Translations under genes and position numbers: made by a program
Source of the DNA: Eubacterium sp.
GTDB taxonomy: Bacteria; Bacillota; Clostridia; Lachnospirales; Lachnospiraceae
Length of the DNA stretch: 64,000 nucleotides
Assembly: GCA_017433825.1 (NCBI GenBank)
Contig: JAFRGL010000007.1
Coordinates: 1-64,000 of the forward strand
Reading direction: 5' to 3'
Notes under the pieces: generated by a model
Told to the model about the DNA's origin: nothing
What the model saw: the letters and a program-made list of their open reading frames with translations, nothing else
Database searches by the model: none
In this document: one piece after another, positions 1 through 64,000 of the stretch
Position numbering within the stretch: position 1 is the stretch's first letter
Layout: every line of letters starts with the position of its first letter

Positions 1-140
1 AAGCGTGAAGCCCCCCTTAAGATGAGATATCCCATTCGAAAGAAGTAAGACCCCTTGGAGAGTACGAGGTAGATAGGGCAGAGGTGTAAGCGCAGCAATG
101 CGGAAGCTGACTGCTACTAATCGGTCGAGGGCGTGATCAT
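1..140 (+). rRNA. rrl: 23S ribosomal RNA, 3' end (partial)
   Basis: The first bases match the conserved 3' end of bacterial 23S rRNA, including the stretch around the final helix with TGCTACTAATCGGTCGAGG. The 5' part lies outside the window, so only the tail is seen. The exact mature 3' end is not resolvable by eye; I place it near the GTGATCA. A tRNA follows directly and no 5S rRNA is present in between, so in this operon 5S is either placed elsewhere or absent. Confidence 0.93.
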
Positions 141-166
141 TTAAGATTCTTGTATGCGGTTTTTAT

Positions 167-238
<72 letters not shown>

Positions 239-246
239 CGCTAAAG

Positions 247-273
247 CTGCCGCAGTAATGCGGCAGTTTTTTT
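247..273 (+). terminator. intrinsic terminator of the rRNA-tRNA operon
   Basis: An 8-bp stem CTGCCGCA/TGCGGCAG with a 4-nt loop is followed by seven T residues. It sits directly after tRNA-Asn and ends the rRNA-tRNA transcript. Confidence 0.93.
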
Positions 274-280
274 ATTGCCT

Positions 281-373
281 TCCCCCTGGGGGGAAGGTGG
301 CCGAATGTAATGAGGCCGGATGAGGGCCTCACCCGCCGGCTAAAGCCGGCACCCTCTCCGGAGGAGAGGGCGT
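281..373. repeat. GC-rich intergenic palindromic repeat
   Basis: This stretch contains nested inverted repeats (TTCCCCC/GGGGGAA, GCCGGC/GCCGGC, CCCTCTCC/GGAGAGGG) and the phrase CGGATGAGGGCCTCACCCG. Related pieces recur at about 873-1038, 7557-7690 and 21025-21105. It is non-coding; such elements are common between genes in Clostridia. It may act as a 3' boundary for convergent transcripts (rRNA operon and the DUF559 gene). Confidence 0.65.
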
Positions 374-380
374 GGAGGAT

Positions 381-740
381 TTATATTTCGTTCATTATTC
401 TGAGATTGATTGTTTTCAGGATATCTTCGCACACTTCGGTAAACTGGTGATTGATTTCGTAATCAGAATATCTGATAACCAGTATTCCCAGTTCATTTAA
501 TTCATTGTTCCTGAGGCTGTCTTTTATCATTCCTTTATTTTCATAGTGCTGCGAGCCATCGAGTTCAATTACCAGTTTTGCTTTGTGGCAGTAAAAATCT
601 ACAATATAGTTTCCGATGACTTTTTGCCTGTTGACGGTAATTTTGAGATGACGAAGAAAATCATACCAGAGATGTTTTTCTTCCCTGGTCATGTTACGGC
701 GTAAAGAGCGGGATTTGTCGGTGAGATGTGATTTTGACAT
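381..740 (-). CDS. DUF559 domain protein (Vsr/PD-(D/E)XK-like small endonuclease fold)
   Basis: This 119-residue protein has the DUF559 pattern: an N-terminal basic TREEKHLWYDFLR helix, then GNYIVDFYCHKAKLVIELDG, where the D and E-x-D residues resemble the very-short-patch-repair/PD-(D/E)XK nuclease active site, followed by a C-terminal VIRYSDYEI strand-helix. Family members are short standalone proteins of unknown role, often beside repeats or mobile DNA. The start ATG at 740 is preceded by an AAAGGAG ribosome binding site on the minus strand. It is a single gene, convergent with the rRNA operon. Length is normal for the family. Function beyond a probable nuclease fold is not known. Confidence 0.85.
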   Translation of the reverse strand: MSKSHLTDKSRSLRRNMTREEKHLWYDFLRHLKITVNRQKVIGNYIVDFYCHKAKLVIELDGSQHYENKGMIKDSLRNNELNELGILVIRYSDYEINHQFTEVCEDILKTINLRIMNEI

Positions 741-811
741 TGGTTGTGTCTCCTTTGATGTAATATTTCAGAAATGGTTTTTGAAAATGAGGGTTGGTGG
801 TGAGGTGGTTA

Positions 812-830
812 GTGTGATTATAACATATTT
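812..830 (-). promoter_or_regulatory. candidate extended -10 promoter for the DUF559 gene
   Basis: Read on the minus strand, a TGTTATAAT (extended -10) lies about 75 nt upstream of the DUF559 start. No convincing -35 hexamer is seen. Confidence 0.4.
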
Positions 831-872
831 ATGGGGAATACAGATGTGGATTTCCTCATCCCGCGGCGGATG

Positions 873-1038
873 CCTCACCCGGTTCCTGCGGAACCACCCT
901 CTCCGGAGGAGAGGGCAGGGCCTCACCCGGTTCCTGCGGAATCACCCTCTCCGGAGGAGAGGGCAGGCCTCACCCGGTTCCTGCGGAACCACCCTCTCCG
1001 GGGGAGAGGGCTAGCCTCCCCGGAGGGGAGGGTGCGGC
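873..1038. repeat. tandem 47-48 bp GC-rich repeat
   Basis: Three near-identical units start at 873, 921 and 968. Each has CCTCACCCGGTTCCTGCGGA then ACCACCCTCTCCGG and a GAGAGGGC that pairs back. A degenerate tail follows to about 1038. Forward ORFs through it simply translate the repeat in several frames and look spurious. It is related to the element at 281-373. Confidence 0.8.
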
Positions 1039-1077
1039 AGATACCGGTAGACATTTTTATGAATTTGGAGTAAACTT

Positions 1078-1122
1078 AAAACAATCATAAAACAATCATA
1101 AAACAATCCCGTGCGGTATATT
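1078..1122 (+). promoter_or_regulatory. three tandem 11-bp repeats (AAAACAATCAT) upstream of a -10 box
   Basis: Three copies begin at 1078, 1089 and 1100, spaced exactly 11 bp. A TATATT at 1117-1122 can serve as -10, 17 bp after the start of the last copy. This is the geometry used by PhoB/OmpR-type winged-helix activators (direct repeats, 11-bp step, replacing the -35). The sequence differs from the GTGACGG repeats found elsewhere in the window, so the regulator may be different. The transcript would begin just upstream of the riboswitch. Confidence 0.55.
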
Positions 1123-1151
1123 TCTCCGGGGAATCAGGGGAAATATTTAAA

Positions 1152-1224
1152 GCGGAAAGGGGTGGAAGTCCCCACGCGCAGGGCACTGTGAAGCTGCTAT
1201 ACCGCAGTTAAGTCAGACACCGCC
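1152..1224 (+). ncRNA. cobalamin-type riboswitch aptamer (short form)
   Basis: Conserved cobalamin-riboswitch blocks occur in the right order and spacing: a P3-like hairpin GGGGTGGAAGTCCCC (family GGTGMAAATCC), then CAGGGCACTGTGAAGC (family CCCGCNACTGTNA), a short CTGC/GCAG hairpin where longer members have a P6 domain, and a B12-box-like AAGTCAGACACCGCC. GCGG at 1152 pairs with CCGC at 1220 to close the domain. Downstream come a 7-bp hairpin ATGCACA/TGTGCAT (1240-1265) and two terminator-like hairpins. It lies 5' of the kinase-regulator operon rather than of a B12 biosynthesis or transport gene. Assignment is by eye; an Rfam search (cobalamin, AdoCbl-variant) is decisive. Confidence 0.65.
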
Positions 1225-1285
1225 GGACGGGTAAGTGTGATGCACATGCCAGAGCCATTGTGCATGGAAAGCCGTAAGGTACTTC

Positions 1286-1329
1286 CGATGCGTTGCTGCG
1301 CAGCGGATTCGGCTTGCATTGCGTTTTTA
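1286..1329 (+). terminator. weak terminator-like hairpin in the riboswitch leader
   Basis: CGATGC pairs with GCATTG around a nested GCTGCGCAGC palindrome and is followed by five T residues. It could be part of the expression platform; alternative pairings (CCGA/TTCGG) exist. Confidence 0.35.
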
Positions 1330-1412
1330 TCGTAGGTAAGTCTTTATCCGGTATACGGCGTTTCCATGCGTCCACAGGTGTATTGTTCTGTCTGTATAGC
1401 TTTATTTGTTAC

Positions 1413-1444
1413 AGGCCGTCGGCATTGATGCTGACGGCCTTTTT
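1413..1444 (+). terminator. intrinsic terminator between riboswitch and kinase gene
   Basis: An 8-bp perfect stem AGGCCGTC/GACGGCCT, extended by an inner GCA/TGC, is followed by five T residues. It sits 65 nt before the kinase start, so readthrough is needed to express the operon. It is a plausible OFF-state terminator of the riboswitch. Confidence 0.8.
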
Positions 1445-1508
1445 GATCTGACGGCGGTGCAGGGCTGCCGGTTCGGATGATATTTCGCGAAGAAGGGAGC
1501 CGGGGAAA

Positions 1509-3323
1509 TTGGAGTTTTTCAGGAAGCGGTATTTCGCGCTGATTATGCTGACGGTACTGGGCTGCATACTTCTGTCCGTGTATACCGGGCGGGATATTTC
1601 CCGGGCGGCGGAGCAGAATTCTGCCGCGGACATGGAGATGCTGCTTCTGTACGACGACTGGCAGTTCATCCATGAAGACAATACCATTACGCCCATTTCC
1701 CTGCCGGCCAGGAGGCGCGCCGAATACGGCAATTCCGTCAGGCTCATGAATTTCCTGCCGCAGGAACTGGAAACCGGTACCTGCCTGGCCTTCGAAAGCG
1801 TGGATTCCCTCGTGGAAGTCCGGATAGAGGACGAGCTTATCTACAGAAATCTTCCGGATGACAAATATACGGCTGTGGATATGTGGAATTTCATCATCCT
1901 GGAGGGAAATCAGGCGGAAGCGCAGATCATCGCCGAGTTTTATACCGACAATGCGCTCGATGCCCGGATTCTGCCGAAGATGCTTCTGGGCCCCAAGTCG
2001 GAAATCCTCCTGCTGATTAACACCCAGAGAAGCTTAAACGTCCAGATCTCCATGAGCGTGGTTATTTTAGGACTTCTGGTCTTCCTTTTCTCCGCCGTTA
2101 CCTTCAGCAGCAGCCGGTCCGTCAGCGATTTCATCATCCTGGGCATCTTCATCATGCTGCTGGGCGTATCCCAGCTGTGGCAGATACCTTCGCCCGCCAA
2201 CAGTCTTCAGACCGGCTACGTACAGCAGAATATCGCGCTTTACTGCTTCGGTATTCTGCCTGCCCTCTATTTCTTCTACCGGGAAAACCGGGCGGAGGAT
2301 AAACGCATGCGGGATATTTTCCGCACCGGATCCTGGGTCTGCTTTGCGGTTTTCGCGCTGACACTGGTCCTGCATCTGGTGATGAAATCGCCGCACGCGG
2401 CCTTCCTGAAAGGAATCATCTACATTTACCTGGTCGCGGCGTACGGCTTCTGCCTGTGCTGCACCCTCTTTGCGGAGAAAAATGAAAGCGGCAGATACCG
2501 CCTGCTGGTTTCCGCCAGCCTGTGCGCCTTTCTCTTCTGCCAGGTGCTGGAAGGCTTCACCTTCATTACCTATTCCGGCAGCCTGCCTGTCAGGCCTTTG
2601 GTGCTGGGTGCGCTGGCATTTTCCCTGCTGCAGGCCATCGCGGCCGTGCTTTTCGCCTACACCCACGTGGAAGAGCAGCTGGCCCTCACCAAAGAACTCT
2701 CGGACAGCCGGATAAGGCTGATGGTCAACCAGATAAGGCCGCATTTCATCCGAAGCGCCCTGGCTGTTATCCGCAGCCGGATTAAAGGGGAGCCGGACAG
2801 GGCCTACGATCTGCTGTACAACTTCACCAATTATCTGTCCTTCAATATCGAAACCCTGGACCTGGCGGAGAACGTCCCCTTCCGGGACGAGCTGCAGCAT
2901 ATCCGGGAATATATCAGCATCGAGCAGGAACGTTTCCCCTTAAGGGTGCGGGCGGAATACGACATCGAGGCGGACGAATTCCTGATTCCGCCGCTTTCGA
3001 TACAGCCCTTCGTGGAAAATGCCGTCCGCCACGGCATCCTGGCCAGGAAGGAAGGCGGCCGGGTGCACCTGGTGACGGAAGAGGATGACGACTGCTACCG
3101 CATCATTGTCGAAGACAACGGCGTCGGCTTTGACCCAGACGAACCGCCGCCCGCGCAGCCAGGCCACGGCGTCAGCATGAAAAATGCCGTCTACCGCATC
3201 GAAAACATGGCCGGCGGCACGGTGGAAATACAAAGCGTACCTGGGGAAGGAACGACCGTAACCGTAATTCTGCCCAGAGAAGGGAAAGGAGAGCAGGATG
3301 AGAACAATACTCGTGGACGATGA
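1509..3323 (+). CDS. 7TM-DISM / LytS-like sensor histidine kinase
   Basis: A 604-residue membrane sensor. Residues about 8-24 form a TM segment; 40-165 form an extracytoplasmic beta-rich region like the 7TM-DISM extracellular module; seven or so hydrophobic segments span about 175-395. A LytS/YehU-type kinase core follows with the phosphoacceptor in IRPHFIRSAL (His412), an N-box NAVRHG near 503, the G box DNGVGFDP and a GHGVSMKNAVYR lid. The usual NPHFLFN is changed to RPHFIRS. The start is TTG at 1509, kept because it supplies the basic FRKR before the first TM; ATG 1545 would cut into it. Its 3' end overlaps the regulator by 26 nt. The signal is unknown; corrinoid status is an inference from the leader and neighbours. 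Confidence 0.88.
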   Translation: MEFFRKRYFALIMLTVLGCILLSVYTGRDISRAAEQNSAADMEMLLLYDDWQFIHEDNTITPISLPARRRAEYGNSVRLMNFLPQELETGTCLAFESVDSLVEVRIEDELIYRNLPDDKYTAVDMWNFIILEGNQAEAQIIAEFYTDNALDARILPKMLLGPKSEILLLINTQRSLNVQISMSVVILGLLVFLFSAVTFSSSRSVSDFIILGIFIMLLGVSQLWQIPSPANSLQTGYVQQNIALYCFGILPALYFFYRENRAEDKRMRDIFRTGSWVCFAVFALTLVLHLVMKSPHAAFLKGIIYIYLVAAYGFCLCCTLFAEKNESGRYRLLVSASLCAFLFCQVLEGFTFITYSGSLPVRPLVLGALAFSLLQAIAAVLFAYTHVEEQLALTKELSDSRIRLMVNQIRPHFIRSALAVIRSRIKGEPDRAYDLLYNFTNYLSFNIETLDLAENVPFRDELQHIREYISIEQERFPLRVRAEYDIEADEFLIPPLSIQPFVENAVRHGILARKEGGRVHLVTEEDDDCYRIIVEDNGVGFDPDEPPPAQPGHGVSMKNAVYRIENMAGGTVEIQSVPGEGTTVTVILPREGKGEQDENNTRGR

Positions 3324-4131
3324 ACCCTGGAGCCTGACCGAATTCCGGGAAGAATGCAGGGAAATCAAGGATATCGAAATCGTCGGGGAATACCTGGACG
3401 CGGAGGAAGCATTAAGCTTTGCCGAGGAAAATCCCGTGGATTTCGCATTGCTGGATATCGAGATGAAGGGCATGAACGGCGTGGAGCTGGCCAAAAGACT
3501 CAGGCTCCTGTATCCCGAAATCATCATTGTCTTCGTGACCAGCCACAGCAAATACTTAAAAGATTTCATTGATATCAAGGCGGACTATTTCGTATTCAAG
3601 CCGTATACGCGGGAAGACGTGCAGGACGCGCTGCGCCGGGCGCTCATCTACTCCGGCCGCCTGAAGAAACGCATGCGCTGCGTCACCTTCGGCCCCTTTG
3701 ACGCCTTCGTGGACGGCAGGGTAATGAGCTTTAAAACCGCCAAGGCCAAAGAGCTTTTCGCGCTGCTGGTGCAGAAAAGAGGCGGCATCGTAACGCCGGA
3801 GGAGGCCATGGCCGCGCTGCACGAGGACAAGCCCTACGATCACAACAAATCCACCTACCGGATGACGGTGATGCGCCTGCGTGACAGCCTGGAGGAAGTG
3901 GGCATGCTGGACATTCTCCACAGCCCCGAACACGGCAGGGGAAAATACATCGACGCGGACAAAATCGACTGCGATCTGTATGATTTTCTGGACGGCAGCG
4001 CGAGTGCCCGGCTGCGCTTTACCGGCCAGTATCTGACCACCTACAGCTGGAGCGAGGCCATGCTGGGAATCCTGAATAATTACAGCAAATACATGGACGA
4101 ACAGGAGAACAACAGCAAAGAAGAATCATGA
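3298..4131 (+). CDS. response regulator, REC plus winged-helix (SARP/OmpR-like) output
   Basis: This 277-residue protein starts with a receiver domain: acidic pair D7-D8, phosphoacceptor D53 in LLDIEM, T81 and K101 in FKPY. The output domain (about 126-245) has the winged-helix pattern of OmpR/SARP-type regulators (FKTAKAKELFALLVQKRGG, then TYRMTVMRLRDSLEEVG), with only a short C-terminal helical tail instead of a full BTAD domain. It is translationally coupled to the kinase upstream (26-nt overlap) and to the FecR/DUF4430 gene downstream (ATGA overlap). It is the natural candidate for binding the 11-bp-spaced direct repeats at 5420, 8924, 22354 and 35073, since this fold binds tandem repeats at the -35 position. 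That pairing is inferred. Confidence 0.88.
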   Translation: MRTILVDDEPWSLTEFREECREIKDIEIVGEYLDAEEALSFAEENPVDFALLDIEMKGMNGVELAKRLRLLYPEIIIVFVTSHSKYLKDFIDIKADYFVFKPYTREDVQDALRRALIYSGRLKKRMRCVTFGPFDAFVDGRVMSFKTAKAKELFALLVQKRGGIVTPEEAMAALHEDKPYDHNKSTYRMTVMRLRDSLEEVGMLDILHSPEHGRGKYIDADKIDCDLYDFLDGSASARLRFTGQYLTTYSWSEAMLGILNNYSKYMDEQENNSKEES

Positions 4132-5273
4132 AAAGAAAAAGACAGTTTTACCTGCTGTGCTTTATCGCCATAGCCGCAGTGCTGGCAGTACTGCTTTTCG
4201 CCGCCGGAAATGCATTTTCCGGGCTGCGCGGACGGTCTGCCGGAACCGGGACGGAAGCGAAGACCGTGGAAGGCGACGTCTCCGTAAGGCGCAGCGGGAC
4301 CAATTACAAACTGAAGGAAGGAATGCCCATACAGGCCGGAGATGTGATACTGGTGGGCAGAAGCGCCTCCTGTACGATTGTGACGGAAGGACTGTTAAGC
4401 GCGGTTCTGGACAGCAACAGCGTGGTGCAGGTAACCGCGCTTACGGCGGAGGACACTGCCCTGGAGGTGACGGAAGGCGCGGTATTTTTCGAAACAGACA
4501 AAGCCACCGTCGGGAAGAAGGCTTCCGTTCAAAGCGGTGAAACGGAAGTCCTGCCGAAGCCGGGCTGTGTGTTTTCGGTTGAAGCATATTCCGGAACCTG
4601 GAACGTAAACGTATACGGCGGGGAAGCCGGCTGTGTCTTCGAAGGGGAGACAAAACCCCTTGCCGCCGGCGGCCACGCATCTGCCATCCGGGAGAAAGGG
4701 GAAACGCTTCTCTTCCTGAAGGATATCACCTATCAGGAGCTGCGGGATTTCTTTCTGCAGAAACTGGTGGAAAGAGGCGGTCTGTGCTTTGAGAAAGACG
4801 AGCTTCAGGCCGTGCTGGACAGCCGGAGGGAAGTGACTACCGGCAGGAGCGGAACCGCGGAACGCATGACCTGCACCGTGCAGATTTCCTGCGAAAATGC
4901 CTGCGGAAAGCCGGAAGCGGCAGGCCTTTCCCTGCCGGAAGACGGCATCATACTGCCGGATACCACGGTTAAGTTTTCCAGAGGGGAGAGTGTATTTGAC
5001 ATACTGGAGCGGGTGTGCAAGAACAGCGGGATAGAGATGGACTATGACTATTCCGTTGCCTATGAAGGCTTCTATGTTTTCGAGATGGCAGGCCTGTCCG
5101 AGAACGACTTCGGTTCCGCCTCCGGGTGGCTCTACAGCATCAACGGCTGGTATCCGAATTTCGGATCCTCCCGCTATGAAGTCCGGGAAGGCGACGTCAT
5201 CAGCTGGGTATATACCTGCGACGGCGGCGCGGACGTGGGCCGCGGCGACTGGATGGATTACCGGCCGGAGTAA
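4128..5273 (+). CDS. membrane-anchored FecR domain plus transcobalamin C-terminal-like (DUF4430) protein
   Basis: This 381-residue protein has one N-terminal TM (about 7-27) after a basic KRKR, so the rest is outside the cell. Residues about 45-190 look like a FecR domain (VEGDVSVRRSG, LKEGMPIQAGDVILV, GRSASCTI, GAVFFETDKATV). Residues about 245-381 match the DUF4430/transcobalamin-like pattern: FDILERVCKNSGI, then GWLYSINGWYP and YEVREGDVISWVYT. In eukaryotic transcobalamins this domain is the small beta domain that covers bound cobalamin. It begins in an ATGA overlap with the regulator, so kinase, regulator and this protein are made together. It may report extracellular ligand to the kinase; that is inference. 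No clear terminator follows before the promoter element at 5355. Confidence 0.78.
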   Translation: MKRKRQFYLLCFIAIAAVLAVLLFAAGNAFSGLRGRSAGTGTEAKTVEGDVSVRRSGTNYKLKEGMPIQAGDVILVGRSASCTIVTEGLLSAVLDSNSVVQVTALTAEDTALEVTEGAVFFETDKATVGKKASVQSGETEVLPKPGCVFSVEAYSGTWNVNVYGGEAGCVFEGETKPLAAGGHASAIREKGETLLFLKDITYQELRDFFLQKLVERGGLCFEKDELQAVLDSRREVTTGRSGTAERMTCTVQISCENACGKPEAAGLSLPEDGIILPDTTVKFSRGESVFDILERVCKNSGIEMDYDYSVAYEGFYVFEMAGLSENDFGSASGWLYSINGWYPNFGSSRYEVREGDVISWVYTCDGGADVGRGDWMDYRPE

Positions 5274-5354
5274 AACAGAAGAGCAACGCAAGTAAATCAC
5301 AAAACTGATACAAAAAAGAATGAAAAACGCCCATTTTTTCCTGAAAAATGAAAA

Positions 5355-5451
5355 TTCTCAAGATTTTTGATTTTCGAATGAAAAGTTCTCAAGATTTTAC
5401 GTCGAAAATCGGGGGTTCTGTGACGGTTTGGTGACGGTCGATACATATAAT
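5355..5451 (+). promoter_or_regulatory. dispersed promoter element, copy A
   Basis: Two TTCTCAAG boxes start at 5355 and 5386 (31 bp apart). Two GTGACGG boxes start at 5420 and 5431 (11 bp apart), and a TATAAT lies at 5446-5451. The GTGACGG pair lies where a -35 would be, as in PhoB-type promoters. The gap from the second TTCTCAA to the first GTGACGG is 34 bp here, against 44 bp in copies B and C. In this copy the TATAAT falls inside the sequence homologous to the propeller gene, so the junction with the pseudogene lies at about 5438. Confidence 0.7.
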
Positions 5452-7487
5452 CTTCACATAGCAAAAACAGAACCTGTAGAGGTGTCAATTATCACAGAAC
5501 CTCGAGACATGGTGATTTATTTGACAGATTCTATAAGTGGACGGCGTGTATTTGAGGAAGATGGTGTGTTCCTTCTTACCCCAGGCAGAACATACTCCTA
5601 TTCGGCGACTTGTCCGGGATATATAGGGGTACAAGGTAGTTATACAGTACCGGATAAAGGAGGAGCATTAACTATTGCGTTGGAAACGGCAGTAAGTTCA
5701 TCCCTTCCACAGCTTCCTTCTGAGTGGCCACATTTGAGGCTGGACAATAACAATAATGCGGTTGCAGACGCCAGAATTCCAACAGAAAGCAACAATGCGG
5801 TTCTTTATTGGGCAACGCAATTGGGGGACGGATATGATAGCGGAGCTTGCAGTCCGCCTATTTTGGTAGATGGTTATCTTTATGTATATTCTGACTCAAC
5901 CTTATATAAACTTGATACTATGACCGGTCAAGTGGTAGCCAGTGCACCGATGGCCGGGGCGTCCTCATTTGCTATTAACCCCCCTACCTATGCTAATGGG
6001 ATGATTTTTGTTGGATTGTCCAATGGAAGAGTGCAGGCGTTCAATGCTTCAACGCTCGAATCATTGTGGTTATACACAGATCCGCTGGGTGGGCAGCCAA
6101 ATTGTTCATTAGTTTATCAGAACGGATATGTATATACCGGCTTTTGGGTAGGTGAAACATCGGAAGCAAATTTTGTTTGCCTTACTGCAACAGATGAAGA
6201 TCCTTCTCAGCCAAAAGAGGCAAAGCTGGCAAGCTGGACATATTCAAATGCTGGTGGTTATTACTGGTCAGGTGCATTTGTCTGTGATGACTTCCTGCTT
6301 TTGGGTACAGATGATGGCGGCCCCGGAGCACGATCAAGTGCAAGGCTTCTTTCGTTAGAACCGAAGACCGGAAGAGTTTTAGATGAGAGAGTACTGAGTT
6401 CTTCGGGGGATGTGAGAAGTTCTATAACCTATTACAACGGAAATTATTATTTCACAAGTAAGGGAGGAATGTTTTATAAAGCATCTGTAAACAGTTCTGG
6501 AGATATTGTAGGTCTGAATTCCTTGAATTTAGGAGGAATGAGTACCAGCACGCCTGTAATATATAATAATCGTGCATATGTTGGCGTATGTGGCTCGGGA
6601 CAATTTAAAGCTTATTCCGGACATAGAATATCTGTAATAGACCTTAATTATTGGGAGATTGCTTATAGCGTACAAACTCAAGGTTATCCACAAACCAGCG
6701 GAATTGTCACAAATGCATATGAAGGGGAAAGCGGAAGTGTTTACGTTTACTTCTTTGATAACTTTACTCCGGGTAAACTAAGGGTATTGAAAGATATGCC
6801 TGGTCAAACATCGACTTCACAGACAACGACAGAAGCAGCCATGACAGTTGCCTACAATGTGTTTGAACCTATTGGCGATCAGGCGCAGTTTGCGATTTGC
6901 AGCCCGATAGCAGATAAAAACGGTACATTGTATTTCAAAAAGATTCCGGTTATCTGATGGCGGTTGGCAGTACGATAGAGTCGCTGGAAATAACACAAAT
7001 GCCAGCCAAGCTGGAATATCAGCCGGGTGAAGTGTTTGATTTTACCGGCTTAAAGGTTACAGCACAGTTTACAAACGGAACAAGCAGGGATGTAACGCAA
7101 TATCTTACCTGGTCGAATGACCCGTTGACTGCTGATGATACGGATTTCCAGCTGAGATATCCGATAGTGATGTATCAGAACGCAGATCAGAATGACGGCA
7201 GCAGCCTGGCCGGCATTGAATATGCACAGCCGGTAGCTGTGGTGCCATTGCAAATAACAGAAAATGTTAAATATGGTGATGTAAACAGTGATGGGAAAAT
7301 TAATGTTAAAGACGCTAACATGATTTATCGGTGTTATTTAAATAAACTGTCGCTCAATGAAAACCAAAGGCAAGTAGCGGATGTGAATGGAGATGGTAAA
7401 ATAACGGTTAAGGACTTTAATTTGGTGTATCGTTTCTATTTGAATAAAATCACCCATTTCCCGGTGGAAGAGTTGGCTGAGTCGTAA
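5440..7487 (+). pseudogene. 5'-truncated, frameshifted paralogue of the propeller-dockerin gene
   Basis: Translated, this follows the C-terminal 670 or so residues of the 1489-residue protein at 16056 closely: the KTEPVEV domain, then a beta-propeller (SPPILVDG, INPPTYANGMIFVGL, LGGQPNC), a Big_3-like domain and a dockerin with two Ca-binding loops (DVNSDGKINVKDANMIY and DVNGDGKITVKDFNLVY). The N-terminal 800 or so residues and the signal peptide are missing. Near 6945 one base is lost in an A run (frame K-K-I-P-V-I-stop instead of K-x-D-S-x-Y-L-M), splitting the frame into 5428-6957 and 6957-7487. It could also be a sequencing error, but the missing 5' end makes a pseudogene likely. ATG 5509 is the first ATG in the upstream frame. 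Confidence 0.8.
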
Positions 7488-7526
7488 AGCTGTGAAATAA
7501 AAGCATTAAAATGCAGAAGTAACGCG

Positions 7527-7556
7527 AGCTTCCCCTCATTTCGAGGGGAAGCTTTT
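7527..7556 (+). terminator. intrinsic terminator after the propeller pseudogene
   Basis: An 11-bp perfect stem AGCTTCCCCTC/GAGGGGAAGCT is followed by TTT. The same hairpin recurs at 20996 and, altered, at 14695, so it is a dispersed terminator-type repeat. Confidence 0.8.
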
Positions 7557-7690
7557 CCAATAGTGCGCCTGTTGGCGCGCCACCGGCGCTCAGCACCTTC
7601 AAGGGGAAAGGCAAAAGGCCCTCATCCGCCGGCCTTTGGCCGGCACCGTCCCCCAGGGGAAGGCGACCTCCCGGCCAGAAGGCCGGGGGA
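7557..7690. repeat. GC-rich dispersed intergenic repeat
   Basis: After the hairpin comes AATAGTGCGCCTG, inverted GGCGCGCC, ACCGGCGCTCAGC, and further short inverted repeats (GCCGGC/GCCGGC, CCGGCC/GGCCGG). Nearly the same series follows the terminator at 20996. It separates convergent genes and holds no plausible ORF. Confidence 0.7.
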
Positions 7691-7698
7691 GCCGTGCT

Positions 7699-8793
7699 TT
7701 ACCCCTCCGCAAGCACGATGTCTTTTCCGCGGAAGGCGACACCGATACAAATGATTTTATGAATGCCGGCAGAATGCATTTCTGCCGGATATTTTTTATC
7801 GGTAATCTGGGCAAGGGCCTTTTGCGCCAGGACGGAAAGGTCTTCCTGTTCCTTCCCGGTTACTTTTATCTCAAACAGAAAGCCCGGCAGTGATTTATCA
7901 AGAGGGTACAATTGGATATCAAAGCGCTCGAGTCCGGATTCCTTCTCGAACACAGCCTGCCGGACAGCTGCCGCCGTGGATTCGGCCTCCGGCGGCTCCA
8001 GCCGCGAAAGGATTTCCTTCGCAAAGATAAAACGTATTTCTTTGTTCGGAATGGCAAGCCTGCAGATATAATTGCCATCTTCCTGGGGGCTGACCTCTGT
8101 GTTCTTCAGATAGCCCGCAACCAGAAGAAAACTGAAAATACCGGCCGGATTCCTCCGTACTTCCGGGTAAATAATCTCCGTGTCTACAGAAGCGGTAACG
8201 GTTTCGCCCTGCATCAGTCTGCGCAGCTTTTCGCCGGTATCGCCTGCCGCGGCGGATATAATGTCGCCTATGATTTCATTGCTGCCGGTCGCCTGCCAGA
8301 AGGCTTTTGCAGTACAGCTTTCATCAATATAGCTGATGACAGACCAGGGATTGAATATCTCACTGTTCCCGAACCGGTAGCCGTCATACCATTCGCATAC
8401 CTCGTCTATTTTCTGCGGCTGACCGTAATAGGCCAGCATTTCCGATACCTCTTCTTTCGTAAAACCGAAATACCCGCTGAAACGCTCCTCCATGACAGAG
8501 TGGATCTTCAGGTTGTTCATCCCGCTGAAAATACTTTCTTTGGCAACACGGAGGATACCGGTCAGGAATCCGTAGGCCAGACTCGGATTGTCCTTAAATG
8601 CTCCGGAAAACAGTTTCCTGAAGAAGCTGACCACTTCCTCATAGTATCCGTGGGAATAACCCTGCTGAACGGGGGTGTCATATTCGTCAATAATAATGAT
8701 GGCCTCCATACCGTAATGCTTCTGCAGCATACGGGAAAGAACCGCAAGGGAACGGGCAAAATCCCCTGTGACGGCTGCAATACAAATAAGGTA
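7699..8793 (-). pseudogene. 5'-truncated AAA-ATPase-like / PD-(D/E)XK nuclease family gene
   Basis: The frame (longest ATG at 8730, but homology runs on upstream with DFARSLAVLSR to about 8793) matches the AAA-ATPase-like plus C-terminal nuclease family (DUF1703 type). It shows a Walker-B-like IIIIDEYDTPVQQ, the typical YGFLTGILRVAKESIFSG, a WYDGYRFG motif, NPWSVISY, and a C-terminal FLFEIKV in a PD-(D/E)XK-like arrangement. Family members are normally over 500 residues and start with the Walker A region; here the Walker A part is gone. The break lies next to promoter element copy B. Such genes are usually multi-copy and of unknown role. I regard it as a remnant. Confidence 0.78.
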
Positions 8794-8848
8794 TAAAAAC
8801 GGCTCAAATAAGATGCAAAAACCGCCTTTTTTGGCCGAAAATTAAAAA

Positions 8849-8956
8849 TTCTCAAAATTTTTGATTTTTGGATGAAAAGTTCTCAAGATTTTACGCCAAA
8901 AAATGGCGTTTTTTCGGAATCCTGTGACGGATTGGTGACGGTCAATGTTTTATAAT
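8849..8956 (+). promoter_or_regulatory. dispersed promoter element, copy B
   Basis: TTCTCAA boxes start at 8849 and 8880 (31 bp), GTGACGG boxes at 8924 and 8935 (11 bp), and TATAAT at 8951-8956, 16 bp after the second GTGACGG start. The gap from box pair to box pair is 44 bp. Transcription would start near 8963, just before the structured RNA at 8973. This links the GTGACGG regulator to that RNA. Confidence 0.8.
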
Positions 8957-8972
8957 AAGAGCGCAATCATAT

Positions 8973-9215
8973 ACGAAGCGTACGGCGCGGCCGCGATCTG
9001 CAAAGGCATAAATGCCAGGATTCCGGCTTAAAGAGTAAGAAGGGGAAACCCGACATGACCGGTGCTGTGAGCGAAGAGGGAAGGCCTGGGCTTCCGTAAG
9101 GATGCCCGGAGGAAAGTCCGTCATTGTGGCAGGAAAAAAGCCATGAGAAGGCAGGCCGACCCGGTCAGGCAGGGCCTGAGGATTCGCAAGTCAGAACATT
9201 CGGCGCAGTAGGTAA
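8973..9215 (+). ncRNA. structured RNA, copy 1 (cobalamin-riboswitch-like or new class)
   Basis: About 240 nt, largely duplicated at 9863. Helices seen: GGCAT/ATGCC; CTGGGC...GCCCGG with a GTAA tetraloop (9086-9109); TGGC/GCCA; CAGGCC/GGCCTG (9152-9178) whose loop carries CCGGTC, complementary to GACCGG near 9057, suggesting a pseudoknot. Blocks resembling cobalamin riboswitches occur in order: GGGGAAACCC, GGTGCTGTGAGCG, GTCATTG...TGAGAAGGC, and AAGTCAGA. The strings GAGGAAAGTCCG and GGCAGGAAAAAAGCC also recall RNase P RNA, but the rest of RNase P is absent. It is followed by a terminator and by an HNH-repeat ORF. The class is uncertain; that it is a folded RNA is better supported by the duplicate. 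Confidence 0.6.
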
Positions 9216-9301
9216 GTAACATGGGGCAGACGGACGCTCTCACACATGTCAGGGTGTTTTTTCTGTACCCATTTACAGGTAAAACACCCTGGCAGAGCGG
9301 A

Positions 9302-9337
9302 CCGCCGTCTTGTGGATAAAAGACAGCGGTTTTATTT
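9302..9337 (+). terminator. terminator downstream of structured RNA copy 1
   Basis: The stem CCGCCGTCT/AGACAGCGG (one mismatch) is followed by TTTTATTTT. Just upstream, CAGGGTGTTTT and AAAACACCCTG (9250-9291) form another perfect 11-bp hairpin. AGACGG near 9229 could pair with CCGTCT of the terminator, giving a possible anti-terminator switch. Confidence 0.7.
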
Positions 9338-9426
9338 TGCGCAAAACAATCCGGGTGCAGAACAAACCAGAGTACTGCGGTATTCCTTACTTTGTCTTTT
9401 CAAAAATACTGTTTGGGAGAAGTAAT

Positions 9427-9837
9427 ATGAGCAGCGGAAAGCAGAAAAGGTTTGACGGACAGAGATGGTACGAACGGCAGCTTCGGAAACGCACCAGGGA
9501 AGCCCTTGCCGAAAGAAACCGGATATTTGAGCAGGAGCATCGCAATGCCACGGACATGGAGCTTATCGAAGTGATTCGAAGCAGGGCTGAACAGCTGGGA
9601 CATATTCCCCGTTCGGTGGAGGTGATCGGTGCCACGCTCATCTGTTCCCGTTTCGGTTCCTGGGCAGATGCCCTTATGGCAGCAGGATTCTCCTATCCCA
9701 GGGGACCGAAAAATCTGACGGATTCACAGCTGTACAAGGAGGAATACGCCAGACAGCAGGAAATCTACCGGGCGGAAAAAGAGGCCAAAGAGAAAGAAAA
9801 GGCAATAAAGATGATGAAAAAACGGGAACAAAAGTAA
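9427..9837 (+). CDS. small HNH-associated-repeat DNA-binding protein
   Basis: A 136-residue protein. Residues about 41-82 (ELIEVIRSRAEQLGHIPRS through SRFGSWADALMAAG) fit the homing-endonuclease-associated repeat (HNH_repeat), a small helical module found beside HNH and GIY-YIG nucleases. The flanks are highly basic helices (RQLRKRTREALAERNR; KEAKEKEKAIKMMKKREQK). No catalytic HNH motif is seen. The ATG at 9427 follows GGGAGAAGTAAT and is preferred over the upstream frame start at 9310. It is preceded by structured RNA and terminator; a decayed second copy follows the second RNA. RNA plus ORF therefore moved or duplicated together. Function is unknown. Confidence 0.7.
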   Translation: MSSGKQKRFDGQRWYERQLRKRTREALAERNRIFEQEHRNATDMELIEVIRSRAEQLGHIPRSVEVIGATLICSRFGSWADALMAAGFSYPRGPKNLTDSQLYKEEYARQQEIYRAEKEAKEKEKAIKMMKKREQK

Positions 9838-9862
9838 TACTTGTTTTACAACCAAATAGTTC

Positions 9863-10098
9863 ACGTACGGCGCAGCTTCAATCTGTAAAGGCATAAATGC
9901 CAGGATTCCGGCTTAAAGAGGAAGAAGGGGGAACCCGACACGACCGGTGCTGTGAGCGAAGAGGGAAGGCCTGGGCTTTCGCAAGAAAGCCCGGAGGAAA
10001 GTCCGTCATTGTGGCTGAAAGAAAGCCATGAGAAGGCAGGCCGACCCGGTCAGGCAGGGCCTGAAGATTCGCAAGTCAGAACATTCGGCGTCGTACGT
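9863..10098 (+). ncRNA. structured RNA, copy 2 (cobalamin-riboswitch-like or new class)
   Basis: A diverged duplicate of the RNA at 8973. Closing stem ACGTACGGCG (9863-9872) pairs with CGTCGTACGT (10089-10098) with one G-U. The hairpin at 9971-9994 keeps its helix while changing a T-A pair for the C-G of copy 1, and its loop is GCAA instead of GTAA, which supports a selected GNRA-capped stem. TGGCT/AGCCA replaces TGGC/GCCA. GACCGG and CCGGTC are kept, compatible with a pseudoknot. AAGTCAGA near the 3' end recalls the B12 box. The next intact gene is the secreted protein at 10557. Its promoter is not recognised. Confidence 0.62.
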
Positions 10099-10179
10099 AT
10101 GTAACATGGGGCAGACGGACTCTTACACATGTCAGGGTTTTTCTGCCCCCGTTTGCAGAAATATACCTGACTGGTCGGA

Positions 10180-10217
10180 CCGCTGTCTCACGGATAAAAG
10201 ACAGCGGTTTTTCTTTT
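10180..10217 (+). terminator. terminator downstream of structured RNA copy 2
   Basis: A perfect 9-bp stem CCGCTGTCT/AGACAGCGG is followed by TTTTTCTTTT. Copy 1 has the same stem with one mismatch. GCAGACGG at about 10111 could compete for its 5' arm. Confidence 0.85.
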
Positions 10218-10289
10218 GCCCCGGTTTCACCGGCGCAAAGAAAACCAAAGTGCTGCGGGTCTCCTCACTTTGTCTTTTCAGGAAGAAAC

Positions 10290-10420
10290 AATGCAAAAGA
10301 AATATGAGTGGCGGAAAGCAGATGAAATAAGACGGGCAGAAAAGCCGTGCCCGGCAGCAGGTACCCTGCCAGGGCGGGAAAGGAGGCGCACCGGAAAGAA
10401 AAACAGAATGAATAACGAAA
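10290..10420 (+). pseudogene. decayed second copy of the HNH-repeat ORF start
   Basis: The stretch TTTGTCTTTTCA, then AATATGAGTGGCGGAAAGCAG, parallels the ribosome-binding and start region of the gene at 9427 (AATATGAGCAGCGGAAAGCAG). A stop codon follows within about ten codons, and similarity fades into basic-residue-rich sequence. It completes the evidence that the unit RNA-terminator-ORF was duplicated in tandem with an offset near 890 bp. Confidence 0.6.
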
Positions 10421-10556
10421 AAAGAAGAGTAACTGAGAGGAATCGAAAGATTCCGAACGGTTGCGAAAAAAATGCCGGATGTTTAAGAAAACGGGGCTTA
10501 ATGCCGGCGGAGCCTTTCAAACACTTTAAAAACGCAACTCGTAAACAAATGACTTA

Positions 10557-11642
10557 TTGAGCAATCTAATATTCAAGAAAAGGAAAATAAACCTGAAAAA
10601 GAAGATGCTGGCTGTCCTTTTGGCAGCAATTATGATTCTGGGATTTATGCCGCAAAGCGCGAAGGCAGATGAGACTTATCCGGATCATGTAACTGTTTAC
10701 TTATCTATTTCAGATGGAGCTGAGTACGTGCAAACAACGGGAACATATCCACAGGTTATGGCATTAGTACCTATTGAAGTTTCTTATTTTGATCTCGGAC
10801 AATATGGGTTGAATAGTTTTTATTTTAATCGGACAGCAAATGGGTATTATGAGCCAGCTAATTATTATACTCCAGAAAGCGATTTAACGCCGGGAGATGC
10901 TCAGTCTTCTGCTGGTGTAGTCACCATGCTTCATGTATTGATCTATGCTATGGAACATTTTTATTTAGGGGAAGACGATGAAGACTGCGGTCAGGGTGCA
11001 CTCTTACCGTATATGACATTAGTTGATGAGTATGACTCTACAAGAAGCTATTCAGCAACTGCTACAGAACTGGTGAAAATCAGCGGCACCCCAGGCTCCT
11101 TATACTTTGATAAATATTGGGACTTTGCTTATCCGTCTTATAATCTGAACTATTTTGTTGATTACAAGTATCCGTTAGCCAGCACGGGAACTGATAATGG
11201 AACCGGATATGGGTGGGGAGCCACGGCTGATCAGATTCCCTTAACCGGAGGAGAAATCATTACTCTGGCACACTTCCCGACGGAAGGACAATATCTCGAA
11301 AATGAAGGACTATTCGCACACGCCAGTTTTGTTTCTACTGAGGACGGGTTAACCACACTTCAATTTAACAATGCTTGGGTAGACTTTGGAATTACGTTTG
11401 AAACAACGGATCGTGACTATCTGGATGGACAGGATGTTTACTATTGCAACTTAAATAATTTGTCGAGTGGAGATGTAACCACATGGACTTATTTAGGACA
11501 GATTAATGGGGACGAGTTAACTTTCACTACCTCAATTCTCAGTTCCGGGAACTATATTATTGCAGTAGCAGGTGTTGATGGAAGTATGGTTGTAACCGAC
11601 ACTGTTTGTGCACCGGGTGGAATGTTGTGGCCGGTTCAGTAA
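10557..11642 (+). CDS. secreted protein, possibly transcobalamin-like (DUF4430-like)
   Basis: Up to 361 residues with an N-terminal signal peptide (KKKMLAVLLAAIMILGF, cleavage near AKA-DE). The region with VVTMLHVLIYAMEHFY, GYGWGATADQIPL and TGGEIITLAHF resembles the layout of DUF4430-type domains (helix, GW, then a strand with DGD-like turn), but the match is weak. The start is uncertain: TTG 10557 has no ribosome binding site; CTG 10593 sits well spaced after AAAGGA and gives a normal signal peptide; ATG 10605 is also possible. It is downstream of structured RNA copy 2 and 10 nt before the cohesin/dockerin gene, so cotranscribed. Codon and base use is AT-richer than in the genes after 22400. 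Confidence 0.65.
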   Translation: MSNLIFKKRKINLKKKMLAVLLAAIMILGFMPQSAKADETYPDHVTVYLSISDGAEYVQTTGTYPQVMALVPIEVSYFDLGQYGLNSFYFNRTANGYYEPANYYTPESDLTPGDAQSSAGVVTMLHVLIYAMEHFYLGEDDEDCGQGALLPYMTLVDEYDSTRSYSATATELVKISGTPGSLYFDKYWDFAYPSYNLNYFVDYKYPLASTGTDNGTGYGWGATADQIPLTGGEIITLAHFPTEGQYLENEGLFAHASFVSTEDGLTTLQFNNAWVDFGITFETTDRDYLDGQDVYYCNLNNLSSGDVTTWTYLGQINGDELTFTTSILSSGNYIIAVAGVDGSMVVTDTVCAPGGMLWPVQ

Positions 11643-11652
11643 GGTGGTAGAA

Positions 11653-14637
11653 ATGAAAAACAGAATAAAAAAACTGATTTCTTTGATACTGATGCTTTCC
11701 ATGGTCTGTGGTTTGGTTGTAACATCTTTCGCGGCTGAACCGGACTTTACTGTGAAGCTTTATAAAGCGGACGGCAGTGAAATCGCATCAGAGGACAGCG
11801 TAAAAGAAGGGGAAACAATTACTGCAAAACTTTTCGCAGAAAAGGATTTGACGTATAATTCAGCGCAGTTTTATCTGTGGTTTGATGCGCAGGCTTTTTC
11901 TTATGGTACGGGTGAACTGTCGACTGCTGTTAAGTCGGAGTTTTCAATGAAATCCGTTAACTTGCCAGCCTCAACGGATGATTATACTGAAGAAGAAAAA
12001 GCCAGAGTTAATGCAGGAAATGCCACTGTATGGATTACATTAAGCAATTTTGGAACAGATGTCGCTCTTCCTAAAGGTGAAATAGCTTCGCTTACCTTTA
12101 CTGCACTTAATGCAGTAGATAATGCGGTATTCGAAGCACAGATAAAACAAATGCTTCATACGGTGGACGGTGATTCAGAGACTGAGGTTACGGACCTTAC
12201 AGCCGGTTCTGCTTCAGTAACCGTGAAGCCTTCAACAGTTGCTGTTTCAAGCATTACGCTTAGTGCAAGTGAATTGTCAGTTGATATCGGTAAGACAGCA
12301 ACTCTGACGGCAACCGTACTTCCGGAGGACGCGACGGATAAAACAATCATTTGGACATCAAGTGATGAATCTGTGGCGACTGTGAATTCGTCAGGAGTGG
12401 TTACCGGTGTCAAAGCGGGTTCCGCAACAATTACAGCTGCATCAGGGATTGTCAGTGCTGTATGTGCAGTTGTGGTTAAGAATCCTGTAACTAAAATTAC
12501 TCTTTCAGCACCTGTAACGTCCATAAAAGTCGGTGGAACTGTTCAGATTTCCGTGACCTATGAACCTGTCAATGCGGATGAAGACACTAAAATATTAACC
12601 TGGGAAGCGGCGAATACTGCTTCAGCAAATCTTATCTCGGTTGATTCAAACGGCGTTGTAACAGGTATAGCGCCAGGAGACGCTACGGTTCGTGCAAGAA
12701 CTGCAAATAAAAAAACAGCTACCATAAAAATAAAAGTGATTGAACCAGTAGAAGGCAATTATACAGTTACAATGCCGGAAGATGTTGACGGAATAGCTGT
12801 TGGCGGTAGTGTTCTTATACCTGTCAGCATAGGAAACAAGGATGAATCGGTAACCAGTTATAATGCTTATCGTGTTGTGATTGACTATGATGACACTGCT
12901 CTGAAATTCGAAACCGGAACCAGCACATCATCCAGCGGACAGTTTGCAGTAAGTGAAGAGAGTGGCCAGTTGATTGTCTCCGATTATGGAGAAACCAAGA
13001 CAACAGGTGAAGCTTTTACACTTAAGTTTACAGCTATTGGTCAAGGAGGCGAAACTACTCTTACAGCTAAAGAAGCTCAGGTAGATATTGGTGAAAATGC
13101 TGTTTCCGCAAACGCTCCCGAAGCCAGCTTTGTGGATGCAGACACCGTAATTTCCATTAAGCAGATGTACACTGTCACCCTACCGGATGATTACACCACA
13201 CAGATGAGTACTGTTGTGGAAGAAAACGGAACAATTACTTTTAGCATAAAGGGTTATGATTCCAATTATAATTATACGGTATCTGCAACAATGGGCGGAG
13301 AATCCGTGAATGTAGTTGATAACCAGGATGGCACTTACACAATTAGCAGCATTACCGGCAATGTTGTTGTTAATGCTCCGAAAAAAACGGGTAAAAGCCT
13401 TGCTGTTTCGCTTCCGGAGGAGTATCCCGAAGTAACCGGTGAAGCAACAGCAATTTACGGAACTCCCTATACATTCTCTGTCAATGAAGAAGACGGATAT
13501 ACATATAATGTGTCCGTAACAATTGGCGGAACACCTTATACGACTTTAGAAGCGGAAAACGGTAGTTACACCATTCCAGGCGATGCGGTAACAGGCGACA
13601 TAGTGGTTTCCGTAAGTAAAGAAGAAAAACCGGTAGTATATTCGGTTACTGTCGGTGAAGGTGCAGAAGGAAGCACAACAGCAACTAAAGGAGTGGACTA
13701 CACCTTCATGGTGAAGGAGGCTGAAGACTATACCTGGAAGGTGAAAATTACCATTGGAGGAGAGGAGTATACCGGATATACAGTTTCCGGAAATACATAT
13801 ACCATCCCCGGCAAAGATGTTCTTGGTGAAATTGTCATCGAGACAACTATGGGCAACAAAATATTCAACGTTCATTTCTTGCAAGTGAATTCTCCTGCGA
13901 ATCAGATGGTTACCTATAGGTCAGATACCATTACGAAAAACGTCACGGCGGTAGAGGTAAGTGATACGGCAGAGAATGGCCTGAATTATAATTTTATCAT
14001 TGGTTATAAAACAGGTTATGCATATGATCTGGTTGTTAAGATGGGTGGCGAAGTAGTAACACCTAAGGCTAGCATAGATTATGTACCAACAAGCAGTGCA
14101 CAAACTATTACCTATACGATAGAAGGAGTAACCGGAGATATTGAAATAACGTTAACCAGACACTTCTATGGTGAAGTAAAAATAACTGAATACGTTCAGT
14201 TAGACGGTAAAACGGTTTACCTGGTTATGGCCAGTGAATACATCCAGCAGAATCAGCCGCTCTGGTTTACGAACGATGCAGGCCAGGTTGTTATGATGAA
14301 TGCCACGAATCGTTACCAGTCGAAGGTGACAACAGAAAACAGAGTCTGGACGTATCTGATTATTGCAGACGGTTCTTTTGATAAAGAGGCGTTTATAAAC
14401 AACTTCATGAATACTGCGTACAGAGCCACAGGAGCGGCTGCTATATCGGATAGCTGTGATGTGAACGGATCAGGATTAATCGATATCAATGATGCACAGT
14501 TAACCTACGACATTTACACAGGAAAATATGATTCATTCGATTCAGTTTCCATGAAAAAGATGCTTCAGGCAGATGTGAACGCTGACACAAAGGTTGATGT
14601 TGCAGATGCTGCGGCAGTGGTAAATGCAATCCCGTAA
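11653..14637 (+). CDS. secreted cohesin-like / Big2 / dockerin multidomain protein
   Basis: 994 residues from ATG 11653 (after AAGGTGGTAGAA), with a signal peptide ending near FAA-EP. Order: a cohesin-like domain (about 30-185); two Big_2 Ig-like domains (about 197-365, with TLPEDATDKTIIWTSSDES-like and GVVTGVKAGSATIT signatures); a second cohesin-like domain (about 367-505, YNAYRVVIDYDDTALKF); three or four 75-residue beta repeats (YTFSVNEEDGYTYNV, YTFMVKEAEDYTWKV); a conserved pre-dockerin domain; and a C-terminal dockerin (CDVNGSGLIDINDAQLTYDI and ADVNADTKVDVADAAAVV). It can therefore both bind and be bound by other modules, acting as a connector on the cell surface. It is transcribed with its neighbours. 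The longer frame start at 11608 lacks a ribosome binding site. Confidence 0.8.
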   Translation: MKNRIKKLISLILMLSMVCGLVVTSFAAEPDFTVKLYKADGSEIASEDSVKEGETITAKLFAEKDLTYNSAQFYLWFDAQAFSYGTGELSTAVKSEFSMKSVNLPASTDDYTEEEKARVNAGNATVWITLSNFGTDVALPKGEIASLTFTALNAVDNAVFEAQIKQMLHTVDGDSETEVTDLTAGSASVTVKPSTVAVSSITLSASELSVDIGKTATLTATVLPEDATDKTIIWTSSDESVATVNSSGVVTGVKAGSATITAASGIVSAVCAVVVKNPVTKITLSAPVTSIKVGGTVQISVTYEPVNADEDTKILTWEAANTASANLISVDSNGVVTGIAPGDATVRARTANKKTATIKIKVIEPVEGNYTVTMPEDVDGIAVGGSVLIPVSIGNKDESVTSYNAYRVVIDYDDTALKFETGTSTSSSGQFAVSEESGQLIVSDYGETKTTGEAFTLKFTAIGQGGETTLTAKEAQVDIGENAVSANAPEASFVDADTVISIKQMYTVTLPDDYTTQMSTVVEENGTITFSIKGYDSNYNYTVSATMGGESVNVVDNQDGTYTISSITGNVVVNAPKKTGKSLAVSLPEEYPEVTGEATAIYGTPYTFSVNEEDGYTYNVSVTIGGTPYTTLEAENGSYTIPGDAVTGDIVVSVSKEEKPVVYSVTVGEGAEGSTTATKGVDYTFMVKEAEDYTWKVKITIGGEEYTGYTVSGNTYTIPGKDVLGEIVIETTMGNKIFNVHFLQVNSPANQMVTYRSDTITKNVTAVEVSDTAENGLNYNFIIGYKTGYAYDLVVKMGGEVVTPKASIDYVPTSSAQTITYTIEGVTGDIEITLTRHFYGEVKITEYVQLDGKTVYLVMASEYIQQNQPLWFTNDAGQVVMMNATNRYQSKVTTENRVWTYLIIADGSFDKEAFINNFMNTAYRATGAAAISDSCDVNGSGLIDINDAQLTYDIYTGKYDSFDSVSMKKMLQADVNADTKVDVADAAAVVNAIP

Positions 14638-14694
14638 ATGAAAGCATCATATCTGGCTTCTGGTCTGGTATAAGACCGTCTTCAGTCAATTTCG

Positions 14695-14722
14695 AGCTTC
14701 CCCTCCTTTTGGAGGGGGAGCT
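14695..14722 (+). terminator. hairpin without U-run after the cohesin/dockerin gene
   Basis: A 12-bp stem AGCTTCCCCTCC/GGAGGGGGAGCT (one G-U) with a TTTT loop. It matches the dispersed terminator hairpin at 7527 and 20996 but lacks a T tract, so termination may be partial. Confidence 0.5.
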
Positions 14723-14822
14723 GTCTGAGCTTTGAAGAGTTTATAAAGCTCTTCTGTCCACAGGAGAGTTTTATAAACTTTTGATAGGAAGAAAGAACGT
14801 GATTATATTAACAGGAGTATTC

Positions 14823-16034
14823 ATGAAGCGTTTAACAAGAAAACTAACGGTATTTTTATGTGTGATTTTTACAGTAATATTGTCTGTTTCTGTAACGGCA
14901 GAAGAACCTGAGCTTGATAAAAAGATAGAAGATACAGTTGCCGGTATTTCTTCATTAGACAGTGCCACAGGGATGAGACTTGCCGATCAGGAGAATTTTC
15001 CTGCCGGAGAATCCATTAATGACTGGACGGCCTGTAATCTGTCTTATGGAGGAAGCAAAGAGTACTATGCGGAATACCTGAATGCTTTACGAACATATGT
15101 CGAAAGAAAGTATGCTGAAGAGGGATCGATTCATGAAGTGAAAGCAACCGAATATCATCGTATTGCCCTTACCGTTATGGCGTTAGGAGGTGATCCGGAG
15201 AGTTTCGGGCAGAAGCCGGATGGTTCACCAATAAACCTCATTGCTGACGGAACTTATAACTTTGTCGGGGAAAATTTGGGTTTACAGGGCCTGAATGGAT
15301 GGATATGGGCATTGATTACCCTGAACGCCTCTGGTGCGGAAGTGCCTGTGGATGCGAAATATCAGATTCAGGACATAGTGGAGGCTATCCTTGCAGGACA
15401 GGAGCGTGACGGTGGCTTTGGTCTGGATAACGGAGGATCAGACGTAAATATCACAGCTATGGCTCTGCAGGCCTTATCTCCTTATGCACTAGATCATCAG
15501 AAGGAAATACTCAATGCACTGAACTGGCTTTCCTTGCAGCTGAATGACGATTGTACTGTCGGAAAAGAAAACAGCTCAGAAAGCATTGCACAGATAATCA
15601 TGGCACTTTGTTCCCTGGAGTTCGATCCGGAGGAGCCGTCTATGTTTGTGAGAGGTGATCATACATTACTGACGGCTTTAGACAGCTTTCGGCTGCCGGA
15701 TGGTACATACACACATTCAATCGATGAAGAAAAGGGCAATAGCATGTCCACCTGTCAAGCTCTGGAAGCTTTGATTTCCTTACGGGAGTATCACTGTGGT
15801 GCGGGATATGTTTTTTCTCAAGGATACAATATACCAAATCAGAACAGCGATCCGCTTCCGGATAACATGTCAGAATCGAATGAAAAGAAGCCTATTGGAA
15901 ATTCGGCACTGGAAAACGAAGTTGTGGTCAGAACAAAAGCACCAGGAAATAAGCTGGTACCGATTCTCATTATTTTGATTATAGTCATCATCGTTCTGAT
16001 TGTAATCGGTCTGCATAAAAGGCAAAGAAAGTGA
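14823..16034 (+). CDS. membrane-anchored alpha/alpha-barrel protein, intrinsic-factor alpha-domain-like (1)
   Basis: 403 residues from ATG 14823 (AGGAG six bases upstream). A signal peptide (about 1-26) precedes a helical-repeat domain to about 345 with terpenoid-cyclase/prenyltransferase-type repeats: GLQGLNGWIWALITL, DGGFGLDNGGSDVNITAMALQAL, SESIAQIIMALCSL, STCQALEALISL. Residues about 375-397 are a C-terminal TM followed by KRQRK, anchoring it to the membrane with the barrel outside. From memory, human intrinsic factor has the like-placed motifs TGAMATLALT, MSIAQILPSL and STGLAMQALS, which is why I favour the cobalamin-binder alpha domain over a cyclase; the catalytic DXDD of squalene-hopene cyclases is absent. 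Paralogues lie at 26649 and 27937. Confidence 0.78.
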   Translation: MKRLTRKLTVFLCVIFTVILSVSVTAEEPELDKKIEDTVAGISSLDSATGMRLADQENFPAGESINDWTACNLSYGGSKEYYAEYLNALRTYVERKYAEEGSIHEVKATEYHRIALTVMALGGDPESFGQKPDGSPINLIADGTYNFVGENLGLQGLNGWIWALITLNASGAEVPVDAKYQIQDIVEAILAGQERDGGFGLDNGGSDVNITAMALQALSPYALDHQKEILNALNWLSLQLNDDCTVGKENSSESIAQIIMALCSLEFDPEEPSMFVRGDHTLLTALDSFRLPDGTYTHSIDEEKGNSMSTCQALEALISLREYHCGAGYVFSQGYNIPNQNSDPLPDNMSESNEKKPIGNSALENEVVVRTKAPGNKLVPILIILIIVIIVLIVIGLHKRQRK

Positions 16035-16055
16035 AACGCTGAAAGGAGGGTCATC

Positions 16056-19000
16056 ATGAAGAAAAGATTGTTTGTTTTTTTATTAAGTCTGTTCGTTTTA
16101 CTGATGATGGCAGCATCAGTTTCTGCAGCAGAAGAAGGTTATTTTGTTCTGACAGTATGTACAGCTAACAGTGTAGTAGTTCGGCCGGAGCGAATTTATT
16201 ATACAGAAGGTCAGTCGGTTAAAGAAGCTCTGCTGGCATCCGGACATGAATTTACCGGTTTGGAAGAACGGGATTTTATCGATGCGGTAGATGGTGTCGC
16301 GGCTAATTATACAATGCTTTATGATAATGGCGGTTATAGTCTGGAGATTCCGGCAAGTGAGATTTCCGCTTTACGATTTGGCGTTACCGATGTTTCTGCT
16401 GACTACCAGGAAGAGATGTTTTCACTTATTTATCTTATGGCTGAATACTCCGATATGGACAACCACGTTCAGAATTACCCTGATGCACAGGAAGCCTACA
16501 AACTTTGCCTGAATGCTATCCGGGGGAACGGCTCTTCAGCAGCAACTATGAAAAGAAATCTGGAACAAAAGATCGCTGAATATGAAGCGGTTTTGAACGG
16601 CCCCAAGTATTCGGTTTCTGTGACCGCAACCCAAGATGGAGCACCGTTGAACCATCTGAATCTGCGTATGGTTGACAGTTACGGGAATGAAACCACTGCG
16701 GAAGGAAATGTTATTAATGTGATAGCCGGTGACTATTCATTCGCTGTTTCCGACGGAGGATATAACAGGACAGAAGGCACAATTACCGTGTCTGAAAACA
16801 CCTCCTTACAGGTTCTGCTTCCGACTGGAGAGTGGTTTGGCGAAATGTATATGCGCAGTTACAATGTATTAATGGGATATAGTGAGCCTTATGAATCTGT
16901 ACAGGATAAAGAACAACATAAAACAACTTTTTATGTGGACGATACGGCAGATGGGTATTATGGGACAAACTTGGTTGTCACAGTTGGTGATTTACCTGAT
17001 TCTACGACAACAAAACTTAGGACTATTTATATATCTGTAGATGGAAGAGATTTCTCTAACTCAGACAGAAGTTGGAGTAATGGCAGTTCCAGTTATGGGA
17101 ATTTTTTGGATTCACTGGTCAGACAGGGAATGGAAGGACGCAGCTTTCGTATTGAAGGACAGTATCCGGATGAGAACGGTCATCTGCAAATTCAGTCTTA
17201 TAATATTGAAGTGATCAGAGTGCCTACCCTTCAGTCGCTGGTCGTCATGGCAGACGGTTCACGATTATCTTTAGGAAATCAGGGATATACACAGTCCGGA
17301 AGATTATTGCCCATAGACTATGTAACAGATACTATGGAATTATCTCTGACGACAGTTTCTGATACACTGGATATTACGGCTGTTCCTTTTGACGAATCCT
17401 ATGCGGTAACTGGACTTGGCCATATTGCCGTAAATGACGGTGCCTCAGAACATGAAGTGGTTGTTATAGCACCAAATGGAATTGAAAGCACATATCATAT
17501 TCAAATTACAAAAACAGATGCAGTACCTGTGTCACTGATCATTCCCGAAAACGTTACAGTAGAAGTCACAACGAATATGGGCGCAAAGGTTGAGCCCGTT
17601 GATGGTATCTATTATCTTGTACCTGGGGAAACATATACATATACAGCTACAAAAGGAAAGTATTATCATTCGACAGCGCCTTTTACTGCAGAACAGGGAC
17701 TTACAGTTAGTGTTGCAGACCCAGTTATGGAGAATTGGCTAACCGGATTCTGTATTTACAATGGTCTTGCTTATCAGTCTGAAAACATCATAGATCCTTC
17801 GGTTGTTTTTCAGCCGACTGTACATGAGTATCATTATACTTTGAGTGATATGACTACTGCATTGTATTTTAAAGCATCCAAAGAAAAGGGGGCGGTTTAT
17901 GTTCAGTATCCCGTGCAAGCATCTGCCGGAACTCAGATATATGGAGATATCAAAAAAATCGAGATAACATCTGTATTAGGTGAACAAACCATAACAAACG
18001 GAGCATCTATACTGGCTCAGGGCGGATATAGCAATCAATTCACAATTTCGGTTGAATATGAAGAGAACGGAGTTACCTATTCTCAGGAATACTATTTTAT
18101 AGTGGACAGGAAGCTGCATATTCTGGAACTAACAGCGAGAAGTAAAGAAGAGAGCCTGACCTGGTTGGATGACAATGGCAATCCTGTGGAATTTGACAGA
18201 GATATTTCTAACTATAAAGTTCTGATAGACCGAGATGCAACGGAGATAGTGTTGAACGGTCAGGTCCCGGGTAATTATTCTGCTTTTGAGATGTACAGAG
18301 GCGGTTACATTTGTACGGAAAATGGCAATCATTATAATTCATATGTAGAGCAAGTACCTCTACTTGGAACTCGTGTCTTTCTTGAAGAAATGCATCTACC
18401 GCTGGATACTGGCCTTGAACAGGAGGAATTCAAATTAGAACTGACCCATGTAGATCCCGGGTCAGTGAAAACCGAATATACAATCACTGTCCTGAAGACA
18501 GAGCCGGTAAACGTGACAGTACAAACAGAACCAGGTAATGTAATATTTGTTATAACCAATGATATCAACGGCAAGCGGGTGTTTCCCGAAAACGGTGTAT
18601 ATCCTTTGACCGCAGGAGGCAGTTATACATATACGGCTACTTGCTACGGCTATATCGGAAAAAGGGAACAGTATACAGTTCCTGATATGGATGCGGTATT
18701 GTCTATAACACTGGAAAAGGCAGCAGAATACAGCGGTATAGTTGAAGTTCCGTCTTTATGGCCCCAGCTACGGCAGAATAATGATAATAACGGAGTAATT
18801 AATTATCCTGTCCCGATTAAAGCTGATGACACCGTAGTTTACTGGGCAAAACGGTATGGTGAAGGTTATAGTGACGGTGCGGTCAGTCCCCCTATTCTAG
18901 TAGATGGGAACCTTATCGTATATAGTGGCAACCACCTTTATAAAATTGATGACGCTACCGGTGATATTCTTAATACGGGAACTATGGAAACAGTTTCCTC

Positions 19001-20525
19001 CTTTGCCATTAATCCGCCCACCTATGCAAACGGAATGATTTTTGTGGGACTACGTAACGGTACGATTCAGGCTTTTAATGCCAGCACATTGGAGTCTCTT
19101 TGGGTATATCATGATCCCCTGGGCGGTCAGCCGAATTGCACCATTACATATCAAAACGGCTACATCTATACAGGTTTTTGGGTTGGAGAAAACAGTGAAG
19201 CAAACTTTGTATGTCTATCCACAACGGATGAAGACCTATCCTCCGGCGTAGAAGAAAAGCTTCCTGTCTGGACGCATAAAACTTTAGGAGGTTTCTACTG
19301 GGCCGGTGCTTATGTGTGTGATAACTTTGTCCTCATCGGGACAGATGATGGAGATCTTTCCTATGACAGGGGCCTGCCTTTGCTTCTGTCGCTGGACCCG
19401 GAAACAGGTGCTGTAATCAGTTCACAGAAATTGTCCGTAGCAGGAGATATCCGCAGTTCGATTACCCATTATAATGGTAAGTACTACTTTACAAATAAAG
19501 GCGGGTATTTCATGGAGGCTTCCGTTGATGAATCAGGAACTATTGTAGGGATACGGTATCTTAACCTTGGCGGGATGAGTACCAGTACTCCGGTGGTCTA
19601 TAACAATCGGGCCTATATCGGTGTGTGCGGAAAAGGTCAGTTCAGGGCGGATTCCGGACATGGTATTGTGGTTGTCGATCTGGCCAACTGGGAGATAGCC
19701 TATTCTGCAACTACGCGTGGTTATCCACAGACAAGCGGTATTCTGACAACTGCTTATGAGGAAGAAACCGGAAAGGTATATGTATATTTCTTTGAGAACT
19801 TTACACCCGGAAAGCTCAGAATTTTGGAAGACGCACCAGGGCAGACTGAACCCAGTTTGATTACGATAGAAAACGAAAAGGATTTTGCTTATAACCTTTT
19901 CGAACCTGTGGGAGAACATGCGCAATTTGCGATTTGTTCGCCTATTGCAGATACGAACGGTACCATCTACTTTAAAAATGATTCAGCTTATCTGATGGCA
20001 GTAGGAAGTACAATTGAAGAACTGGAAGTAGTCCAAAATCCGGCCAAGATGACTTATCAGGAAGGGGAAATCTTCGACGGAACCGGACTGAAGGTAACCG
20101 CGCACTTTTCCAACGGTACCAGCCGGGATGTTACGCAGTACATGAAATGGTCGGAAGAACCGCTGAGTGCGGAAGATACAGATTTCGCATTGGAATACCC
20201 GATTGTACTATATCAGAATGTCGAGCAAGAGGATGGTTCTATGCTGACAGGTGTAGAGGTTACTCCGCCGATTGCTACGTTATCCTTGCAGATAGAATCC
20301 GAAACTTCGGTGAAATACGGAGATGTAAACGAGGATGGCGCGGTTGATTTGAAGGACGTTAATGCTGTATTCAGAATTGTCTCCGGTAATGTGGCTGCAA
20401 CCGATTCTCAGAAGGCAGCCGGGGATGTGAATGGAGATGGTTACGTTGATTTGAAAGATTTAAATCTGATATTCAAGAAGGTGTCCGGGCAGATCGCTGT
20501 ATTTCCGGTGGAAGAAACATCGTAA
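16056..20525 (+). CDS. large secreted beta-propeller / Ig-like / dockerin protein
   Basis: 1489 residues, ATG after AAAGGAGGG. Signal peptide about 1-24. Residues about 25-115 could be a transcobalamin-like small beta domain (YTEGQSVKEALLASGHEFTG, FIDAVDGVAA). About 390-482 and nearby hold cadherin-like/beta-sandwich modules. About 800-880 is a beta domain (KTEPVNVTVQTEP). About 902-1312 is a PQQ-type beta-propeller (SPPILVDGNLIVYSG, INPPTYANGMIFVGL, STSTPVVYNNRAYIGV). About 1322-1415 is a Big_3-like Ig domain (YQEGEIFDGTGLKVTAHFSN). The end is a dockerin (DVNEDGAVDLKDVNAVF, DVNGDGYVDLKDLNLIF). BtuG of Bacteroides, a surface B12 binder, is also a beta-propeller; shared function is a hypothesis. 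It is 21 nt after the alpha-barrel gene. Confidence 0.82.
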   Translation: MKKRLFVFLLSLFVLLMMAASVSAAEEGYFVLTVCTANSVVVRPERIYYTEGQSVKEALLASGHEFTGLEERDFIDAVDGVAANYTMLYDNGGYSLEIPASEISALRFGVTDVSADYQEEMFSLIYLMAEYSDMDNHVQNYPDAQEAYKLCLNAIRGNGSSAATMKRNLEQKIAEYEAVLNGPKYSVSVTATQDGAPLNHLNLRMVDSYGNETTAEGNVINVIAGDYSFAVSDGGYNRTEGTITVSENTSLQVLLPTGEWFGEMYMRSYNVLMGYSEPYESVQDKEQHKTTFYVDDTADGYYGTNLVVTVGDLPDSTTTKLRTIYISVDGRDFSNSDRSWSNGSSSYGNFLDSLVRQGMEGRSFRIEGQYPDENGHLQIQSYNIEVIRVPTLQSLVVMADGSRLSLGNQGYTQSGRLLPIDYVTDTMELSLTTVSDTLDITAVPFDESYAVTGLGHIAVNDGASEHEVVVIAPNGIESTYHIQITKTDAVPVSLIIPENVTVEVTTNMGAKVEPVDGIYYLVPGETYTYTATKGKYYHSTAPFTAEQGLTVSVADPVMENWLTGFCIYNGLAYQSENIIDPSVVFQPTVHEYHYTLSDMTTALYFKASKEKGAVYVQYPVQASAGTQIYGDIKKIEITSVLGEQTITNGASILAQGGYSNQFTISVEYEENGVTYSQEYYFIVDRKLHILELTARSKEESLTWLDDNGNPVEFDRDISNYKVLIDRDATEIVLNGQVPGNYSAFEMYRGGYICTENGNHYNSYVEQVPLLGTRVFLEEMHLPLDTGLEQEEFKLELTHVDPGSVKTEYTITVLKTEPVNVTVQTEPGNVIFVITNDINGKRVFPENGVYPLTAGGSYTYTATCYGYIGKREQYTVPDMDAVLSITLEKAAEYSGIVEVPSLWPQLRQNNDNNGVINYPVPIKADDTVVYWAKRYGEGYSDGAVSPPILVDGNLIVYSGNHLYKIDDATGDILNTGTMETVSSFAINPPTYANGMIFVGLRNGTIQAFNASTLESLWVYHDPLGGQPNCTITYQNGYIYTGFWVGENSEANFVCLSTTDEDLSSGVEEKLPVWTHKTLGGFYWAGAYVCDNFVLIGTDDGDLSYDRGLPLLLSLDPETGAVISSQKLSVAGDIRSSITHYNGKYYFTNKGGYFMEASVDESGTIVGIRYLNLGGMSTSTPVVYNNRAYIGVCGKGQFRADSGHGIVVVDLANWEIAYSATTRGYPQTSGILTTAYEEETGKVYVYFFENFTPGKLRILEDAPGQTEPSLITIENEKDFAYNLFEPVGEHAQFAICSPIADTNGTIYFKNDSAYLMAVGSTIEELEVVQNPAKMTYQEGEIFDGTGLKVTAHFSNGTSRDVTQYMKWSEEPLSAEDTDFALEYPIVLYQNVEQEDGSMLTGVEVTPPIATLSLQIESETSVKYGDVNEDGAVDLKDVNAVFRIVSGNVAATDSQKAAGDVNGDGYVDLKDLNLIFKKVSGQIAVFPVEETS

Positions 20526-20697
20526 CTTATGAAGACTGCATTTAGATATTGATGGGAGTGAGGTTTTATGTTGTAATAGAATTAGGTTATTAGCGAATGT
20601 TTTCTGATTCGGTGTATTGTAGTCAACGACATGGCTATGGAGTAGCGATGACAATCCTTACACTGTCGGAAAACGGTTATGATGAAGGGATAAGTTT

Positions 20698-20967
20698 ATG
20701 AAAGTCTTGATGATAAAGCTTCTGTTTTTGAGTGCTTTTGGGTTATGCTCTCTTCCGTTTCTTTCTGTCATTTTACAGTTTCTTGATATGAAAACCGGCT
20801 TTGGCCACGGCTATGGATTTCATACAAACAGTCTGTATTATATAACCGAAAGCCCGCTTGTTTACTTGCTTTGCTACTTCATTGTTTGTATCTTGATAGG
20901 TATATTGTATTTTTTGCGTTTAAATTTTCGAAAGAAAAAGGAGAAAAGAGAAGAAGATAATCTGTAA
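20698..20967 (+). CDS. small two-TM membrane protein
   Basis: 89 residues with hydrophobic segments at about 4-27 and 60-80, a loop between them, and a basic C-terminus (RKKKEKREEDN). GAAGGGATAAG precedes the ATG. No family is recognised. It ends the AT-richer gene set and is followed by the dispersed terminator hairpin. The 170 nt before it hold no gene. Confidence 0.6.
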   Translation: MKVLMIKLLFLSAFGLCSLPFLSVILQFLDMKTGFGHGYGFHTNSLYYITESPLVYLLCYFIVCILIGILYFLRLNFRKKKEKREEDNL

Positions 20968-20995
20968 AAGACAAACATAATAATCCTACGTTACG

Positions 20996-21024
20996 GCTTC
21001 CCCTCATTTCGAGGGGAAGCTTTT
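20996..21024 (+). terminator. intrinsic terminator at the end of the AT-richer cluster
   Basis: A perfect 10-bp stem GCTTCCCCTC/GAGGGGAAGC is followed by TTTT. It is the same hairpin as at 7527. Confidence 0.82.
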
Positions 21025-21105
21025 CCAATAGTGCGCCTGGCGGCGCGTCACCGGCGCTCAGCGCCCCCAGGGGAAGGCGAACCCCCGGCCCAAGGGCCGG
21101 GGGAT
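21025..21105. repeat. GC-rich dispersed intergenic repeat
   Basis: A second copy of the sequence following the terminator at 7527 (AATAGTGCGCCTG, then ACCGGCGCTCAGC, then CCCCCGGCC/GGCCGGGGG). It is non-coding. Confidence 0.7.
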
Positions 21106-21131
21106 AGTGATTAATTTTGCTGTGTAAATAA

Positions 21132-21870
21132 TCAGTCGACGGGTTCGTATTTGGCGAGGCGTTCCTTTAATCTGCGGAGCTCCTGCTCGGCGGCATCGGC
21201 ACGCTTGGCTTCCGTGTCTGCCCTTTTATCGGCGGCGTCGGCACGCTTATCGGCGGCATCGGCACGTTTGGCTTCTTCGGCTTTGCCGGCTTCATACTGT
21301 GCACGCATGCTGAAGTCATACATGATCCGCTGCCAGCAGGCTTCGCGGACGCGTTCGTCATCATTTAACATTTTTATGGTAGTTTCCATATTTTCAAAGA
21401 CCTCATTTTCTTTGCATAATGGTTCCAATTCCGATAACGACTGTGCCTTGAACAGATTTGCCCATGTAAGGAGAAGCTGTTCCCGGGGAGAGTCATCGGC
21501 AAGATTTGTTCTGGTAAGATCCAGCACAAAGATACCCAGCTTGTCGGAATACAGATGGTTATTTTTGACGTTAAGGACTCTGTATTCGGAGAAGAACTCC
21601 GGATTATCCTTAAAAAGTGTAAATCCCAGGATGCCGATATGGTAAGCTGGAAGGAGAGCAGGTTTTGTCTCCAATGGCCTCGCCGTAGATAAGAGGGTTC
21701 TGTACGGTGCATTCTGTTATATCCGTTACCGGAATATCCAGCAGAGCGGCTGTCAGATGCTTCAGTACAAGTTCGGATTCCTGCATGACGGCGTGGAACA
21801 TATAGTCGTTCTGAAGACCGTAGAACTGTTTTTTGTCAGGAACCGCAGTTTTTTGTAAATCGTTCGTTAT
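21132..21870 (-). pseudogene. Rpn/PD-(D/E)XK transposase-family nuclease, broken
   Basis: Minus strand. The N-terminal part DKKQFYGLQNDYMFHAVMQ and VTDITECTVQNPL, and the C-terminal part KPALLPAYHIGILGFTLF then a heptad KRADAAD repeat, fit the recombination-promoting nuclease (Rpn, PF12784-type) family. Between them the central nuclease part is missing and the frame shifts near 21650 (the two frames overlap at 21610-21801 and 21132-21674). The expected start, seven bases after AAAGGAG, reads ATA (21868-21870) instead of ATG. Both lesions make it a pseudogene. Such nucleases are multi-copy, repeat-associated genes. Confidence 0.75.
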
Positions 21871-22220
21871 AGGCTCCTTTCCGCAGGAGCGTATGATTTA
21901 CGGCTGTCCGCCCCTGCAAAAATGAAATGTTTTGGAAAAGCAGGGACTTTCATAAAGACAGGAATAAAAGAACAGCTTGCGCTGAAGATACGATTTGTTT
22001 CTGAAAGAAATGCTTTTCAATGGATACATCCATTATAAAACGGTGGTAAAGCCGTATCAAGACAAGTGTTTTTTACCTGTAGTAAAGAAGAGTAGAAAAA
22101 CCCCGCCGGCGTGTGCTGGCAGAGCATCCAAGGACTGTTTACAGAGAACCGGAGGCTCTGATTGTCATCTGTGCTTCCGCGGCGATGCCGTTGTGTTCAT
22201 AGAATTACTGTCAGAAATAG
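21871..22220. other. intergenic stretch without recognised genes
   Basis: I see no convincing gene. A short plus-strand frame (21995-22264) has no ribosome binding site, no known motif, and overlaps a terminator hairpin. The segment separates the Rpn remnant from promoter element copy C. Confidence 0.5.
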
Positions 22221-22261
22221 GCCTCAAAACAGTTGAGAAAACAGCTGTTTTGGGGCTTATT
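22221..22261 (+). terminator. hairpin upstream of promoter element copy C
   Basis: The 12-bp stem GCCTCAAAACAG/CTGTTTTGGGGC (one G-U) is followed by TTATTTG. It would insulate promoter copy C from upstream transcription. Confidence 0.5.
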
Positions 22262-22278
22262 TGAGGTAAAAATAAAAA

Positions 22279-22386
22279 TTCTCAAATTTTTTGATTTTCA
22301 GAGCAAAAGTTCTCAAAATTTTACGCCAAAAATCGGCCAAAATCGGGGATCCCGTGACGGTTTGGTGACGGTGGGTATGTTATACC
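22279..22386 (+). promoter_or_regulatory. dispersed promoter element, copy C
   Basis: TTCTCAA boxes start at 22279 and 22310 (31 bp), GTGACGG boxes at 22354 and 22365 (11 bp), and a -10 TATACC at 22381, 16 bp after the second GTGACGG start. The inter-pair gap is 44 bp as in copy B. It directly precedes the cohesin-dockerin gene at 22435 with no riboswitch in between. Confidence 0.8.
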
Positions 22387-22434
22387 TATAGTGGAAGAAA
22401 GTTTGTGTTTTGAACCTGAAAAAGGGACAGTGAA

Positions 22435-23475
22435 GTGAAAAGATTATTAAGCTTGTTTTTCGTTATCTGCCTGTTTACGGCAGCGGTATTTCCGGCTTCA
22501 GCGGATACGGGTTATACCGTGACCATGGGCGCGGACCAGACGGCGGTCAAGGGAGAAACGGTGGCCGTACAGGTGGTCATCGGCCATTCCGGCGGGAAGA
22601 GTACTTTTAACGCAGTGGATATGACATTTACCTATGATACCGCGAAGCTGGAGCTGACGACAGCCTCCCTTTCCGGCTTTTCGCTGACGAAGGAAGCGGG
22701 CAAAGTCCGGGTGATGGGCTACGGCCAGGACAGGGAGTGCGGCGGAACAGCTTTTGTGCTGACCTTTAAAACCCTGGCGACAGGGCGGACCGAGGTGAAG
22801 GTGACGTCCGCAAAGGTGGACAGTTCAAACCATGCGGTAAGCGCGGATGCGCCGCAGGCGGACCTTACGGACAATGCGACGATGATTACCATCGGCCTGA
22901 AATCCGATACATCCTCTTCCGGCGGCGGACACGTTCCGGGTGCGGGAGGAGGTTCCGGAGGAGGCGGTGCCGGACAGGCCGGTACGCCTGTGACGGAAGC
23001 GGATTTTGACGGGCTGTGGGTGCTGCCCTACGTGGAGCTGGACGGCAGTACGGTTTTTCTGACAGCCATTGCCGGCGACCCGGGGAAGGACAGTACATAC
23101 GCCTTTGACGGGGTTCCGATGTATTATACGGCGAAATACACCGGGAAAAATGCCGCAATAGGGCAAAAGGTTTATCTGGCCCTGACCATTGCGGGATCGG
23201 GCGAACCGGTGATTAACAGTGAGATAGCCGGACGGATTTCACTGGTGAAAGAGAAGAGTCAGACGCTTGCATATGAAAAAGACGTCAACGACTCCGGCAG
23301 TACGGATTTGACGGACGTGCGGCTGATTTACGATATTTACAACGGACAGTTTGCCGGTTTCGACGATCTTTCCATGGAACGGTTCCTGCATGCGGACCTG
23401 AATCTGGACGGCAGGATCAATGTGAAAGATGCGGCGGCATTGATGGATATGATTAAAATGGGAGGCATAAGATGA
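22435..23475 (+). CDS. secreted cohesin plus dockerin protein
   Basis: 346 residues, GTG start after AAAGGG. Signal peptide about 1-23; cohesin-like domain about 25-160 (VAVQVVIGHSGGKSTFNAV, MTFTYDTAKLEL, GRTEVKVTSAKVD); Gly-rich linker 160-182; a conserved pre-dockerin domain (WVLPYVELDGSTVFLTAIAG) also found in the protein at 11653; and a dockerin with NDSGSTDLTDVRLIYDIY and DLNLDGRINVKDAAAL. It is an adaptor able to dock onto one partner and recruit another. First gene after promoter copy C; overlaps the next gene by ATGA, so an operon begins here. Confidence 0.82.
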   Translation: MKRLLSLFFVICLFTAAVFPASADTGYTVTMGADQTAVKGETVAVQVVIGHSGGKSTFNAVDMTFTYDTAKLELTTASLSGFSLTKEAGKVRVMGYGQDRECGGTAFVLTFKTLATGRTEVKVTSAKVDSSNHAVSADAPQADLTDNATMITIGLKSDTSSSGGGHVPGAGGGSGGGGAGQAGTPVTEADFDGLWVLPYVELDGSTVFLTAIAGDPGKDSTYAFDGVPMYYTAKYTGKNAAIGQKVYLALTIAGSGEPVINSEIAGRISLVKEKSQTLAYEKDVNDSGSTDLTDVRLIYDIYNGQFAGFDDLSMERFLHADLNLDGRINVKDAAALMDMIKMGGIR

Positions 23476-24542
23476 AAGCCAGACGACTGATAACTGTATT
23501 TTTGAGTGTATTTCTTCTTTGTGCGGCTTTGGCGGTGCCCGTTTCCGCCGAGGACAGCAGCCGGAGTTATGATTTCAAGCTGACGGCGGACGGACAGACG
23601 GAAGTCACGGCAACTGAGGGCCAGGTACTGACCTTTACGCTGGTGCTTTCGCGCACGGACAGTTCAGAGGATGCGGAAATGTACGCCATGCAGGCGGAAT
23701 TTGAATACGACGACACCTTCTTTGCGCTGGTGGAAAATTCGGCCATGACGGGCTCGGGCATCGAATGGACGGATATGGCGAGGCGTACGGGCGGCAGGGT
23801 TTTTTACCTGAACTATGTCTCCATGACGGGCGGGCAGATGTGGCCGTCTGAACTGCTTATCGGTACGTTCCAGCTGAAGGTTATCGCCAAAGGAGGCGTG
23901 TCGTCCGTGACGGCGAACAACTGCCTGGTATCCGTGAAAGACGGCTCGGATTCCTTCACCAGCACCTGCAACGACGTGCGGGTGATCGTGGGGACGGAAT
24001 GTACCGTTACCTTCGTCTCCAACGGAGGAAGCGAGGTGGAAGCCCAGAAGGTGCAGTTCGGTGAAAAGATAAAGAAGCCGGCGGATCCCACCCGGGAGGG
24101 GTATGATTTCAACGGCTGGTATGCGGATCTTGACCGGACGAAGGCCTGGAATTTCGATACCGATACGGTGCAGGGCAACATGACCCTGTACGCAGGCTGG
24201 CTGGAAGCTTCCGGCGGAAGCAGCGGCGGCGGTTCACCGGAAAAGGCCGGCGGCATGCCCGGCTGGGTAATCCCGGCAGTTATCGCTGTTGCGGCGGTGA
24301 TCGTGATCCTCGCCCTGCTGGCGGCAAACCGGAAAAAGAAGGTAACCTTCGAGACGAACGGCGGCACGCAGCTTGACCCGGTGTACGTGAAGAAGGGCGA
24401 AAAGCTTGACCGTCCGATGACACCGTCAAAGCCCGGCGCGATGTTCGCTGGCTGGTTTAAGGATCCGGACGGTACGCAGCCGTGGATATTCGAGAGAGAT
24501 ACCGTGGAAGCAAATATGACGCTTTATGCGAGATGGAGATAA
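23472..24542 (+). CDS. membrane-bound cohesin-like protein with InlB-type repeats on both sides of a TM
   Basis: 356 residues, ATG in a 4-nt overlap with the upstream stop. Signal peptide about 1-27; cohesin-like domain about 30-170 (YAMQAEFEYDDTFFALV, SSVTANNCLVSVKDG); a Listeria-Bacteroides (flg_new/InlB B) repeat about 175-243 (VTFVSNGGSEVEAQKVQFGE, YDFNGWYAD); Ser/Gly linker; TM about 258-282; then NRKKK and a second repeat (VTFETNGGTQLDPVYVKKGE, AGWFKDPDG). By the positive-inside rule the second repeat would be cytoplasmic, which is odd for this extracellular module. It may serve as the membrane anchor for dockerin proteins. Confidence 0.78.
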   Translation: MKARRLITVFLSVFLLCAALAVPVSAEDSSRSYDFKLTADGQTEVTATEGQVLTFTLVLSRTDSSEDAEMYAMQAEFEYDDTFFALVENSAMTGSGIEWTDMARRTGGRVFYLNYVSMTGGQMWPSELLIGTFQLKVIAKGGVSSVTANNCLVSVKDGSDSFTSTCNDVRVIVGTECTVTFVSNGGSEVEAQKVQFGEKIKKPADPTREGYDFNGWYADLDRTKAWNFDTDTVQGNMTLYAGWLEASGGSSGGGSPEKAGGMPGWVIPAVIAVAAVIVILALLAANRKKKVTFETNGGTQLDPVYVKKGEKLDRPMTPSKPGAMFAGWFKDPDGTQPWIFERDTVEANMTLYARWR

Positions 24543-24588
24543 AACCTTCCCCTTCGGGGAGAAACTGACATAGCAGGAGGCAGCAGCA

Positions 24589-26574
24589 ATGAGAAGAAAG
24601 GGACTGGCAGGAATCATAAGCACGGCGCTGGTGATAGTGCTGATACTGATCCTCGGGATGGTTCTGTCCAGTGCCGGGCGCAGACCGCCTGAGAATCCGA
24701 TAGAAGAAACAGCGGAGACGCTGTACGCCGAAACCATGTCCGGCAGCAGCGTTTCACGGAAACCCAAAGAGCCGGAAGAGGAAGATCCGCCTCCGATAGA
24801 GGAAGAGGAGCCGGAGGTGACGCCGACTCCCACGCCTACGCCGACGGTCACACCCACGCCGGAACCGGAAAGGGAGACGACCCCGACACCTGAGCCTCAG
24901 TCGGAGCAGCAGGAACCGCAGAAGGAAGAGGAAAAGCCTGCCGAGGGCGGTGAGTCCCACGGCAGCGAGAATTCCGGTAATGAGCAGGGCGGCGGCAATG
25001 CTTCCGGTGAGGAAGGCGGCGGCAATTCCGGCGGCACCGGGGACAACGGCAGCGAAGGCGGTGAAGGAGGAGGCGCGGATGAGGACAATACGCCCCGCAT
25101 TTACACCGACCTTTACAACAACATGTATATCACCAAATCCGAACTGCCGGACGGGAAACTGGCATTTCAGGCGTACGCCCTGGGCAAGGGAAATAACCTC
25201 TCTGTCCGGGTGGTGCTGCAGAATGCAAACACCCCGGCCAACGGTACGGTATTGAAGTCTTCGGACAATAAGAATTATACGGCGGAGTTGGCATTCAACG
25301 CGTCGAATTATGTGACGATTTACCTGAAGGAAGACGGCATCAATATTGCCTATGTCCGCTACAAGATCAGTTATTACGCCGACAAGGCGGATGAGGAGCA
25401 TCCGGAGGTGGGCGATTATCCGCCCACCATCGTGACCAGCCTGGACGGCGCTTCCCTGGACATCAATATCCAGCATATTGTGTTCTGGGTGAAGGCTACG
25501 AAGCATCCCGAACTGGGCGGCGGAACCATTTTCTCCAACCAGATCCAGGTCTGGCTGAACGGGGAGCTGCAGGAGAAGCAGAGCGGGGACGCCCGGCCGG
25601 AGTACGATCTTTATTTCCCCATACCGAATGTGGGGGATTTTGCCACCCATGTGGTGAAGGTGCTGGCCTGGGACGGAAACGGCAATTCGACTTACAAATA
25701 TTATACCGTTAATTTCGAGCGGATTCCGGAGGGCATGCCCACCGGCAAGGTGACCGTGGTGCTGGACGGCACGGCGGCAGGTCTGGGAATTATGGACATA
25801 GGGGAAATGGACATTCTCGGCGGCGAAACCATTGCCTCCGTGGTGGTCCGGTTCCTGCAGGAATACGGCTATGAGATTGTCTATGACGGTACGACGGACA
25901 ATGCGTTTTATTTGAGGACGATCGGAAGGGCGGATATCGGCAAGTATTCGCAGATTCCGGCGGATCTGCGGACGTACCTGGAACGTGACGGCGCGACCTT
26001 TACGGGCCGGCCGAAGAGGGACTGGCTGGGTGAATTCGATTATACCCGGGGAAGCGGCTGGATGTATTCGGTAAACGGCGTGGTGTATGCCGGCCGGGGC
26101 ATGAGCGCGTACCCGGTGCAGGACGGCACCACCATCTATATCCGGTTCACGATGGCCTACGGCAAGGATATCGGAGGCTATGACGCCACGGGCAACAATT
26201 ACGGGCTGCTGTCGAGCTACTGCCGGGTGTGGATCAACGGTACGGTGCAGGATCTGGGGCATGATTTCCGGGAAACCGGAAGAGTGCCGGCTACACCCAC
26301 GTCGGACGGCTACGTGGAATACACCTGCAGCAGGTGCCACGATACGAAGCGGGAAGTCCTGCCGGCCACAGGCGGCGAACCGGATCCGACGGTGACGCCG
26401 GAGCCCACGGAAGAGCCGACACCGACGCCTACACCGGAACCGACACAGGAACCGACACCGGAGCCCACGGAAGAACCGACACCGACGCCCGCGCCGGAAC
26501 CTACGGAAGAGCCGACACCGACGCCCGCGCCGGAACCTACAGGGGAGCCTGGCGGCGGGACGGAGGAGCCGTGA
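24589..26574 (+). CDS. membrane-anchored transcobalamin-like (DUF4430-like) protein with Pro/Thr-rich arms
   Basis: 661 residues, ATG after AGGAGG. An N-terminal TM (about 6-27) anchors it. Residues 50-110 are Pro/Thr/Glu-rich, 110-165 Gly/Ser-rich. About 170-385 are beta-rich domains. About 388-531 resemble a transcobalamin-type beta domain: GETIASVVVRFLQEYGYE, GSGWMYSVNGVVYAGRG, YPVQDGTTIYIRFT. Then a CSRC zinc-ribbon-like tail and TPEPTEEP-type repeats to the end. GWMYSVNG is the family's most recognisable string. It lies between the cohesin and alpha-barrel genes, so alpha-like and beta-like parts of a vertebrate-type B12 carrier are adjacent genes here. An LPATG in the tail has no sorting tail after it. 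Confidence 0.76.
   Translation: MRRKGLAGIISTALVIVLILILGMVLSSAGRRPPENPIEETAETLYAETMSGSSVSRKPKEPEEEDPPPIEEEEPEVTPTPTPTPTVTPTPEPERETTPTPEPQSEQQEPQKEEEKPAEGGESHGSENSGNEQGGGNASGEEGGGNSGGTGDNGSEGGEGGGADEDNTPRIYTDLYNNMYITKSELPDGKLAFQAYALGKGNNLSVRVVLQNANTPANGTVLKSSDNKNYTAELAFNASNYVTIYLKEDGINIAYVRYKISYYADKADEEHPEVGDYPPTIVTSLDGASLDINIQHIVFWVKATKHPELGGGTIFSNQIQVWLNGELQEKQSGDARPEYDLYFPIPNVGDFATHVVKVLAWDGNGNSTYKYYTVNFERIPEGMPTGKVTVVLDGTAAGLGIMDIGEMDILGGETIASVVVRFLQEYGYEIVYDGTTDNAFYLRTIGRADIGKYSQIPADLRTYLERDGATFTGRPKRDWLGEFDYTRGSGWMYSVNGVVYAGRGMSAYPVQDGTTIYIRFTMAYGKDIGGYDATGNNYGLLSSYCRVWINGTVQDLGHDFRETGRVPATPTSDGYVEYTCSRCHDTKREVLPATGGEPDPTVTPEPTEEPTPTPTPEPTQEPTPEPTEEPTPTPAPEPTEEPTPTPAPEPTGEPGGGTEEP
26398..26560 (+). 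repeat. Pro/Thr/Glu-coding tandem repeat within the transcobalamin-like gene
   Basis: In-frame repeats of about 30-36 bp built on GAGCCGACACCGACGCC and CCGGAACCTACGGAA, encoding TEEPTPTPAPEP-type wall- or surface-spanning sequence. Likely to vary in copy number between strains. Confidence 0.7.
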
Positions 26575-26648
26575 GGAGACAGTACGAAGAACAGCAGTGA
26601 AGAACCTGAAATGCTGAACCATTGCGCATAAAGGGAGACAGAAAGGGT

Positions 26649-27932
26649 ATGAAAAAAGCGAGAAACTTTAGAAGGCTGGCGGTATTGCTGCTGAGTATGC
26701 TGCTGGCGGCAGCGCCTGCGTTAAGCGTTGCGGCCGATGATGCCGGCCTTGACGAAAAGATAGCGGAAAGCGCTTCGGCTCTTTCCTCATTGGAAACAGA
26801 GGCCGGCACGCGGCTGGCGGACCTGGAGAATTTCCCTGCGGGAAATTCGGTGAATGACTGGACGGCCTGCATATTGTCCTACAGCGGCAGCGGGGAGTGT
26901 TATTCCGACTATCTGGACGCGCTGCGGGCTTATGTGGAGAAGGCTTATGAGGAGAAGGGCCTGCTTCATGACGTGAAGGCAACGGAATACCACCGTATCG
27001 CCATGACGGTGATGGCGCTGGGCGGAGATCCGACAGCCTTCGGCACGACGCCGGAGGGCACGCCCATCAACCTGATAGCGGACGGCACGTACGATTACGC
27101 AGGCCGGGATCTGGGGCTGCAGGGCTTAAACGGCTGGATCTGGGCTTTGATTACCCTGAACGCTTCTTTTGAGGAGGTGCCGGACAGCGCTAGGTACCAG
27201 GTGCAGGATATCATCTCGGAGATCCTTGCCGCCCAGGAACCGGACGGCGGTTTCGGTCTGGAAAGAGGGCGGTCGGACGTGGATATCACGGCCATGGCGC
27301 TGCAGGCTTTGGCGCCGTATGCGGGTCTTTATCAGGACGAAATAACGAACGCTCTGAACTGGCTGTCCATCCAGGTAAATGACGACTGTACCGTGGGGAA
27401 CAGCGAGGAAAGCGGCTCGGAGAGCATTGCCCAGGTCATCATGGCGTTGTGCGCGCTGGAAATCGACCCGGAAGCGCCGACGGCTTTCGTCCGCGGTGAC
27501 AATACACTGTTGACGGCTTTGGATAAATACCGGCTGGCGGACGGCAGCTATCTGCATGTCCTGAATGAGGAAACGGGCAACAGCCTGTCCACCTGCCAGG
27601 CGCTGGAAGCGCTGCTTTCCGTGCGGGCTTTCCACCGAGGCGCGGGCTTCGTCTTCTCCCAGGGCTATAACATTCCCAATGAGAGCGGTGCGCAGGCAGG
27701 GACGTCTTCGGGACAGGGCAGCGGCCAGGCTTCCGGCCAGGGCGGTACCTCCGGCAGTCCGGCTTCCGGGCAGAATGACGCGTCCGGCGGCTCAGCTTCC
27801 GGCCAGGGCAGTGCCTCCGGGGGCTCAAATGCGCAGAACGGTACAAATTATCTGCCGGTGATTATTATCATCGCGGCTGCGGCCGCGGCGGTGATTATTG
27901 CGGCAGCTGTGATGAAGAAGAGAAGACAATAA
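26649..27932 (+). CDS. membrane-anchored alpha/alpha-barrel protein, intrinsic-factor alpha-domain-like (2)
   Basis: 427 residues from ATG 26649 (after AGAAAGGGT); the TTG frame start at 26622 adds a tail not needed for the signal peptide. Signal peptide about 1-29, barrel to about 345 with GLQGLNGWIWALITL, DGGFGLERGRSDVDITAMAL, SESIAQVIMALCAL, STCQALEALLSV, then a long Gly/Ser/Gln linker (GSGQASGQGG type), TM and MKKRRQ. Very similar to the protein at 14823 but in GC-richer codons, and with a linker absent there. The human intrinsic factor motif MSIAQIL (from memory) parallels ESIAQVI. Five nt before the third paralogue. Confidence 0.78.
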   Translation: MKKARNFRRLAVLLLSMLLAAAPALSVAADDAGLDEKIAESASALSSLETEAGTRLADLENFPAGNSVNDWTACILSYSGSGECYSDYLDALRAYVEKAYEEKGLLHDVKATEYHRIAMTVMALGGDPTAFGTTPEGTPINLIADGTYDYAGRDLGLQGLNGWIWALITLNASFEEVPDSARYQVQDIISEILAAQEPDGGFGLERGRSDVDITAMALQALAPYAGLYQDEITNALNWLSIQVNDDCTVGNSEESGSESIAQVIMALCALEIDPEAPTAFVRGDNTLLTALDKYRLADGSYLHVLNEETGNSLSTCQALEALLSVRAFHRGAGFVFSQGYNIPNESGAQAGTSSGQGSGQASGQGGTSGSPASGQNDASGGSASGQGSASGGSNAQNGTNYLPVIIIIAAAAAAVIIAAAVMKKRRQ

Positions 27933-27936
27933 TATC

Positions 27937-29187
27937 ATGCTCCTTTCATTCCTCTTTAAAGAAGCCGGGGGTGCGGCAAAACACCCTCCGGCTTCGGTAA
28001 AACAGACAAACAGAAAAGGTTTTGCTGCGGGCGGAAAGCGGTTTATCTGCCTGGGGATGGCGCTGGTACTGACAGGCTTGTTTGTGCGGCTGCCGGCGGT
28101 GCATGCGGCTGAGAATTCGGCGGCTTCGGCGGATACCGCCTGGCTGGAAGAGCGTATTTCCAGGGCTTCCGAAGGGCTTTCGGCGCTTATGTCCGAACCG
28201 GGGGAGCTGCTGCATGCGGAGAGGATGCATCCGGGTTCTTCGGATGACTGGCTGGTCTATTCCCTGGCCGTCAGCGGCAGCCGGGAATATTATACGGACT
28301 ATCAGCAGCGGATAAAGGAGCATGTGGAAGAGCGGTATGCGGCCGACGGCCTGCTGGATGAGGTTAAGGCCACGGATTACCACCGGACGGCTATCGTCTA
28401 CCATACGCTGGGCGGAGACCCGGAGAACTGCGGGAAGAAGCCGGACGGTTCGTCCGTCGATTTGATTGCCGACGGAACGTATGACTACGTGGGGCGCGAA
28501 CTGGGCCTGCAGGGAATGAACGGCCTGGTCTGGGCGCTTCTGACACTGGATTTCTTTCAGACGGAGATACCGGCGGACGCGAGGTACAGCCGGCAGGATA
28601 TTATCGATGAAATATGCGCCTTGCAGGAGCCGGAGGGCGGCTTCGGCCTGAACCCGGGCGGCTGCGACGTGGACATTACGGCAATGGTGATCCAGGCGCT
28701 GGCGCCTTACAAGGCGGACTGCGGGCAGGTGATAGAAGAGGCGCTTAACTGGCTGGCTTCCGTGGAGACGGACACCTGCGGGTTCATCAATTACCATCAG
28801 GAGAATGCGGAAAGCGTTTCCCAGGTTATCCTGGCTTTGTGTTCCTTGGGCATTGACCCGGAGGAGGATCCGCGGTTCGTGAAGGGGAATCTTACGCCGC
28901 TGGCCAACCTGGAGCGGTTTTCCTTCCCGGACGGTACCTACGGGCATTCCCTGGCAGATATCAAGGGGGACGGCATTGCCACGGCCCAGGCGCTGCAGGC
29001 ACTGGTTTCGGTGCGGAATCTGCGGCAGGGCGGAAGATACGTATTTGCGGCCGGGACGGAAATTTCCCTGAATGATAAAAAAACCGGTATCAGCCATGTG
29101 TGGGTGATTATACCGGTGGCGGCAGTTGTGATTATTTGCGTTGTTCTGGTTGTGAAAAAGACCGGAAAAGCAGCTAAAAAGGTGTAA
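27937..29187 (+). CDS. membrane-anchored alpha/alpha-barrel protein, intrinsic-factor alpha-domain-like (3)
   Basis: 416 residues. The N-terminus is longer than in the paralogues (about 32 residues before the hydrophobic GMALVLTGLFV), so the true start may be internal. Barrel repeats are kept: GLQGMNGLVWALLTL, EGGFGLNPGGCDVDITAMVI, ESVSQVILALCSL, ATAQALQALVSV. The C-terminal TM (about 385-405) is followed by KKTGKAAKKV. More diverged than the two others: the SIAQ motif is SVSQ, and Cys residues differ. Last gene before the 64-bp tandem repeats. Confidence 0.75.
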   Translation: MLLSFLFKEAGGAAKHPPASVKQTNRKGFAAGGKRFICLGMALVLTGLFVRLPAVHAAENSAASADTAWLEERISRASEGLSALMSEPGELLHAERMHPGSSDDWLVYSLAVSGSREYYTDYQQRIKEHVEERYAADGLLDEVKATDYHRTAIVYHTLGGDPENCGKKPDGSSVDLIADGTYDYVGRELGLQGMNGLVWALLTLDFFQTEIPADARYSRQDIIDEICALQEPEGGFGLNPGGCDVDITAMVIQALAPYKADCGQVIEEALNWLASVETDTCGFINYHQENAESVSQVILALCSLGIDPEEDPRFVKGNLTPLANLERFSFPDGTYGHSLADIKGDGIATAQALQALVSVRNLRQGGRYVFAAGTEISLNDKKTGISHVWVIIPVAAVVIICVVLVVKKTGKAAKKV

Positions 29188-29190
29188 ATG

Positions 29191-29370
29191 ACTGGAATCT
29201 TCGCCCAAACGGGGGCAGGGAGGTGCCGGAAGGCAGCTAAAGTAAGACAAGAAGGAGAAATTCTTCGCCCAAATGGGTGCGGGGAAGCGCCGGAAGGCAG
29301 CTAAAGTAAGACAAGAAGGAGAAATTCTTCGCCCAGACGGGGGCGGGGAGGTGCTGGGAAGGGATGAATG
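29191..29370 (+). repeat. 64-bp tandem repeat, about 2.7 copies
   Basis: TCTTCGCCC recurs at 29198, 29262 and 29326, exactly 64 bp apart. Each unit carries GGAAGGCAGCTAAAGTAAGA, a ribosome-binding-like AAGAAGGAGAAAT, and a GC-rich end. No start codon follows the internal GGAG. It lies between the alpha-barrel gene and moxR. Confidence 0.85.
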
Positions 29371-29398
29371 GAATGGAAAGAGAGGAGAGCAAACATAA

Positions 29399-30343
29399 AT
29401 GGAGCGTTTAACAGACCGGATTCAGAGTGAGATTTCGAAGGTAATACTGGGCAAGGATGATGTGATCCGCAAGGTGCTGCTGGCCATACTGGCCAAAGGG
29501 CATGTGCTGCTGGAGGACGTGCCGGGCGTGGGCAAAACCACCATGGCCAACGCGTTTTCCAAGGCGCTGGGGCTTTCGGCCCGGCGTGTGCAGTTCACGT
29601 CCGACACGCTGCCTTCGGACATCATCGGCTTTTCCGTATGTGATAAAAATGCCAATGCCCTGGTGTACCAGCCGGGCGCGATCATGACGAATCTGCTGCT
29701 GGCGGACGAAATCAACCGTACCACCAGCAAGACACAGTCCGCGCTTCTGGAGGCAATGGAAGAACAGCAGGTAACGGTGGACGGCATCACACATGTGCTG
29801 CCGGAGCCTTTCGTGGTGCTGGCAACCCAGAATCCCGTGGGCAGCGCAGGCACCCAGATGCTTCCCGCATCTCAGCTGGACAGATTCTTAATCAAACTGT
29901 CCATGGGCTATCCGGATCGAGCCAGCCAGATAGCCCTGATGCGGGACAGGCATCATGAGAATCCCCTGGATTTCGTGCAGCCGGTGACGGACGCGGAGAC
30001 GCTTACCGGCATCATCGGGGAGGCCATGCAGGTTTATATCTCCGATGCGGTTTACGAATATGTTTCGGACCTGGTGGAGGCCACCAGGAAGAATCCTTAT
30101 GTGGTGCTGGGCATAAGCCCCAGGGGCGCCCTTGCGGCCTGCCGGGCCGCCAAGGCAAATGCCTATCTGGAAGGCCGGGACTATGTGGTGCCGGAGGACG
30201 TGGGTGCCGTCTTTGCGGACGTCTGCGCCCACCGTCTGGTGTTAAGCTCCCGGGCGAGGCTGCATGAGATGACGGCGGAAAATATCACGGAAAATATCCT
30301 TGCGGAAGTAAAAAAACCGGAAGTGAGGGAGTTTAAGGCGTAA
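29399..30343 (+). CDS. MoxR-family AAA+ ATPase
   Basis: 314 residues with a complete MoxR core: Walker A DVPGVGKTTMA, the family-typical TSDTLPSDIIGF, Walker B LLLADEINR, ALLEAMEEQQVTVDG, sensor-1 FVVLATQNP, and a C-terminal ISPRGALAACRAAKA lid. MoxR ATPases act as chaperone-like factors in assembly of secreted or membrane complexes and are usually next to DUF58 and transglutaminase-like genes, as here. The ATG follows GAGAGGAGAGCAAACATAA. The stop overlaps the DUF58 start (TAATG). Confidence 0.93.
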   Translation: MERLTDRIQSEISKVILGKDDVIRKVLLAILAKGHVLLEDVPGVGKTTMANAFSKALGLSARRVQFTSDTLPSDIIGFSVCDKNANALVYQPGAIMTNLLLADEINRTTSKTQSALLEAMEEQQVTVDGITHVLPEPFVVLATQNPVGSAGTQMLPASQLDRFLIKLSMGYPDRASQIALMRDRHHENPLDFVQPVTDAETLTGIIGEAMQVYISDAVYEYVSDLVEATRKNPYVVLGISPRGALAACRAAKANAYLEGRDYVVPEDVGAVFADVCAHRLVLSSRARLHEMTAENITENILAEVKKPEVREFKA

Positions 30344-31437
30344 TGAAAAAAGCAGTAACCGGCGCGGCGGGAAGATTTGTCATACTGCTGGCCCTGCTGT
30401 TGTTCATGCTGTTTCTGACTTCATCGGGCTGGCTGCTTTTCGCGGTATTGCTGCTGATAGCCGTACCGCTTGTTTCCTGCGCGCTGAACCGGTTTGTGAG
30501 CCGGAAGCTTGCCGTGCGTCTTTCGCTTCCCACGGCTTCGGCGAAGCATTCGGCCGTGACGGCTGAACTGGAAATCGAAAATAAAAGCATCCTGCCGGTG
30601 CTGTCGGTCTGGTGCACCCTTATTCTTCGGAATGACCTGACGGGGGAAGTGCGGGAAATCCTTCTGCCCGAAGCGGTGGGCGCGGGGCAGAAAACAAAGG
30701 ACAGCTTCCTTCTGGAAAGCGGATTTACCGGCAGGCTTTCCCTGTCGGCGGAATCCCTTACGGTGATGGATTTCTTCGGCTTCCTCCCAGTAAAAAGGAA
30801 GGCGGAATCTGTGGTCAGGATGACGGTGCTGCCGGATCTTTTCCCGGTGGACGCAGCCCTTACGGCCCGCTTTGCGGACAGCGAGGAGGGAAGCGCGGAC
30901 AGGAAGGGACGCGACAGGAGCGAGCTGTTCCAGCTGCGGGATTACCAGCCCGGCGATGACGTGCGGCAGATTCACTGGAAGCTTTCCTCGAAGCTGGACG
31001 AGCTCATCTTTAAAGAACCCGGGGAGCCTTTGAGCCGTTCGGTGATGGTTTTCTGGGACAAAAGGAAGCTTTCGTCCCCGGCGGCGATGGACGCCCTGGC
31101 GGAGGCGGTTTCCTCGGTATGCATGGGTATCTGCGGCGACGGCATTCCATTTACCCTGGTCTGGACGGAGGAGGAGCTGCAGGCGGAGGATATTTCCGAC
31201 GAGAACGGCCTGCTCTCCGCGATTCCCGCCCTGGTGAAAACCGCGGGAAAGGCGGACTGCCCGCTGCCGGACATAGCAGAATACGGCCTGGTGCTGTATT
31301 TTGCCGGTGAGCTGCCGGAGGAGAACTTCCCCGACAAGGTGCATTTCATCCTGTGCGCGGAGACGGCGGACGCGCCGGATACCACCGCTTTTTCGGCGGG
31401 CACGGTCCGGGAAGACCTGGCCAGACTGGAGGTGTGA
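30343..31437 (+). CDS. DUF58 membrane protein
   Basis: 364 residues. Two TM segments near the N-terminus (about 8-45) and a DUF58 domain with the signature ELFQLRDYQPGDDVRQIHWK followed by KLDELIFKEPGEP, near residue 200. DUF58 proteins partner MoxR ATPases; biochemical role is not known. Coupled to moxR by a one-base overlap and to the next gene by a 2-nt gap. Confidence 0.9.
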   Translation: MKKAVTGAAGRFVILLALLLFMLFLTSSGWLLFAVLLLIAVPLVSCALNRFVSRKLAVRLSLPTASAKHSAVTAELEIENKSILPVLSVWCTLILRNDLTGEVREILLPEAVGAGQKTKDSFLLESGFTGRLSLSAESLTVMDFFGFLPVKRKAESVVRMTVLPDLFPVDAALTARFADSEEGSADRKGRDRSELFQLRDYQPGDDVRQIHWKLSSKLDELIFKEPGEPLSRSVMVFWDKRKLSSPAAMDALAEAVSSVCMGICGDGIPFTLVWTEEELQAEDISDENGLLSAIPALVKTAGKADCPLPDIAEYGLVLYFAGELPEENFPDKVHFILCAETADAPDTTAFSAGTVREDLARLEV

Positions 31438-31439
31438 GC

Positions 31440-33659
31440 ATGAAGAATGAAGCTTTGGGCTTAACGGTCAGTCTGCGCAAGGACGGCGGAAACGAGAGGG
31501 GCGGCTTTTGGACAGGCCTTGTCATCCTGGCGCTTTTCGCCGCGGGACTGGCATTTGTCTGCGCGGAGGCGCTGCCTTCCGCAAATCTTCCGTGGGCAGT
31601 ATATTTCCTGCTGATCCTTGTCTGCGGCTTTGTGCTGCTGGTTCTGTATCAGACGAATTTCGGCCGGTGGGTGCTGCCGGCAGGCCTGGGAATCGTCCCG
31701 GCGGTCTGCCTGATATTCCACAGGAGGGTGCTTGGCGGCCTTGGTGTCCTGGGGGATGATCTGCTGCAGCTTTACACAAAAAGGACCGGCAGGCTGACCC
31801 TGGGCTTTGCCCTGGCGGATCAAACGGCCGTACTCTGGGGTATTGCCGTGGTGACGGCAGTCATTGCGCTTCTGGTAAGTTATGCGGCCTTTAAAGGCAG
31901 CTTTATCCCCGTGCTTCCCCTGCTGATTCCGGTTTATATAGGTACGGCGCTGGGGTTTGTAACCGGCGGCGCGGGCGTGGGATTTGTGTCGGCGGGAGCG
32001 ATATTGCTGCTGATGCAGCGCGTGGGAAAGGTGAGAAAAGGCCAGGCGCTGCAGCTGGTATTTGCGGCGGTGCTGGTGTTCATTTGCCTGGGGATCGGGC
32101 TTTCCGCGGGCAGAAACCTGCACACAGGCCTTTCGGAGAGGCTGGCGCGGACATACCATGAGAAGAAATACCACACGCAGAAGCCTTCCATGCCGGAGGG
32201 GCAGCTTGCCAACCTGGGCGTCTGGAACAAATCCGATACGCCGGCGCTGACCGTCGCGATGGAGGTGCCGGAGAAGCTGTACCTGCGGGGTGAAGTATAC
32301 GAAATCTATACCGGGACGTCCTGGGAGAAGCAGAATCCGGAGGTGCTGTCTGACGGCGAGAGCCTGTTCTACTGGCTGCATGAGGACGGCTTCTTCGGGC
32401 AGGGTCAGATAGGCCTGGCGTCGCGTTTTGCGTCTGAGGAGACGCCGGCAGCGCTTGCCGTGGAGACGGTGAACGCCTGCTCGGGGCACGGATATGTGCC
32501 TTACGCGGTATGCGGAAATACGGCATTTGACGCGGAGCGCCTCGGGGATAACAGCTTCGGAAGTTCCCCGGAAATGACGTATCTGCCGGGCAGCGTGCCG
32601 GAATGGTACCGGGTGCAGCAGACGCTGGCCGCGGACCAGGATCGGGAAAATATCGCTGCCTATCTGGCGGAGGAACAGGCCTACGCGGCCTATGTGAAGG
32701 AAAATGACCTGCAGATGACCCAGGACAGCTGGGAAGTGGTGGACAGGCAGCTGTCCACGGCGGACGAGGGCAGGACGCTTGCGGAAATCCGCACCATTAT
32801 CCGGGATTACCTGGCGCAGCGGGTGGTTTATGACGAGAGTGTCCGGACGCTGAACGGCAGCGGGGATTTCCTGCAGTATTTCCTGGAGCAGAGCGGCAGT
32901 GGCTACAACGTGCATTATGCGACGGCGGCGGTGCTGATGCTGCGGTATTTCGGGGTGCCGGCCCGGTACGTGGAGGGATATTTCCTGCCCGCGGACCAGG
33001 CGGAGGCGTATGCTGCGGGGCAGCCGGTCACGCTGACGGAGGAAAACGCCCATGCCTGGGCGGAATATTATTTAAACGGCGTGGGCTTTGTGCCTTTCGA
33101 GGTGACGCCGGGCTATGTGGACGACGAGGAGCTGGAGCTGGGATCGGACGACGATGCGGAGCAGTACTACGAGGGCAACCAGATGAAATTTGCCCGGGTG
33201 CAGCGGCCGGAGCAGGTGGCCGAGCCGGAGCAGGACAGGGTGAATTTCTCCTTTAAGGCAGTGTATCTGCTGTGGCTGGTTCCGGTTGTGCTGATTGTGC
33301 TGCTTGTGATTATCGCAAGGAAGCGGCTGCTGTTTAGAAAAGCCATGGAGAAGATGGACGCGGCGGACAACCGGGAAGCGATCACACTGCGGTACGGTTA
33401 CGCGGCGGCGCTTCTGTCGCACAGTGAAGGAAAAGGAAAGGATACCGGAACGGAAGATGCGCTCGGACGCGGAAAGGATGTTTTCACCGACGCGCAGGCG
33501 GCGCTTCTGAACCGGGAAGCCATGTTCAGCAGCCACGAGATGACGGACGGGCAGCGGACACAGATGGAAAACTACGCAAAAGCCGTTCTGGACAGGTGTA
33601 AAAAAGACTGGTCATTCGGAAAGAGGATTAAATACAGGCTGTGGGAGTGCTTGTACTGA
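31440..33659 (+). CDS. TgpA-like membrane transglutaminase-fold protein, probably inactive
   Basis: 739 residues from ATG 31440 (two bases after the DUF58 stop); the longer frame from 31353 runs inside DUF58. About five or six TM segments in the first 220 residues, an extracytoplasmic region with the transglutaminase-like core at about 473-556, a TM at about 610-628, and a cytoplasmic tail. In the core, SGYNVHYATAAVLMLRYFG has Asn (about 491) where active members have the catalytic Cys (GYCxxFA); the His is kept in ENAHAWAEYYL, and the usual Asp of PFDPTPG is Glu in PFEVTPGY. So the fold is present but Cys-protease/transglutaminase chemistry is unlikely. It may have become a scaffold or binding protein. 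Confidence 0.85.
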   Translation: MKNEALGLTVSLRKDGGNERGGFWTGLVILALFAAGLAFVCAEALPSANLPWAVYFLLILVCGFVLLVLYQTNFGRWVLPAGLGIVPAVCLIFHRRVLGGLGVLGDDLLQLYTKRTGRLTLGFALADQTAVLWGIAVVTAVIALLVSYAAFKGSFIPVLPLLIPVYIGTALGFVTGGAGVGFVSAGAILLLMQRVGKVRKGQALQLVFAAVLVFICLGIGLSAGRNLHTGLSERLARTYHEKKYHTQKPSMPEGQLANLGVWNKSDTPALTVAMEVPEKLYLRGEVYEIYTGTSWEKQNPEVLSDGESLFYWLHEDGFFGQGQIGLASRFASEETPAALAVETVNACSGHGYVPYAVCGNTAFDAERLGDNSFGSSPEMTYLPGSVPEWYRVQQTLAADQDRENIAAYLAEEQAYAAYVKENDLQMTQDSWEVVDRQLSTADEGRTLAEIRTIIRDYLAQRVVYDESVRTLNGSGDFLQYFLEQSGSGYNVHYATAAVLMLRYFGVPARYVEGYFLPADQAEAYAAGQPVTLTEENAHAWAEYYLNGVGFVPFEVTPGYVDDEELELGSDDDAEQYYEGNQMKFARVQRPEQVAEPEQDRVNFSFKAVYLLWLVPVVLIVLLVIIARKRLLFRKAMEKMDAADNREAITLRYGYAAALLSHSEGKGKDTGTEDALGRGKDVFTDAQAALLNREAMFSSHEMTDGQRTQMENYAKAVLDRCKKDWSFGKRIKYRLWECLY

Positions 33660-33716
33660 TTAAGGTAATCATTTGTTTTTGTTATATATACGCAATGAAC
33701 AGAAAGGAAACGCATC

Positions 33717-34841
33717 ATGAAACAGTATTCTGCAGACAGGAAGAATCGGAAGTCCGCCAGACTTGCAGCGGCAGTATTTTCTGTGGTTTGTCTGACGGCG
33801 GCGACAGTGCCGGCAGCTGCGGCGGAAACACCTTATTCGGCGGGCATTAATGAAGACCAGACCGTGACGGTGGGAAGCACTGCGGATTTGACGGTTACAG
33901 TGGAAAACGACGGGTTTGATTCATTTAATTCCGTGGATATGACGGTAACCTACGACCCGGAAATGGTGGAACTTAAGACGGACGCCCTGGAAGGCATGGA
34001 GTTTACGGATGACGCCGGAACGGTGCGGATTATCGGCTACGGCGATGACAAGGACTGCGGCGATGCGATCACCCTTTCATTCGGTGTGAAAAAGGCCGGC
34101 AGGACGGAGGTGGTGCTTTCTTCCGCGAAGGTGGATGAATCGGTTTCCGCCATTAATTATGACGCGCCGGAAGCGGAGATTTCCAGTGAAAAGGCGGTGC
34201 TGTCCATCAATTACCCGGTGGAACTGGACGAGGGCCTTACGGGCGGGGATTCCGCGGTCCCGGGTGAGGATTATACGTTTACGGCGGATGATCCGAACTA
34301 CGACCACAACATTACGGCCACAGTGGACGGCGAACCGGTACAGGTGACGGACAACGGCGACGGCAGCTACACGGTGAAAAACGTGAACGGCAGCCTGAAG
34401 GTTACGGACGAGAAGACGCCTAAAACCTTCCCGGTAACGGTTTCCGGGGACACGGACGACCTGACTGCGCCGGAGGAGGCGACCTACGGGACAGACTATG
34501 AATTCAGCGTAAAGCCCGAAGACGGTTTTGAGTATAAGGTGAAGGCCACGATTAACGGTACGGAAGTGCCGGTAAACGGGCCGGATGACAACGGAAACTA
34601 CCGGGTATACGGCGAAAAGATCACCGGGCCTTTGTCCATCGAGGTAACGAAATCCGAGAAGAAGCCGGAGCCCACACCCACACCTGCGCCTTCCGGCGGC
34701 GGTTCCGGCGGGAAGACCACCCCGGGCAAGAACGTGCCGGATACCGGTGATGCGAACGGAAGCGCTCCCTGGGCCTGCCTGATGGCGGCTGCCGCGGCTG
34801 CTGCGGCGCTGGCTTTTCAGAAGAAGAAAAAACGCGGATAA
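33717..34841 (+). CDS. cell-wall-anchored cohesin-like protein (VPDTG sorting signal)
   Basis: 374 residues, ATG after AGAAAGGAAA. Signal peptide about 1-38; cohesin-like domain about 39-165 (FDSFNSVDMTVTYDPEMVEL, GRTEVVLSSAKVDES); two or three 70-residue beta repeats (YTFTADDPNYDHNITATVDG, YEFSVKPEDGFEYKVKATIN) of the type also in the protein at 11653; Pro/Gly linker; then VPDTG (about 340), a hydrophobic Ala-rich stretch and KKKKRG, a typical sortase signal. A wall-anchored cohesin would tether dockerin proteins such as those encoded at 16056 and 22435. Pairing specificity is not testable by eye. A TATATA at 33683 may be part of its own promoter. Confidence 0.83.
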   Translation: MKQYSADRKNRKSARLAAAVFSVVCLTAATVPAAAAETPYSAGINEDQTVTVGSTADLTVTVENDGFDSFNSVDMTVTYDPEMVELKTDALEGMEFTDDAGTVRIIGYGDDKDCGDAITLSFGVKKAGRTEVVLSSAKVDESVSAINYDAPEAEISSEKAVLSINYPVELDEGLTGGDSAVPGEDYTFTADDPNYDHNITATVDGEPVQVTDNGDGSYTVKNVNGSLKVTDEKTPKTFPVTVSGDTDDLTAPEEATYGTDYEFSVKPEDGFEYKVKATINGTEVPVNGPDDNGNYRVYGEKITGPLSIEVTKSEKKPEPTPTPAPSGGGSGGKTTPGKNVPDTGDANGSAPWACLMAAAAAAAALAFQKKKKRG

Positions 34842-34901
34842 TCCGCTGAACGGAAGCTTAAAAAAACAATGCGCAGCGAAAAGCGGAGATGTCAGTATCC
34901 T

Positions 34902-34933
34902 TATCCACTGCATGAATATTCATGCAGTGGATA
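34902..34933. promoter_or_regulatory. 32-bp perfect palindrome
   Basis: The half-site TATCCACTGCATGAAT is followed directly by its exact reverse complement, with no spacer. There is no T-run after it, and a real terminator follows 24 bp later. It could be an operator for a dimeric regulator, a protein-nucleated cruciform site, or part of a complex 3' end. Confidence 0.6.
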
Positions 34934-34956
34934 TAAATTCATAAAGTTTCATGCTG

Positions 34957-34989
34957 AAGCCACAAAGAGTAATCTTTGTGGCTTGTTTT
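34957..34989 (+). terminator. intrinsic terminator after the wall-anchored cohesin gene
   Basis: An 11-bp perfect stem AAGCCACAAAG/CTTTGTGGCTT with a 6-nt loop is followed by GTTTTA. It ends the preceding transcript. Confidence 0.85.
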
Positions 34990-35072
34990 AATCTATTTCA
35001 CATTATTTCGTTCTTTTTGTCCAAATTCTTTGGTTATCATTCTCCTGAACATATAAATATTGAAAAAAATTA

Positions 35073-35101
35073 GTGACAGAATCATGACGATGTGATATGG
35101 T
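35073..35101 (+). promoter_or_regulatory. candidate promoter with 11-bp GTGACAG/ATGACGA repeat, copy D
   Basis: GTGACAG at 35073 and ATGACGA at 35084 are 11 bp apart, like the GTGACGG pairs of copies A-C. The upstream TTCTCAA pair is not clear (only TTCTC at 35040), and the -10 is weak (TATGGT at 35096). It lies 80 nt before the TPR gene and may bring the TPR and giant genes into the same regulon. Confidence 0.45.
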
Positions 35102-35182
35102 AACAGTGTATGACTGTCTGCTTTTTTACGGATTCCGAAGCAGAATAATAATACAGATTACTGAATAGGACCGGCGTAAGCG

Positions 35183-36541
35183 ATGGAAGAAACAAAAAAA
35201 GAATCAAAAAAGAAGAAATGGCCCCGCGTTCTGGCGGTGGTGATTGTCCTCGTAATGATTCTGACACCGGTTCTGACGCTGAAAACACAGATTGCATTTT
35301 CCAGACAGCGGTATGCAGGCGAAACGGAATCTTACGCAGCCCTGCTTACCGAAGAAGAGACCGGCTATCTTACGGACAGCCGTATGGACCGGGTCTGGAA
35401 ATATTTAAAAACCCTGGGCGGTAATCCGAAAACCTATGAGGAATATGAAGTCTACGCACAGGTTGCCATCGGCAGGGAGGATTTCGCATCGGCGGAAACC
35501 TACCTGAAGGGCTGTATCGAAACCTACACCGGAGACGACGCGCATCTCGCCTATCTGTATCTGCGTCTGGCCAGCATCTGTATACTGGAACAGAAGACGG
35601 AAAGCGCATCTGCCATGCTGGATAAAGCGCTGGAACTGGATTCCTCCCTTGCGGCTGCTTATTATCTGAAAGGCCAGCTGGCTGCGGAAGCCGGCGACGG
35701 AGAAACCGCTGTATCCTGTTTCCGGAAATATATCAATTCCCAGGACAGCGACCCGGCAGTAACCGCTTCCTTAGGCAGCGTGTTTGAGGCTTTGGATGAT
35801 ACACAGACAGCAGTCTCCTGTTATACAGCCGGTATTGATGCGGGAACAAATGACCCGCAGCTGTATGCGGGCAGGGCCCGGTGCAGACTGCTTGCCGGGG
35901 AAAATACGGCGGCGAAAGCCGATTTGGATGTTTATTTTTCCATGACCGAAGAGGACCCGGAAGGACAGCCGGCGGCAATGATGGGTGTCTGCCTGATGGA
36001 AGAAGGCGCCTATGAAGAAGCAGCCGCTCATTTCCGCAAATCGGTTGCGGACGGCTATGCGGATCCGGCTCTGATTTACAGCCAGCTGGTGGTCTGCGAA
36101 TTTGCCTGCGGCGATTACGAAAATGCGGTGAAAGACGGGGTAGCGGCTATCGATGGCCTGAAAAAGCTGGGAATGGATACCGCGGATGCGGAATTCTGGA
36201 CCGGGCTTTCGTATCTGGCGCAGAACAAATACAAAGGCGCGTATGCACATCTGACACAGGCAAAAGAGAAAAACGAAGATTATCCGGATATCAATTATTA
36301 TCTGGGCGTCTGCCTGCTGGCGCAGGAAGACTATGAAACGGCCGTCGGCTGCTTCTCCTTCTCCATTGAAAGAGGCGAGCAGGTGACCTCCAGCTTCTAT
36401 AACAGGGCAGTCTGTTTCCTGAAGCTGGGTCTTGATGACCAGGCCAAGGCGGATTTGGAGTCGGGTGTGGCTTTGGGCGATGACCCGGAGCTTACCGAAC
36501 AGGCGCAGCTGGTACTGGATTCCCTGGCGGCAGAAGAATAA
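35183..36541 (+). CDS. membrane-anchored TPR-repeat protein
   Basis: 452 residues. A basic KKESKKKKWPR precedes one TM (about 13-32), so the rest is outside. From about 80 on, tetratricopeptide-like 34-residue helix pairs repeat, e.g. AYYLKGQLAAEAGDGETAVS, PQLYAGRARCRLLAGEN, DINYYLGVCLLAQEDYETAV and SSFYNRAVCFLKLGLDDQA. An extracytoplasmic TPR array suggests a protein-assembly or binding platform. It lies 105 nt before the giant gene with no terminator between, so it may help export or assembly of that product; this is inference. Confidence 0.85.
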   Translation: MEETKKESKKKKWPRVLAVVIVLVMILTPVLTLKTQIAFSRQRYAGETESYAALLTEEETGYLTDSRMDRVWKYLKTLGGNPKTYEEYEVYAQVAIGREDFASAETYLKGCIETYTGDDAHLAYLYLRLASICILEQKTESASAMLDKALELDSSLAAAYYLKGQLAAEAGDGETAVSCFRKYINSQDSDPAVTASLGSVFEALDDTQTAVSCYTAGIDAGTNDPQLYAGRARCRLLAGENTAAKADLDVYFSMTEEDPEGQPAAMMGVCLMEEGAYEEAAAHFRKSVADGYADPALIYSQLVVCEFACGDYENAVKDGVAAIDGLKKLGMDTADAEFWTGLSYLAQNKYKGAYAHLTQAKEKNEDYPDINYYLGVCLLAQEDYETAVGCFSFSIERGEQVTSSFYNRAVCFLKLGLDDQAKADLESGVALGDDPELTEQAQLVLDSLAAEE

Positions 36542-36646
36542 TGCAAAAGGCGGCATCAGCCGTTAAGAAATAATAAAAAATACTCAACAACTGTTTTAAT
36601 GCACATACATACAGAACTCGAACTGTTTTAGGACGGGAGTAAAATC

Positions 36647-39600
36647 ATGATTAAAGAGCGCAGAAGAAATCGGAAAACAAGGAGGCTTCTCGGCAGGCTC
36701 GCCCCGGCAGGCGCAGCGCTGCTTCTGATCTTTGCCATGGGAACAGCGGTTCTCGCAGAAGAGGGCGACGGAGGTTCCGGCGGGGAGACCAATACGGAGG
36801 CCGCATCAGACGAAGAGAATGATGGAGAGGAGGAATCCGCGGATAACGACATCGAGGAAGAAGATAGCTCGGTGGCGTTTACGACCGATCCCGGCAGTAC
36901 TGCTGTGGCGGAAATCATTGTCGTCACAGATGGTGAAGAGCAGAACCAGGTCACGGAACCGGAAGAGTTCGAAAATGACGCGCCGTCGGTGACCGTCAAG
37001 GAGACCTACACCGTAACGGACCTTTCCGACAAAGACGCGGAGGAGAAGATCAAGGGTCAGGAGCCGAAGGAGAAATCCTATACCCTGACGGCCGGCGGCG
37101 ATACCATCCGCGAAGAGGATCAGGATAAGGTGGATCTTACCGATGCCGAAGTCAAGGTGGAGGAAGGCGATAAAACCGACAAATCCGTAACCATTACAAA
37201 AACTTCCGTAACGTCTTCTGAGAATGCCGTACAGAAGGCTGTTAACAATGCGCTCGAACATGTTACCACAGATACAAAATCCATAACCATTACCGTGGCG
37301 GCCGGCACCTACAGCGGCGACGTCAAGGTTTCTTCCGAATCTATTTCTTCTGTTCTGGAAAAGAACAAAGAATTCACCCTTTATGTACTGGGTGAAGGGT
37401 CTTATGATGCGCCTGAAGAAGGCGGCATTATCGACAAGACATCCATAGGCACCGCCGCAGGCGATTCCGTCAAGTTCGGCGGTACCTTCGATATCAGCGG
37501 CATCAACCTGGTGCTGGCGGGTATTTATTTCTCACTGGACAATTCCCTGAAAATTTCCGGCGGCAGTACGGTCACAGTTTACGGCACAAAGGAGGGTGAC
37601 GGTGTAAGCGTGACGGTAACCGGCGGCGACAATGACGTGTTTATTGATACCGGTGAAGGATCGGACAAGGTCGTTCTTACGACAGCGAAAGGCAGCGAGA
37701 CGAACTTTGTCAATACGGCGATCATACAGACCGGCGGCGGAGGTGACAACGTAAAAATCGATCACGGAGGCGGCGTACTGTCCGCGCAGGTGGAGACCGG
37801 CGCGGGGGACGATGCTTTTGAAGTGAAGGCAGGCGCCGACGTGGTTGCGTCTTACAAGACCGGCGGAAGGACCGTCAGCAGCGGGCTGGACGTGTCCTTA
37901 GGGGACGGCGACGATACGCTGGACGCGGATGCCTCGACGGCTAAAGCTTTTGCCAACTCCATACTGAAGGGCGACAGCGGCTACAATATGATGGCATTGT
38001 CCGGTAAGCTGAACAAGGACAAAGACGACCCGGTTTCCGGTACGCTGGTGAAGGCGGAAGACAAAACCGTTTCCGGGACGATCACCCTGTATGCGGACGG
38101 CTCGGATGAATCCGGTATGTTTACCGTATCCGGTTTCTCCGCTTTTACCGATACGCTGGAGAACAAAAAGACCGTAACCCTGGATAAGCTGGAAAGCGGC
38201 AGCATCAAATCCTTTACCAATTACAAGTATAAAGCTGAAGATGATACAGAATTAAAAGTGGACTGGTCAGACACCGCGAAATACGGCGACCTGTTCTTCA
38301 CTAACCTTCTGATAAGCGGCGATGAAGTGGTTCTCGGAAACATGAACACACCGACCGCGAACCTGACGGTGGATTCTCCGAAGATCAAGGTGAAAGGTAC
38401 AGTAACCGCTTCCTCTGTTGTATTAAAGGCAGCGGACAATGATACCCTCTTTGATTTCTCCGAGGATGTGGGCGAAACCATCGCCACCCATGCGGGAGAC
38501 TATCTGTCCGGCAGCCTGTTTGATTTCAATGCGGCCGCCGAGGTTGAAATTGCTTCCGGCGCAACAGTGAAATCCACCGCCGGCAATGTCACCATTTCGG
38601 CATCTGTTGACCAGACGCGCAAGCTGATTGACCTTCTGGGAAGTGTCAGCGATGCGTTGAATTTCTTCAATATTAAAGTGGGCAGCGCCGAGATTACTGT
38701 CTACGGCAGTATCGATGCGGCCCGCAATGCTGTGCTTGCCGCAAAGGCAAATGTTTCGATGGAAGCCAGCAATGCCACCCTGGCCAAGGTGTATATCCCC
38801 CTTGCCTTCGTTGTGGCGGTTACCAAAACGGACGTGGAAATCGTGGGCGGTTCCGTAAAAGCCGGCGGCGATGTTACTGTCATGTCCGAATCTACGGATT
38901 CCATGAAGGCGGAATCCACCACCGGCAAACTGCCGATATCCATTGCAGTCGCTGTAGGCATCAATGACAGCCATATCCTGGTAAGCGGAAACAGCACCAT
39001 CGAAGCGGGCGGCAATGTGAAACTGGAAAACAAGGCGTCCGTCACGGCTTCCGCCAGTGCGAAGAAAGGCGCCCTGAATTCCGACTCCAGCGGCTATATC
39101 GCCGTGGACGTGGCCATTCAGGATGCTTACGTGAAGGTCGAAGATACGGCTGCGATTACCGCAGGCGGCGACATTGCGATCCTCTCCGCAGCAAACCTTA
39201 AGGGCACAGCTTCCGCCACCAGCGCCAGCGGCGGCGGCGATGGCGGCGACGGCGGCGGTGACAATTCCACCTCCGGCGGCCTGAACGCCATCAAGGACAT
39301 GCTCAAGCAGGTAGGCACCAAGCTGGGCAAGTCAGGCCTGAACTGGGTACTGGCGAAGCTGCACCTGGCCGCGGATTACACCGGCGGCAAGGCTTATAAG
39401 ATTAAGACGGATACCACCGAACACGGCAGCGTTTCCGCGCCGGCTTCCGCCAACGGACATAAGGCGGCGGACACCGCCACCTTCCAGGAAGGCGTGAAGT
39501 ATTATAAGCTTGTGAAAGACAAATATGTGCAGGATACCACGGTCAAGGCCGGCGATGCCATCCCGAAGAAGGAAGCCTACTATGTGGACACGGATCCTGT

Positions 39601-42600
39601 GCGTATCGTACCCACGCCGGACAAGGGGTATTCCGTGAAGGAAGTCGTCCTGACCTACCTTTTAAAAGGCGCTTCTACGAAGACTGTTGTACGCAGCGGC
39701 CAGGCATCCAATCCCGTGGGCCTTGTGAAGAACGAGGACGGTTCCTACAGCTTCCGCATGCCGGATGCCGACGTAACCGTAACCGTGACCTTCCAGGAAG
39801 GTGAAGGCGACGGCAAGACACCGGATGAGGAAACCACGGACGCAGGTCTGACCGACCTGTTTGACGAAGGCGTTTCCGGAACCGGAGAAGAGGACGAGGA
39901 CGAGCAGACGGAAGATTCCACTTCCGAGAATGCTGTCGCTTTGAGCGTAAAAGATTCCGAAGGCCTGTACGCACTGACCGAAGACCTGAAATTTGATCCT
40001 TCTTCTACCTATTATAAGAAGAATGAGGATGGAACGTTTAAGAAGGTGGAAGAAGAACTGGATCCCACCGCTGACGTGGAACCGGATACCTACTACGAGC
40101 GTATCGGCGCAGTGGTATTGAACGTGGCGAAGGCAGACCCCAATGCCACCGTTACCGTAATCCCGAACGCCGTTTCCGGCAAGACCGTTACCAGCCTCAA
40201 GGCGTTCTACCAGACCCATTACCTGCTGGAAACCGAGAAGAATTTCAAGGACGGCAGAATTTATTTCCTGCTGGAGGACGGCAAATACCAGAAACAGACC
40301 GTGAAGGCGGGCGACGCCATTCCGGAAAAGAAGACCTATTATTACAGATCCAGCGACCTTAGGGATGTGGAAGCGGAAGTGACCGCGGACAGCACAGGCG
40401 CCTATAAGTATGTGGTGCCGGACGGCGTTACCGAGAAGGGTGTTGTCTTCACTGCCACATTCGGCGATGCCACGGGCACGGCTGCCGAACAGCAGCAGGC
40501 GCAGCCTTCCAGCGCGGCCACCGCACAGAAATCCGGCGCTCTGGCCGGCGGCGTAAATATCAATACCAACGCTGCGGCTGTAACCACCACCGGTAAGCTT
40601 ACGGCGGGCGGAACCGTCAGCGTCAATGCCACCGGCGAGATGGAAGCTTCCGTCACGGCCGACGGCACGGCTGTGGGCAAGGATGCGGAGACGCAGGAAG
40701 AACAGAAGCCCGGCGGCGGCACCCCCGACGGACCGGTCACCGTCAAGTCCGAGCAGACCGTCGTTCCCTATACGGTTTACATTGCCCCCTCCAAAGGCGC
40801 GGCGCTCAGCTCGTTGCCCGAGACCGATGCCGAAAAGGGCATTTACGTCCTGAAGGTTGTCACCGCGGACGGCGATTATTCCAGCGATGAAGGCAAGGTT
40901 ACCTTTACCTATACAGACGGAACCGGCGCGGTAAAGACCGGTACGGCAACCCTGGATACCTCCTCCGCAAAATACACGGTGGATCTGTCCAAGCTGAACA
41001 TCAAGGCCGGCACCCAGGTGGATATCAAACTGGCGGACGGCAAATCAGATGTTGCAATCAACGGCGAGTACATTGTGGGCAATACCGTAAAGATTGCTTC
41101 CACCAAAAACGGCAGCGTGACGCATTTAAGCGGGCAGCCCGGCAGCAAGGTGTTTGCGTTCGGCGTTAATCCGGCTACCGGATACAGGCTGAAAGAGGCC
41201 GAAGGCGAAGCGATCGCCAGCCCCTATGTTACCTATACAAAGGCCGACGGTTCAGAAGCGAAGAAAGCGCTGACCAACGGCGGCAAGGGCAACTTCTATG
41301 TGAAGCTTGCCGAACTGGAAGGCCTGAAGGATGGTACCGAGATTATCATTTCCGCCGAATTTGTCGCGAATGACCATGCGGTGAACCTGTCCTTACGTTC
41401 CGGCGGTGAGGAAGATGCCGCAGCCGGCACCATTACACTGGATACGGATTCCATCTCTGCGGCGGCAGCGGACGGAAAACCGGCCATGGCCATTGAAGGC
41501 AAGACCGTTTCCTTCAAGCTGGCTGCAGGTCCGGATCATGACGGACAGCTGGCCAAGGTTTCCGTTTCCTACACACCGGAAGGCAAAACCGAGGCGGTCA
41601 TTAAAGAACTGAAACTGACAGAAGGCAAATATTCCTTCGTCATGCCCGACGCGGACGTGACGGTTATCGCGGACTTCTACAACCAGAGACATACCCTCGT
41701 CATCGACGAGACTGTGGCCTCGGACGTACAGGTCAGCCTGAAAAAGGCCGGCGCGGGCGAGAAGGTCACCTTTACCCTGACAGAAGCTGCGGCAGCAGCC
41801 GGCAAGAAGATTAAAGCCATCAGCTTTACCATCGGCACCGGCACCTACTCCTTCGATGTGAAGCAGGCGGCAGACGGCAGCTGGACCTACGAAATCCCGA
41901 AGCGTCTGGTTGATTCCGACGGACAGATTAATCTGGAGACCACGGACTGCACCTTCAATTTCCTGCCCGAACTGTCCCAGAAAACCATTACCGTCAAAGC
42001 AGGAAATACCGTGAACGGCACCATCGTTCTTTCCGCGGACAAGACGGAATCCGGCGAGAAGTACAGCATCACCCTGACCCCGGATGACGGCTATAAGATC
42101 AAGAGCGGTACGGTTACCGGTACCCTGACCGCCGGCACGAAGACGACGGAAATCAAGGGAACCGGCACCGGCACAGCCTACACCATTACCATTCCGGCTG
42201 ACGCAGCGGCAGACGCCGTACTGGTAATCAACGCGAAGTTTGTCCCCGGCGTACAGTCCGGCGGCGGCTCCGGCGAAAACGGCAGCAACACCTTATCCAT
42301 CGGCGCATCCGTGGCGGTGGGCGTTGCCATCAACAAACACGATGCTTACGTGAAGAATGCCACAGTGGAAGCCGGCGGCCTGAAGATTGAAACGGAAACC
42401 AAGACATCCCATGCTGTGGAGGCCAAGGCCGGCTACAGTGCGGGCGATATCGGTGTCGGCGGCGCCATTGCCGTCAACGTGGTTTCTGCCAGGGCAAATG
42501 CCATCCTGTACAACACTGCAAAAGTAACTCTGGACGGCGGCGAACTTGTCGTTACCGCAAAGGGCGAAAACAAATACAGCACCAAGGCGGATGCCAAGGG

Positions 42601-45600
42601 CGACGGCACGGCGAAGAACCTCGGTGTCGGCGCGGGCATTGCCGTTGCGGTAACCGGCATTGAGACCAAAGCCGTTATCGAAGACAATGCGCCGGTAACG
42701 GTAAAGGGTGCGCTGGAAAGCGTAACGGTTTCCGCATCCCAGAAAGAGAATCAGATCATCAACTCCGTGGCAGGCAGCGCGGGCGGCGTTTCCATTACCC
42801 CAGTTCTGTCACTGGTGGTATCCGGTACGAATACAAAAGCTTATATCGGCAAAGGCACCGGCGCGATCCTTGCAGCCGGCGACCTTACCATCAAGGCGGA
42901 CAGCAGCGTTGCCAGACAGCTGGCAGCCAATGCGGCAGCGGCCGGCTCCAGCGTCGCAGCGGGCGGCTCCTTCGTCATCTCCGTGCTGCGTGACAATACG
43001 AATGCCCGTCTTGCCCGGAATGTAAAAGCGAAAAACGTCAATGTAAATACCACGGCGAAAAACACCGTGAAAGGCACATCCCGGGCCAGTGCCAACGGCG
43101 CGTCATCGTCCTCTTCCGGCTCCGGAAGCGGCGACGGGGATTCTGATTCGGAGGGTGACTCGGGATCGGAATCGGATAAGAAATCGGGCGTTGACGGCCA
43201 GACCGACGGCATGCTCGGCGGTGCAGGCAAACTGGCCGGACATGTCGGAGAAGGCGGCGTAAGCCCCTCCGGCGTAAAGGGCGATTCCTCGAACCGCCAG
43301 AGCGCCTCCACGTCCGAAGGCAGCATCGACATTGCGGCAGCCATTGTCGTCAATGTACAGAACATCACCGCGAAAGCGGAAATTGCGGACGGCATCACCG
43401 TAACGGCAGGTGCCGATGAAGAAGAGAATACGGAAGAATCCGATAAAGACTCCGAAGAAACCGTCGGAGCTGTTGTGGTGTCTTCCAAAGCTTTAAATGA
43501 AACCACACTCCTTGCCAGCGGCAGCGCCGCGAACGGCAAGGTCGGCGTCGGCGTAGCCGTAGCCGTCAATGTGGTTAACTACAAGAACATTGCTGAAATC
43601 GGTGATTCCGCCGTGGAAGCCGACTCCCTTACCGTAGAAGCCAGCCTTATCACGGAAGATGATGACAAGGACGACAAGGAAGAAGAGGAAGATAAGGAAG
43701 AAAGCCGCGGCTGGCTCATGGACAAGCTCAATGAGGCGCTCACAGACCTTATCATGGATATTGCCGACGCCATCGGCCTGGCCGATATGTTCGGTGAAAG
43801 CGCTTCCGAGGAGCTTGCCGGACTGATTACCGATGCGGTTAAAGCTGCGGCCGACGCCCTGCTTGCCGGTACCGGTCTGGAAGACCTTCTGAAGAACAAT
43901 CCTTATGAGAAGGTCAAAGAGAACCTCGCCAGCCTGAAAGCACAATTCCTCGGCATTCCGGAGACTTTGAAGAACGCCCTGAAAGAATTCCTCGGCGAAG
44001 ACCTTTCCAGCGGCGAATGGGCCGGGATCAAGAAATTCTTTGTGGAATACTTAAAGACGGATGTCTGGCCGGAAGTGCAGAAGAGCATCCTGGACAATAT
44101 CGTCAAGATTGCCACGCCTCTGGTACAGTCCTACGTCAATCCGCCGGCACCCGGTCAGGATGTGCCTGAAAATGAACGGTTCAGCGCGCAGCTCAAAGAT
44201 GCCTTCCTGAATAAGGAAACCGGTATCCTGATGGCCGCTGTCAATAAGGTGAAGACGGACCTGAAGGGCAAACTGGAAGAAGCGGCGAAGAAGCTGGGCA
44301 TTACGCTTCCCGAAGACGGACAGTATAACCAGGAAGCTGTAGAAAAAATGTTCACGCAGGGCCTGGAGCAGATCATGGAGACCCTCTCCAATGAACTGAC
44401 CGACGGCATCTGCGACATTGACAAACTGAAAGAATTCTTCGGTTCCGGTGAAGTGGGACAGAAGATTAAAGAAAACATTAAGAACGCTGTTTCCGCCCTC
44501 GGACGGGCGCTGACCAACGCGGCCCTTGATGAGCTGACCGGCGCCCTCGGCGTAAAGGCAGGCGTACCGGAAGACGTTGATGCGCATAAGTTCACCACGG
44601 AAGCCATTGCCGGCGCCGGCGGCGCGAAAGCAGCCGTAGCAGGCTCGGTGGCTATTGCGATTATTGACGGAACCACCCGTGCGTTTATCGCGGATGCGGC
44701 ATCTGTGACGGAAAATGACATTATCGTGCACGACGCGCTGGTTATCCGCGCGGAAGGCAGTCATGTGGAAAAGACCACGGCTACCGCAGCGGAAGACAGC
44801 CGCGGCAAGGCCAACGCCAACCTGAATGCCGGCTCTTCCGACCCGGCAGGCGCGGGGGACGGTACCGGTACCTATTCAAGACCCAGTACCCTGGATTCCC
44901 TTTCCAACGCAACGATTAAGGTTGGTGCCGGCGGCACCGCTGAAGCCGATGACGAGCGTGAAGTAACCCTGACCCCGGATCCCGGCAAGAAGGTCCGCAA
45001 TGTCACCGTGAAGTACACCAAACCGGACGGAACCACGGCGACCATCGAACTTCCCATGTTCGGCAGCAACAGGTTCACGGTTCCCACCGTTGCGGCGGCA
45101 ACCGACGACGTGAAGGAATGCACCCTGACCCTGGGCGGCCGGGCTGTGCGTGTCAAAGCCGGTTCCAAACTGGAATACACGGTTATCTTCGTAAGCGAAA
45201 GCACCGTATCCAAGGGCAATGTGGATGTCAGCTTCACAGGCGAGGGCAATGCGTCCCTGACCCAGACCCAGGTGGGCGGCGGCAAGGACGAAGGCTTCAT
45301 CGAATACGCCTACAAGATTACCCCGACTCCGAACGACGGCTACATGCTTCAGGATCGGGAGATTTACTTCCAGTTCACGAAAGCAGACGGAAGCAAAGGT
45401 CAGCAGACCATTAAGCTTGACAAGAATGCCACAGATTTCACTGTTTATATCAGCCGGAAGGATGACGGTACGACCACCCTTACCTTCGGCCGGACGAGCA
45501 TGACAAACGAAATCAAGGACGGCACCATTGTCAACGCGGAACTGGTCTATATCGGCAAGTATGTTGTCAATGTAAACTCCGGAAAGATTACCGGTACGGG

Positions 45601-48600
45601 CGAAAGCGCCACGATTTCTTCCAAAACGAAGCTCTCCGCTCCGGCGGACGACCGCGAGGAGAACGAAGACGGCACCTATACCAATACCTACACCGCCAAG
45701 GACCTCAAGACGCCCATCGGCACCATCAAAGTGCTGAACCTGGCAGCCCAGGATCACGGCGGCGAACAGCATGCGGCTTTCGAGGATCGGATTGCCATCA
45801 TCGTGAAGGCAGCGGACGGTTATACCCTGGAAAAGCTTGTCTTAAGCTTTAAGGTGCTGGACAAGAACAACCAGGAAACAGAAAAACAGCAGGATATCGT
45901 CACGGTTGACAATTCCATCATTGATCCGGACGGCGGAGACGCCTATCTGTTCTACATGCCGGATTCGGATGCGGATATTATTGCCGTGTTCACCAAGAAG
46001 GCAACCACACCGGGAACGCCCGACACGCAGCAGCAGCCCGAGCAGGCAAAAACAGCAGGCGGCAAGACCGTTGGTGTCGGTGCAGGCTTTGCCATGGTTT
46101 ACAGCGACCTGACCGTGGAAGCCGGTGTCGGAGACAACCGTACCGTAACGGCCGGAACAGCCGACATCAGGGCAGTCTCCGTCCACCATGCGCAGACGGC
46201 CGGCGTAGCCGGTTCGGATCCGCTGGCGGTTGCTTCCACCGGACAGCAGACAGAAACCAAGAAGGATGTATCTCTGGATGCCTGCGTGGCCCTGACGATT
46301 CTGGAGGACAAGGTTACCGCGGAAACAGGCAAGGGCACCAGCTTTACCTTAAACGGCGCGGATACCGTTACCCTGGATGATAAAGATCCGGACAGCGCAT
46401 CCGTCAGCTTCAACCTGTCTGCCAGCCAGGAAGGCAAGACCGTGACCAAGGGCAGCTCTTTCGCTGCAGGAAAGTCCACCGCGGTAGGCGCGAGCGTCAC
46501 CATCAACATCGTCAACTCCAAGGTGAAAGCCGTTATGGACGGCAGCCTGGAGGCGGCCGGCAGCGCAAACTTCAGCGCTTCCACTTACAACAGGGATAAT
46601 TCCGAAGCCCTGGCCACTGCCATGGGTGCGGATATCGACCGTTACATGAACAAGTTTGCCAAAGGCGTGGAAACCACCGAAAAAACGGTCAACGCGCTTC
46701 TTTCCGGCAATTATTTCGGCGGCGGCGACGATAACAACAATAACAACGATAACAATAATAATAAGAAGAAACAGACCGATACCAACAAGAAGACAACCGA
46801 AACGCTGGACAAGAACAATTCCAGCGGCGGCAAGAGCGATCCCAATGCCTCTCTTTCCACCAATGCGTTGAGGACCCAGAAGGCGGAGGCACCCGGTTCC
46901 GGCGGTGCTTCAGGCAAAGCCCAGGGCGGCATCAACCAGGGCAACCAGTCCGGCGGACAGCAGGCGGAAGGCAGCGGAAACCAGTCCCAGAGCCAGTCGT
47001 ATCAGGTTGCGGCAGCGGTCGGCCTGAACATCACCGGCCACAAAGCTGGTGTAGAAGTATCCGGCAATATCAAGGCGGCAGCCATCCGCGCTGCTTCCGA
47101 AAACCGGGGCAACTTCCTGACCAAGGGTACCGGCTTTGCCATGAGCCTGGCGCAGAATTCCAACTCCATCGCCGCGGGCGTTACCGTCAGCGTGGACAGG
47201 AACGAGAGCAAGGTGGATATCAGCGGCAATCTCCTGGCCACTGCGGACCCGGATAAGGGCGATGTGGAGCTGTCAGCGAAAACCACCCAGAACATGGACG
47301 GCGAATACAAGGGACTCCTTGCAGCCCAGTCCGTGGCAGGCGCGGTTTCCGGCACCGGCAAATTCTCCATCGCCGGCAGCGTTGCCGTGGTTGTGGACGA
47401 AGCGGAAACTTCCGTAAGCGTAAACAGCACCAAGGCGGCACCGGTGAGCATCGAAGGCGCCAGGATTACCATGGACGCCTATGACAAGACCAAACTGGCC
47501 ATCCGTGCCGGCGCAGTCAACGTTTCCAAGGGTTCGAAGGCCGGCGTAGGCCTGGCGGCTGCCGTGGTCTATGCAGAGAATGAAGTTACCGTAAAGGTCG
47601 GCGATTACGCGTCCATTACCGGCGACAGCCTGGATATCAAGGTAGAGAAAGCCCGCGTGGACTTCTCCGATTTCGAAAGCGCGGTGGGCCTGGACAGGTT
47701 CATTACCGATACTTCGGACGTGCCGAAGGAGGATAAGGACAAGGTCGAGAAGGGTCTGATCAACCTCGACCGCGACAAAGACGATCCGGATTCTTCCTAT
47801 TCCATTGATATCAATGTAACCACCGAGGACGCGGTGGGCATGCTGGATGCACTGAACGTGTTTTCCTCCACCAACTATTATCTGGAAGCCGTTGCCGGCT
47901 CCATCATGGGAAATGCTTCCGAGGATTCGAAGGTATCGGCGGCCGGTTCCGTTGCGCTGCTGTTCTTCTATAACGACGTAACCGCCGAACTGGGCGACAA
48001 TGTTAAGGTTAACCTGGCGGGCAGCGTATACGAAATCTGGAAAGATACGGACGGCAACAGCTATCTGGTTTACAACGATGAAGTTTATATCCTTGAAGAA
48101 GACGGTACCTTAACGGATGCCGGCTTTAAGAAGGGTACCTTCGGCGCGGTGAAACAGGATAAGACGGAAACCGTCGACGGTGTGGACTACACGGTTTACA
48201 AGGCCGGCAGCGACATCGCCTACTATGAATACCACGGCCGTATCTATGAAATGAAGGACGGCGTCCTGGAGAGAAACAAAGACGTCACCCTTGCCATCAT
48301 CGGCGGCGCAAAGACCGATGAAACCTTTACCCGCGGCATGCTGATGCATGCGGTGGATGACGCAAATGTAAGAATTCTTGCCGGTTCCCTGTCCGTTGCC
48401 CCGTCCAAATTCGGTGTGGGCCTGACAGTCGCCTGGATGGACAACCAGGACGAAGTCACCAGTAAAATCGGCGACAACGGAAAGATTACCGCCACCGGCG
48501 GCGGCTACGACCAGAAGGCTTCCGTTTCCACGGATATCATGCTGGTAACCGTAGCGGCAGCCATCGCCAGCGGCTCCCAGTCCACCCTTACCGCGGGCGG

Positions 48601-51600
48601 CGCCATCAATGTGGTTTCCGCGGACAATACCGCAAAGGCTGTTGTAGGCAAGGGAACTTCCATTACAGCGAAAGATGATGCTTACATCACCAGCGCCGCG
48701 GATACGGACCTTATCCTGATTTCTCTGTCCGTAGCCGGCGGCAACAGCTCTGTGGCCATCGGCGGCACTGTAGCCGTTGTGGTAAACAACGCGGTATCCG
48801 ATGTCACCGTGGATGAAGGCGCGTCTGTGAACAGCACGGACGGCAGCGTCACCGTGAAGGCTGTGAACAATGAACAGCTAATCAACGTCATCGGTTCCGC
48901 TTCTGCGGCACCCGCTTCCAGCAAGGCCACCGTGGCCGGTACCATCGGCGTTCTGGTTTCCGATACGGAAGCGAACGTGGCACTGAAAGACAATGTGAAG
49001 GTTACCGCAAAGAAGGATATCAATCTTCTTACCGAATCCTCCAGCACCCTGGTGGAAGTGGCGGCAGCCATTAGCGTAGGCGGCGGCACAGCCGCAGTCG
49101 GCGCAACCGTTCTTGTAAATGTACTGATGAGGACAGCCGGCGTAGCGGTTGGCAGCAATGCCGCACTTACGGCGGAAGAGGGCAATGTGCTCATCCAGTC
49201 CACCGGCGACGATACCAACGTGATTCTCGGCATCGCGGCGGCAGCCTCCAGCGGCAATGCCTTCTCCGGCACCATCCCGGTTATTGTTGCCGGAACGACC
49301 GTGAAGAGCACCGTCGGTGACAACAGCACGATTTCCGCCGGGGATTCCATCGGTGTCATCAGCAACCTGGATACCGGACTGTACATGTTCGGCGGCGGCC
49401 TGGGCATTGCGGGCGGTACCGCAGGCGTAGGCGCAGCCATTCCGGTTGCCATACTGCAGAATACCGTGGAAGCTTCCGTTTCCGCGGGAGTGAAGATGGA
49501 GGCACTGGTAACAGCCGGCGGCGAAGGCCTTCTGACCGCAAACCGCGACACCAAGAGACGCGGCGTGATGATTGAGGCTGTATGCAACGACATCGTTGTC
49601 AGCGCAGGCGTTGCAGCCGGCGCGGGCAATACCGCAGGCGCCGCAGGCACCGTTGTAACCATCGTAGACAAGAATATCGTAAAAGCCACCGCAGGAACCG
49701 GTGCTGAAATCACCGCAGGCAGCGATGAAGAAGGCGGTTCATCCGATGATTCGGAGGGCCACATATCGGTTGACGCGGAGGATCACACAATACTCTTCGG
49801 TTTTGCCGGGGCTCTGGCGGCCGGAGGAACTGCCGGTGTGGGCGCCACTGTGGCGGCCATGGTATTTGCCAAGGAAGTAACCGCTTCCGTGGCGGAAAAT
49901 GCGAAACTTACCGCATCCGGCGATATCAACATTCACGCAGATGACGAAAGCATCCTCATCCTGCTGGCCCTGGGCTTTGCAGCCGGCGGTACGGCAGGTG
50001 TGGCCGGCGACGTCAGCGCCATGGTTTATACCGACAAGACGAAGGCATCCTTAGGCGGCACCGTTAAAGCCGGCGGCGATGTCAGTGTCACTGCGGATTC
50101 TGACAATAAACTGATCAACATAGCAGCCGGCGTGGCCCTGGGCGGCACCGCAGGTGTGGCTGCTGTGGCAGTTGTTACCTATTTCCAGGGTGAAACCACG
50201 GCGGAACTTCTGGACAATGCATACATCGGCACCGAAAACGAGAGGATCGGCGGCGGTGTTAAAGTCATGGCCAGTTCTTCCGAGCTGGTGACCGCGGATG
50301 CGGCCGGTGCTTCCGGCGGCGGCGCGGCAGGCGTGGGCGGCACCCTCGATGTCATCGTCACGAAACTGTCCACCAAAGCCCAGACCGGCAACAAGGTCCA
50401 TATCTACGCGGACGGCGACGCGAAAGTGGAAGCTTCCGACGATTATGATCTGGTAGCTGTTGTGGCTACCGCCGCTGTGGGCGGCACAGCAGGCGTAGGC
50501 GTTACCGCACTGGTCAGCGTAAGCCTGGGTGATGTGGCAGCCTCCATCGGAACCAATAATGAAGTATACGCGGCCAACGTATCCGTGGCAGCGAAAGACA
50601 ACCGTGACGTCATCGACGCGGCCGGTACCATAGCTGTGGGCGGTACAGCAGGCGTAGGCGCCACCGTAACCGTGGTTGTGGCAGGCGCCCGCATGAGCCA
50701 GGATGCCCATGACACACTGTTCAGCGAGCAGACCATTGACGGCGTTACCTATAAGATTTACTCCTATAAGGTTAAAGAAGACGCGGACGACGACGAGAAC
50801 ATTACCCTCTATGGAAACGACGGCAAGTATTACCAGTACGTGGATGACCCGGACAATGAAGGCAAAAAGATTCTCGTTTCCTACAAGGACGTGGACGAAG
50901 ACAGGCTGACGCCTGTTTCCATGGACCCCGAAACCCAGCTGCATGCCGTATTTGACAGCGCTTCTCCTCTGGCTGCGGATTATGAGCCTGAGGAAGGCTC
51001 CTTAAACAGCGCGCTGGCAGGCGACGGACAGCGGCCCGGCAGCGAGGATTACAGCGAATATGGCCAGGGCGGTACTTCTTATGAAGCGCCGGAAGGTGTA
51101 TCGCTGTATACAAAGGTTGAAGACAAGGAACTGTACCATGCGCAGGGCGAGGGAGAGAATGTCACCTATCTTCCCTACAATACAAAGATCACCGGCTTAA
51201 CGGATGAGGAAATGGCTGCCCTTCCGGTGTATGCATACGATGAAGAAACCGGGGACTACTATGAAGCCGAGGGCTTTGTCCAGCACAATTCCGGCAAATA
51301 TGTGCTCTTCAATGAAGACAGCGCAACAGAAGCAGACAGGGAAAAACAGAAATATTATTACGATGCGGATACGGACAGTTTCGTGGAAGCTACTTCTTCC
51401 TATGATACGACAGCCTTTGACGGTACCGCGGGCGGCAGCGGCACTGCATTTGCGCCGCAGTCCATCGGCACCTTTAAGGACGCTGTCACCGCCAAGGTTG
51501 ACGCCGGCAGCACCATCGTCGCTTCCGGTGATATCAGCGTAGAAGCAGCCGACGTATTAAGCACCCTGGTCATCTCCGGTACCGTAGCGGTAGGCGGAGC

Positions 51601-54600
51601 CGCCGGCGTGGGCGTAGGCGTCAGCGTAGCCGTGCTGCATTCCAATGTACTGGCCATTGTGGCCGACGGCGCGAAGCTTTCCGCAGACGGCGACATCACC
51701 GTGAAAGCCTCTTCCGGCTCCATGGAAGAAAATACCGAAGGCAAACTGGATAAGCTTCCTTCCGACAGCGACAACAACCCGCTGACCGCCGACACCATCA
51801 AGGCCAACAACGAAAAGGCTGACAACGATGTAAAAGATGCCAGGACGGAACAGGGCACTTATACCGGTACGAAGACCACTTCCACCATCCGCATGATTGC
51901 CATTGCGGCAGCGGGCGGTACGGTCGGCGTAGCTGTAAATGCTGCCTTCCTCTTCGCGTACTCCGATGTACAGGCCAATCTGGCCGGCGACGTGGAAAAG
52001 GCGAAGAACGTTACCGTGGAAGCCGTTATGGATTACGGCACCGTCCAGACCATCAACGTCGGCGTGGCAGCCGGCGCGGTAGGCGTCAACGGTTCTGTTT
52101 CCATGACGTATTTCGACGGAAATGCCCAGGCAGGCATTACCGGCAATGCGAAGATTGAAGGCGTATCCGATTCCATTAAAGTCATTACCACAGGCAAGAC
52201 CAACGCTTCCGTAGCGGCAGCGGCCCTGGCGGCCGGCGCCGTGGCGGTTAATGCAGGCGTATCCCTGGCCATCAACCGCACCGATGTTGGCAGCCGTATT
52301 GAACAGGGCGTTGTCATCGATGCCAAAGATGCTGCAGTGGAAGTTTCCCATAACGTGGAAAGCGAAGCCGATGCCCTGATGATTTCCATCGCCCTGGGCG
52401 GCGTGGCGGTCAATGCCACCGTAACGGTGGTGCTGAACATGCTGAATGCGGTATCCTTCGTCGGCGAGGCGCCCGGACAGATGGTTGCAGTCGGCGGCGG
52501 AACGGTCGGCAGCATTACAGCGAAATCCCTGAAGGTACAGGCAACAGCCGCGGGCGATACCCAGGTTATTGCCGTAGCCGCGGCAGGCGGATGCGTATCC
52601 GTCAATGCCCTGGTGGGCCTGGCCTTCGGATTCATCAAGAATATCGCTTCCGTTTCGAAGATGCCGGTAACCCTTACCGGTGAAGCGGAAGTTACTGCAG
52701 TCCTTACCGGCGAGACCGAGGTTATTTCCACCTCCATCGCGGCCGGTCTGGTTGCTGTGGGCGCTTCCGTGGCAACTGCCTACATCGGCAGCACGAATGA
52801 AGCGGTTGTAAACATGTCCGGCGCGGAAATGACAGCCGGCAGCATGAAGATTCAGGCAGGTACGGAAGAAACACCCGTCAATCCGCAGGCAACAGTGATG
52901 GGCATTACCGGTTCCGCCGGTATCGTGGCGGCCAATGTCAACATCGGCCTGGCACTGAACGCGGGCAGCAACAAAGCCCTGCTGAACGGCGACAGCGGAA
53001 CCCTTATCCTTACCGATGCCTCAAAGGGCCTGTCGGTAACGGCCAACGGCCGCGGCCTCGCCTATTCGGCGCTGTACAGCGCGGCGGCGGGCGGCGCCAA
53101 CGTGAACGTATCCCTGGCCCTGGCCTTCAACCGCTATGTGCAGAATGCCTGGGTTGAAAGCGCAGGCACCATCAAAGCGGAGAGCGCGGACGGCGCAAGA
53201 GGCCCGGTAAGCGTTACCTCCACCCAGAATACAGCGGCAGGAAAACGCCAGTTCTTCGAATTCAGCTCCACCTATAAGGATAAGGATGACAAGGATCAGA
53301 CGGCTTCCCAGACCGTTTCCTTCAAGGATCTGATGGCGAAGGCCTACCTGTTTACCGCAGGCGCGGGTATTGCGACCAGAACCTCCAGCGCGGGTACCGC
53401 CATTTCCGACTGCACCAACAGCGCGAAGCTTTTCGTGAAGAACCTGACAGCCGGCGATGTCACCGTTACCGGCGGCGGCAAGTCCACGGCGGATGTGACC
53501 GTTGACAATGTAAACATCAACGTGGTTTCCGTAGGCATCCTCTTAGGCTTTGCCATCGCGGAAGGCGAATTCGGCGCGGAAGCAAAAGCGGACGGCGTCT
53601 GGAATATCGGAAGCTTCACCATCAGCAACAACTATACCTCCAATGCAAATGCCCTGGTAACCCCGGCCACAGGCGGCGTTAACGTCTCCTTCATGAATGC
53701 CGGCGTGAACATGGCCTTTGCAGCGAACCGTACGGAAGTGAACACCGGTATTTCCGGAACCGGAAGCATTACCGGAACCGGCGATGTGAAGATCACGGTG
53801 GACGGCCAGTCCCATGCGACAGCCAAAGTGAAGACCCCGACCCTTTCCGCCAGCGCTGTAAACGTCGTGGCCAATGTGGTTGCGGCAGTCAACCGCACGG
53901 TGCAGAACACTTATATCAGGGACGTGGCGCTGGAAGCCGCTTCCCTTGAAATGACATCCGATATCAATAAAAACGATACGACAGATACCGCCGGTTCCCT
54001 GGCTACCGTAGGTTCCGGCAGCACCAACAGCGTATCCGTCAGCTGGGTAAGCGGCACAGCCAATGCGGCTGTGGCGGATTTCCGCGTGAAGAATACCGCT
54101 GTGACGGAAAATGCGGCCATCACCTTAAACGGCGGAGACCTGACCGTATCGGCGGACAGCAAATCCTACGCCAATGCCACCGTGGAAAGCGGCAGCAGCC
54201 TGGGATTCTATTCCGCAGTACTTACCGTGGTAACGGCTTTTGCGGACGGCGAATTCACCACCGGCATTGATTCCCGCAAGAAACGCGTTACCGCAGCAAA
54301 CATCAGTGTAACCAACACCTATGATACAAAGGCGCATGCGCTTTCCGCCGTAGCCAGCAAAGGCGTATCCGCAAGCCTCGTAAATGTGGGCGTCAACGTG
54401 GCCCTGGCCGAAGCGGCGCCTGAAGCAGCCTCCTATATCACGGGCTCCGTGATAGAGAAGAATGCAGATGATTCGGAGGACGGCAGTACAGAGGATTCTT
54501 CCGAAGCAGATGAAGAACCTGTTTACGGCATCGAAGCAGCCGGGGCTGTGACGGTAACCGTCACCGGTACCGGAAAAGCGGATGCGACCTTTGAAGCGCC

Positions 54601-57600
54601 TCTGGTTTCCCTTGAAGGGATAAACATCGCTGTCAACGTGGTTGTTGCGGACCTCACCGGTTCCCAGTACGCCGCCGTGAACGGCGTGGACCTGAAGGCG
54701 GCATCCGTAAGCATCGAATCCCGCTTCAATGAAGGCAGGACGGATGTGGCGGCGGAAGCCACCCAGAGCGTGGGCGGCGAGAGCAAGAACGGATTTAAGC
54801 TTGCCGGCCTTTCCATCGAAGCCAATACGGCCATTGCGAGGGCAGGCTTTAGCTCGAAGGCCCTTTCCGACAATGCGTCCTTCAACGTTGATGGGGCACT
54901 GAGTGTGATTACCGCGGGCAACGCCGTTTCCCATGCGGGTATCGCCGGCGGCAGCAGCGCGACCCTCTTAGGCGTCGGCCTGATGGTAACGGACGCCCGG
55001 ACAAATGCGGTATTCAACGCCGTCATGACCAACTGCAGAGGCATTGCCGCTGGCAGTCTGACCGTAAGTGCCGACTACCAGGCAAAAGCTGCTTCCGAAA
55101 CAACCCAGCCCAAGGGCGGTGTGAAGCTGGCGCTTGCCTCCATTGATACCAATATTTCCAGGTCCACCGTCGGCTCGCAGGCCAATGCTTCGGTCAGCGG
55201 CACCGGCAGCGTCAGAACATCCGGCAGTGTGGCAATTACCGCAAACGGGCTTGTCAGCGCGAATGCGGGCGTTGCGACGCCTACCGTTGTTGCGGCAGTC
55301 AGGGTTGCCGTCAATGTGGTAACCAGCACGCTTACGGCAAAACAGAATGCTTTCCTTGCCATGACGGGCGATGCCGGCGAAATCGGCGGGGACCTTACCG
55401 TGGAATCTAATTTCCTTGATTCCGCAAGTCAGAATGCCGGTGCTGCTTCCAATGCTGTTACGGGCGGTTCATCCCACGGCAGGAACAAGTCGGTGGACAT
55501 CAAACTCTTTGGCGCAACGGTTAACAAAGCCGAGGCTTCCACCGCTACGGAAAACAACGCTTATATCGAAGGCGGCACCATAACGGTAACGTCCGGTGAT
55601 GTCAAGGTTTCTGCGAAGACCCGGAGCACTTCCCATGCGGAAGCAACAACCCCGGCCAGCGTCAGCATCGCTACCGTGGGCAGCATGAGCGCAGTTTCCT
55701 ATACGAAGGATTCCGTGGATTCCTACATCAAAAATGCAGTCATCACCGTGAAGGAGGGCAGCCTGAGTGTAACAGCCGAAGGCAACACCAATTCCACAGC
55801 TGATGCGGAACAGGGCGGCAATGTGGGCGTAGCTTCCAATGCCATCGCCAAAGCGCAGGCTTCTGTTGGCAATGGTTCCAATGACCGGCAGAAAGTAAGC
55901 GCAGGCATTGACGGCGGCGCCATCAAGGCTTCGGACAAGGTCTGGGTTAAGGCGGCCAATAACGGCTATACAAGAGCCGGTGTGTCAAAGGGCGTTATCG
56001 TCAGCGTGGTAAGCATTGACAAGACCACCCTTCCCACCAGCAGCTATTACAAGACCGATGCCTATATCAAGGGCAATGCCCGGGTTGAATCCGGCGGCGC
56101 TATCCATGTGGAAACCAGGGATGAAGCCGGGGCGGACAGCAAAGCCGACGGCACCACCATCGGTTTCGGCGTCAAATCCAGCGACACCAAGGGCGACAAC
56201 AAAACCTATACCAGCAACAACATAGAGGTTACCGGCAAACTGACTGCCAAAGAGAGCATTGACATTATCAATTCCTCAAAGGCTGTCCTTACTGCCGTAA
56301 CCAACGCGCAGGGCGGCGGTTTCTTCTCCGGCGATAAAATGTACGCGGACAACGTGCTGTACCGCACCGGAACCATTACCGTCGGCGACGGTTCCGAACT
56401 GACCGCCGATTACGGCGATATCAATATCCTCAACAAGGGCGGAACGGAAGACCGGATTACCACAAAGGCGCGTATCGATACCGGCGGCGTTGTGGACCTG
56501 GGCACCATCAGGGTAACCCAGAACATCACCAACATCATGAAGATTGCCATCGGCAGCGGCGTAACCATTACGGACCGGTTCAATACGGTATACATCCGTA
56601 CAGATGCCTCCGTATACGATATGGAAGTCCGTTCCACAGCGGACTGCTCCGGTCTGGGCGTCGCCCCGGATGTGCTGAACACCATCAGCACCAAACTGAC
56701 TTCCGGGATTACCATCGGGGACAATGCCAAGGAAAGGACCGTGATTGAAGGCCGGAAAGTCTATATCACCGCCATCATCGGCACCCTGGATGAGTATATC
56801 TATGGCTATTCCAAAGGCGCCTCCGCATTCGCCGATGTGGATGCCAAGAACGACGTAACGTCCAATATCAGTTCTTCCGTTGCCACAGAAAAACTGACGA
56901 TCATCGGACACGACAGGGCAGAGGTCTATGCTTCCACCCAGCCGAAGTATGTCAGCGGCGGCAATATTCACAGCTACGTACGTGTTCAGCTGAACGCTGC
57001 GGGCGAAGGTACGGCTACAGGCTCAGTAAAAACCACTGCGGCCACCTCCGTCACCATGGACGGTGTAAATATGGATGACGGCTTCGACGGCTTCGTCTAT
57101 AAAGGCGCCTATCTGGTCATCAAGACGGAGAATATGACCTCTGACAGGGCGAACAACGAGCAGAAAGCCGGCGGCTTCCTTTACTATCACAGAGAAAACA
57201 CAGGTTCCTTCTTCAGCTCCGGCGGGGAAGCGAAAATCGTACGGCCCGTCCTTTACCTGGGCGATGCCGCAGCCGGTATTTACATCGACATAAGCGAGTA
57301 CAAGGGCAGCATCCTTGTACGTGAAGTCGGTGTGAAGAATTCCAGCCCGGTAGCCTCCATGACGGGCAAGACCGTTACCTTAAAGAATCTGGACAACTAC
57401 CTGCCGGGTTATGCTGAGCTGTACGGCAAAGTCGTGGAAAGCCTGAAAGACGGCGCCGGCTTCGTAAAGCCCACGGTTTACGACCAGACGATGATTCCCT
57501 GTGTGGTGATTACCAACAGTACGGGTCTCAATGTGGTCTTAAAGAGCATGTCCTTTGAGAACAGCGGCTTTGTGAATCCGCGCGTCTGGATTAACGGTTT

Positions 57601-60600
57601 CCGCAGCATCCTGACTCCGCTGAAAACTTCCTACCTGCCGTATCTGACCGTGGAAAGCAGCGGTACCGGAAACGTGGAACTGACAGGCCTTATCCCGCTT
57701 TACAACAGCACGGCCTCCTTCATCTGGACCGGCGAGGCGGGCGGAAAGCTTTTAAGTGAAGCAGCGGTGTCTTCCCCCACCATGAAAGTGGAGAAAAACG
57801 ACAGCGTACGTCCGCTTTGGGTACATAAGCTCATTGTGAAAGGCGCTTCCTATGTGGGCATGAACAGCAATGCGCCTATGTATGTATGGATGGTGGAAGA
57901 TAACGGTGAAGCCGGCATCGTGGATGTATCGGCAGAACACGATGTGTTCCTGTCCATGACGGCGGTTCGTATCATCGAGGTCGAAAAGGACAATGAGGAT
58001 GAGAATCCTCTGGATAAGGTTGACAACGCAGGCGAAGACAGGCTGGCCATTGTCCTGGACAATGTCCTGTCGAAGGAAGGCAGCGTATTCCTCACCCTGG
58101 AGAACGGCCGGGATCTGTATACCACGGACGGTATTTCCTCCGTGACCATTCCCGTGCCCGGAACCCTGGAATACGGCACCGGCAATACCATTATTCTGGC
58201 CAATGAGTATGAATTCACCGGCCGGGATATGCTGGAGTATTACCTGACGGGCTTTGATCCTGCCAGCGGCGTTTACACTTATCAACTGCCCAACGGCACG
58301 GTATTTACCATGGATGAAGAAGGAAACGTGCTGTACATCGAAGAAGGCGGCACGGTTTCCGAGGTCGGTTATTATACCTTCAGCTGGGAAGAAACAGCTG
58401 TGCTGGAGAACTTCCTGGGCAGCAGCTATACCGTAACAGTGAAACGGGACAGCAGTGGTGCTGTCAGCTACTGGATTAACGACACACAGCTTAATGTGGT
58501 TTATACACCTGAAAAAGGCTGGACCCTGGTAAAGGATACCGAAGACATAAGCTACACCGATAACGCTGATTATGAAGAACTGGCGGATAAATACTGGGAC
58601 AACACGGTTACCGAAGGCGTTACCTGGAAACACGTTGCCACAGGCATTGACCTGGGAAGCGGCATTTACATCGATCTGGTAAAAGGCACACTGGCTGTTG
58701 CCGAAGACACCTCCTTTGATGTGCTCTTAAAGACGGTAAAAGCCAGCTGGCTGGCAGACCGCGGCCTGTTCGACAACACCGGCGGCATTATTGTCCGGAT
58801 TACCACAAACAAATCCTCCAGTACGGACGTGGATTACAAGGATACCCGCTACACGCTGGAGTCCATCGGTACCTGGAACGGAATGGACTATTACAAACTG
58901 TCCGGCTATGTTTTAAGCTATACAGCATTTGCGGCAGCGGATCAGAAGAACCAGATCTTCCTGGTGGCACATGACAGTACACATGATACGGTTTATTTCT
59001 ACCAGATTACGGGAACCAAAGAGCAGACCAAGGTAAATGCCGATTCCTTCAAGAACCTGATGGTAAGCGGCAGCGGCAAGGATGCTTATGTGGAAACCCA
59101 TGACGGCAACTACCGTGACAAACAGTCCAAGACGGACGCCTTCTTCGGCAACTGGAAAGCGGACTACAGCACACAGTATCTGTCTGCAGGCGACCTCAAG
59201 GTTAACCGTGCAGGGGCTGATTATGTGGTGACGGGTTTCCTGGGCAGCATCCATACCGTGACAGTGAAGCACAGCGGCGATACGATTACTTCCTACTGGG
59301 TAGGAAGCACCAAGCTGAATGTGGTGAAAACGCCGCTTGGTTATACGCTGGTAAGGGCGGAAGGCTTTGCAGATCATAAGATTTATGACGACCTGAAGAA
59401 TGTGTACTGGGATCCCAGCATCACTACGGCCGGCCTGACCGAAGGCGTAAAGGTGGAAGATACCAGCATTACCATTGATGCCAACAGCGGAAAGAGTTTT
59501 GTCTTTACCGAACCCACCTATAAGACTTCCAAGGTGAAATACGTATGGCATACCCTGGCACTGCAGGCAAATTCCTACACCCTCACCATGAAATACATCA
59601 CGCTGGAGGAAATCTCCGCGTCCCTGTCCAATGAAAACTATCAGACCAGGGAACGGTACGCCACCGTGGATTCGGCCGGCAACACCCGGTATATTTACGC
59701 GGTTTATGATGACAAGGGTGCGGTTACCGGTTATGAAGAAGAATACCTGGCAGCTGACGGCACTAAAAAGTATTATCCGGTAACCATTACCAATCATACG
59801 GAAGAGCTTAAAACCGGTGTATATCTCTTAAAGACCAGTACCGGTACTACAATCAAACTGAATTCCGGTGACGCCGGTGTTGGCGGCTATATCCCGACGG
59901 ATAAAGAACTTTGCTTCACCGAAGGCGCTGCGAAGTACTACCATTATTATATGGTGGACAGCACAACAGGCCGGATTCTGGATGTCTCCAGCGACTGCTA
60001 TGTTGTGGTAGACGGAACGGCCATCCGCGTTGAACGCATAACCCAGGGCGACCAGACCGAGATCGGTTCCGTAACCGGCGACAAGTACAGGCTGACCGTA
60101 AACAAAACGCTGCGGAACGAGCTGTGGAATGCATCGAGGAACGCTGTCATTGAAATCAAATGGGAAGAGCCGGATCCGAACGACACCAGCAAAACCGTCA
60201 CGAAGAAAGAGACGGTGAGCGGCGGCACTCTCTACACGTACACAAACGGCACGACGCAGATTTATTACAAAGCCAGAACCTCATCAGCAGCCGGCCTGTA
60301 TGCCTACAGCACCTACAGCAACGGCACCTGGAGCGACTGGATCTTCACCAGACTGACCACTGCTTCACAGAACAATTTTGTGAACGCTGAGGAAATGGTG
60401 CAACTGAAGACGTCGGAGCCCATTAACAAACTGCTGGACAAGGACGGCAAAGAGATTACCTTAACTACCTCGGATGCCGGCCCCGGCGCTTACCGGCCGA
60501 CGATGCTGGTCAAGACGGTTTCCGGAACAGAGTATTATCATTACTATATGCTGACGGGAACGGACGCTGTCATCTCCAATGCAGTTGCAAATTACTATGT

Positions 60601-63600
60601 ATGTGTCAACAAGTCCGGCATCAGCCTCGTTCTTGTATCGACGGTGGAAGGTGCTTCCGTTGAGACGGTACTGTATTCGAATCTGACGATTGACAAGAAA
60701 AACAGTACGTCTCTTGCGCAGGACATCACCTATACATCGGGCGGCACAACCTATAAACTGTATGCTGTTAAGTCCGCCTACAACAGTGCGGCAAACAGCC
60801 TGACAGGCGTTATCAAGGCAGATGTCTACGGACTGAAATCTTCCAACATGACACTGACAAAGCTGACAGACAGAAACATCAGAAAGGTCAGCGGCAGCGT
60901 TGTCATTCAGGAAAATGAAACGACAACGACGCTTAACAGCAATCTGAAGTCAGCGGAAATCGTCCAGACAATGACGACAGACCTGAAGGAAGTTACCTAC
61001 GGCAGCGACAGTACGAAGGCGCTGCTGGACCTCAACAGGAAGGAAAGCGTTGTCGTTTACGGCACCGGCCCTGCGCAGTCCCAGCTGGTACTTCGTTTCG
61101 GTTCGGCGGAAGAGAAGCCTGTCATGACCATCACCGGCCCGATAGGCGTGGACAAGACAAACACGAAGGATCTCCCCGTGGCCCTGCATACGGCGGAACT
61201 GCCCATCAATGCGGTTACCGCAGACGCGGACAAGGAAAGCTACCAGATGACAGAATATCTGTATCTGACCAAGAGCGGCCTTGTGGTGAACCTGAACGGA
61301 AACTTCGCTTCGAAGTATGACGGATCGGTATATACCTCCACACTGATTACGGCAGAAAACCTGAAGAAGGAGAATTCCGGCAACATTAAGATTACGCTGC
61401 TGGATGAACAGACCATCTTCCTGCAGACGCTCAGCAGCCACATTGCCGTTGACCTGGCAGGCGACTTCTGGTCCTACACCGTAACGGACGGTGTCTACAG
61501 CTGGACGAGAATCGGAAACGAAACCGACAATCCCAAGGCGGTTGTAGCGGGCCAGGACGGCAAACTGGATGTTTACTACAACAGCACAAATTATGACACT
61601 GTCAGACGGCCCAAAGCTTTGACGAACCCGACCGGGTATACCATGAAGATGCAGACAATCCGTCCGCAGCTTCTGACCGACCATATCGCGGTTGATTTGA
61701 ACGGCGACTACTGGTATTTCGAAGAAAATACGGCCGATGCCAGTCTGGTCTGGACGAAGATCGGCAACGCAGCCGACAACCCGGATGCGGTGGTTGTTAA
61801 AGCAGGAGAAACCAAAGTTAACTACAATGGCATCTGCTATCTGGAGACCCAGCATAAAGCCGATGACAACGGCGACATGGTGCTCTACCATATCCTGCCT
61901 GTTTTTGATAAGAACGGCAATAAGACCGGTTCTATCAAGGCTGGTTCCGACGGTACCGTAACCGGTATCGACGCAGAGTTTACCGAGAAGCTTCTGAAAG
62001 ATCAGTCCGGAACAGATTTCCGTATTGAGGAGATTGAAGCCGCACAGAATGTAAACATTACACTGGCGGACGACAAGAGTTCCATCCTGGACGGCGATGC
62101 TTTCGCAGGCAAGGCAGATGACAATGACATCAAGGCCGGCGGCATCCTGACGGTAGCCTCCGACAGTGACGGCAGTCTCGGCAAACCGAATGACCGGCTT
62201 GAGATTTCTGCCCGGGATACCCTCCAGAAGAACCTGCAGGGTGATGCCATCGTAGCCATCAACACCTACCTGTATTACGATACCGGCGATGTTGTCATTA
62301 ACAGCAATCTGATTGTCGACAACGTGGACTGGAGCGTTATTACCAAGGACGGCAGCGTTGTCTTCGCGGATTCGGCAGAAGCGGAAGAGGCCAAATATAA
62401 CCTGACGGTTATTAACGGCGGAAGCGCTGAAATCAGAACCAACAAACTGGATGACAATGGCAATATAAGCGAGAACGCGGAAGCTGTAAGCGAGGGTGCC
62501 ATCCGGATTAAGGAACTGGTCGTTTCCGGCAGCGGAACCATCGAATCCGCCGGCGGAACGACGGAGGAAAGAACCAGTATTACCGTTCTTGACGCCGGCG
62601 GCGAAGCTTCCGGCAGCGGCAGTATTGAAATCGAAAATGCGGTCGTCGGCACGGAAGACAAGCCGGAGGGCATCTTACAGGCAACGGCCGGCACAGACAT
62701 TACCTTAGGCGAGAGCCTTACCGTTACGGGCGGCAGCGCGGTTCTTACGGCCGGCGGAGACATTGCGGCAGGCAATGACATCACCGAAAAAGACGGCAGC
62801 GTGAAACTTACGGCAGACGGCAGCATTTCCGCAGGAAATGACCTTACCGTTACGGGCGGCAGCGCGGCTCTTACGGCAGGGGAAGACATTGCCGCAGGCA
62901 GTGACGTAACCGTTTCCGGCGGCAGCGCGGTTCTTACGGCAGGCGGAGACATCGCTGTGGGCGAAGATCTCGCGGTAACAGACGGCAGCGCGGCCCTAAC
63001 AGCCGGCGGCAGCGTCACCATCGCGGATGATGTGGCTGCAGACAAGGCAAAAGCCGAAATTACAGCCGGCGGCAGCTTCGAAGCAACCAATATTGCGGCT
63101 GTAAACGGCAGCACCGTCAAAGCGGAAGCAGCTGAAAACAGCACGGTACACGAAATCCGTGCGGTTGACAGCACCGTATCTGTCGCAGCAGGCGGCAACA
63201 ACACCTTCGACAATGTTATGACCAAGGGCAGTGCGCTGACCCTGACGGCCGAAAGAGGCCTTCTGGGCATGCGCGAGGAAGTGCACCTGGACGGCAGCAC
63301 GGAAGGCGGTACGGACTTCGGCGAAGAAGGACAGCGAGCCTTTATCAAAGTTGACGCGGATGATACCGATGCAACAGCCTCCGTTACCTTAAGCGGTGCT
63401 TCCATCGGCCTGCCGTACAACAGGCTTATCGTGGATATTCCTGAGGCTGTAACGCTGAAGGTTCCCGAAGTTGGCGATCTGTATGTGGATGCGCTGGATA
63501 TTACACCGAAGACCGCTGCGGGAGAGGATGCGGCGCTTTCTGCCGGCGACCTCTGCTACGGCATTGAAACTGCGGTAATCAACAATCCCATCGGAAATGA

Positions 63601-64000
63601 TTACACAGCCCAGGAGGTGGAGACCGGTGAAGAAATCACGGGCGACTACCTCGAGCATATCAAAGAGGCTGCCTATGCGACCGAACTGCCCTTCACCAAC
63701 AATGAAGAGCTGGCAGACTGGCTGGCCGAACGCCTCGGCGACGACTGGAAGGATAAAGTCGACACAGCTGCGCTGCAGCAGATGATCGACGACCTGCAGG
63801 CGGAAATCGACGCGAAATGGCCGGAAGAGGATCCGGAGAATCCGTCTGAAGATCCGGAGAATCCGTCTGAAGATCCGGAAAAACCGGATGCCGGCGGTGA
63901 AGGCGGCGAAGAACCGGAAGAAGATCCGCTTCTGACAGCAGCCAAAGAAAAACTGGAAGAACTGCAGACCCTTTATGACAGCCTGACCACGGAAGAAGAG
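36647..64000 (+). CDS. giant exported repeat protein (adhesin/beta-helix-like), at least 9118 residues, 3' end outside window
   Basis: ATG 36647 follows GACGGGAG. The frame stays open to the last base: 27,354 nt, 9118 codons. A signal peptide (about 1-37: RRLLGRLAPAGAALLLIFAMG) is followed by an acidic region. Most of the protein is short beta-strand repeats of the kind seen in filamentous-haemagglutinin-like adhesins (AGGDITVKA, GVAVAVNVV, ATVEAG). Interspersed are Listeria-Bacteroides-type YYK/VTFxEG segments (about 925-1050), an Asn-rich linker (about 3361-3376), 52-59-residue repeats with GGTAGVG (about 4390-4690), long beta domains from about 6800 to 8680, five exact-length 21-residue repeats (8691-8795), and a coiled-coil plus PENPSED linker near 9058. 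No catalytic domain is recognised. Cysteine is very rare. It may form a long surface fibre. Relation to the B12-like genes is unknown. Confidence 0.88.
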   Translation, partial: MIKERRRNRKTRRLLGRLAPAGAALLLIFAMGTAVLAEEGDGGSGGETNTEAASDEENDGEEESADNDIEEEDSSVAFTTDPGSTAVAEIIVVTDGEEQNQVTEPEEFENDAPSVTVKETYTVTDLSDKDAEEKIKGQEPKEKSYTLTAGGDTIREEDQDKVDLTDAEVKVEEGDKTDKSVTITKTSVTSSENAVQKAVNNALEHVTTDTKSITITVAAGTYSGDVKVSSESISSVLEKNKEFTLYVLGEGSYDAPEEGGIIDKTSIGTAAGDSVKFGGTFDISGINLVLAGIYFSLDNSLKISGGSTVTVYGTKEGDGVSVTVTGGDNDVFIDTGEGSDKVVLTTAKGSETNFVNTAIIQTGGGGDNVKIDHGGGVLSAQVETGAGDDAFEVKAGADVVASYKTGGRTVSSGLDVSLGDGDDTLDADASTAKAFANSILKGDSGYNMMALSGKLNKDKDDPVSGTLVKAEDKTVSGTITLYADGSDESGMFTVSGFSAFTDTLENKKTVTLDKLESGSIKSFTNYKYKAEDDTELKVDWSDTAKYGDLFFTNLLISGDEVVLGNMNTPTANLTVDSPKIKVKGTVTASSVVLKAADNDTLFDFSEDVGETIATHAGDYLSGSLFDFNAAAEVEIASGATVKSTAGNVTISASVDQTRKLIDLLGSVSDALNFFNIKVGSAEITVYGSIDAARNAVLAAKANVSMEASNATLAKVYIPLAFVVAVTKTDVEIVGGSVKAGGDVTVMSESTDSMKAESTTGKLPISIAVAVGINDSHILVSGNSTIEAGGNVKLENKASVTASASAKKGALNSDSSGYIAVDVAIQDAYVKVEDTAAITAGGDIAILSAANLKGTASATSASGGGDGGDGGGDNSTSGGLNAIKDMLKQVGTKLGKSGLNWVLAKLHLAADYTGGKAYKIKTDTTEHGSVSAPASANGHKAADTATFQEGVKYYKLVKDKYVQDTTVKAGDAIPKKEAYYVDTDPVRIVPTPDKGYSVKEVVLTYLLKGASTKTVVRSGQASNPVGLVKNEDGSYSFRMPDADVTVTVTFQEGEGDGKTPDEETTDAGLTDLFDEGVSGTGEEDEDEQTEDSTSENAVALSVKDSEGLYALTEDLKFDPSSTYYKKNEDGTFKKVEEELDPTADVEPDTYYERIGAVVLNVAKADPNATVTVIPNAVSGKTVTSLKAFYQTHYLLETEKNFKDGRIYFLLEDGKYQKQTVKAGDAIPEKKTYYYRSSDLRDVEAEVTADSTGAYKYVVPDGVTEKGVVFTATFGDATGTAAEQQQAQPSSAATAQKSGALAGGVNINTNAAAVTTTGKLTAGGTVSVNATGEMEASVTADGTAVGKDAETQEEQKPGGGTPDGPVTVKSEQTVVPYTVYIAPSKGAALSSLPETDAEKGIYVLKVVTADGDYSSDEGKVTFTYTDGTGAVKTGTATLDTSSAKYTVDLSKLNIKAGTQVDIKLADGKSDVAINGEYIVGNTVKIASTKNGSVTHLSGQPGSKVFAFGVNPATGYRLKEAEGEAIASPYVTYTKADGSEAKKALTNGGKGNFYVKLAELEGLKDGTEIIISAEFVANDHAVNLSLRSGGEEDAAAGTITLDTDSISAAAADGKPAMAIEGKTVSFKLAAGPDHDGQLAKVSVSYTPEGKTEAVIKELKLTEGKYSFVMPDADVTVIADFYNQRHTLVIDETVASDVQVSLKKAGAGEKVTFTLTEAAAAAGKKIKAISFTIGTGTYSFDVKQAADGSWTYEIPKRLVDSDGQINLETTDCTFNFLPELSQKTITVKAGNTVNGTIVLSADKTESGEKYSITLTPDDGYKIKSGTVTGTLTAGTKTTEIKGTGTGTAYTITIPADAAADAVLVINAKFVPGVQSGGGSGENGSNTLSIGASVAVGVAINKHDAYVKNATVEAGGLKIETETKTSHAVEAKAGYSAGDIGVGGAIAVNVVSARANAILYNTAKVTLDGGELVVTAKGENKYSTKADAKGDGTAKNLGVGAGIAVAVTGIETKAVIEDNAPVTVKGALESVTVSASQKENQIINSVAGSAGGVSITPVLSLVVSGTNTKAYIGKGTGAILAAGDLTIKADSSVARQLAANAAAAGSSVAAGGSFVISVLRDNTNARLARNVKAKNVNVNTTAKNTVKGTSRASANGASSSSSGSGSGDGDSDSEGDSGSESDKKSGVDGQTDGMLGGAGKLAGHVGEGGVSPSGVKGDSSNRQSASTSEGSIDIAAAIVVNVQNITAKAEIADGITVTAGADEEENTEESDKDSEETVGAVVVSSKALNETTLLASGSAANGKVGVGVAVAVNVVNYKNIAEIGDSAVEADSLTVEASLITEDDDKDDKEEEEDKEESRGWLMDKLNEALTDLIMDIADAIGLADMFGESASEELAGLITDAVKAAADALLAGTGLEDLLKNNPYEKVKENLASLKAQFLGIPETLKNALKEFLGEDLSSGEWAGIKKFFVEYLKTDVWPEVQKSILDNIVKIATPLVQSYVNPPAPGQDVPENERFSAQLKDAFLNKETGILMAAVNKVKTDLKGKLEEAAKKLGITLPEDGQYNQEAVEKMFTQGLEQIMETLSNELTDGICDIDKLKEFFGSGEVGQKIKENIKNAVSALGRALTNAALDELTGALGVKAGVPEDVDAHKFTTEAIAGAGGAKAAVAGSVAIAIIDGTTRAFIADAASVTENDIIVHDALVIRAEGSHVEKTTATAAEDSRGKANANLNAGSSDPAGAGDGTGTYSRPSTLDSLSNATIKVGAGGTAEADDEREVTLTPDPGKKVRNVTVKYTKPDGTTATIELPMFGSNRFTVPTVAAATDDVKECTLTLGGRAVRVKAGSKLEYTVIFVSESTVSKGNVDVSFTGEGNASLTQTQVGGGKDEGFIEYAYKITPTPNDGYMLQDREIYFQFTKADGSKGQQTIKLDKNATDFTVYISRKDDGTTTLTFGRTSMTNEIKDGTIVNAELVYIGKYVVNVNSGKITGTGESATISSKTKLSAPADDREENEDGTYTNTYTAKDLKTPIGTIKVLNLAAQDHGGEQHAAFEDRIAIIVKAADGYTLEKLVLSFKVLDKNNQETEKQQDIVTVDNSIIDPDGGDAYLFYMPDSDADIIAVFTKKATTPGTPDTQQQPEQAKTAGGKTVGVGAGFAMVYSDLTVEAGVGDNRTVTAGTADIRAVSVHHAQTAGVAGSDPLAVASTGQQTETKKDVSLDACVALTILEDKVTAETGKGTSFTLNGADTVTLDDKDPDSASVSFNLSASQEGKTVTKGSSFAAGKSTAVGASVTINIVNSKVKAVMDGSLEAAGSANFSASTYNRDNSEALATAMGADIDRYMNKFAKGVETTEKTVNALLSGNYFGGGDDNNNNNDNNNNKKKQTDTNKKTTETLDKNNSSGGKSDPNASLSTNALRTQKAEAPGSGGASGKAQGGINQGNQSGGQQAEGSGNQSQSQSYQVAAAVGLNITGHKAGVEVSGNIKAAAIRAASENRGNFLTKGTGFAMSLAQNSNSIAAGVTVSVDRNESKVDISGNLLATADPDKGDVELSAKTTQNMDGEYKGLLAAQSVAGAVSGTGKFSIAGSVAVVVDEAETSVSVNSTKAAPVSIEGARITMDAYDKTKLAIRAGAVNVSKGSKAGVGLAAAVVYAENEVTVKVGDYASITGDSLDIKVEKARVDFSDFESAVGLDRFITDTSDVPKEDKDKVEKGLINLDRDKDDPDSSYSIDINVTTEDAVGMLDALNVFSSTNYYLEAVAGSIMGNASEDSKVSAAGSVALLFFYNDVTAELGDNVKVNLAGSVYEIWKDTDGNSYLVYNDEVYILEEDGTLTDAGFKKGTFGAVKQDKTETVDGVDYTVYKAGSDIAYYEYHGRIYEMKDGVLERNKDVTLAIIGGAKTDETFTRGMLMHAVDDANVRILAGSLSVAPSKFGVGLTVAWMDNQDEVTSKIGDNGKITATGGGYDQKASVSTDIMLVTVAAAIASGSQSTLTAGGAINVVSADNTAKAVVGKGTSITAKDDAYITSAADTDLILISLSVAGGNSSVAIGGTVAVVVNNAVSDVTVDEGASVNSTDGSVTVKAVNNEQLINVIGSASAAPASSKATVAGTIGVLVSDTEANVALKDNVKVTAKKDINLLTESSSTLVEVAAAISVGGGTAAVGATVLVNVLMRTAGVAVGSNAALTAEEGNVLIQSTGDDTNVILGIAAAASSGNAFSGTIPVIVAGTTVKSTVGDNSTISAGDSIGVISNLDTGLYMFGGGLGIAGGTAGVGAAIPVAILQNTVEASVSAGVKMEALVTAGGEGLLTANRDTKRRGVMIEAVCNDIVVSAGVAAGAGNTAGAAGTVVTIVDKNIVKATAGTGAEITAGSDEEGGSSDDSEGHISVDAEDHTILFGFAGALAAGGTAGVGATVAAMVFAKEVTASVAENAKLTASGDINIHADDESILILLALGFAAGGTAGVAGDVSAMVYTDKTKASLGGTVKAGGDVSVTADSDNKLINIAAGVALGGTAGVAAVAVVTYFQGETTAELLDNAYIGTENERIGGGVKVMASSSELVTADAAGASGGGAAGVGGTLDVIVTKLSTKAQTGNKVHIYADGDAKVEASDDYDLVAVVATAAVGGTAGVGVTALVSVSLGDVAASIGTNNEVYAANVSVAAKDNRDVIDAAGTIAVGGTAGVGATVTVVVAGARMSQDAHDTLFSEQTIDGVTYKIYSYKVKEDADDDENITLYGNDGKYYQYVDDPDNEGKKILVSYKDVDEDRLTPVSMDPETQLHAVFDSASPLAADYEPEEGSLNSALAGDGQRPGSEDYSEYGQGGTSYEAPEGVSLYTKVEDKELYHAQGEGENVTYLPYNTKITGLTDEEMAALPVYAYDEETGDYYEAEGFVQHNSGKYVLFNEDSATEADREKQKYYYDADTDSFVEATSSYDTTAFDGTAGGSGTAFAPQSIGTFKDAVTAKVDAGSTIVASGDISVEAADVLSTLVISGTVAVGGAAGVGVGVSVAVLHSNVLAIVADGAKLSADGDITVKASSGSMEENTEGKLDKLPSDSDNNPLTADTIKANNEKADNDVKDARTEQGTYTGTKTTSTIRMIAIAAAGGTVGVAVNAAFLFAYSDVQANLAGDVEKAKNVTVEAVMDYGTVQTINVGVAAGAVGVNGSVSMTYFDGNAQAGITGNAKIEGVSDSIKVITTGKTNASVAAAALAAGAVAVNAGVSLAINRTDVGSRIEQGVVIDAKDAAVEVSHNVESEADALMISIALGGVAVNATVTVVLNMLNAVSFVGEAPGQMVAVGGGTVGSITAKSLKVQATAAGDTQVIAVAAAGGCVSVNALVGLAFGFIKNIASVSKMPVTLTGEAEVTAVLTGETEVISTSIAAGLVAVGASVATAYIGSTNEAVVNMSGAEMTAGSMKIQAGTEETPVNPQATVMGITGSAGIVAANVNIGLALNAGSNKALLNGDSGTLILTDASKGLSVTANGRGLAYSALYSAAAGGANVNVSLALAFNRYVQNAWVESAGTIKAESADGARGPVSVTSTQNTAAGKRQFFEFSSTYKDKDDKDQTASQTVSFKDLMAKAYLFTAGAGIATRTSSAGTAISDCTNSAKLFVKNLTAGDVTVTGGGKSTADVTVDNVNINVVSVGILLGFAIAEGEFGAEAKADGVWNIGSFTISNNYTSNANALVTPATGGVNVSFMNAGVNMAFAANRTEVNTGISGTGSITGTGDVKITVDGQSHATAKVKTPTLSASAVNVVANVVAAVNRTVQNTYIRDVALEAASLEMTSDINKNDTTDTAGSLATVGSGSTNSVSVSWVSGTANAAVADFRVKNTAVTENAAITLNGGDLTVSADSKSYANATVESGSSLGFYSAVLTVVTAFADGEFTTGIDSRKKRVTAANISVTNTYDTKAHALSAVASKGVSASLVNVGVNVALAEAAPEAASYITGSVIEKNADDSEDGSTEDSSEADEEPVYGIEAAGAVTVTVTGTGKADATFEAPLVSLEGINIAVNVVVADLTGSQYAAVNGVDLKAASVSIESRFNEGRTDVAAEATQSVGGESKNGFKLAGLSIEANTAIARAGFSSKALSDNASFNVDGALSVITAGNAVSHAGIAGGSSATLLGVGLMVTDARTNAVFNAVMTNCRGIAAGSLTVSADYQAKAASETTQPKGGVKLALASIDTNISRSTVGSQANASVSGTGSVRTSGSVAITANGLVSANAGVATPTVVAAVRVAVNVVTSTLTAKQNAFLAMTGDAGEIGGDLTVESNFLDSASQNAGAASNAVTGGSSHGRNKSVDIKLFGATVNKAEASTATENNAYIEGGTITVTSGDVKVSAKTRSTSHAEATTPASVSIATVGSMSAVSYTKDSVDSYIKNAVITVKEGSLSVTAEGNTNSTADAEQGGNVGVASNAIAKAQASVGNGSNDRQKVSAGIDGGAIKASDKVWVKAANNGYTRAGVSKGVIVSVVSIDKTTLPTSSYYKTDAYIKGNARVESGGAIHVETRDEAGADSKADGTTIGFGVKSSDTKGDNKTYTSNNIEVTGKLTAKESIDIINSSKAVLTAVTNAQGGGFFSGDKMYADNVLYRTGTITVGDGSELTADYGDINILNKGGTEDRITTKARIDTGGVVDLGTIRVTQNITNIMKIAIGSGVTITDRFNTVYIRTDASVYDMEVRSTADCSGLGVAPDVLNTISTKLTSGITIGDNAKERTVIEGRKVYITAIIGTLDEYIYGYSKGASAFADVDAKNDVTSNISSSVATEKLTIIGHDRAEVYASTQPKYVSGGNIHSYVRVQLNAAGEGTATGSVKTTAATSVTMDGVNMDDGFDGFVYKGAYLVIKTENMTSDRANNEQKAGGFLYYHRENTGSFFSSGGEAKIVRPVLYLGDAAAGIYIDISEYKGSILVREVGVKNSSPVASMTGKTVTLKNLDNYLPGYAELYGKVVESLKDGAGFVKPTVYDQTMIPCVVITNSTGLNVVLKSMSFENSGFVNPRVWINGFRSILTPLKTSYLPYLTVESSGTGNVELTGLIPLYNSTASFIWTGEAGGKLLSEAAVSSPTMKVEKNDSVRPLWVHKLIVKGASYVGMNSNAPMYVWMVEDNGEAGIVDVSAEHDVFLSMTAVRIIEVEKDNEDENPLDKVDNAGEDRLAIVLDNVLSKEGSVFLTLENGRDLYTTDGISSVTIPVPGTLEYGTGNTIILANEYEFTGRDMLEYYLTGFDPASGVYTYQLPNGTVFTMDEEGNVLYIEEGGTVSEVGYYTFSWEETAVLENFLGSSYTVTVKRDSSGAVSYWINDTQLNVVYTPEKGWTLVKDTEDISYTDNADYEELADKYWDNTVTEGVTWKHVATGIDLGSGIYIDLVKGTLAVAEDTSFDVLLKTVKASWLADRGLFDNTGGIIVRITTNKSSSTDVDYKDTRYTLESIGTWNGMDYYKLSGYVLSYTAFAAADQKNQIFLVAHDSTHDTVYFYQITGTKEQTKVNADSFKNLMVSGSGKDAYVETHDGNYRDKQSKTDAFFGNWKADYSTQYLSAGDLKVNRAGADYVVTGFLGSIHTVTVKHSGDTITSYWVGSTKLNVVKTPLGYTLVRAEGFADHKIYDDLKNVYWDPSITTAGLTEGVKVEDTSITIDANSGKSFVFTEPTYKTSKVKYVWHTLALQANSYTLTMKYITLEEISASLSNENYQTRERYATVDSAGNTRYIYAVYDDKGAVTGYEEEYLAADGTKKYYPVTITNHTEELKTGVYLLKTSTGTTIKLNSGDAGVGGYIPTDKELCFTEGAAKYYHYYMVDSTTGRILDVSSDCYVVVDGTAIRVERITQGDQTEIGSVTGDKYRLTVNKTLRNELWNASRNAVIEIKWEEPDPNDTSKTVTKKETVSGGTLYTYTNGTTQIYYKARTSSAAGLYAYSTYSNGTWSDWIFTRLTTASQNNFVNAEEMVQLKTSEPINKLLDKDGKEITLTTSDAGPGAYRPTMLVKTVSGTEYYHYYMLTGTDAVISNAVANYYVCVNKSGISLVLVSTVEGASVETVLYSNLTIDKKNSTSLAQDITYTSGGTTYKLYAVKSAYNSAANSLTGVIKADVYGLKSSNMTLTKLTDRNIRKVSGSVVIQENETTTTLNSNLKSAEIVQTMTTDLKEVTYGSDSTKALLDLNRKESVVVYGTGPAQSQLVLRFGSAEEKPVMTITGPIGVDKTNTKDLPVALHTAELPINAVTADADKESYQMTEYLYLTKSGLVVNLNGNFASKYDGSVYTSTLITAENLKKENSGNIKITLLDEQTIFLQTLSSHIAVDLAGDFWSYTVTDGVYSWTRIGNETDNPKAVVAGQDGKLDVYYNSTNYDTVRRPKALTNPTGYTMKMQTIRPQLLTDHIAVDLNGDYWYFEENTADASLVWTKIGNAADNPDAVVVKAGETKVNYNGICYLETQHKADDNGDMVLYHILPVFDKNGNKTGSIKAGSDGTVTGIDAEFTEKLLKDQSGTDFRIEEIEAAQNVNITLADDKSSILDGDAFAGKADDNDIKAGGILTVASDSDGSLGKPNDRLEISARDTLQKNLQGDAIVAINTYLYYDTGDVVINSNLIVDNVDWSVITKDGSVVFADSAEAEEAKYNLTVINGGSAEIRTNKLDDNGNISENAEAVSEGAIRIKELVVSGSGTIESAGGTTEERTSITVLDAGGEASGSGSIEIENAVVGTEDKPEGILQATAGTDITLGESLTVTGGSAVLTAGGDIAAGNDITEKDGSVKLTADGSISAGNDLTVTGGSAALTAGEDIAAGSDVTVSGGSAVLTAGGDIAVGEDLAVTDGSAALTAGGSVTIADDVAADKAKAEITAGGSFEATNIAAVNGSTVKAEAAENSTVHEIRAVDSTVSVAAGGNNTFDNVMTKGSALTLTAERGLLGMREEVHLDGSTEGGTDFGEEGQRAFIKVDADDTDATASVTLSGASIGLPYNRLIVDIPEAVTLKVPEVGDLYVDALDITPKTAAGEDAALSAGDLCYGIETAVINNPIGNDYTAQEVETGEEITGDYLEHIKEAAYATELPFTNNEELADWLAERLGDDWKDKVDTAALQQMIDDLQAEIDAKWPEEDPENPSEDPENPSEDPEKPDAGGEGGEEPEEDPLLTAAKEKLEELQTLYDSLTTEEE
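46729..46775 (+). repeat. Asn-coding low-complexity tract in the giant gene
   Basis: A run of AAC/AAT codons with interspersed GAT and AAG encodes an Asn-rich linker followed by a Lys/Thr stretch and a Gln/Gly/Ser-rich segment. It probably forms a flexible hinge about 3365 residues from the N-terminus. Confidence 0.85.
49823..50700 (+). repeat. block of 52-59-residue repeats with GGTAGVG motif in the giant gene
   Basis: GGTAGVG-type motifs start at 49823, 49985, 50141, 50318, 50480 and 50639, i.e. 54, 52, 59, 54 and 53 codons apart, each followed by a hydrophobic strand (TVTVVV, ALVSVS, VAAMVF) and a loop with charged residues. Related motifs occur at about 49411 and 51594. This regular step suggests a solenoid of identical coils. 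Confidence 0.75.
62717..63031 (+). repeat. five tandem 63-bp (21-residue) repeats in the giant gene
   Basis: Units begin LTVTGGSAVLTAGG, ITEKDGSVKLTADG, LTVTGGSAALTAGE, VTVSGGSAVLTAGG and LAVTDGSAALTAGG, each 21 codons. The protein repeat is exact in length, and the DNA repeats are also similar (GGCGGCAGCGCG, CTTACGGC), pointing to recent expansion. Confidence 0.85.
63820..63900 (+). repeat. PENPSED-coding linker repeat near the window end
   Basis: A 21-bp unit coding DPENPSE is repeated, followed by DPEKPDAGG. An acidic Pro-rich linker follows a coiled-coil-like segment (LQQMIDDLQAEIDA), possibly the start of a new C-terminal module. Confidence 0.7.

Follow-up and report, generated by a model that had tools for sequence, protein, structure and literature searches.

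A putative split, intrinsic-factor-like system for corrinoid capture at the cell surface, with relatives whose homologous operons lie behind cobalamin riboswitches

The 64,000-nucleotide stretch of Eubacterium sp. DNA analysed here (the window) carries a locus that we interpret as a cobalamin-controlled surface layer for corrinoid capture, with the two halves of an intrinsic-factor-like protein on separate chains; judged from sequence, the probability of this reading is about 0.7. Modules of the intrinsic factor type, together with related gene clusters behind a B12-sensing RNA, probably indicate an extracellular B12 catch. The core idea is backed because homologous operons have riboswitches upstream and ECF genes adjoining, and because a fused form occurs in a salvage operon of the same genome and a protein combining PF01122 with DUF4430 in a relative. 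The locus as a whole stands above chance, as seen in the neighbourhoods of its relatives. An earlier note on this DNA had proposed a split surface capture machine, and it is partly confirmed: gene context supports the proposal, but two of its four beta proteins fail and the barrels fall under the Cobalamin_bind cut-off.

The three barrel genes claimed at 14823, 26649 and 27937 are present as + strand open reading frames, spanning 14781..16034 (barrel 1, a secreted alpha/alpha-toroid, ATG at 14823), 26622..27932 (barrel 2, ATG at 26649) and 27937..29187 (barrel 3). All three are secreted proteins, in which a hydrophobic C-terminal helix followed by K/R agrees with the membrane anchoring that had been predicted. 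The barrel fold can be recognised by sequence in one of them: barrel 3 reaches 26.8 bits with the Prenyltrans toroid family (PF00432, Pfam cut-off 26.5), but barrels 1 and 2, with scores of 13.8 and 14.3 bits, are assigned as toroids because they are paralogous to it. The second and third barrels share 60% and 43% identity with barrel 1. The short motifs SIAQI, DV[DN]ITAMALQAL and STCQALEAL, earlier likened to intrinsic factor, are found in the window barrels. With Cobalamin_bind (PF01122, cut-off 25 bits), barrel 1 scored 13.1-14.2 bits and the other two gave no match at E 0.5; the same profile gave no match at E 0.001 over the organism's own genome. By sequence, the PDB entries that the window barrels resemble are squalene-hopene cyclase toroids, not transcobalamin. 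Across 78 aligned barrels, the polar positions K83, T85, E86, H88, R89, D118, Q131, N134, D183, D185 and T187 are each identical in at least 70 rows, and barrel 1 of the window has N at the conserved position D185.

DUF4430 (PF14478), the transcobalamin C-terminal family, has a curated Pfam cut-off of 23.8 bits. Two of the proteins earlier assigned to it exceed this score, at 4128..5273 (+; 52.0 bits) and 24589..26574 (+; 26.0 bits), and both have an N-terminal membrane anchor. The former also has a weak FecR-like part (17.3 bits, below the cut-off of 24); the latter is alignable with 32 relatives and has a homologue in G415, another genome with a syntenic operon (2.5e-185). The protein at 10557..11642 and the N-terminus of the protein starting at 16056 had also been suggested as DUF4430, and this identity was dropped: each gave no Pfam match at E 0.5 and scored no more than about 1 bit against a pair of home-made profiles of the family. 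When searched against the PDB, DUF4430 profiles A4 and A5 produced weak hits that were for the most part unrelated, transcobalamin-2 being at E 0.73 or absent, and profile A6, made from the fused and similar proteins, matched cyclase-type toroids, macroglobulin-type and chance chains, without transcobalamin. In the window, the three barrel genes and the two DUF4430 genes are all open and conserved.

A diverged cobalamin riboswitch candidate (RF00174-like, model positions 1-189) lies at 9878..10106 (+), upstream of the gene at 10557. It scores 19.1 bits against a gathering score of 31.5 (E 0.74 in a search of 40 kb with all 4227 families), compared with 36.9-80.5 bits in the related loci scanned. 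Support for the riboswitch claimed for the locus comes from homologous operons elsewhere, where copies are above cut-off (55.9 bits in L084, 60.3 bits in syntenic G415), the match in the window itself being sub-threshold. Riboswitch motifs are kept in the candidate, which is followed at 10177..10219 (+) by a terminator-like hairpin and T-run (stem ~10177-10210, loop ~10-12), a possible expression platform; a consensus terminator scan with a loop limit of 8 did not report this hairpin. The fold z-score for 9862-10220 is −4.7. Model R1, built from the riboswitches of relatives only, was used to look for possible homology between the window and the syntenic operons: its top window match coincides with the candidate (14.9 bits, E 0.0067), but another lies at 9007-9221 (12.3 bits, E 0.035). 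The R1 consensus structure from RNAalifold has only 15 pairs, so that R1 is mostly a sequence model, and the window riboswitch is poorly placed in the MAFFT alignment. In the 20525-22435 gap, no cobalamin RNA was found at E 1.

The association with cobalamin riboswitches was measured in 80 related loci (L007-L086) collected by the barrel alone. A cobalamin riboswitch lies upstream of the barrel, on the same strand, in 56 of these loci, compared with 0.64 hits expected by chance. R1 contributes 54 loci, its 60 matches all falling on the strand of the barrel and 28 of the sequences having also served to build the model; Rfam adds L071 and L053, the riboswitch of the latter lying just outside its locus. 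The barrel is downstream of the riboswitch in each of the 54 R1 loci and in L071. At L032, 38.1 bits were obtained at two places matching R1 hits, and Rfam on the locus itself gave nothing at gathering score. An upstream riboswitch was not found in 24 loci; in 19 of them, under 5 kb of the locus precedes the first barrel, the exceptions being L014, L027, L030, L069 and L086. A simpler motif count (43/80), which missed real riboswitches (L059, L066), was superseded by R1. A DUF4430 open reading frame is present in 74 of the 80 loci, ECF-T in 56, ECF-A in 53 and ECF-S in 48.

A second sample consisted of 40 genomes that stood first in a listing for the whole class, and is therefore non-random and may share species with L007-L086. 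Here a riboswitch above cut-off precedes 49 of the 73 barrels listed, in 33 of the 40 genomes, at a distance of no more than 20 kb and on the barrel's own strand; other placements were 2 upstream on the opposite strand, 8 downstream on the same strand and 0 downstream on the opposite strand. The operon of G415 is headed by its riboswitch, with a gene order that differs from the window. Of 291 genomes sampled from the class, at least 95 contain the barrel family, which is patchily distributed, occurring in 17 of 61 near relatives and in 1 of 6 other genomes of the genus. Hominisplanchenecus faecis (L053/L114), a relative that can be cultured, shares this type of operon.

Contig C16 of the same genome (locus L107) encodes toroid and DUF4430 on a single chain (9929-11491 of L107), and the operon of this protein contains CbiQ (ECF-T), ECF-A and ECF-S genes as well as CbiR-like, CobT, CobU and CobS genes. 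CbiQ, the ABC pair, ECF S, CobT, CobU and CobS are over their cut-offs, and CbiR (37.7 bits) is under its cut-off of 105. With ECF genes and genes for corrinoid salvage beside the fused protein, a corrinoid uptake context is predicted. PF01122 is above cut-off in 4 of the 291 genomes; the scores at L122, L119 and L121 are 51.4, 29.9 and 25.5 bits, with a cobalamin riboswitch upstream in each of these three, the ones scanned for it. The order at L122 is riboswitch, a protein with both PF01122 and DUF4430 (49.9 bits), barrel, DUF4430, CbiQ and an ECF A-S fusion; searched against the PDB, this PF01122-positive protein reached transcobalamin at E 0.27 only. The window genome also has corrin-ring synthesis genes, a second place with CbiQ and three with FecCD permeases, and may therefore obtain or import corrinoids in other ways.

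The other unbroken genes of the locus described here also lie on the + strand. The gene that follows the riboswitch candidate (10557..11642) encodes a secreted surface protein homologous to the first post-riboswitch gene of L084 (phmmer 3.5e-10). It is followed by a scaffold-like protein (11608..14637) with Big_2 over cut-off, two cohesin-like domains and a C-terminal dockerin-like repeat (17.3 bits, cut-off 22.9); Pfam finds no cohesin in this protein or its G415 homologue, and its cohesin- and dockerin-like calls come from home-made profiles seeded with these same domains. A PQQ-type beta-propeller surface protein (16056..20525) has PQQ_2 (32.7 bits) and a C-terminal Dockerin_1 (34.2 bits) above cut-off and Big_3 (20.1 bits) slightly under, with homologues in L007, L084, L013, L009, L065, L012 and G415. 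At 5428-7487 there is a second, broken copy of this gene. The secreted protein at 22435..23475 combines a dockerin (24.6 bits, cut-off 22.9) with a cohesin-like domain just below cut-off (Cohesin 23.8, cut-off 24.1), and that at 23472..24542, which has homologues in G415, contains an internal membrane helix, Flg_new repeats (137.9 bits) and a domain weakly cohesin-like by home-made profile. After the barrels come a MoxR AAA+ ATPase (29399..30343; AAA_3 2.9e-55), a DUF58 protein (30343..31437; 24.1 bits, cut-off 23.4) and a membrane transglutaminase-like protein (31353..33659; Transglut_core 1.2e-17), present in 24, 23 and 20 of the 80 related loci, respectively. The cohesin protein at 33717..34841 (27.4 bits, cut-off 24.1) ends in VPDTG, a helix and KKKKRG, a tail that we take to be sortase-like. 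One locus therefore holds a cohesin (33717) and dockerins (6957, at 52.8 bits, 16056 and 22435) above their Pfam cut-offs.

In the mechanism that we propose, the capture layer would be made under corrinoid scarcity on a cell surface that is presumably of the Gram-positive type, as in relatives. The riboswitch, recognised by homology in relatives and as a diverged candidate here, would act with the terminator to shut the operon when cobalamin is plentiful, off being the usual direction for this riboswitch class. The C-terminally anchored toroids and N-terminally anchored DUF4430 proteins would be two halves that close on a corrinoid, a step supported because one-chain barrel-helix-helix-DUF4430 versions exist, one of them in the same genome. 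To judge from their domains, dockerins may join the beta-propeller protein to wall- or membrane-held cohesin proteins in a larger surface complex, and co-conservation in a minority of loci suggests that the MoxR-DUF58-transglutaminase module might help in assembly or ligand release. The ligand would then be passed to an ECF transporter, whose genes on C16 lie with the fused protein, and could be remodelled by the products of the CbiR-like, CobT, CobU and CobS genes there. The full picture, a cellulosome-like cohesin-dockerin corrinoid complex in which split intrinsic factors are extended by propeller and scaffold, served by MoxR-DUF58-transglutaminase release and placed under riboswitch control, is a tentative one and less likely than not. 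If true, it would amount to a present-day bacterial equivalent of the form from which animal B12 carriers are presumed to descend.

Several other explanations were weighed. The operon could be under cobalamin control while its surface proteins catch or hold other ligands, for instance glycans or partner cells; DUF4430 and the toroids would then be general surface modules for ligands. General surface modules are certainly present (cohesins, dockerins, Big, Flg_new, beta-propeller), the organism has corrin-ring synthesis genes, and a reviewer of Burroughs 2007 raised the possibility of ligands broader than B12 (PMC1796856). We nevertheless regard this as unlikely, since the family co-occurs with ECF transporters and cobalamin riboswitches far above chance, the fused form lies with CobT, CobU and CobS, and PF01122 and DUF4430 meet in one protein of such an operon. 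It is also unlikely that the system is real in relatives but has been rearranged and has partly decayed in the window, where the riboswitch would have lost its ability to sense cobalamin. The low riboswitch score, the gene order unlike that of G415, the broken propeller duplicate and the lack of ECF genes alongside (none were found on C6 1-124000) would fit such decay, but the three barrels and both DUF4430 genes are open and conserved, and the riboswitch candidate retains its motifs ahead of the hairpin.

A role of the barrels as surface enzymes acting on corrinoids, for example stripping or altering the lower ligand, in place of carriers would suit their conserved polar positions and the CbiR-like remodelling gene in the operon of the fused protein; with no recognised catalytic motif among them, it seems decidedly improbable. 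Least credible is that they are true terpene cyclases or polysaccharide lyases with no corrinoid role. The best nine PDB matches are indeed squalene-hopene cyclase types (E 2.7e-10 to 1.6e-8), and 2 of the 78 barrel rows touch Pec_lyase (best E 0.015). In class II terpene cyclases, however, the last Asp of DxDD is catalytic, and D-x-D is followed by I, V, M or L in 78/78 aligned barrels, so that DxDD occurs in 0/78, as the earlier note had observed for the window. Secretion with a membrane tail and the cobalamin riboswitch context also argue against both enzymes, and these readings were rejected. Corrinoid capture by split carriers remains our preferred reading.

To our knowledge, extracellular B12 capture by Gram-positive-type bacteria is poorly known. 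Capture by Bacteroides is well studied, and its BtuG is a beta-propeller. Like the system proposed here, BtuG and DUF4465 lipoproteins catch B12 at the surface and pass it to a transporter (PMC6143338, PMC10404256, PMC13398666), but they belong to a Gram-negative outer-membrane system with BtuB and have other folds. ECF-CbrT similarly provides ECF-type import of cobalamin and cobinamide; its S-component itself binds the substrate, and a toroid/DUF4430 capture protein is unmentioned in the available portion of that report (PMC5997447). Animal intrinsic factor, transcobalamin and haptocorrin share the alpha/alpha toroid and DUF4430 C-terminal domain, for both of which the L122 protein passes the cut-offs in one chain, and differ from the window, where the halves are separate membrane-anchored proteins and the barrels are below the PF01122 cut-off.

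The general idea of bacterial capture by a toroid and a transcobalamin-like domain was already put forward by Burroughs, Balaji, Iyer and Aravind in 2007, who mentioned a beta-propeller fusion and predicted that B12 or its precursors are scavenged by secreted SLBB (DUF4430-type) proteins; in their account these either carry an alpha/alpha toroid on the same chain or share an operon with a further SLBB protein and genes for CbiO/CbiQ-like transporters (PMC1796856). Cobalamin riboswitches, cohesin-dockerin assembly, MoxR-DUF58-transglutaminase and CbiR/CobTUS neighbours are not mentioned in the portion of that paper available to us, which states that key enzymes of B12 synthesis are usually missing from such bacteria (PMC1796856), unlike the window genome with its corrin-ring genes. 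The present analysis adds the association with riboswitches, the sub-type with cohesins and dockerins, and the MoxR-DUF58-transglutaminase module. A literature search, with subscription journals mostly outside its scope, found no experimental test of a toroid-DUF4430 capture system among the papers listed. The suggestion made in 2007 that animal B12 carriers were acquired from such bacteria is now directly testable, because there are concrete proteins with a regulatory signal in relatives (33/40 genomes examined), and because a bacterial protein passes the Pfam cut-offs for both carrier halves and the family is widespread. A capture system of this kind, if true, would bear on how members of microbial communities compete for B12 and on where intrinsic factor came from.

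Beside the DUF4430 gene at 4128 lies a two-component system (1509..4131, +), consisting of a histidine kinase (1509-3323) and a response regulator (3298-4131), which by its adjacency may be linked to the capture system.

The three barrel genes (secreted alpha/alpha-toroid proteins) that the earlier note had placed in the window are present, all on the forward strand, at 14781–16034, 26622–27932 and 27937–29187; the ATGs at 14823 and 26649 are internal starts of ORFs that open at 14781 and 26622. The barrels are paralogues, the second and third being 60% and 43% identical to the first. As judged from sequence, each begins with a signal-like stretch and ends in a hydrophobic helix with basic residues after it. 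Only the third reaches the Pfam toroid cut-off (26.8 bits vs 26.5). In a barrel alignment of 78 rows, 55 gave prenyltransferase toroid matches and five matched the eukaryotic Cobalamin_bind family (PF01122) at E ≤ 0.1, the best at 9.9e-7. A paper on vertebrate B12 binders (PMC4350170) places DUF4430 (PF14478) in the C-terminal part of transcobalamins. This domain was above the Pfam cut-off in 4128–5273 and 24589–26574, and the genome has one more DUF4430 place outside these two ORFs. Its proposed presence in 10557 and in the N-terminus of 16056 failed when tested.

Next, 80 related loci were collected using the barrel alone, and their neighbouring genes were scored with home-made profiles. A DUF4430 ORF was found in 74 of the 80, with barrel and DUF4430 in a single ORF in 19. 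ECF transporter genes were present as well (ECF-T 56/80, ECF-A 53/80, ECF-S 48/80), as were MoxR (24/80), DUF58 (23/80), transglutaminase (20/80) and the propeller (9/80). The genomes of all 80 loci were searched for cobalamin riboswitches. R1, a model built from the riboswitches of 28 relatives with the window left out, gave 60 matches across 54 loci (including the 28 training sequences), every one on the barrel strand, where 0.64 riboswitch matches would be expected by chance. With L071 the count is 55 loci, the barrel lying downstream in each, and with L053, whose riboswitch is slightly outside the locus, it is 56/80. A direct Rfam run confirmed the riboswitch in L013, L019, L055, L065, L071, L084 and L114 (L114 being the upstream part of L053); at the gathering score it gave none in L007, L012, L014, L021, L030, L032, L040 and L064. 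In 19 of the 24 loci without an upstream riboswitch, less than 5 kb precedes the first barrel. The barrel family is patchy among nearer relatives (17/61 genomes, own genome counted) and was present in 95/291 genomes of a class-wide census. A second sample comprised 40 more genomes that headed the census listing. Of the 73 barrels listed for them, 49 (in 33 genomes) had a same-strand riboswitch within 20 kb upstream, compared with 2, 8 and 0 in the control directions; counting only the best barrel per genome, 27/40 had one.

In the window itself, the cobalamin-type riboswitch of the earlier note corresponds to an RF00174 match at 9878–10106 (+), which spans the whole model but at 19.1 bits is under the Rfam gathering score. 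The alignment keeps a CTGTGAG element, TCATTG-hairpin-GAGAAGGC and AAGTCAG; at corresponding points, relatives carry GAGAAGG or GGGAAGG, and AAGTCAG. The fold of 9862–10220, which ends in a long hairpin and T-run, beats 100/100 shuffles (z −4.7). The best window match of R1 is this same site (14.9 bits, E 0.0067), and its second lies upstream at 9007–9221 (12.3 bits, E 0.035). Synteny carries the most weight. The riboswitch of L084 scores 55.9 bits and has a homologue of 10557 behind it. In genome G415, a 60.3-bit riboswitch heads an operon whose next gene encodes a 2201-residue protein, window-like in its dockerin only; after this gene comes a series of window homologues: 11608/22435, 23472 (twice), DUF4430 protein 24589, barrel, MoxR, DUF58, transglutaminase and propeller. 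From this synteny, together with the sequence and fold data, we therefore think that 9878–10106 is a candidate diverged cobalamin riboswitch. Immediately upstream, the small protein encoded by 9310–9837 carries an HNH_repeat (46.9 bits), which is associated with homing endonucleases. A partial AdoCbl riboswitch-family match at 1159–1216, before a two-component system (21.5 bits vs a cut-off of 50, E 9.3), is probably due to chance.

On another contig of the same genome (C16), one chain holds a barrel, two hydrophobic helices and DUF4430. The window barrel, with its C-terminal helix, and the DUF4430 protein, with its N-terminal helix, would resemble this chain cut between its helices. Behind the fused gene lie those for CbiQ, a double ABC ATPase and an ECF S component, then for a CbiR-like protein (37.7 bits, under its cut-off of 105) and for CobT, CobU and CobS. 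On its other side are matches to acetyl-CoA synthase gamma and methyltransferase subunits, a pathway that uses corrinoid. A riboswitch scan of PF01122-positive loci took in L119, L121 and L122. In L122 (genome G148, contig C40), a riboswitch-headed operon encodes an S-layer-type protein that scores above the Pfam cut-offs of two families, Cobalamin_bind at 51.4 bits and DUF4430 at 49.9 bits. The genes after it encode a barrel, a DUF4430 protein, CbiQ and a fusion of ECF ATPase and S component. A riboswitch is also closely upstream of the PF01122-positive proteins of L119 and L121. The 866-residue ORF at 805–3405 of L122 fuses an ECF ATPase pair and S component.

The window locus also encodes a scaffold-like protein (11608; Big_2, two cohesin-like domains, dockerin-like tail), a PQQ-type beta-propeller with dockerin (16056), a cohesin-like plus dockerin protein (22435; cohesin slightly under cut-off), a protein with Flg_new repeats and an internal membrane helix (23472), MoxR, DUF58 and transglutaminase (29399–33659), and a protein with an above-cut-off cohesin and a sortase-like tail (33717). 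Pfam found no cohesin in 11608 or its G415 homologue. With home-made profiles seeded with the window domains, dockerins were found, among the loci searched, only in the window, L007, L012, L030, L075, L084 and G415, and cohesins only in the window, L007, L084 and G415; the cohesin-dockerin form is therefore a sub-type, not the rule. The ORFs 5428–6957 and 6957–7487 look like the propeller's C-terminal part with a frame change between them, and appear to be a broken duplicate of it with no visible signal sequence. Directly downstream, on the same strand, a giant secreted-protein ORF of 10,491 codons runs from 36647 through the window end to 68122 of the contig; a Pfam search of its first 4,784 residues gave no match above any cut-off.

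We take the window system to be one of corrinoid capture, with predicted binding, on the basis of the relatives' riboswitches and the gene context. Cobalamin shortage would open the operon, the toroid and DUF4430 halves would bind corrinoid at the membrane surface, and an ECF transporter would then receive and import it. In the window sub-type, propeller and scaffolds would be joined through cohesin-dockerin contacts, and MoxR-DUF58-transglutaminase may take part. Against corrinoid capture, the solved structures closest to the barrels by sequence are cyclase toroids, and the window has a rearranged order of genes and a weak riboswitch match. No ECF genes were found on the 124 kb of the window's contig examined. 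The genome also makes corrin rings: CbiD, CbiF, CbiH, CbiL and CbiB score above cut-off, and CbiG and CobD gave matches under theirs. In addition, it has another CbiQ place and three FecCD permease places, through which corrinoid or something else could be imported.

The core of the corrinoid-capture hypothesis, with CbiO/CbiQ-like neighbours and transfer to animals, is put forward by Burroughs et al. 2007 (PMC1796856); no experimental test of this system was found in the literature searched. Added here are the cobalamin riboswitch association of barrel loci, bacterial PF01122-positive members within such operons, the fused form adjoining CobT/CobU/CobS, and the cohesin-dockerin sub-type with MoxR-DUF58-transglutaminase.

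Elsewhere in the genome, a lipoprotein-like ORF (8093–10384 of L108, contig C7) has two segments that match the cobalt chelatase CbiK; a chelatase located outside the membrane would be odd. Among the cobalamin riboswitches of the genome that score above the cut-off, one has this ORF as the first gene behind it.
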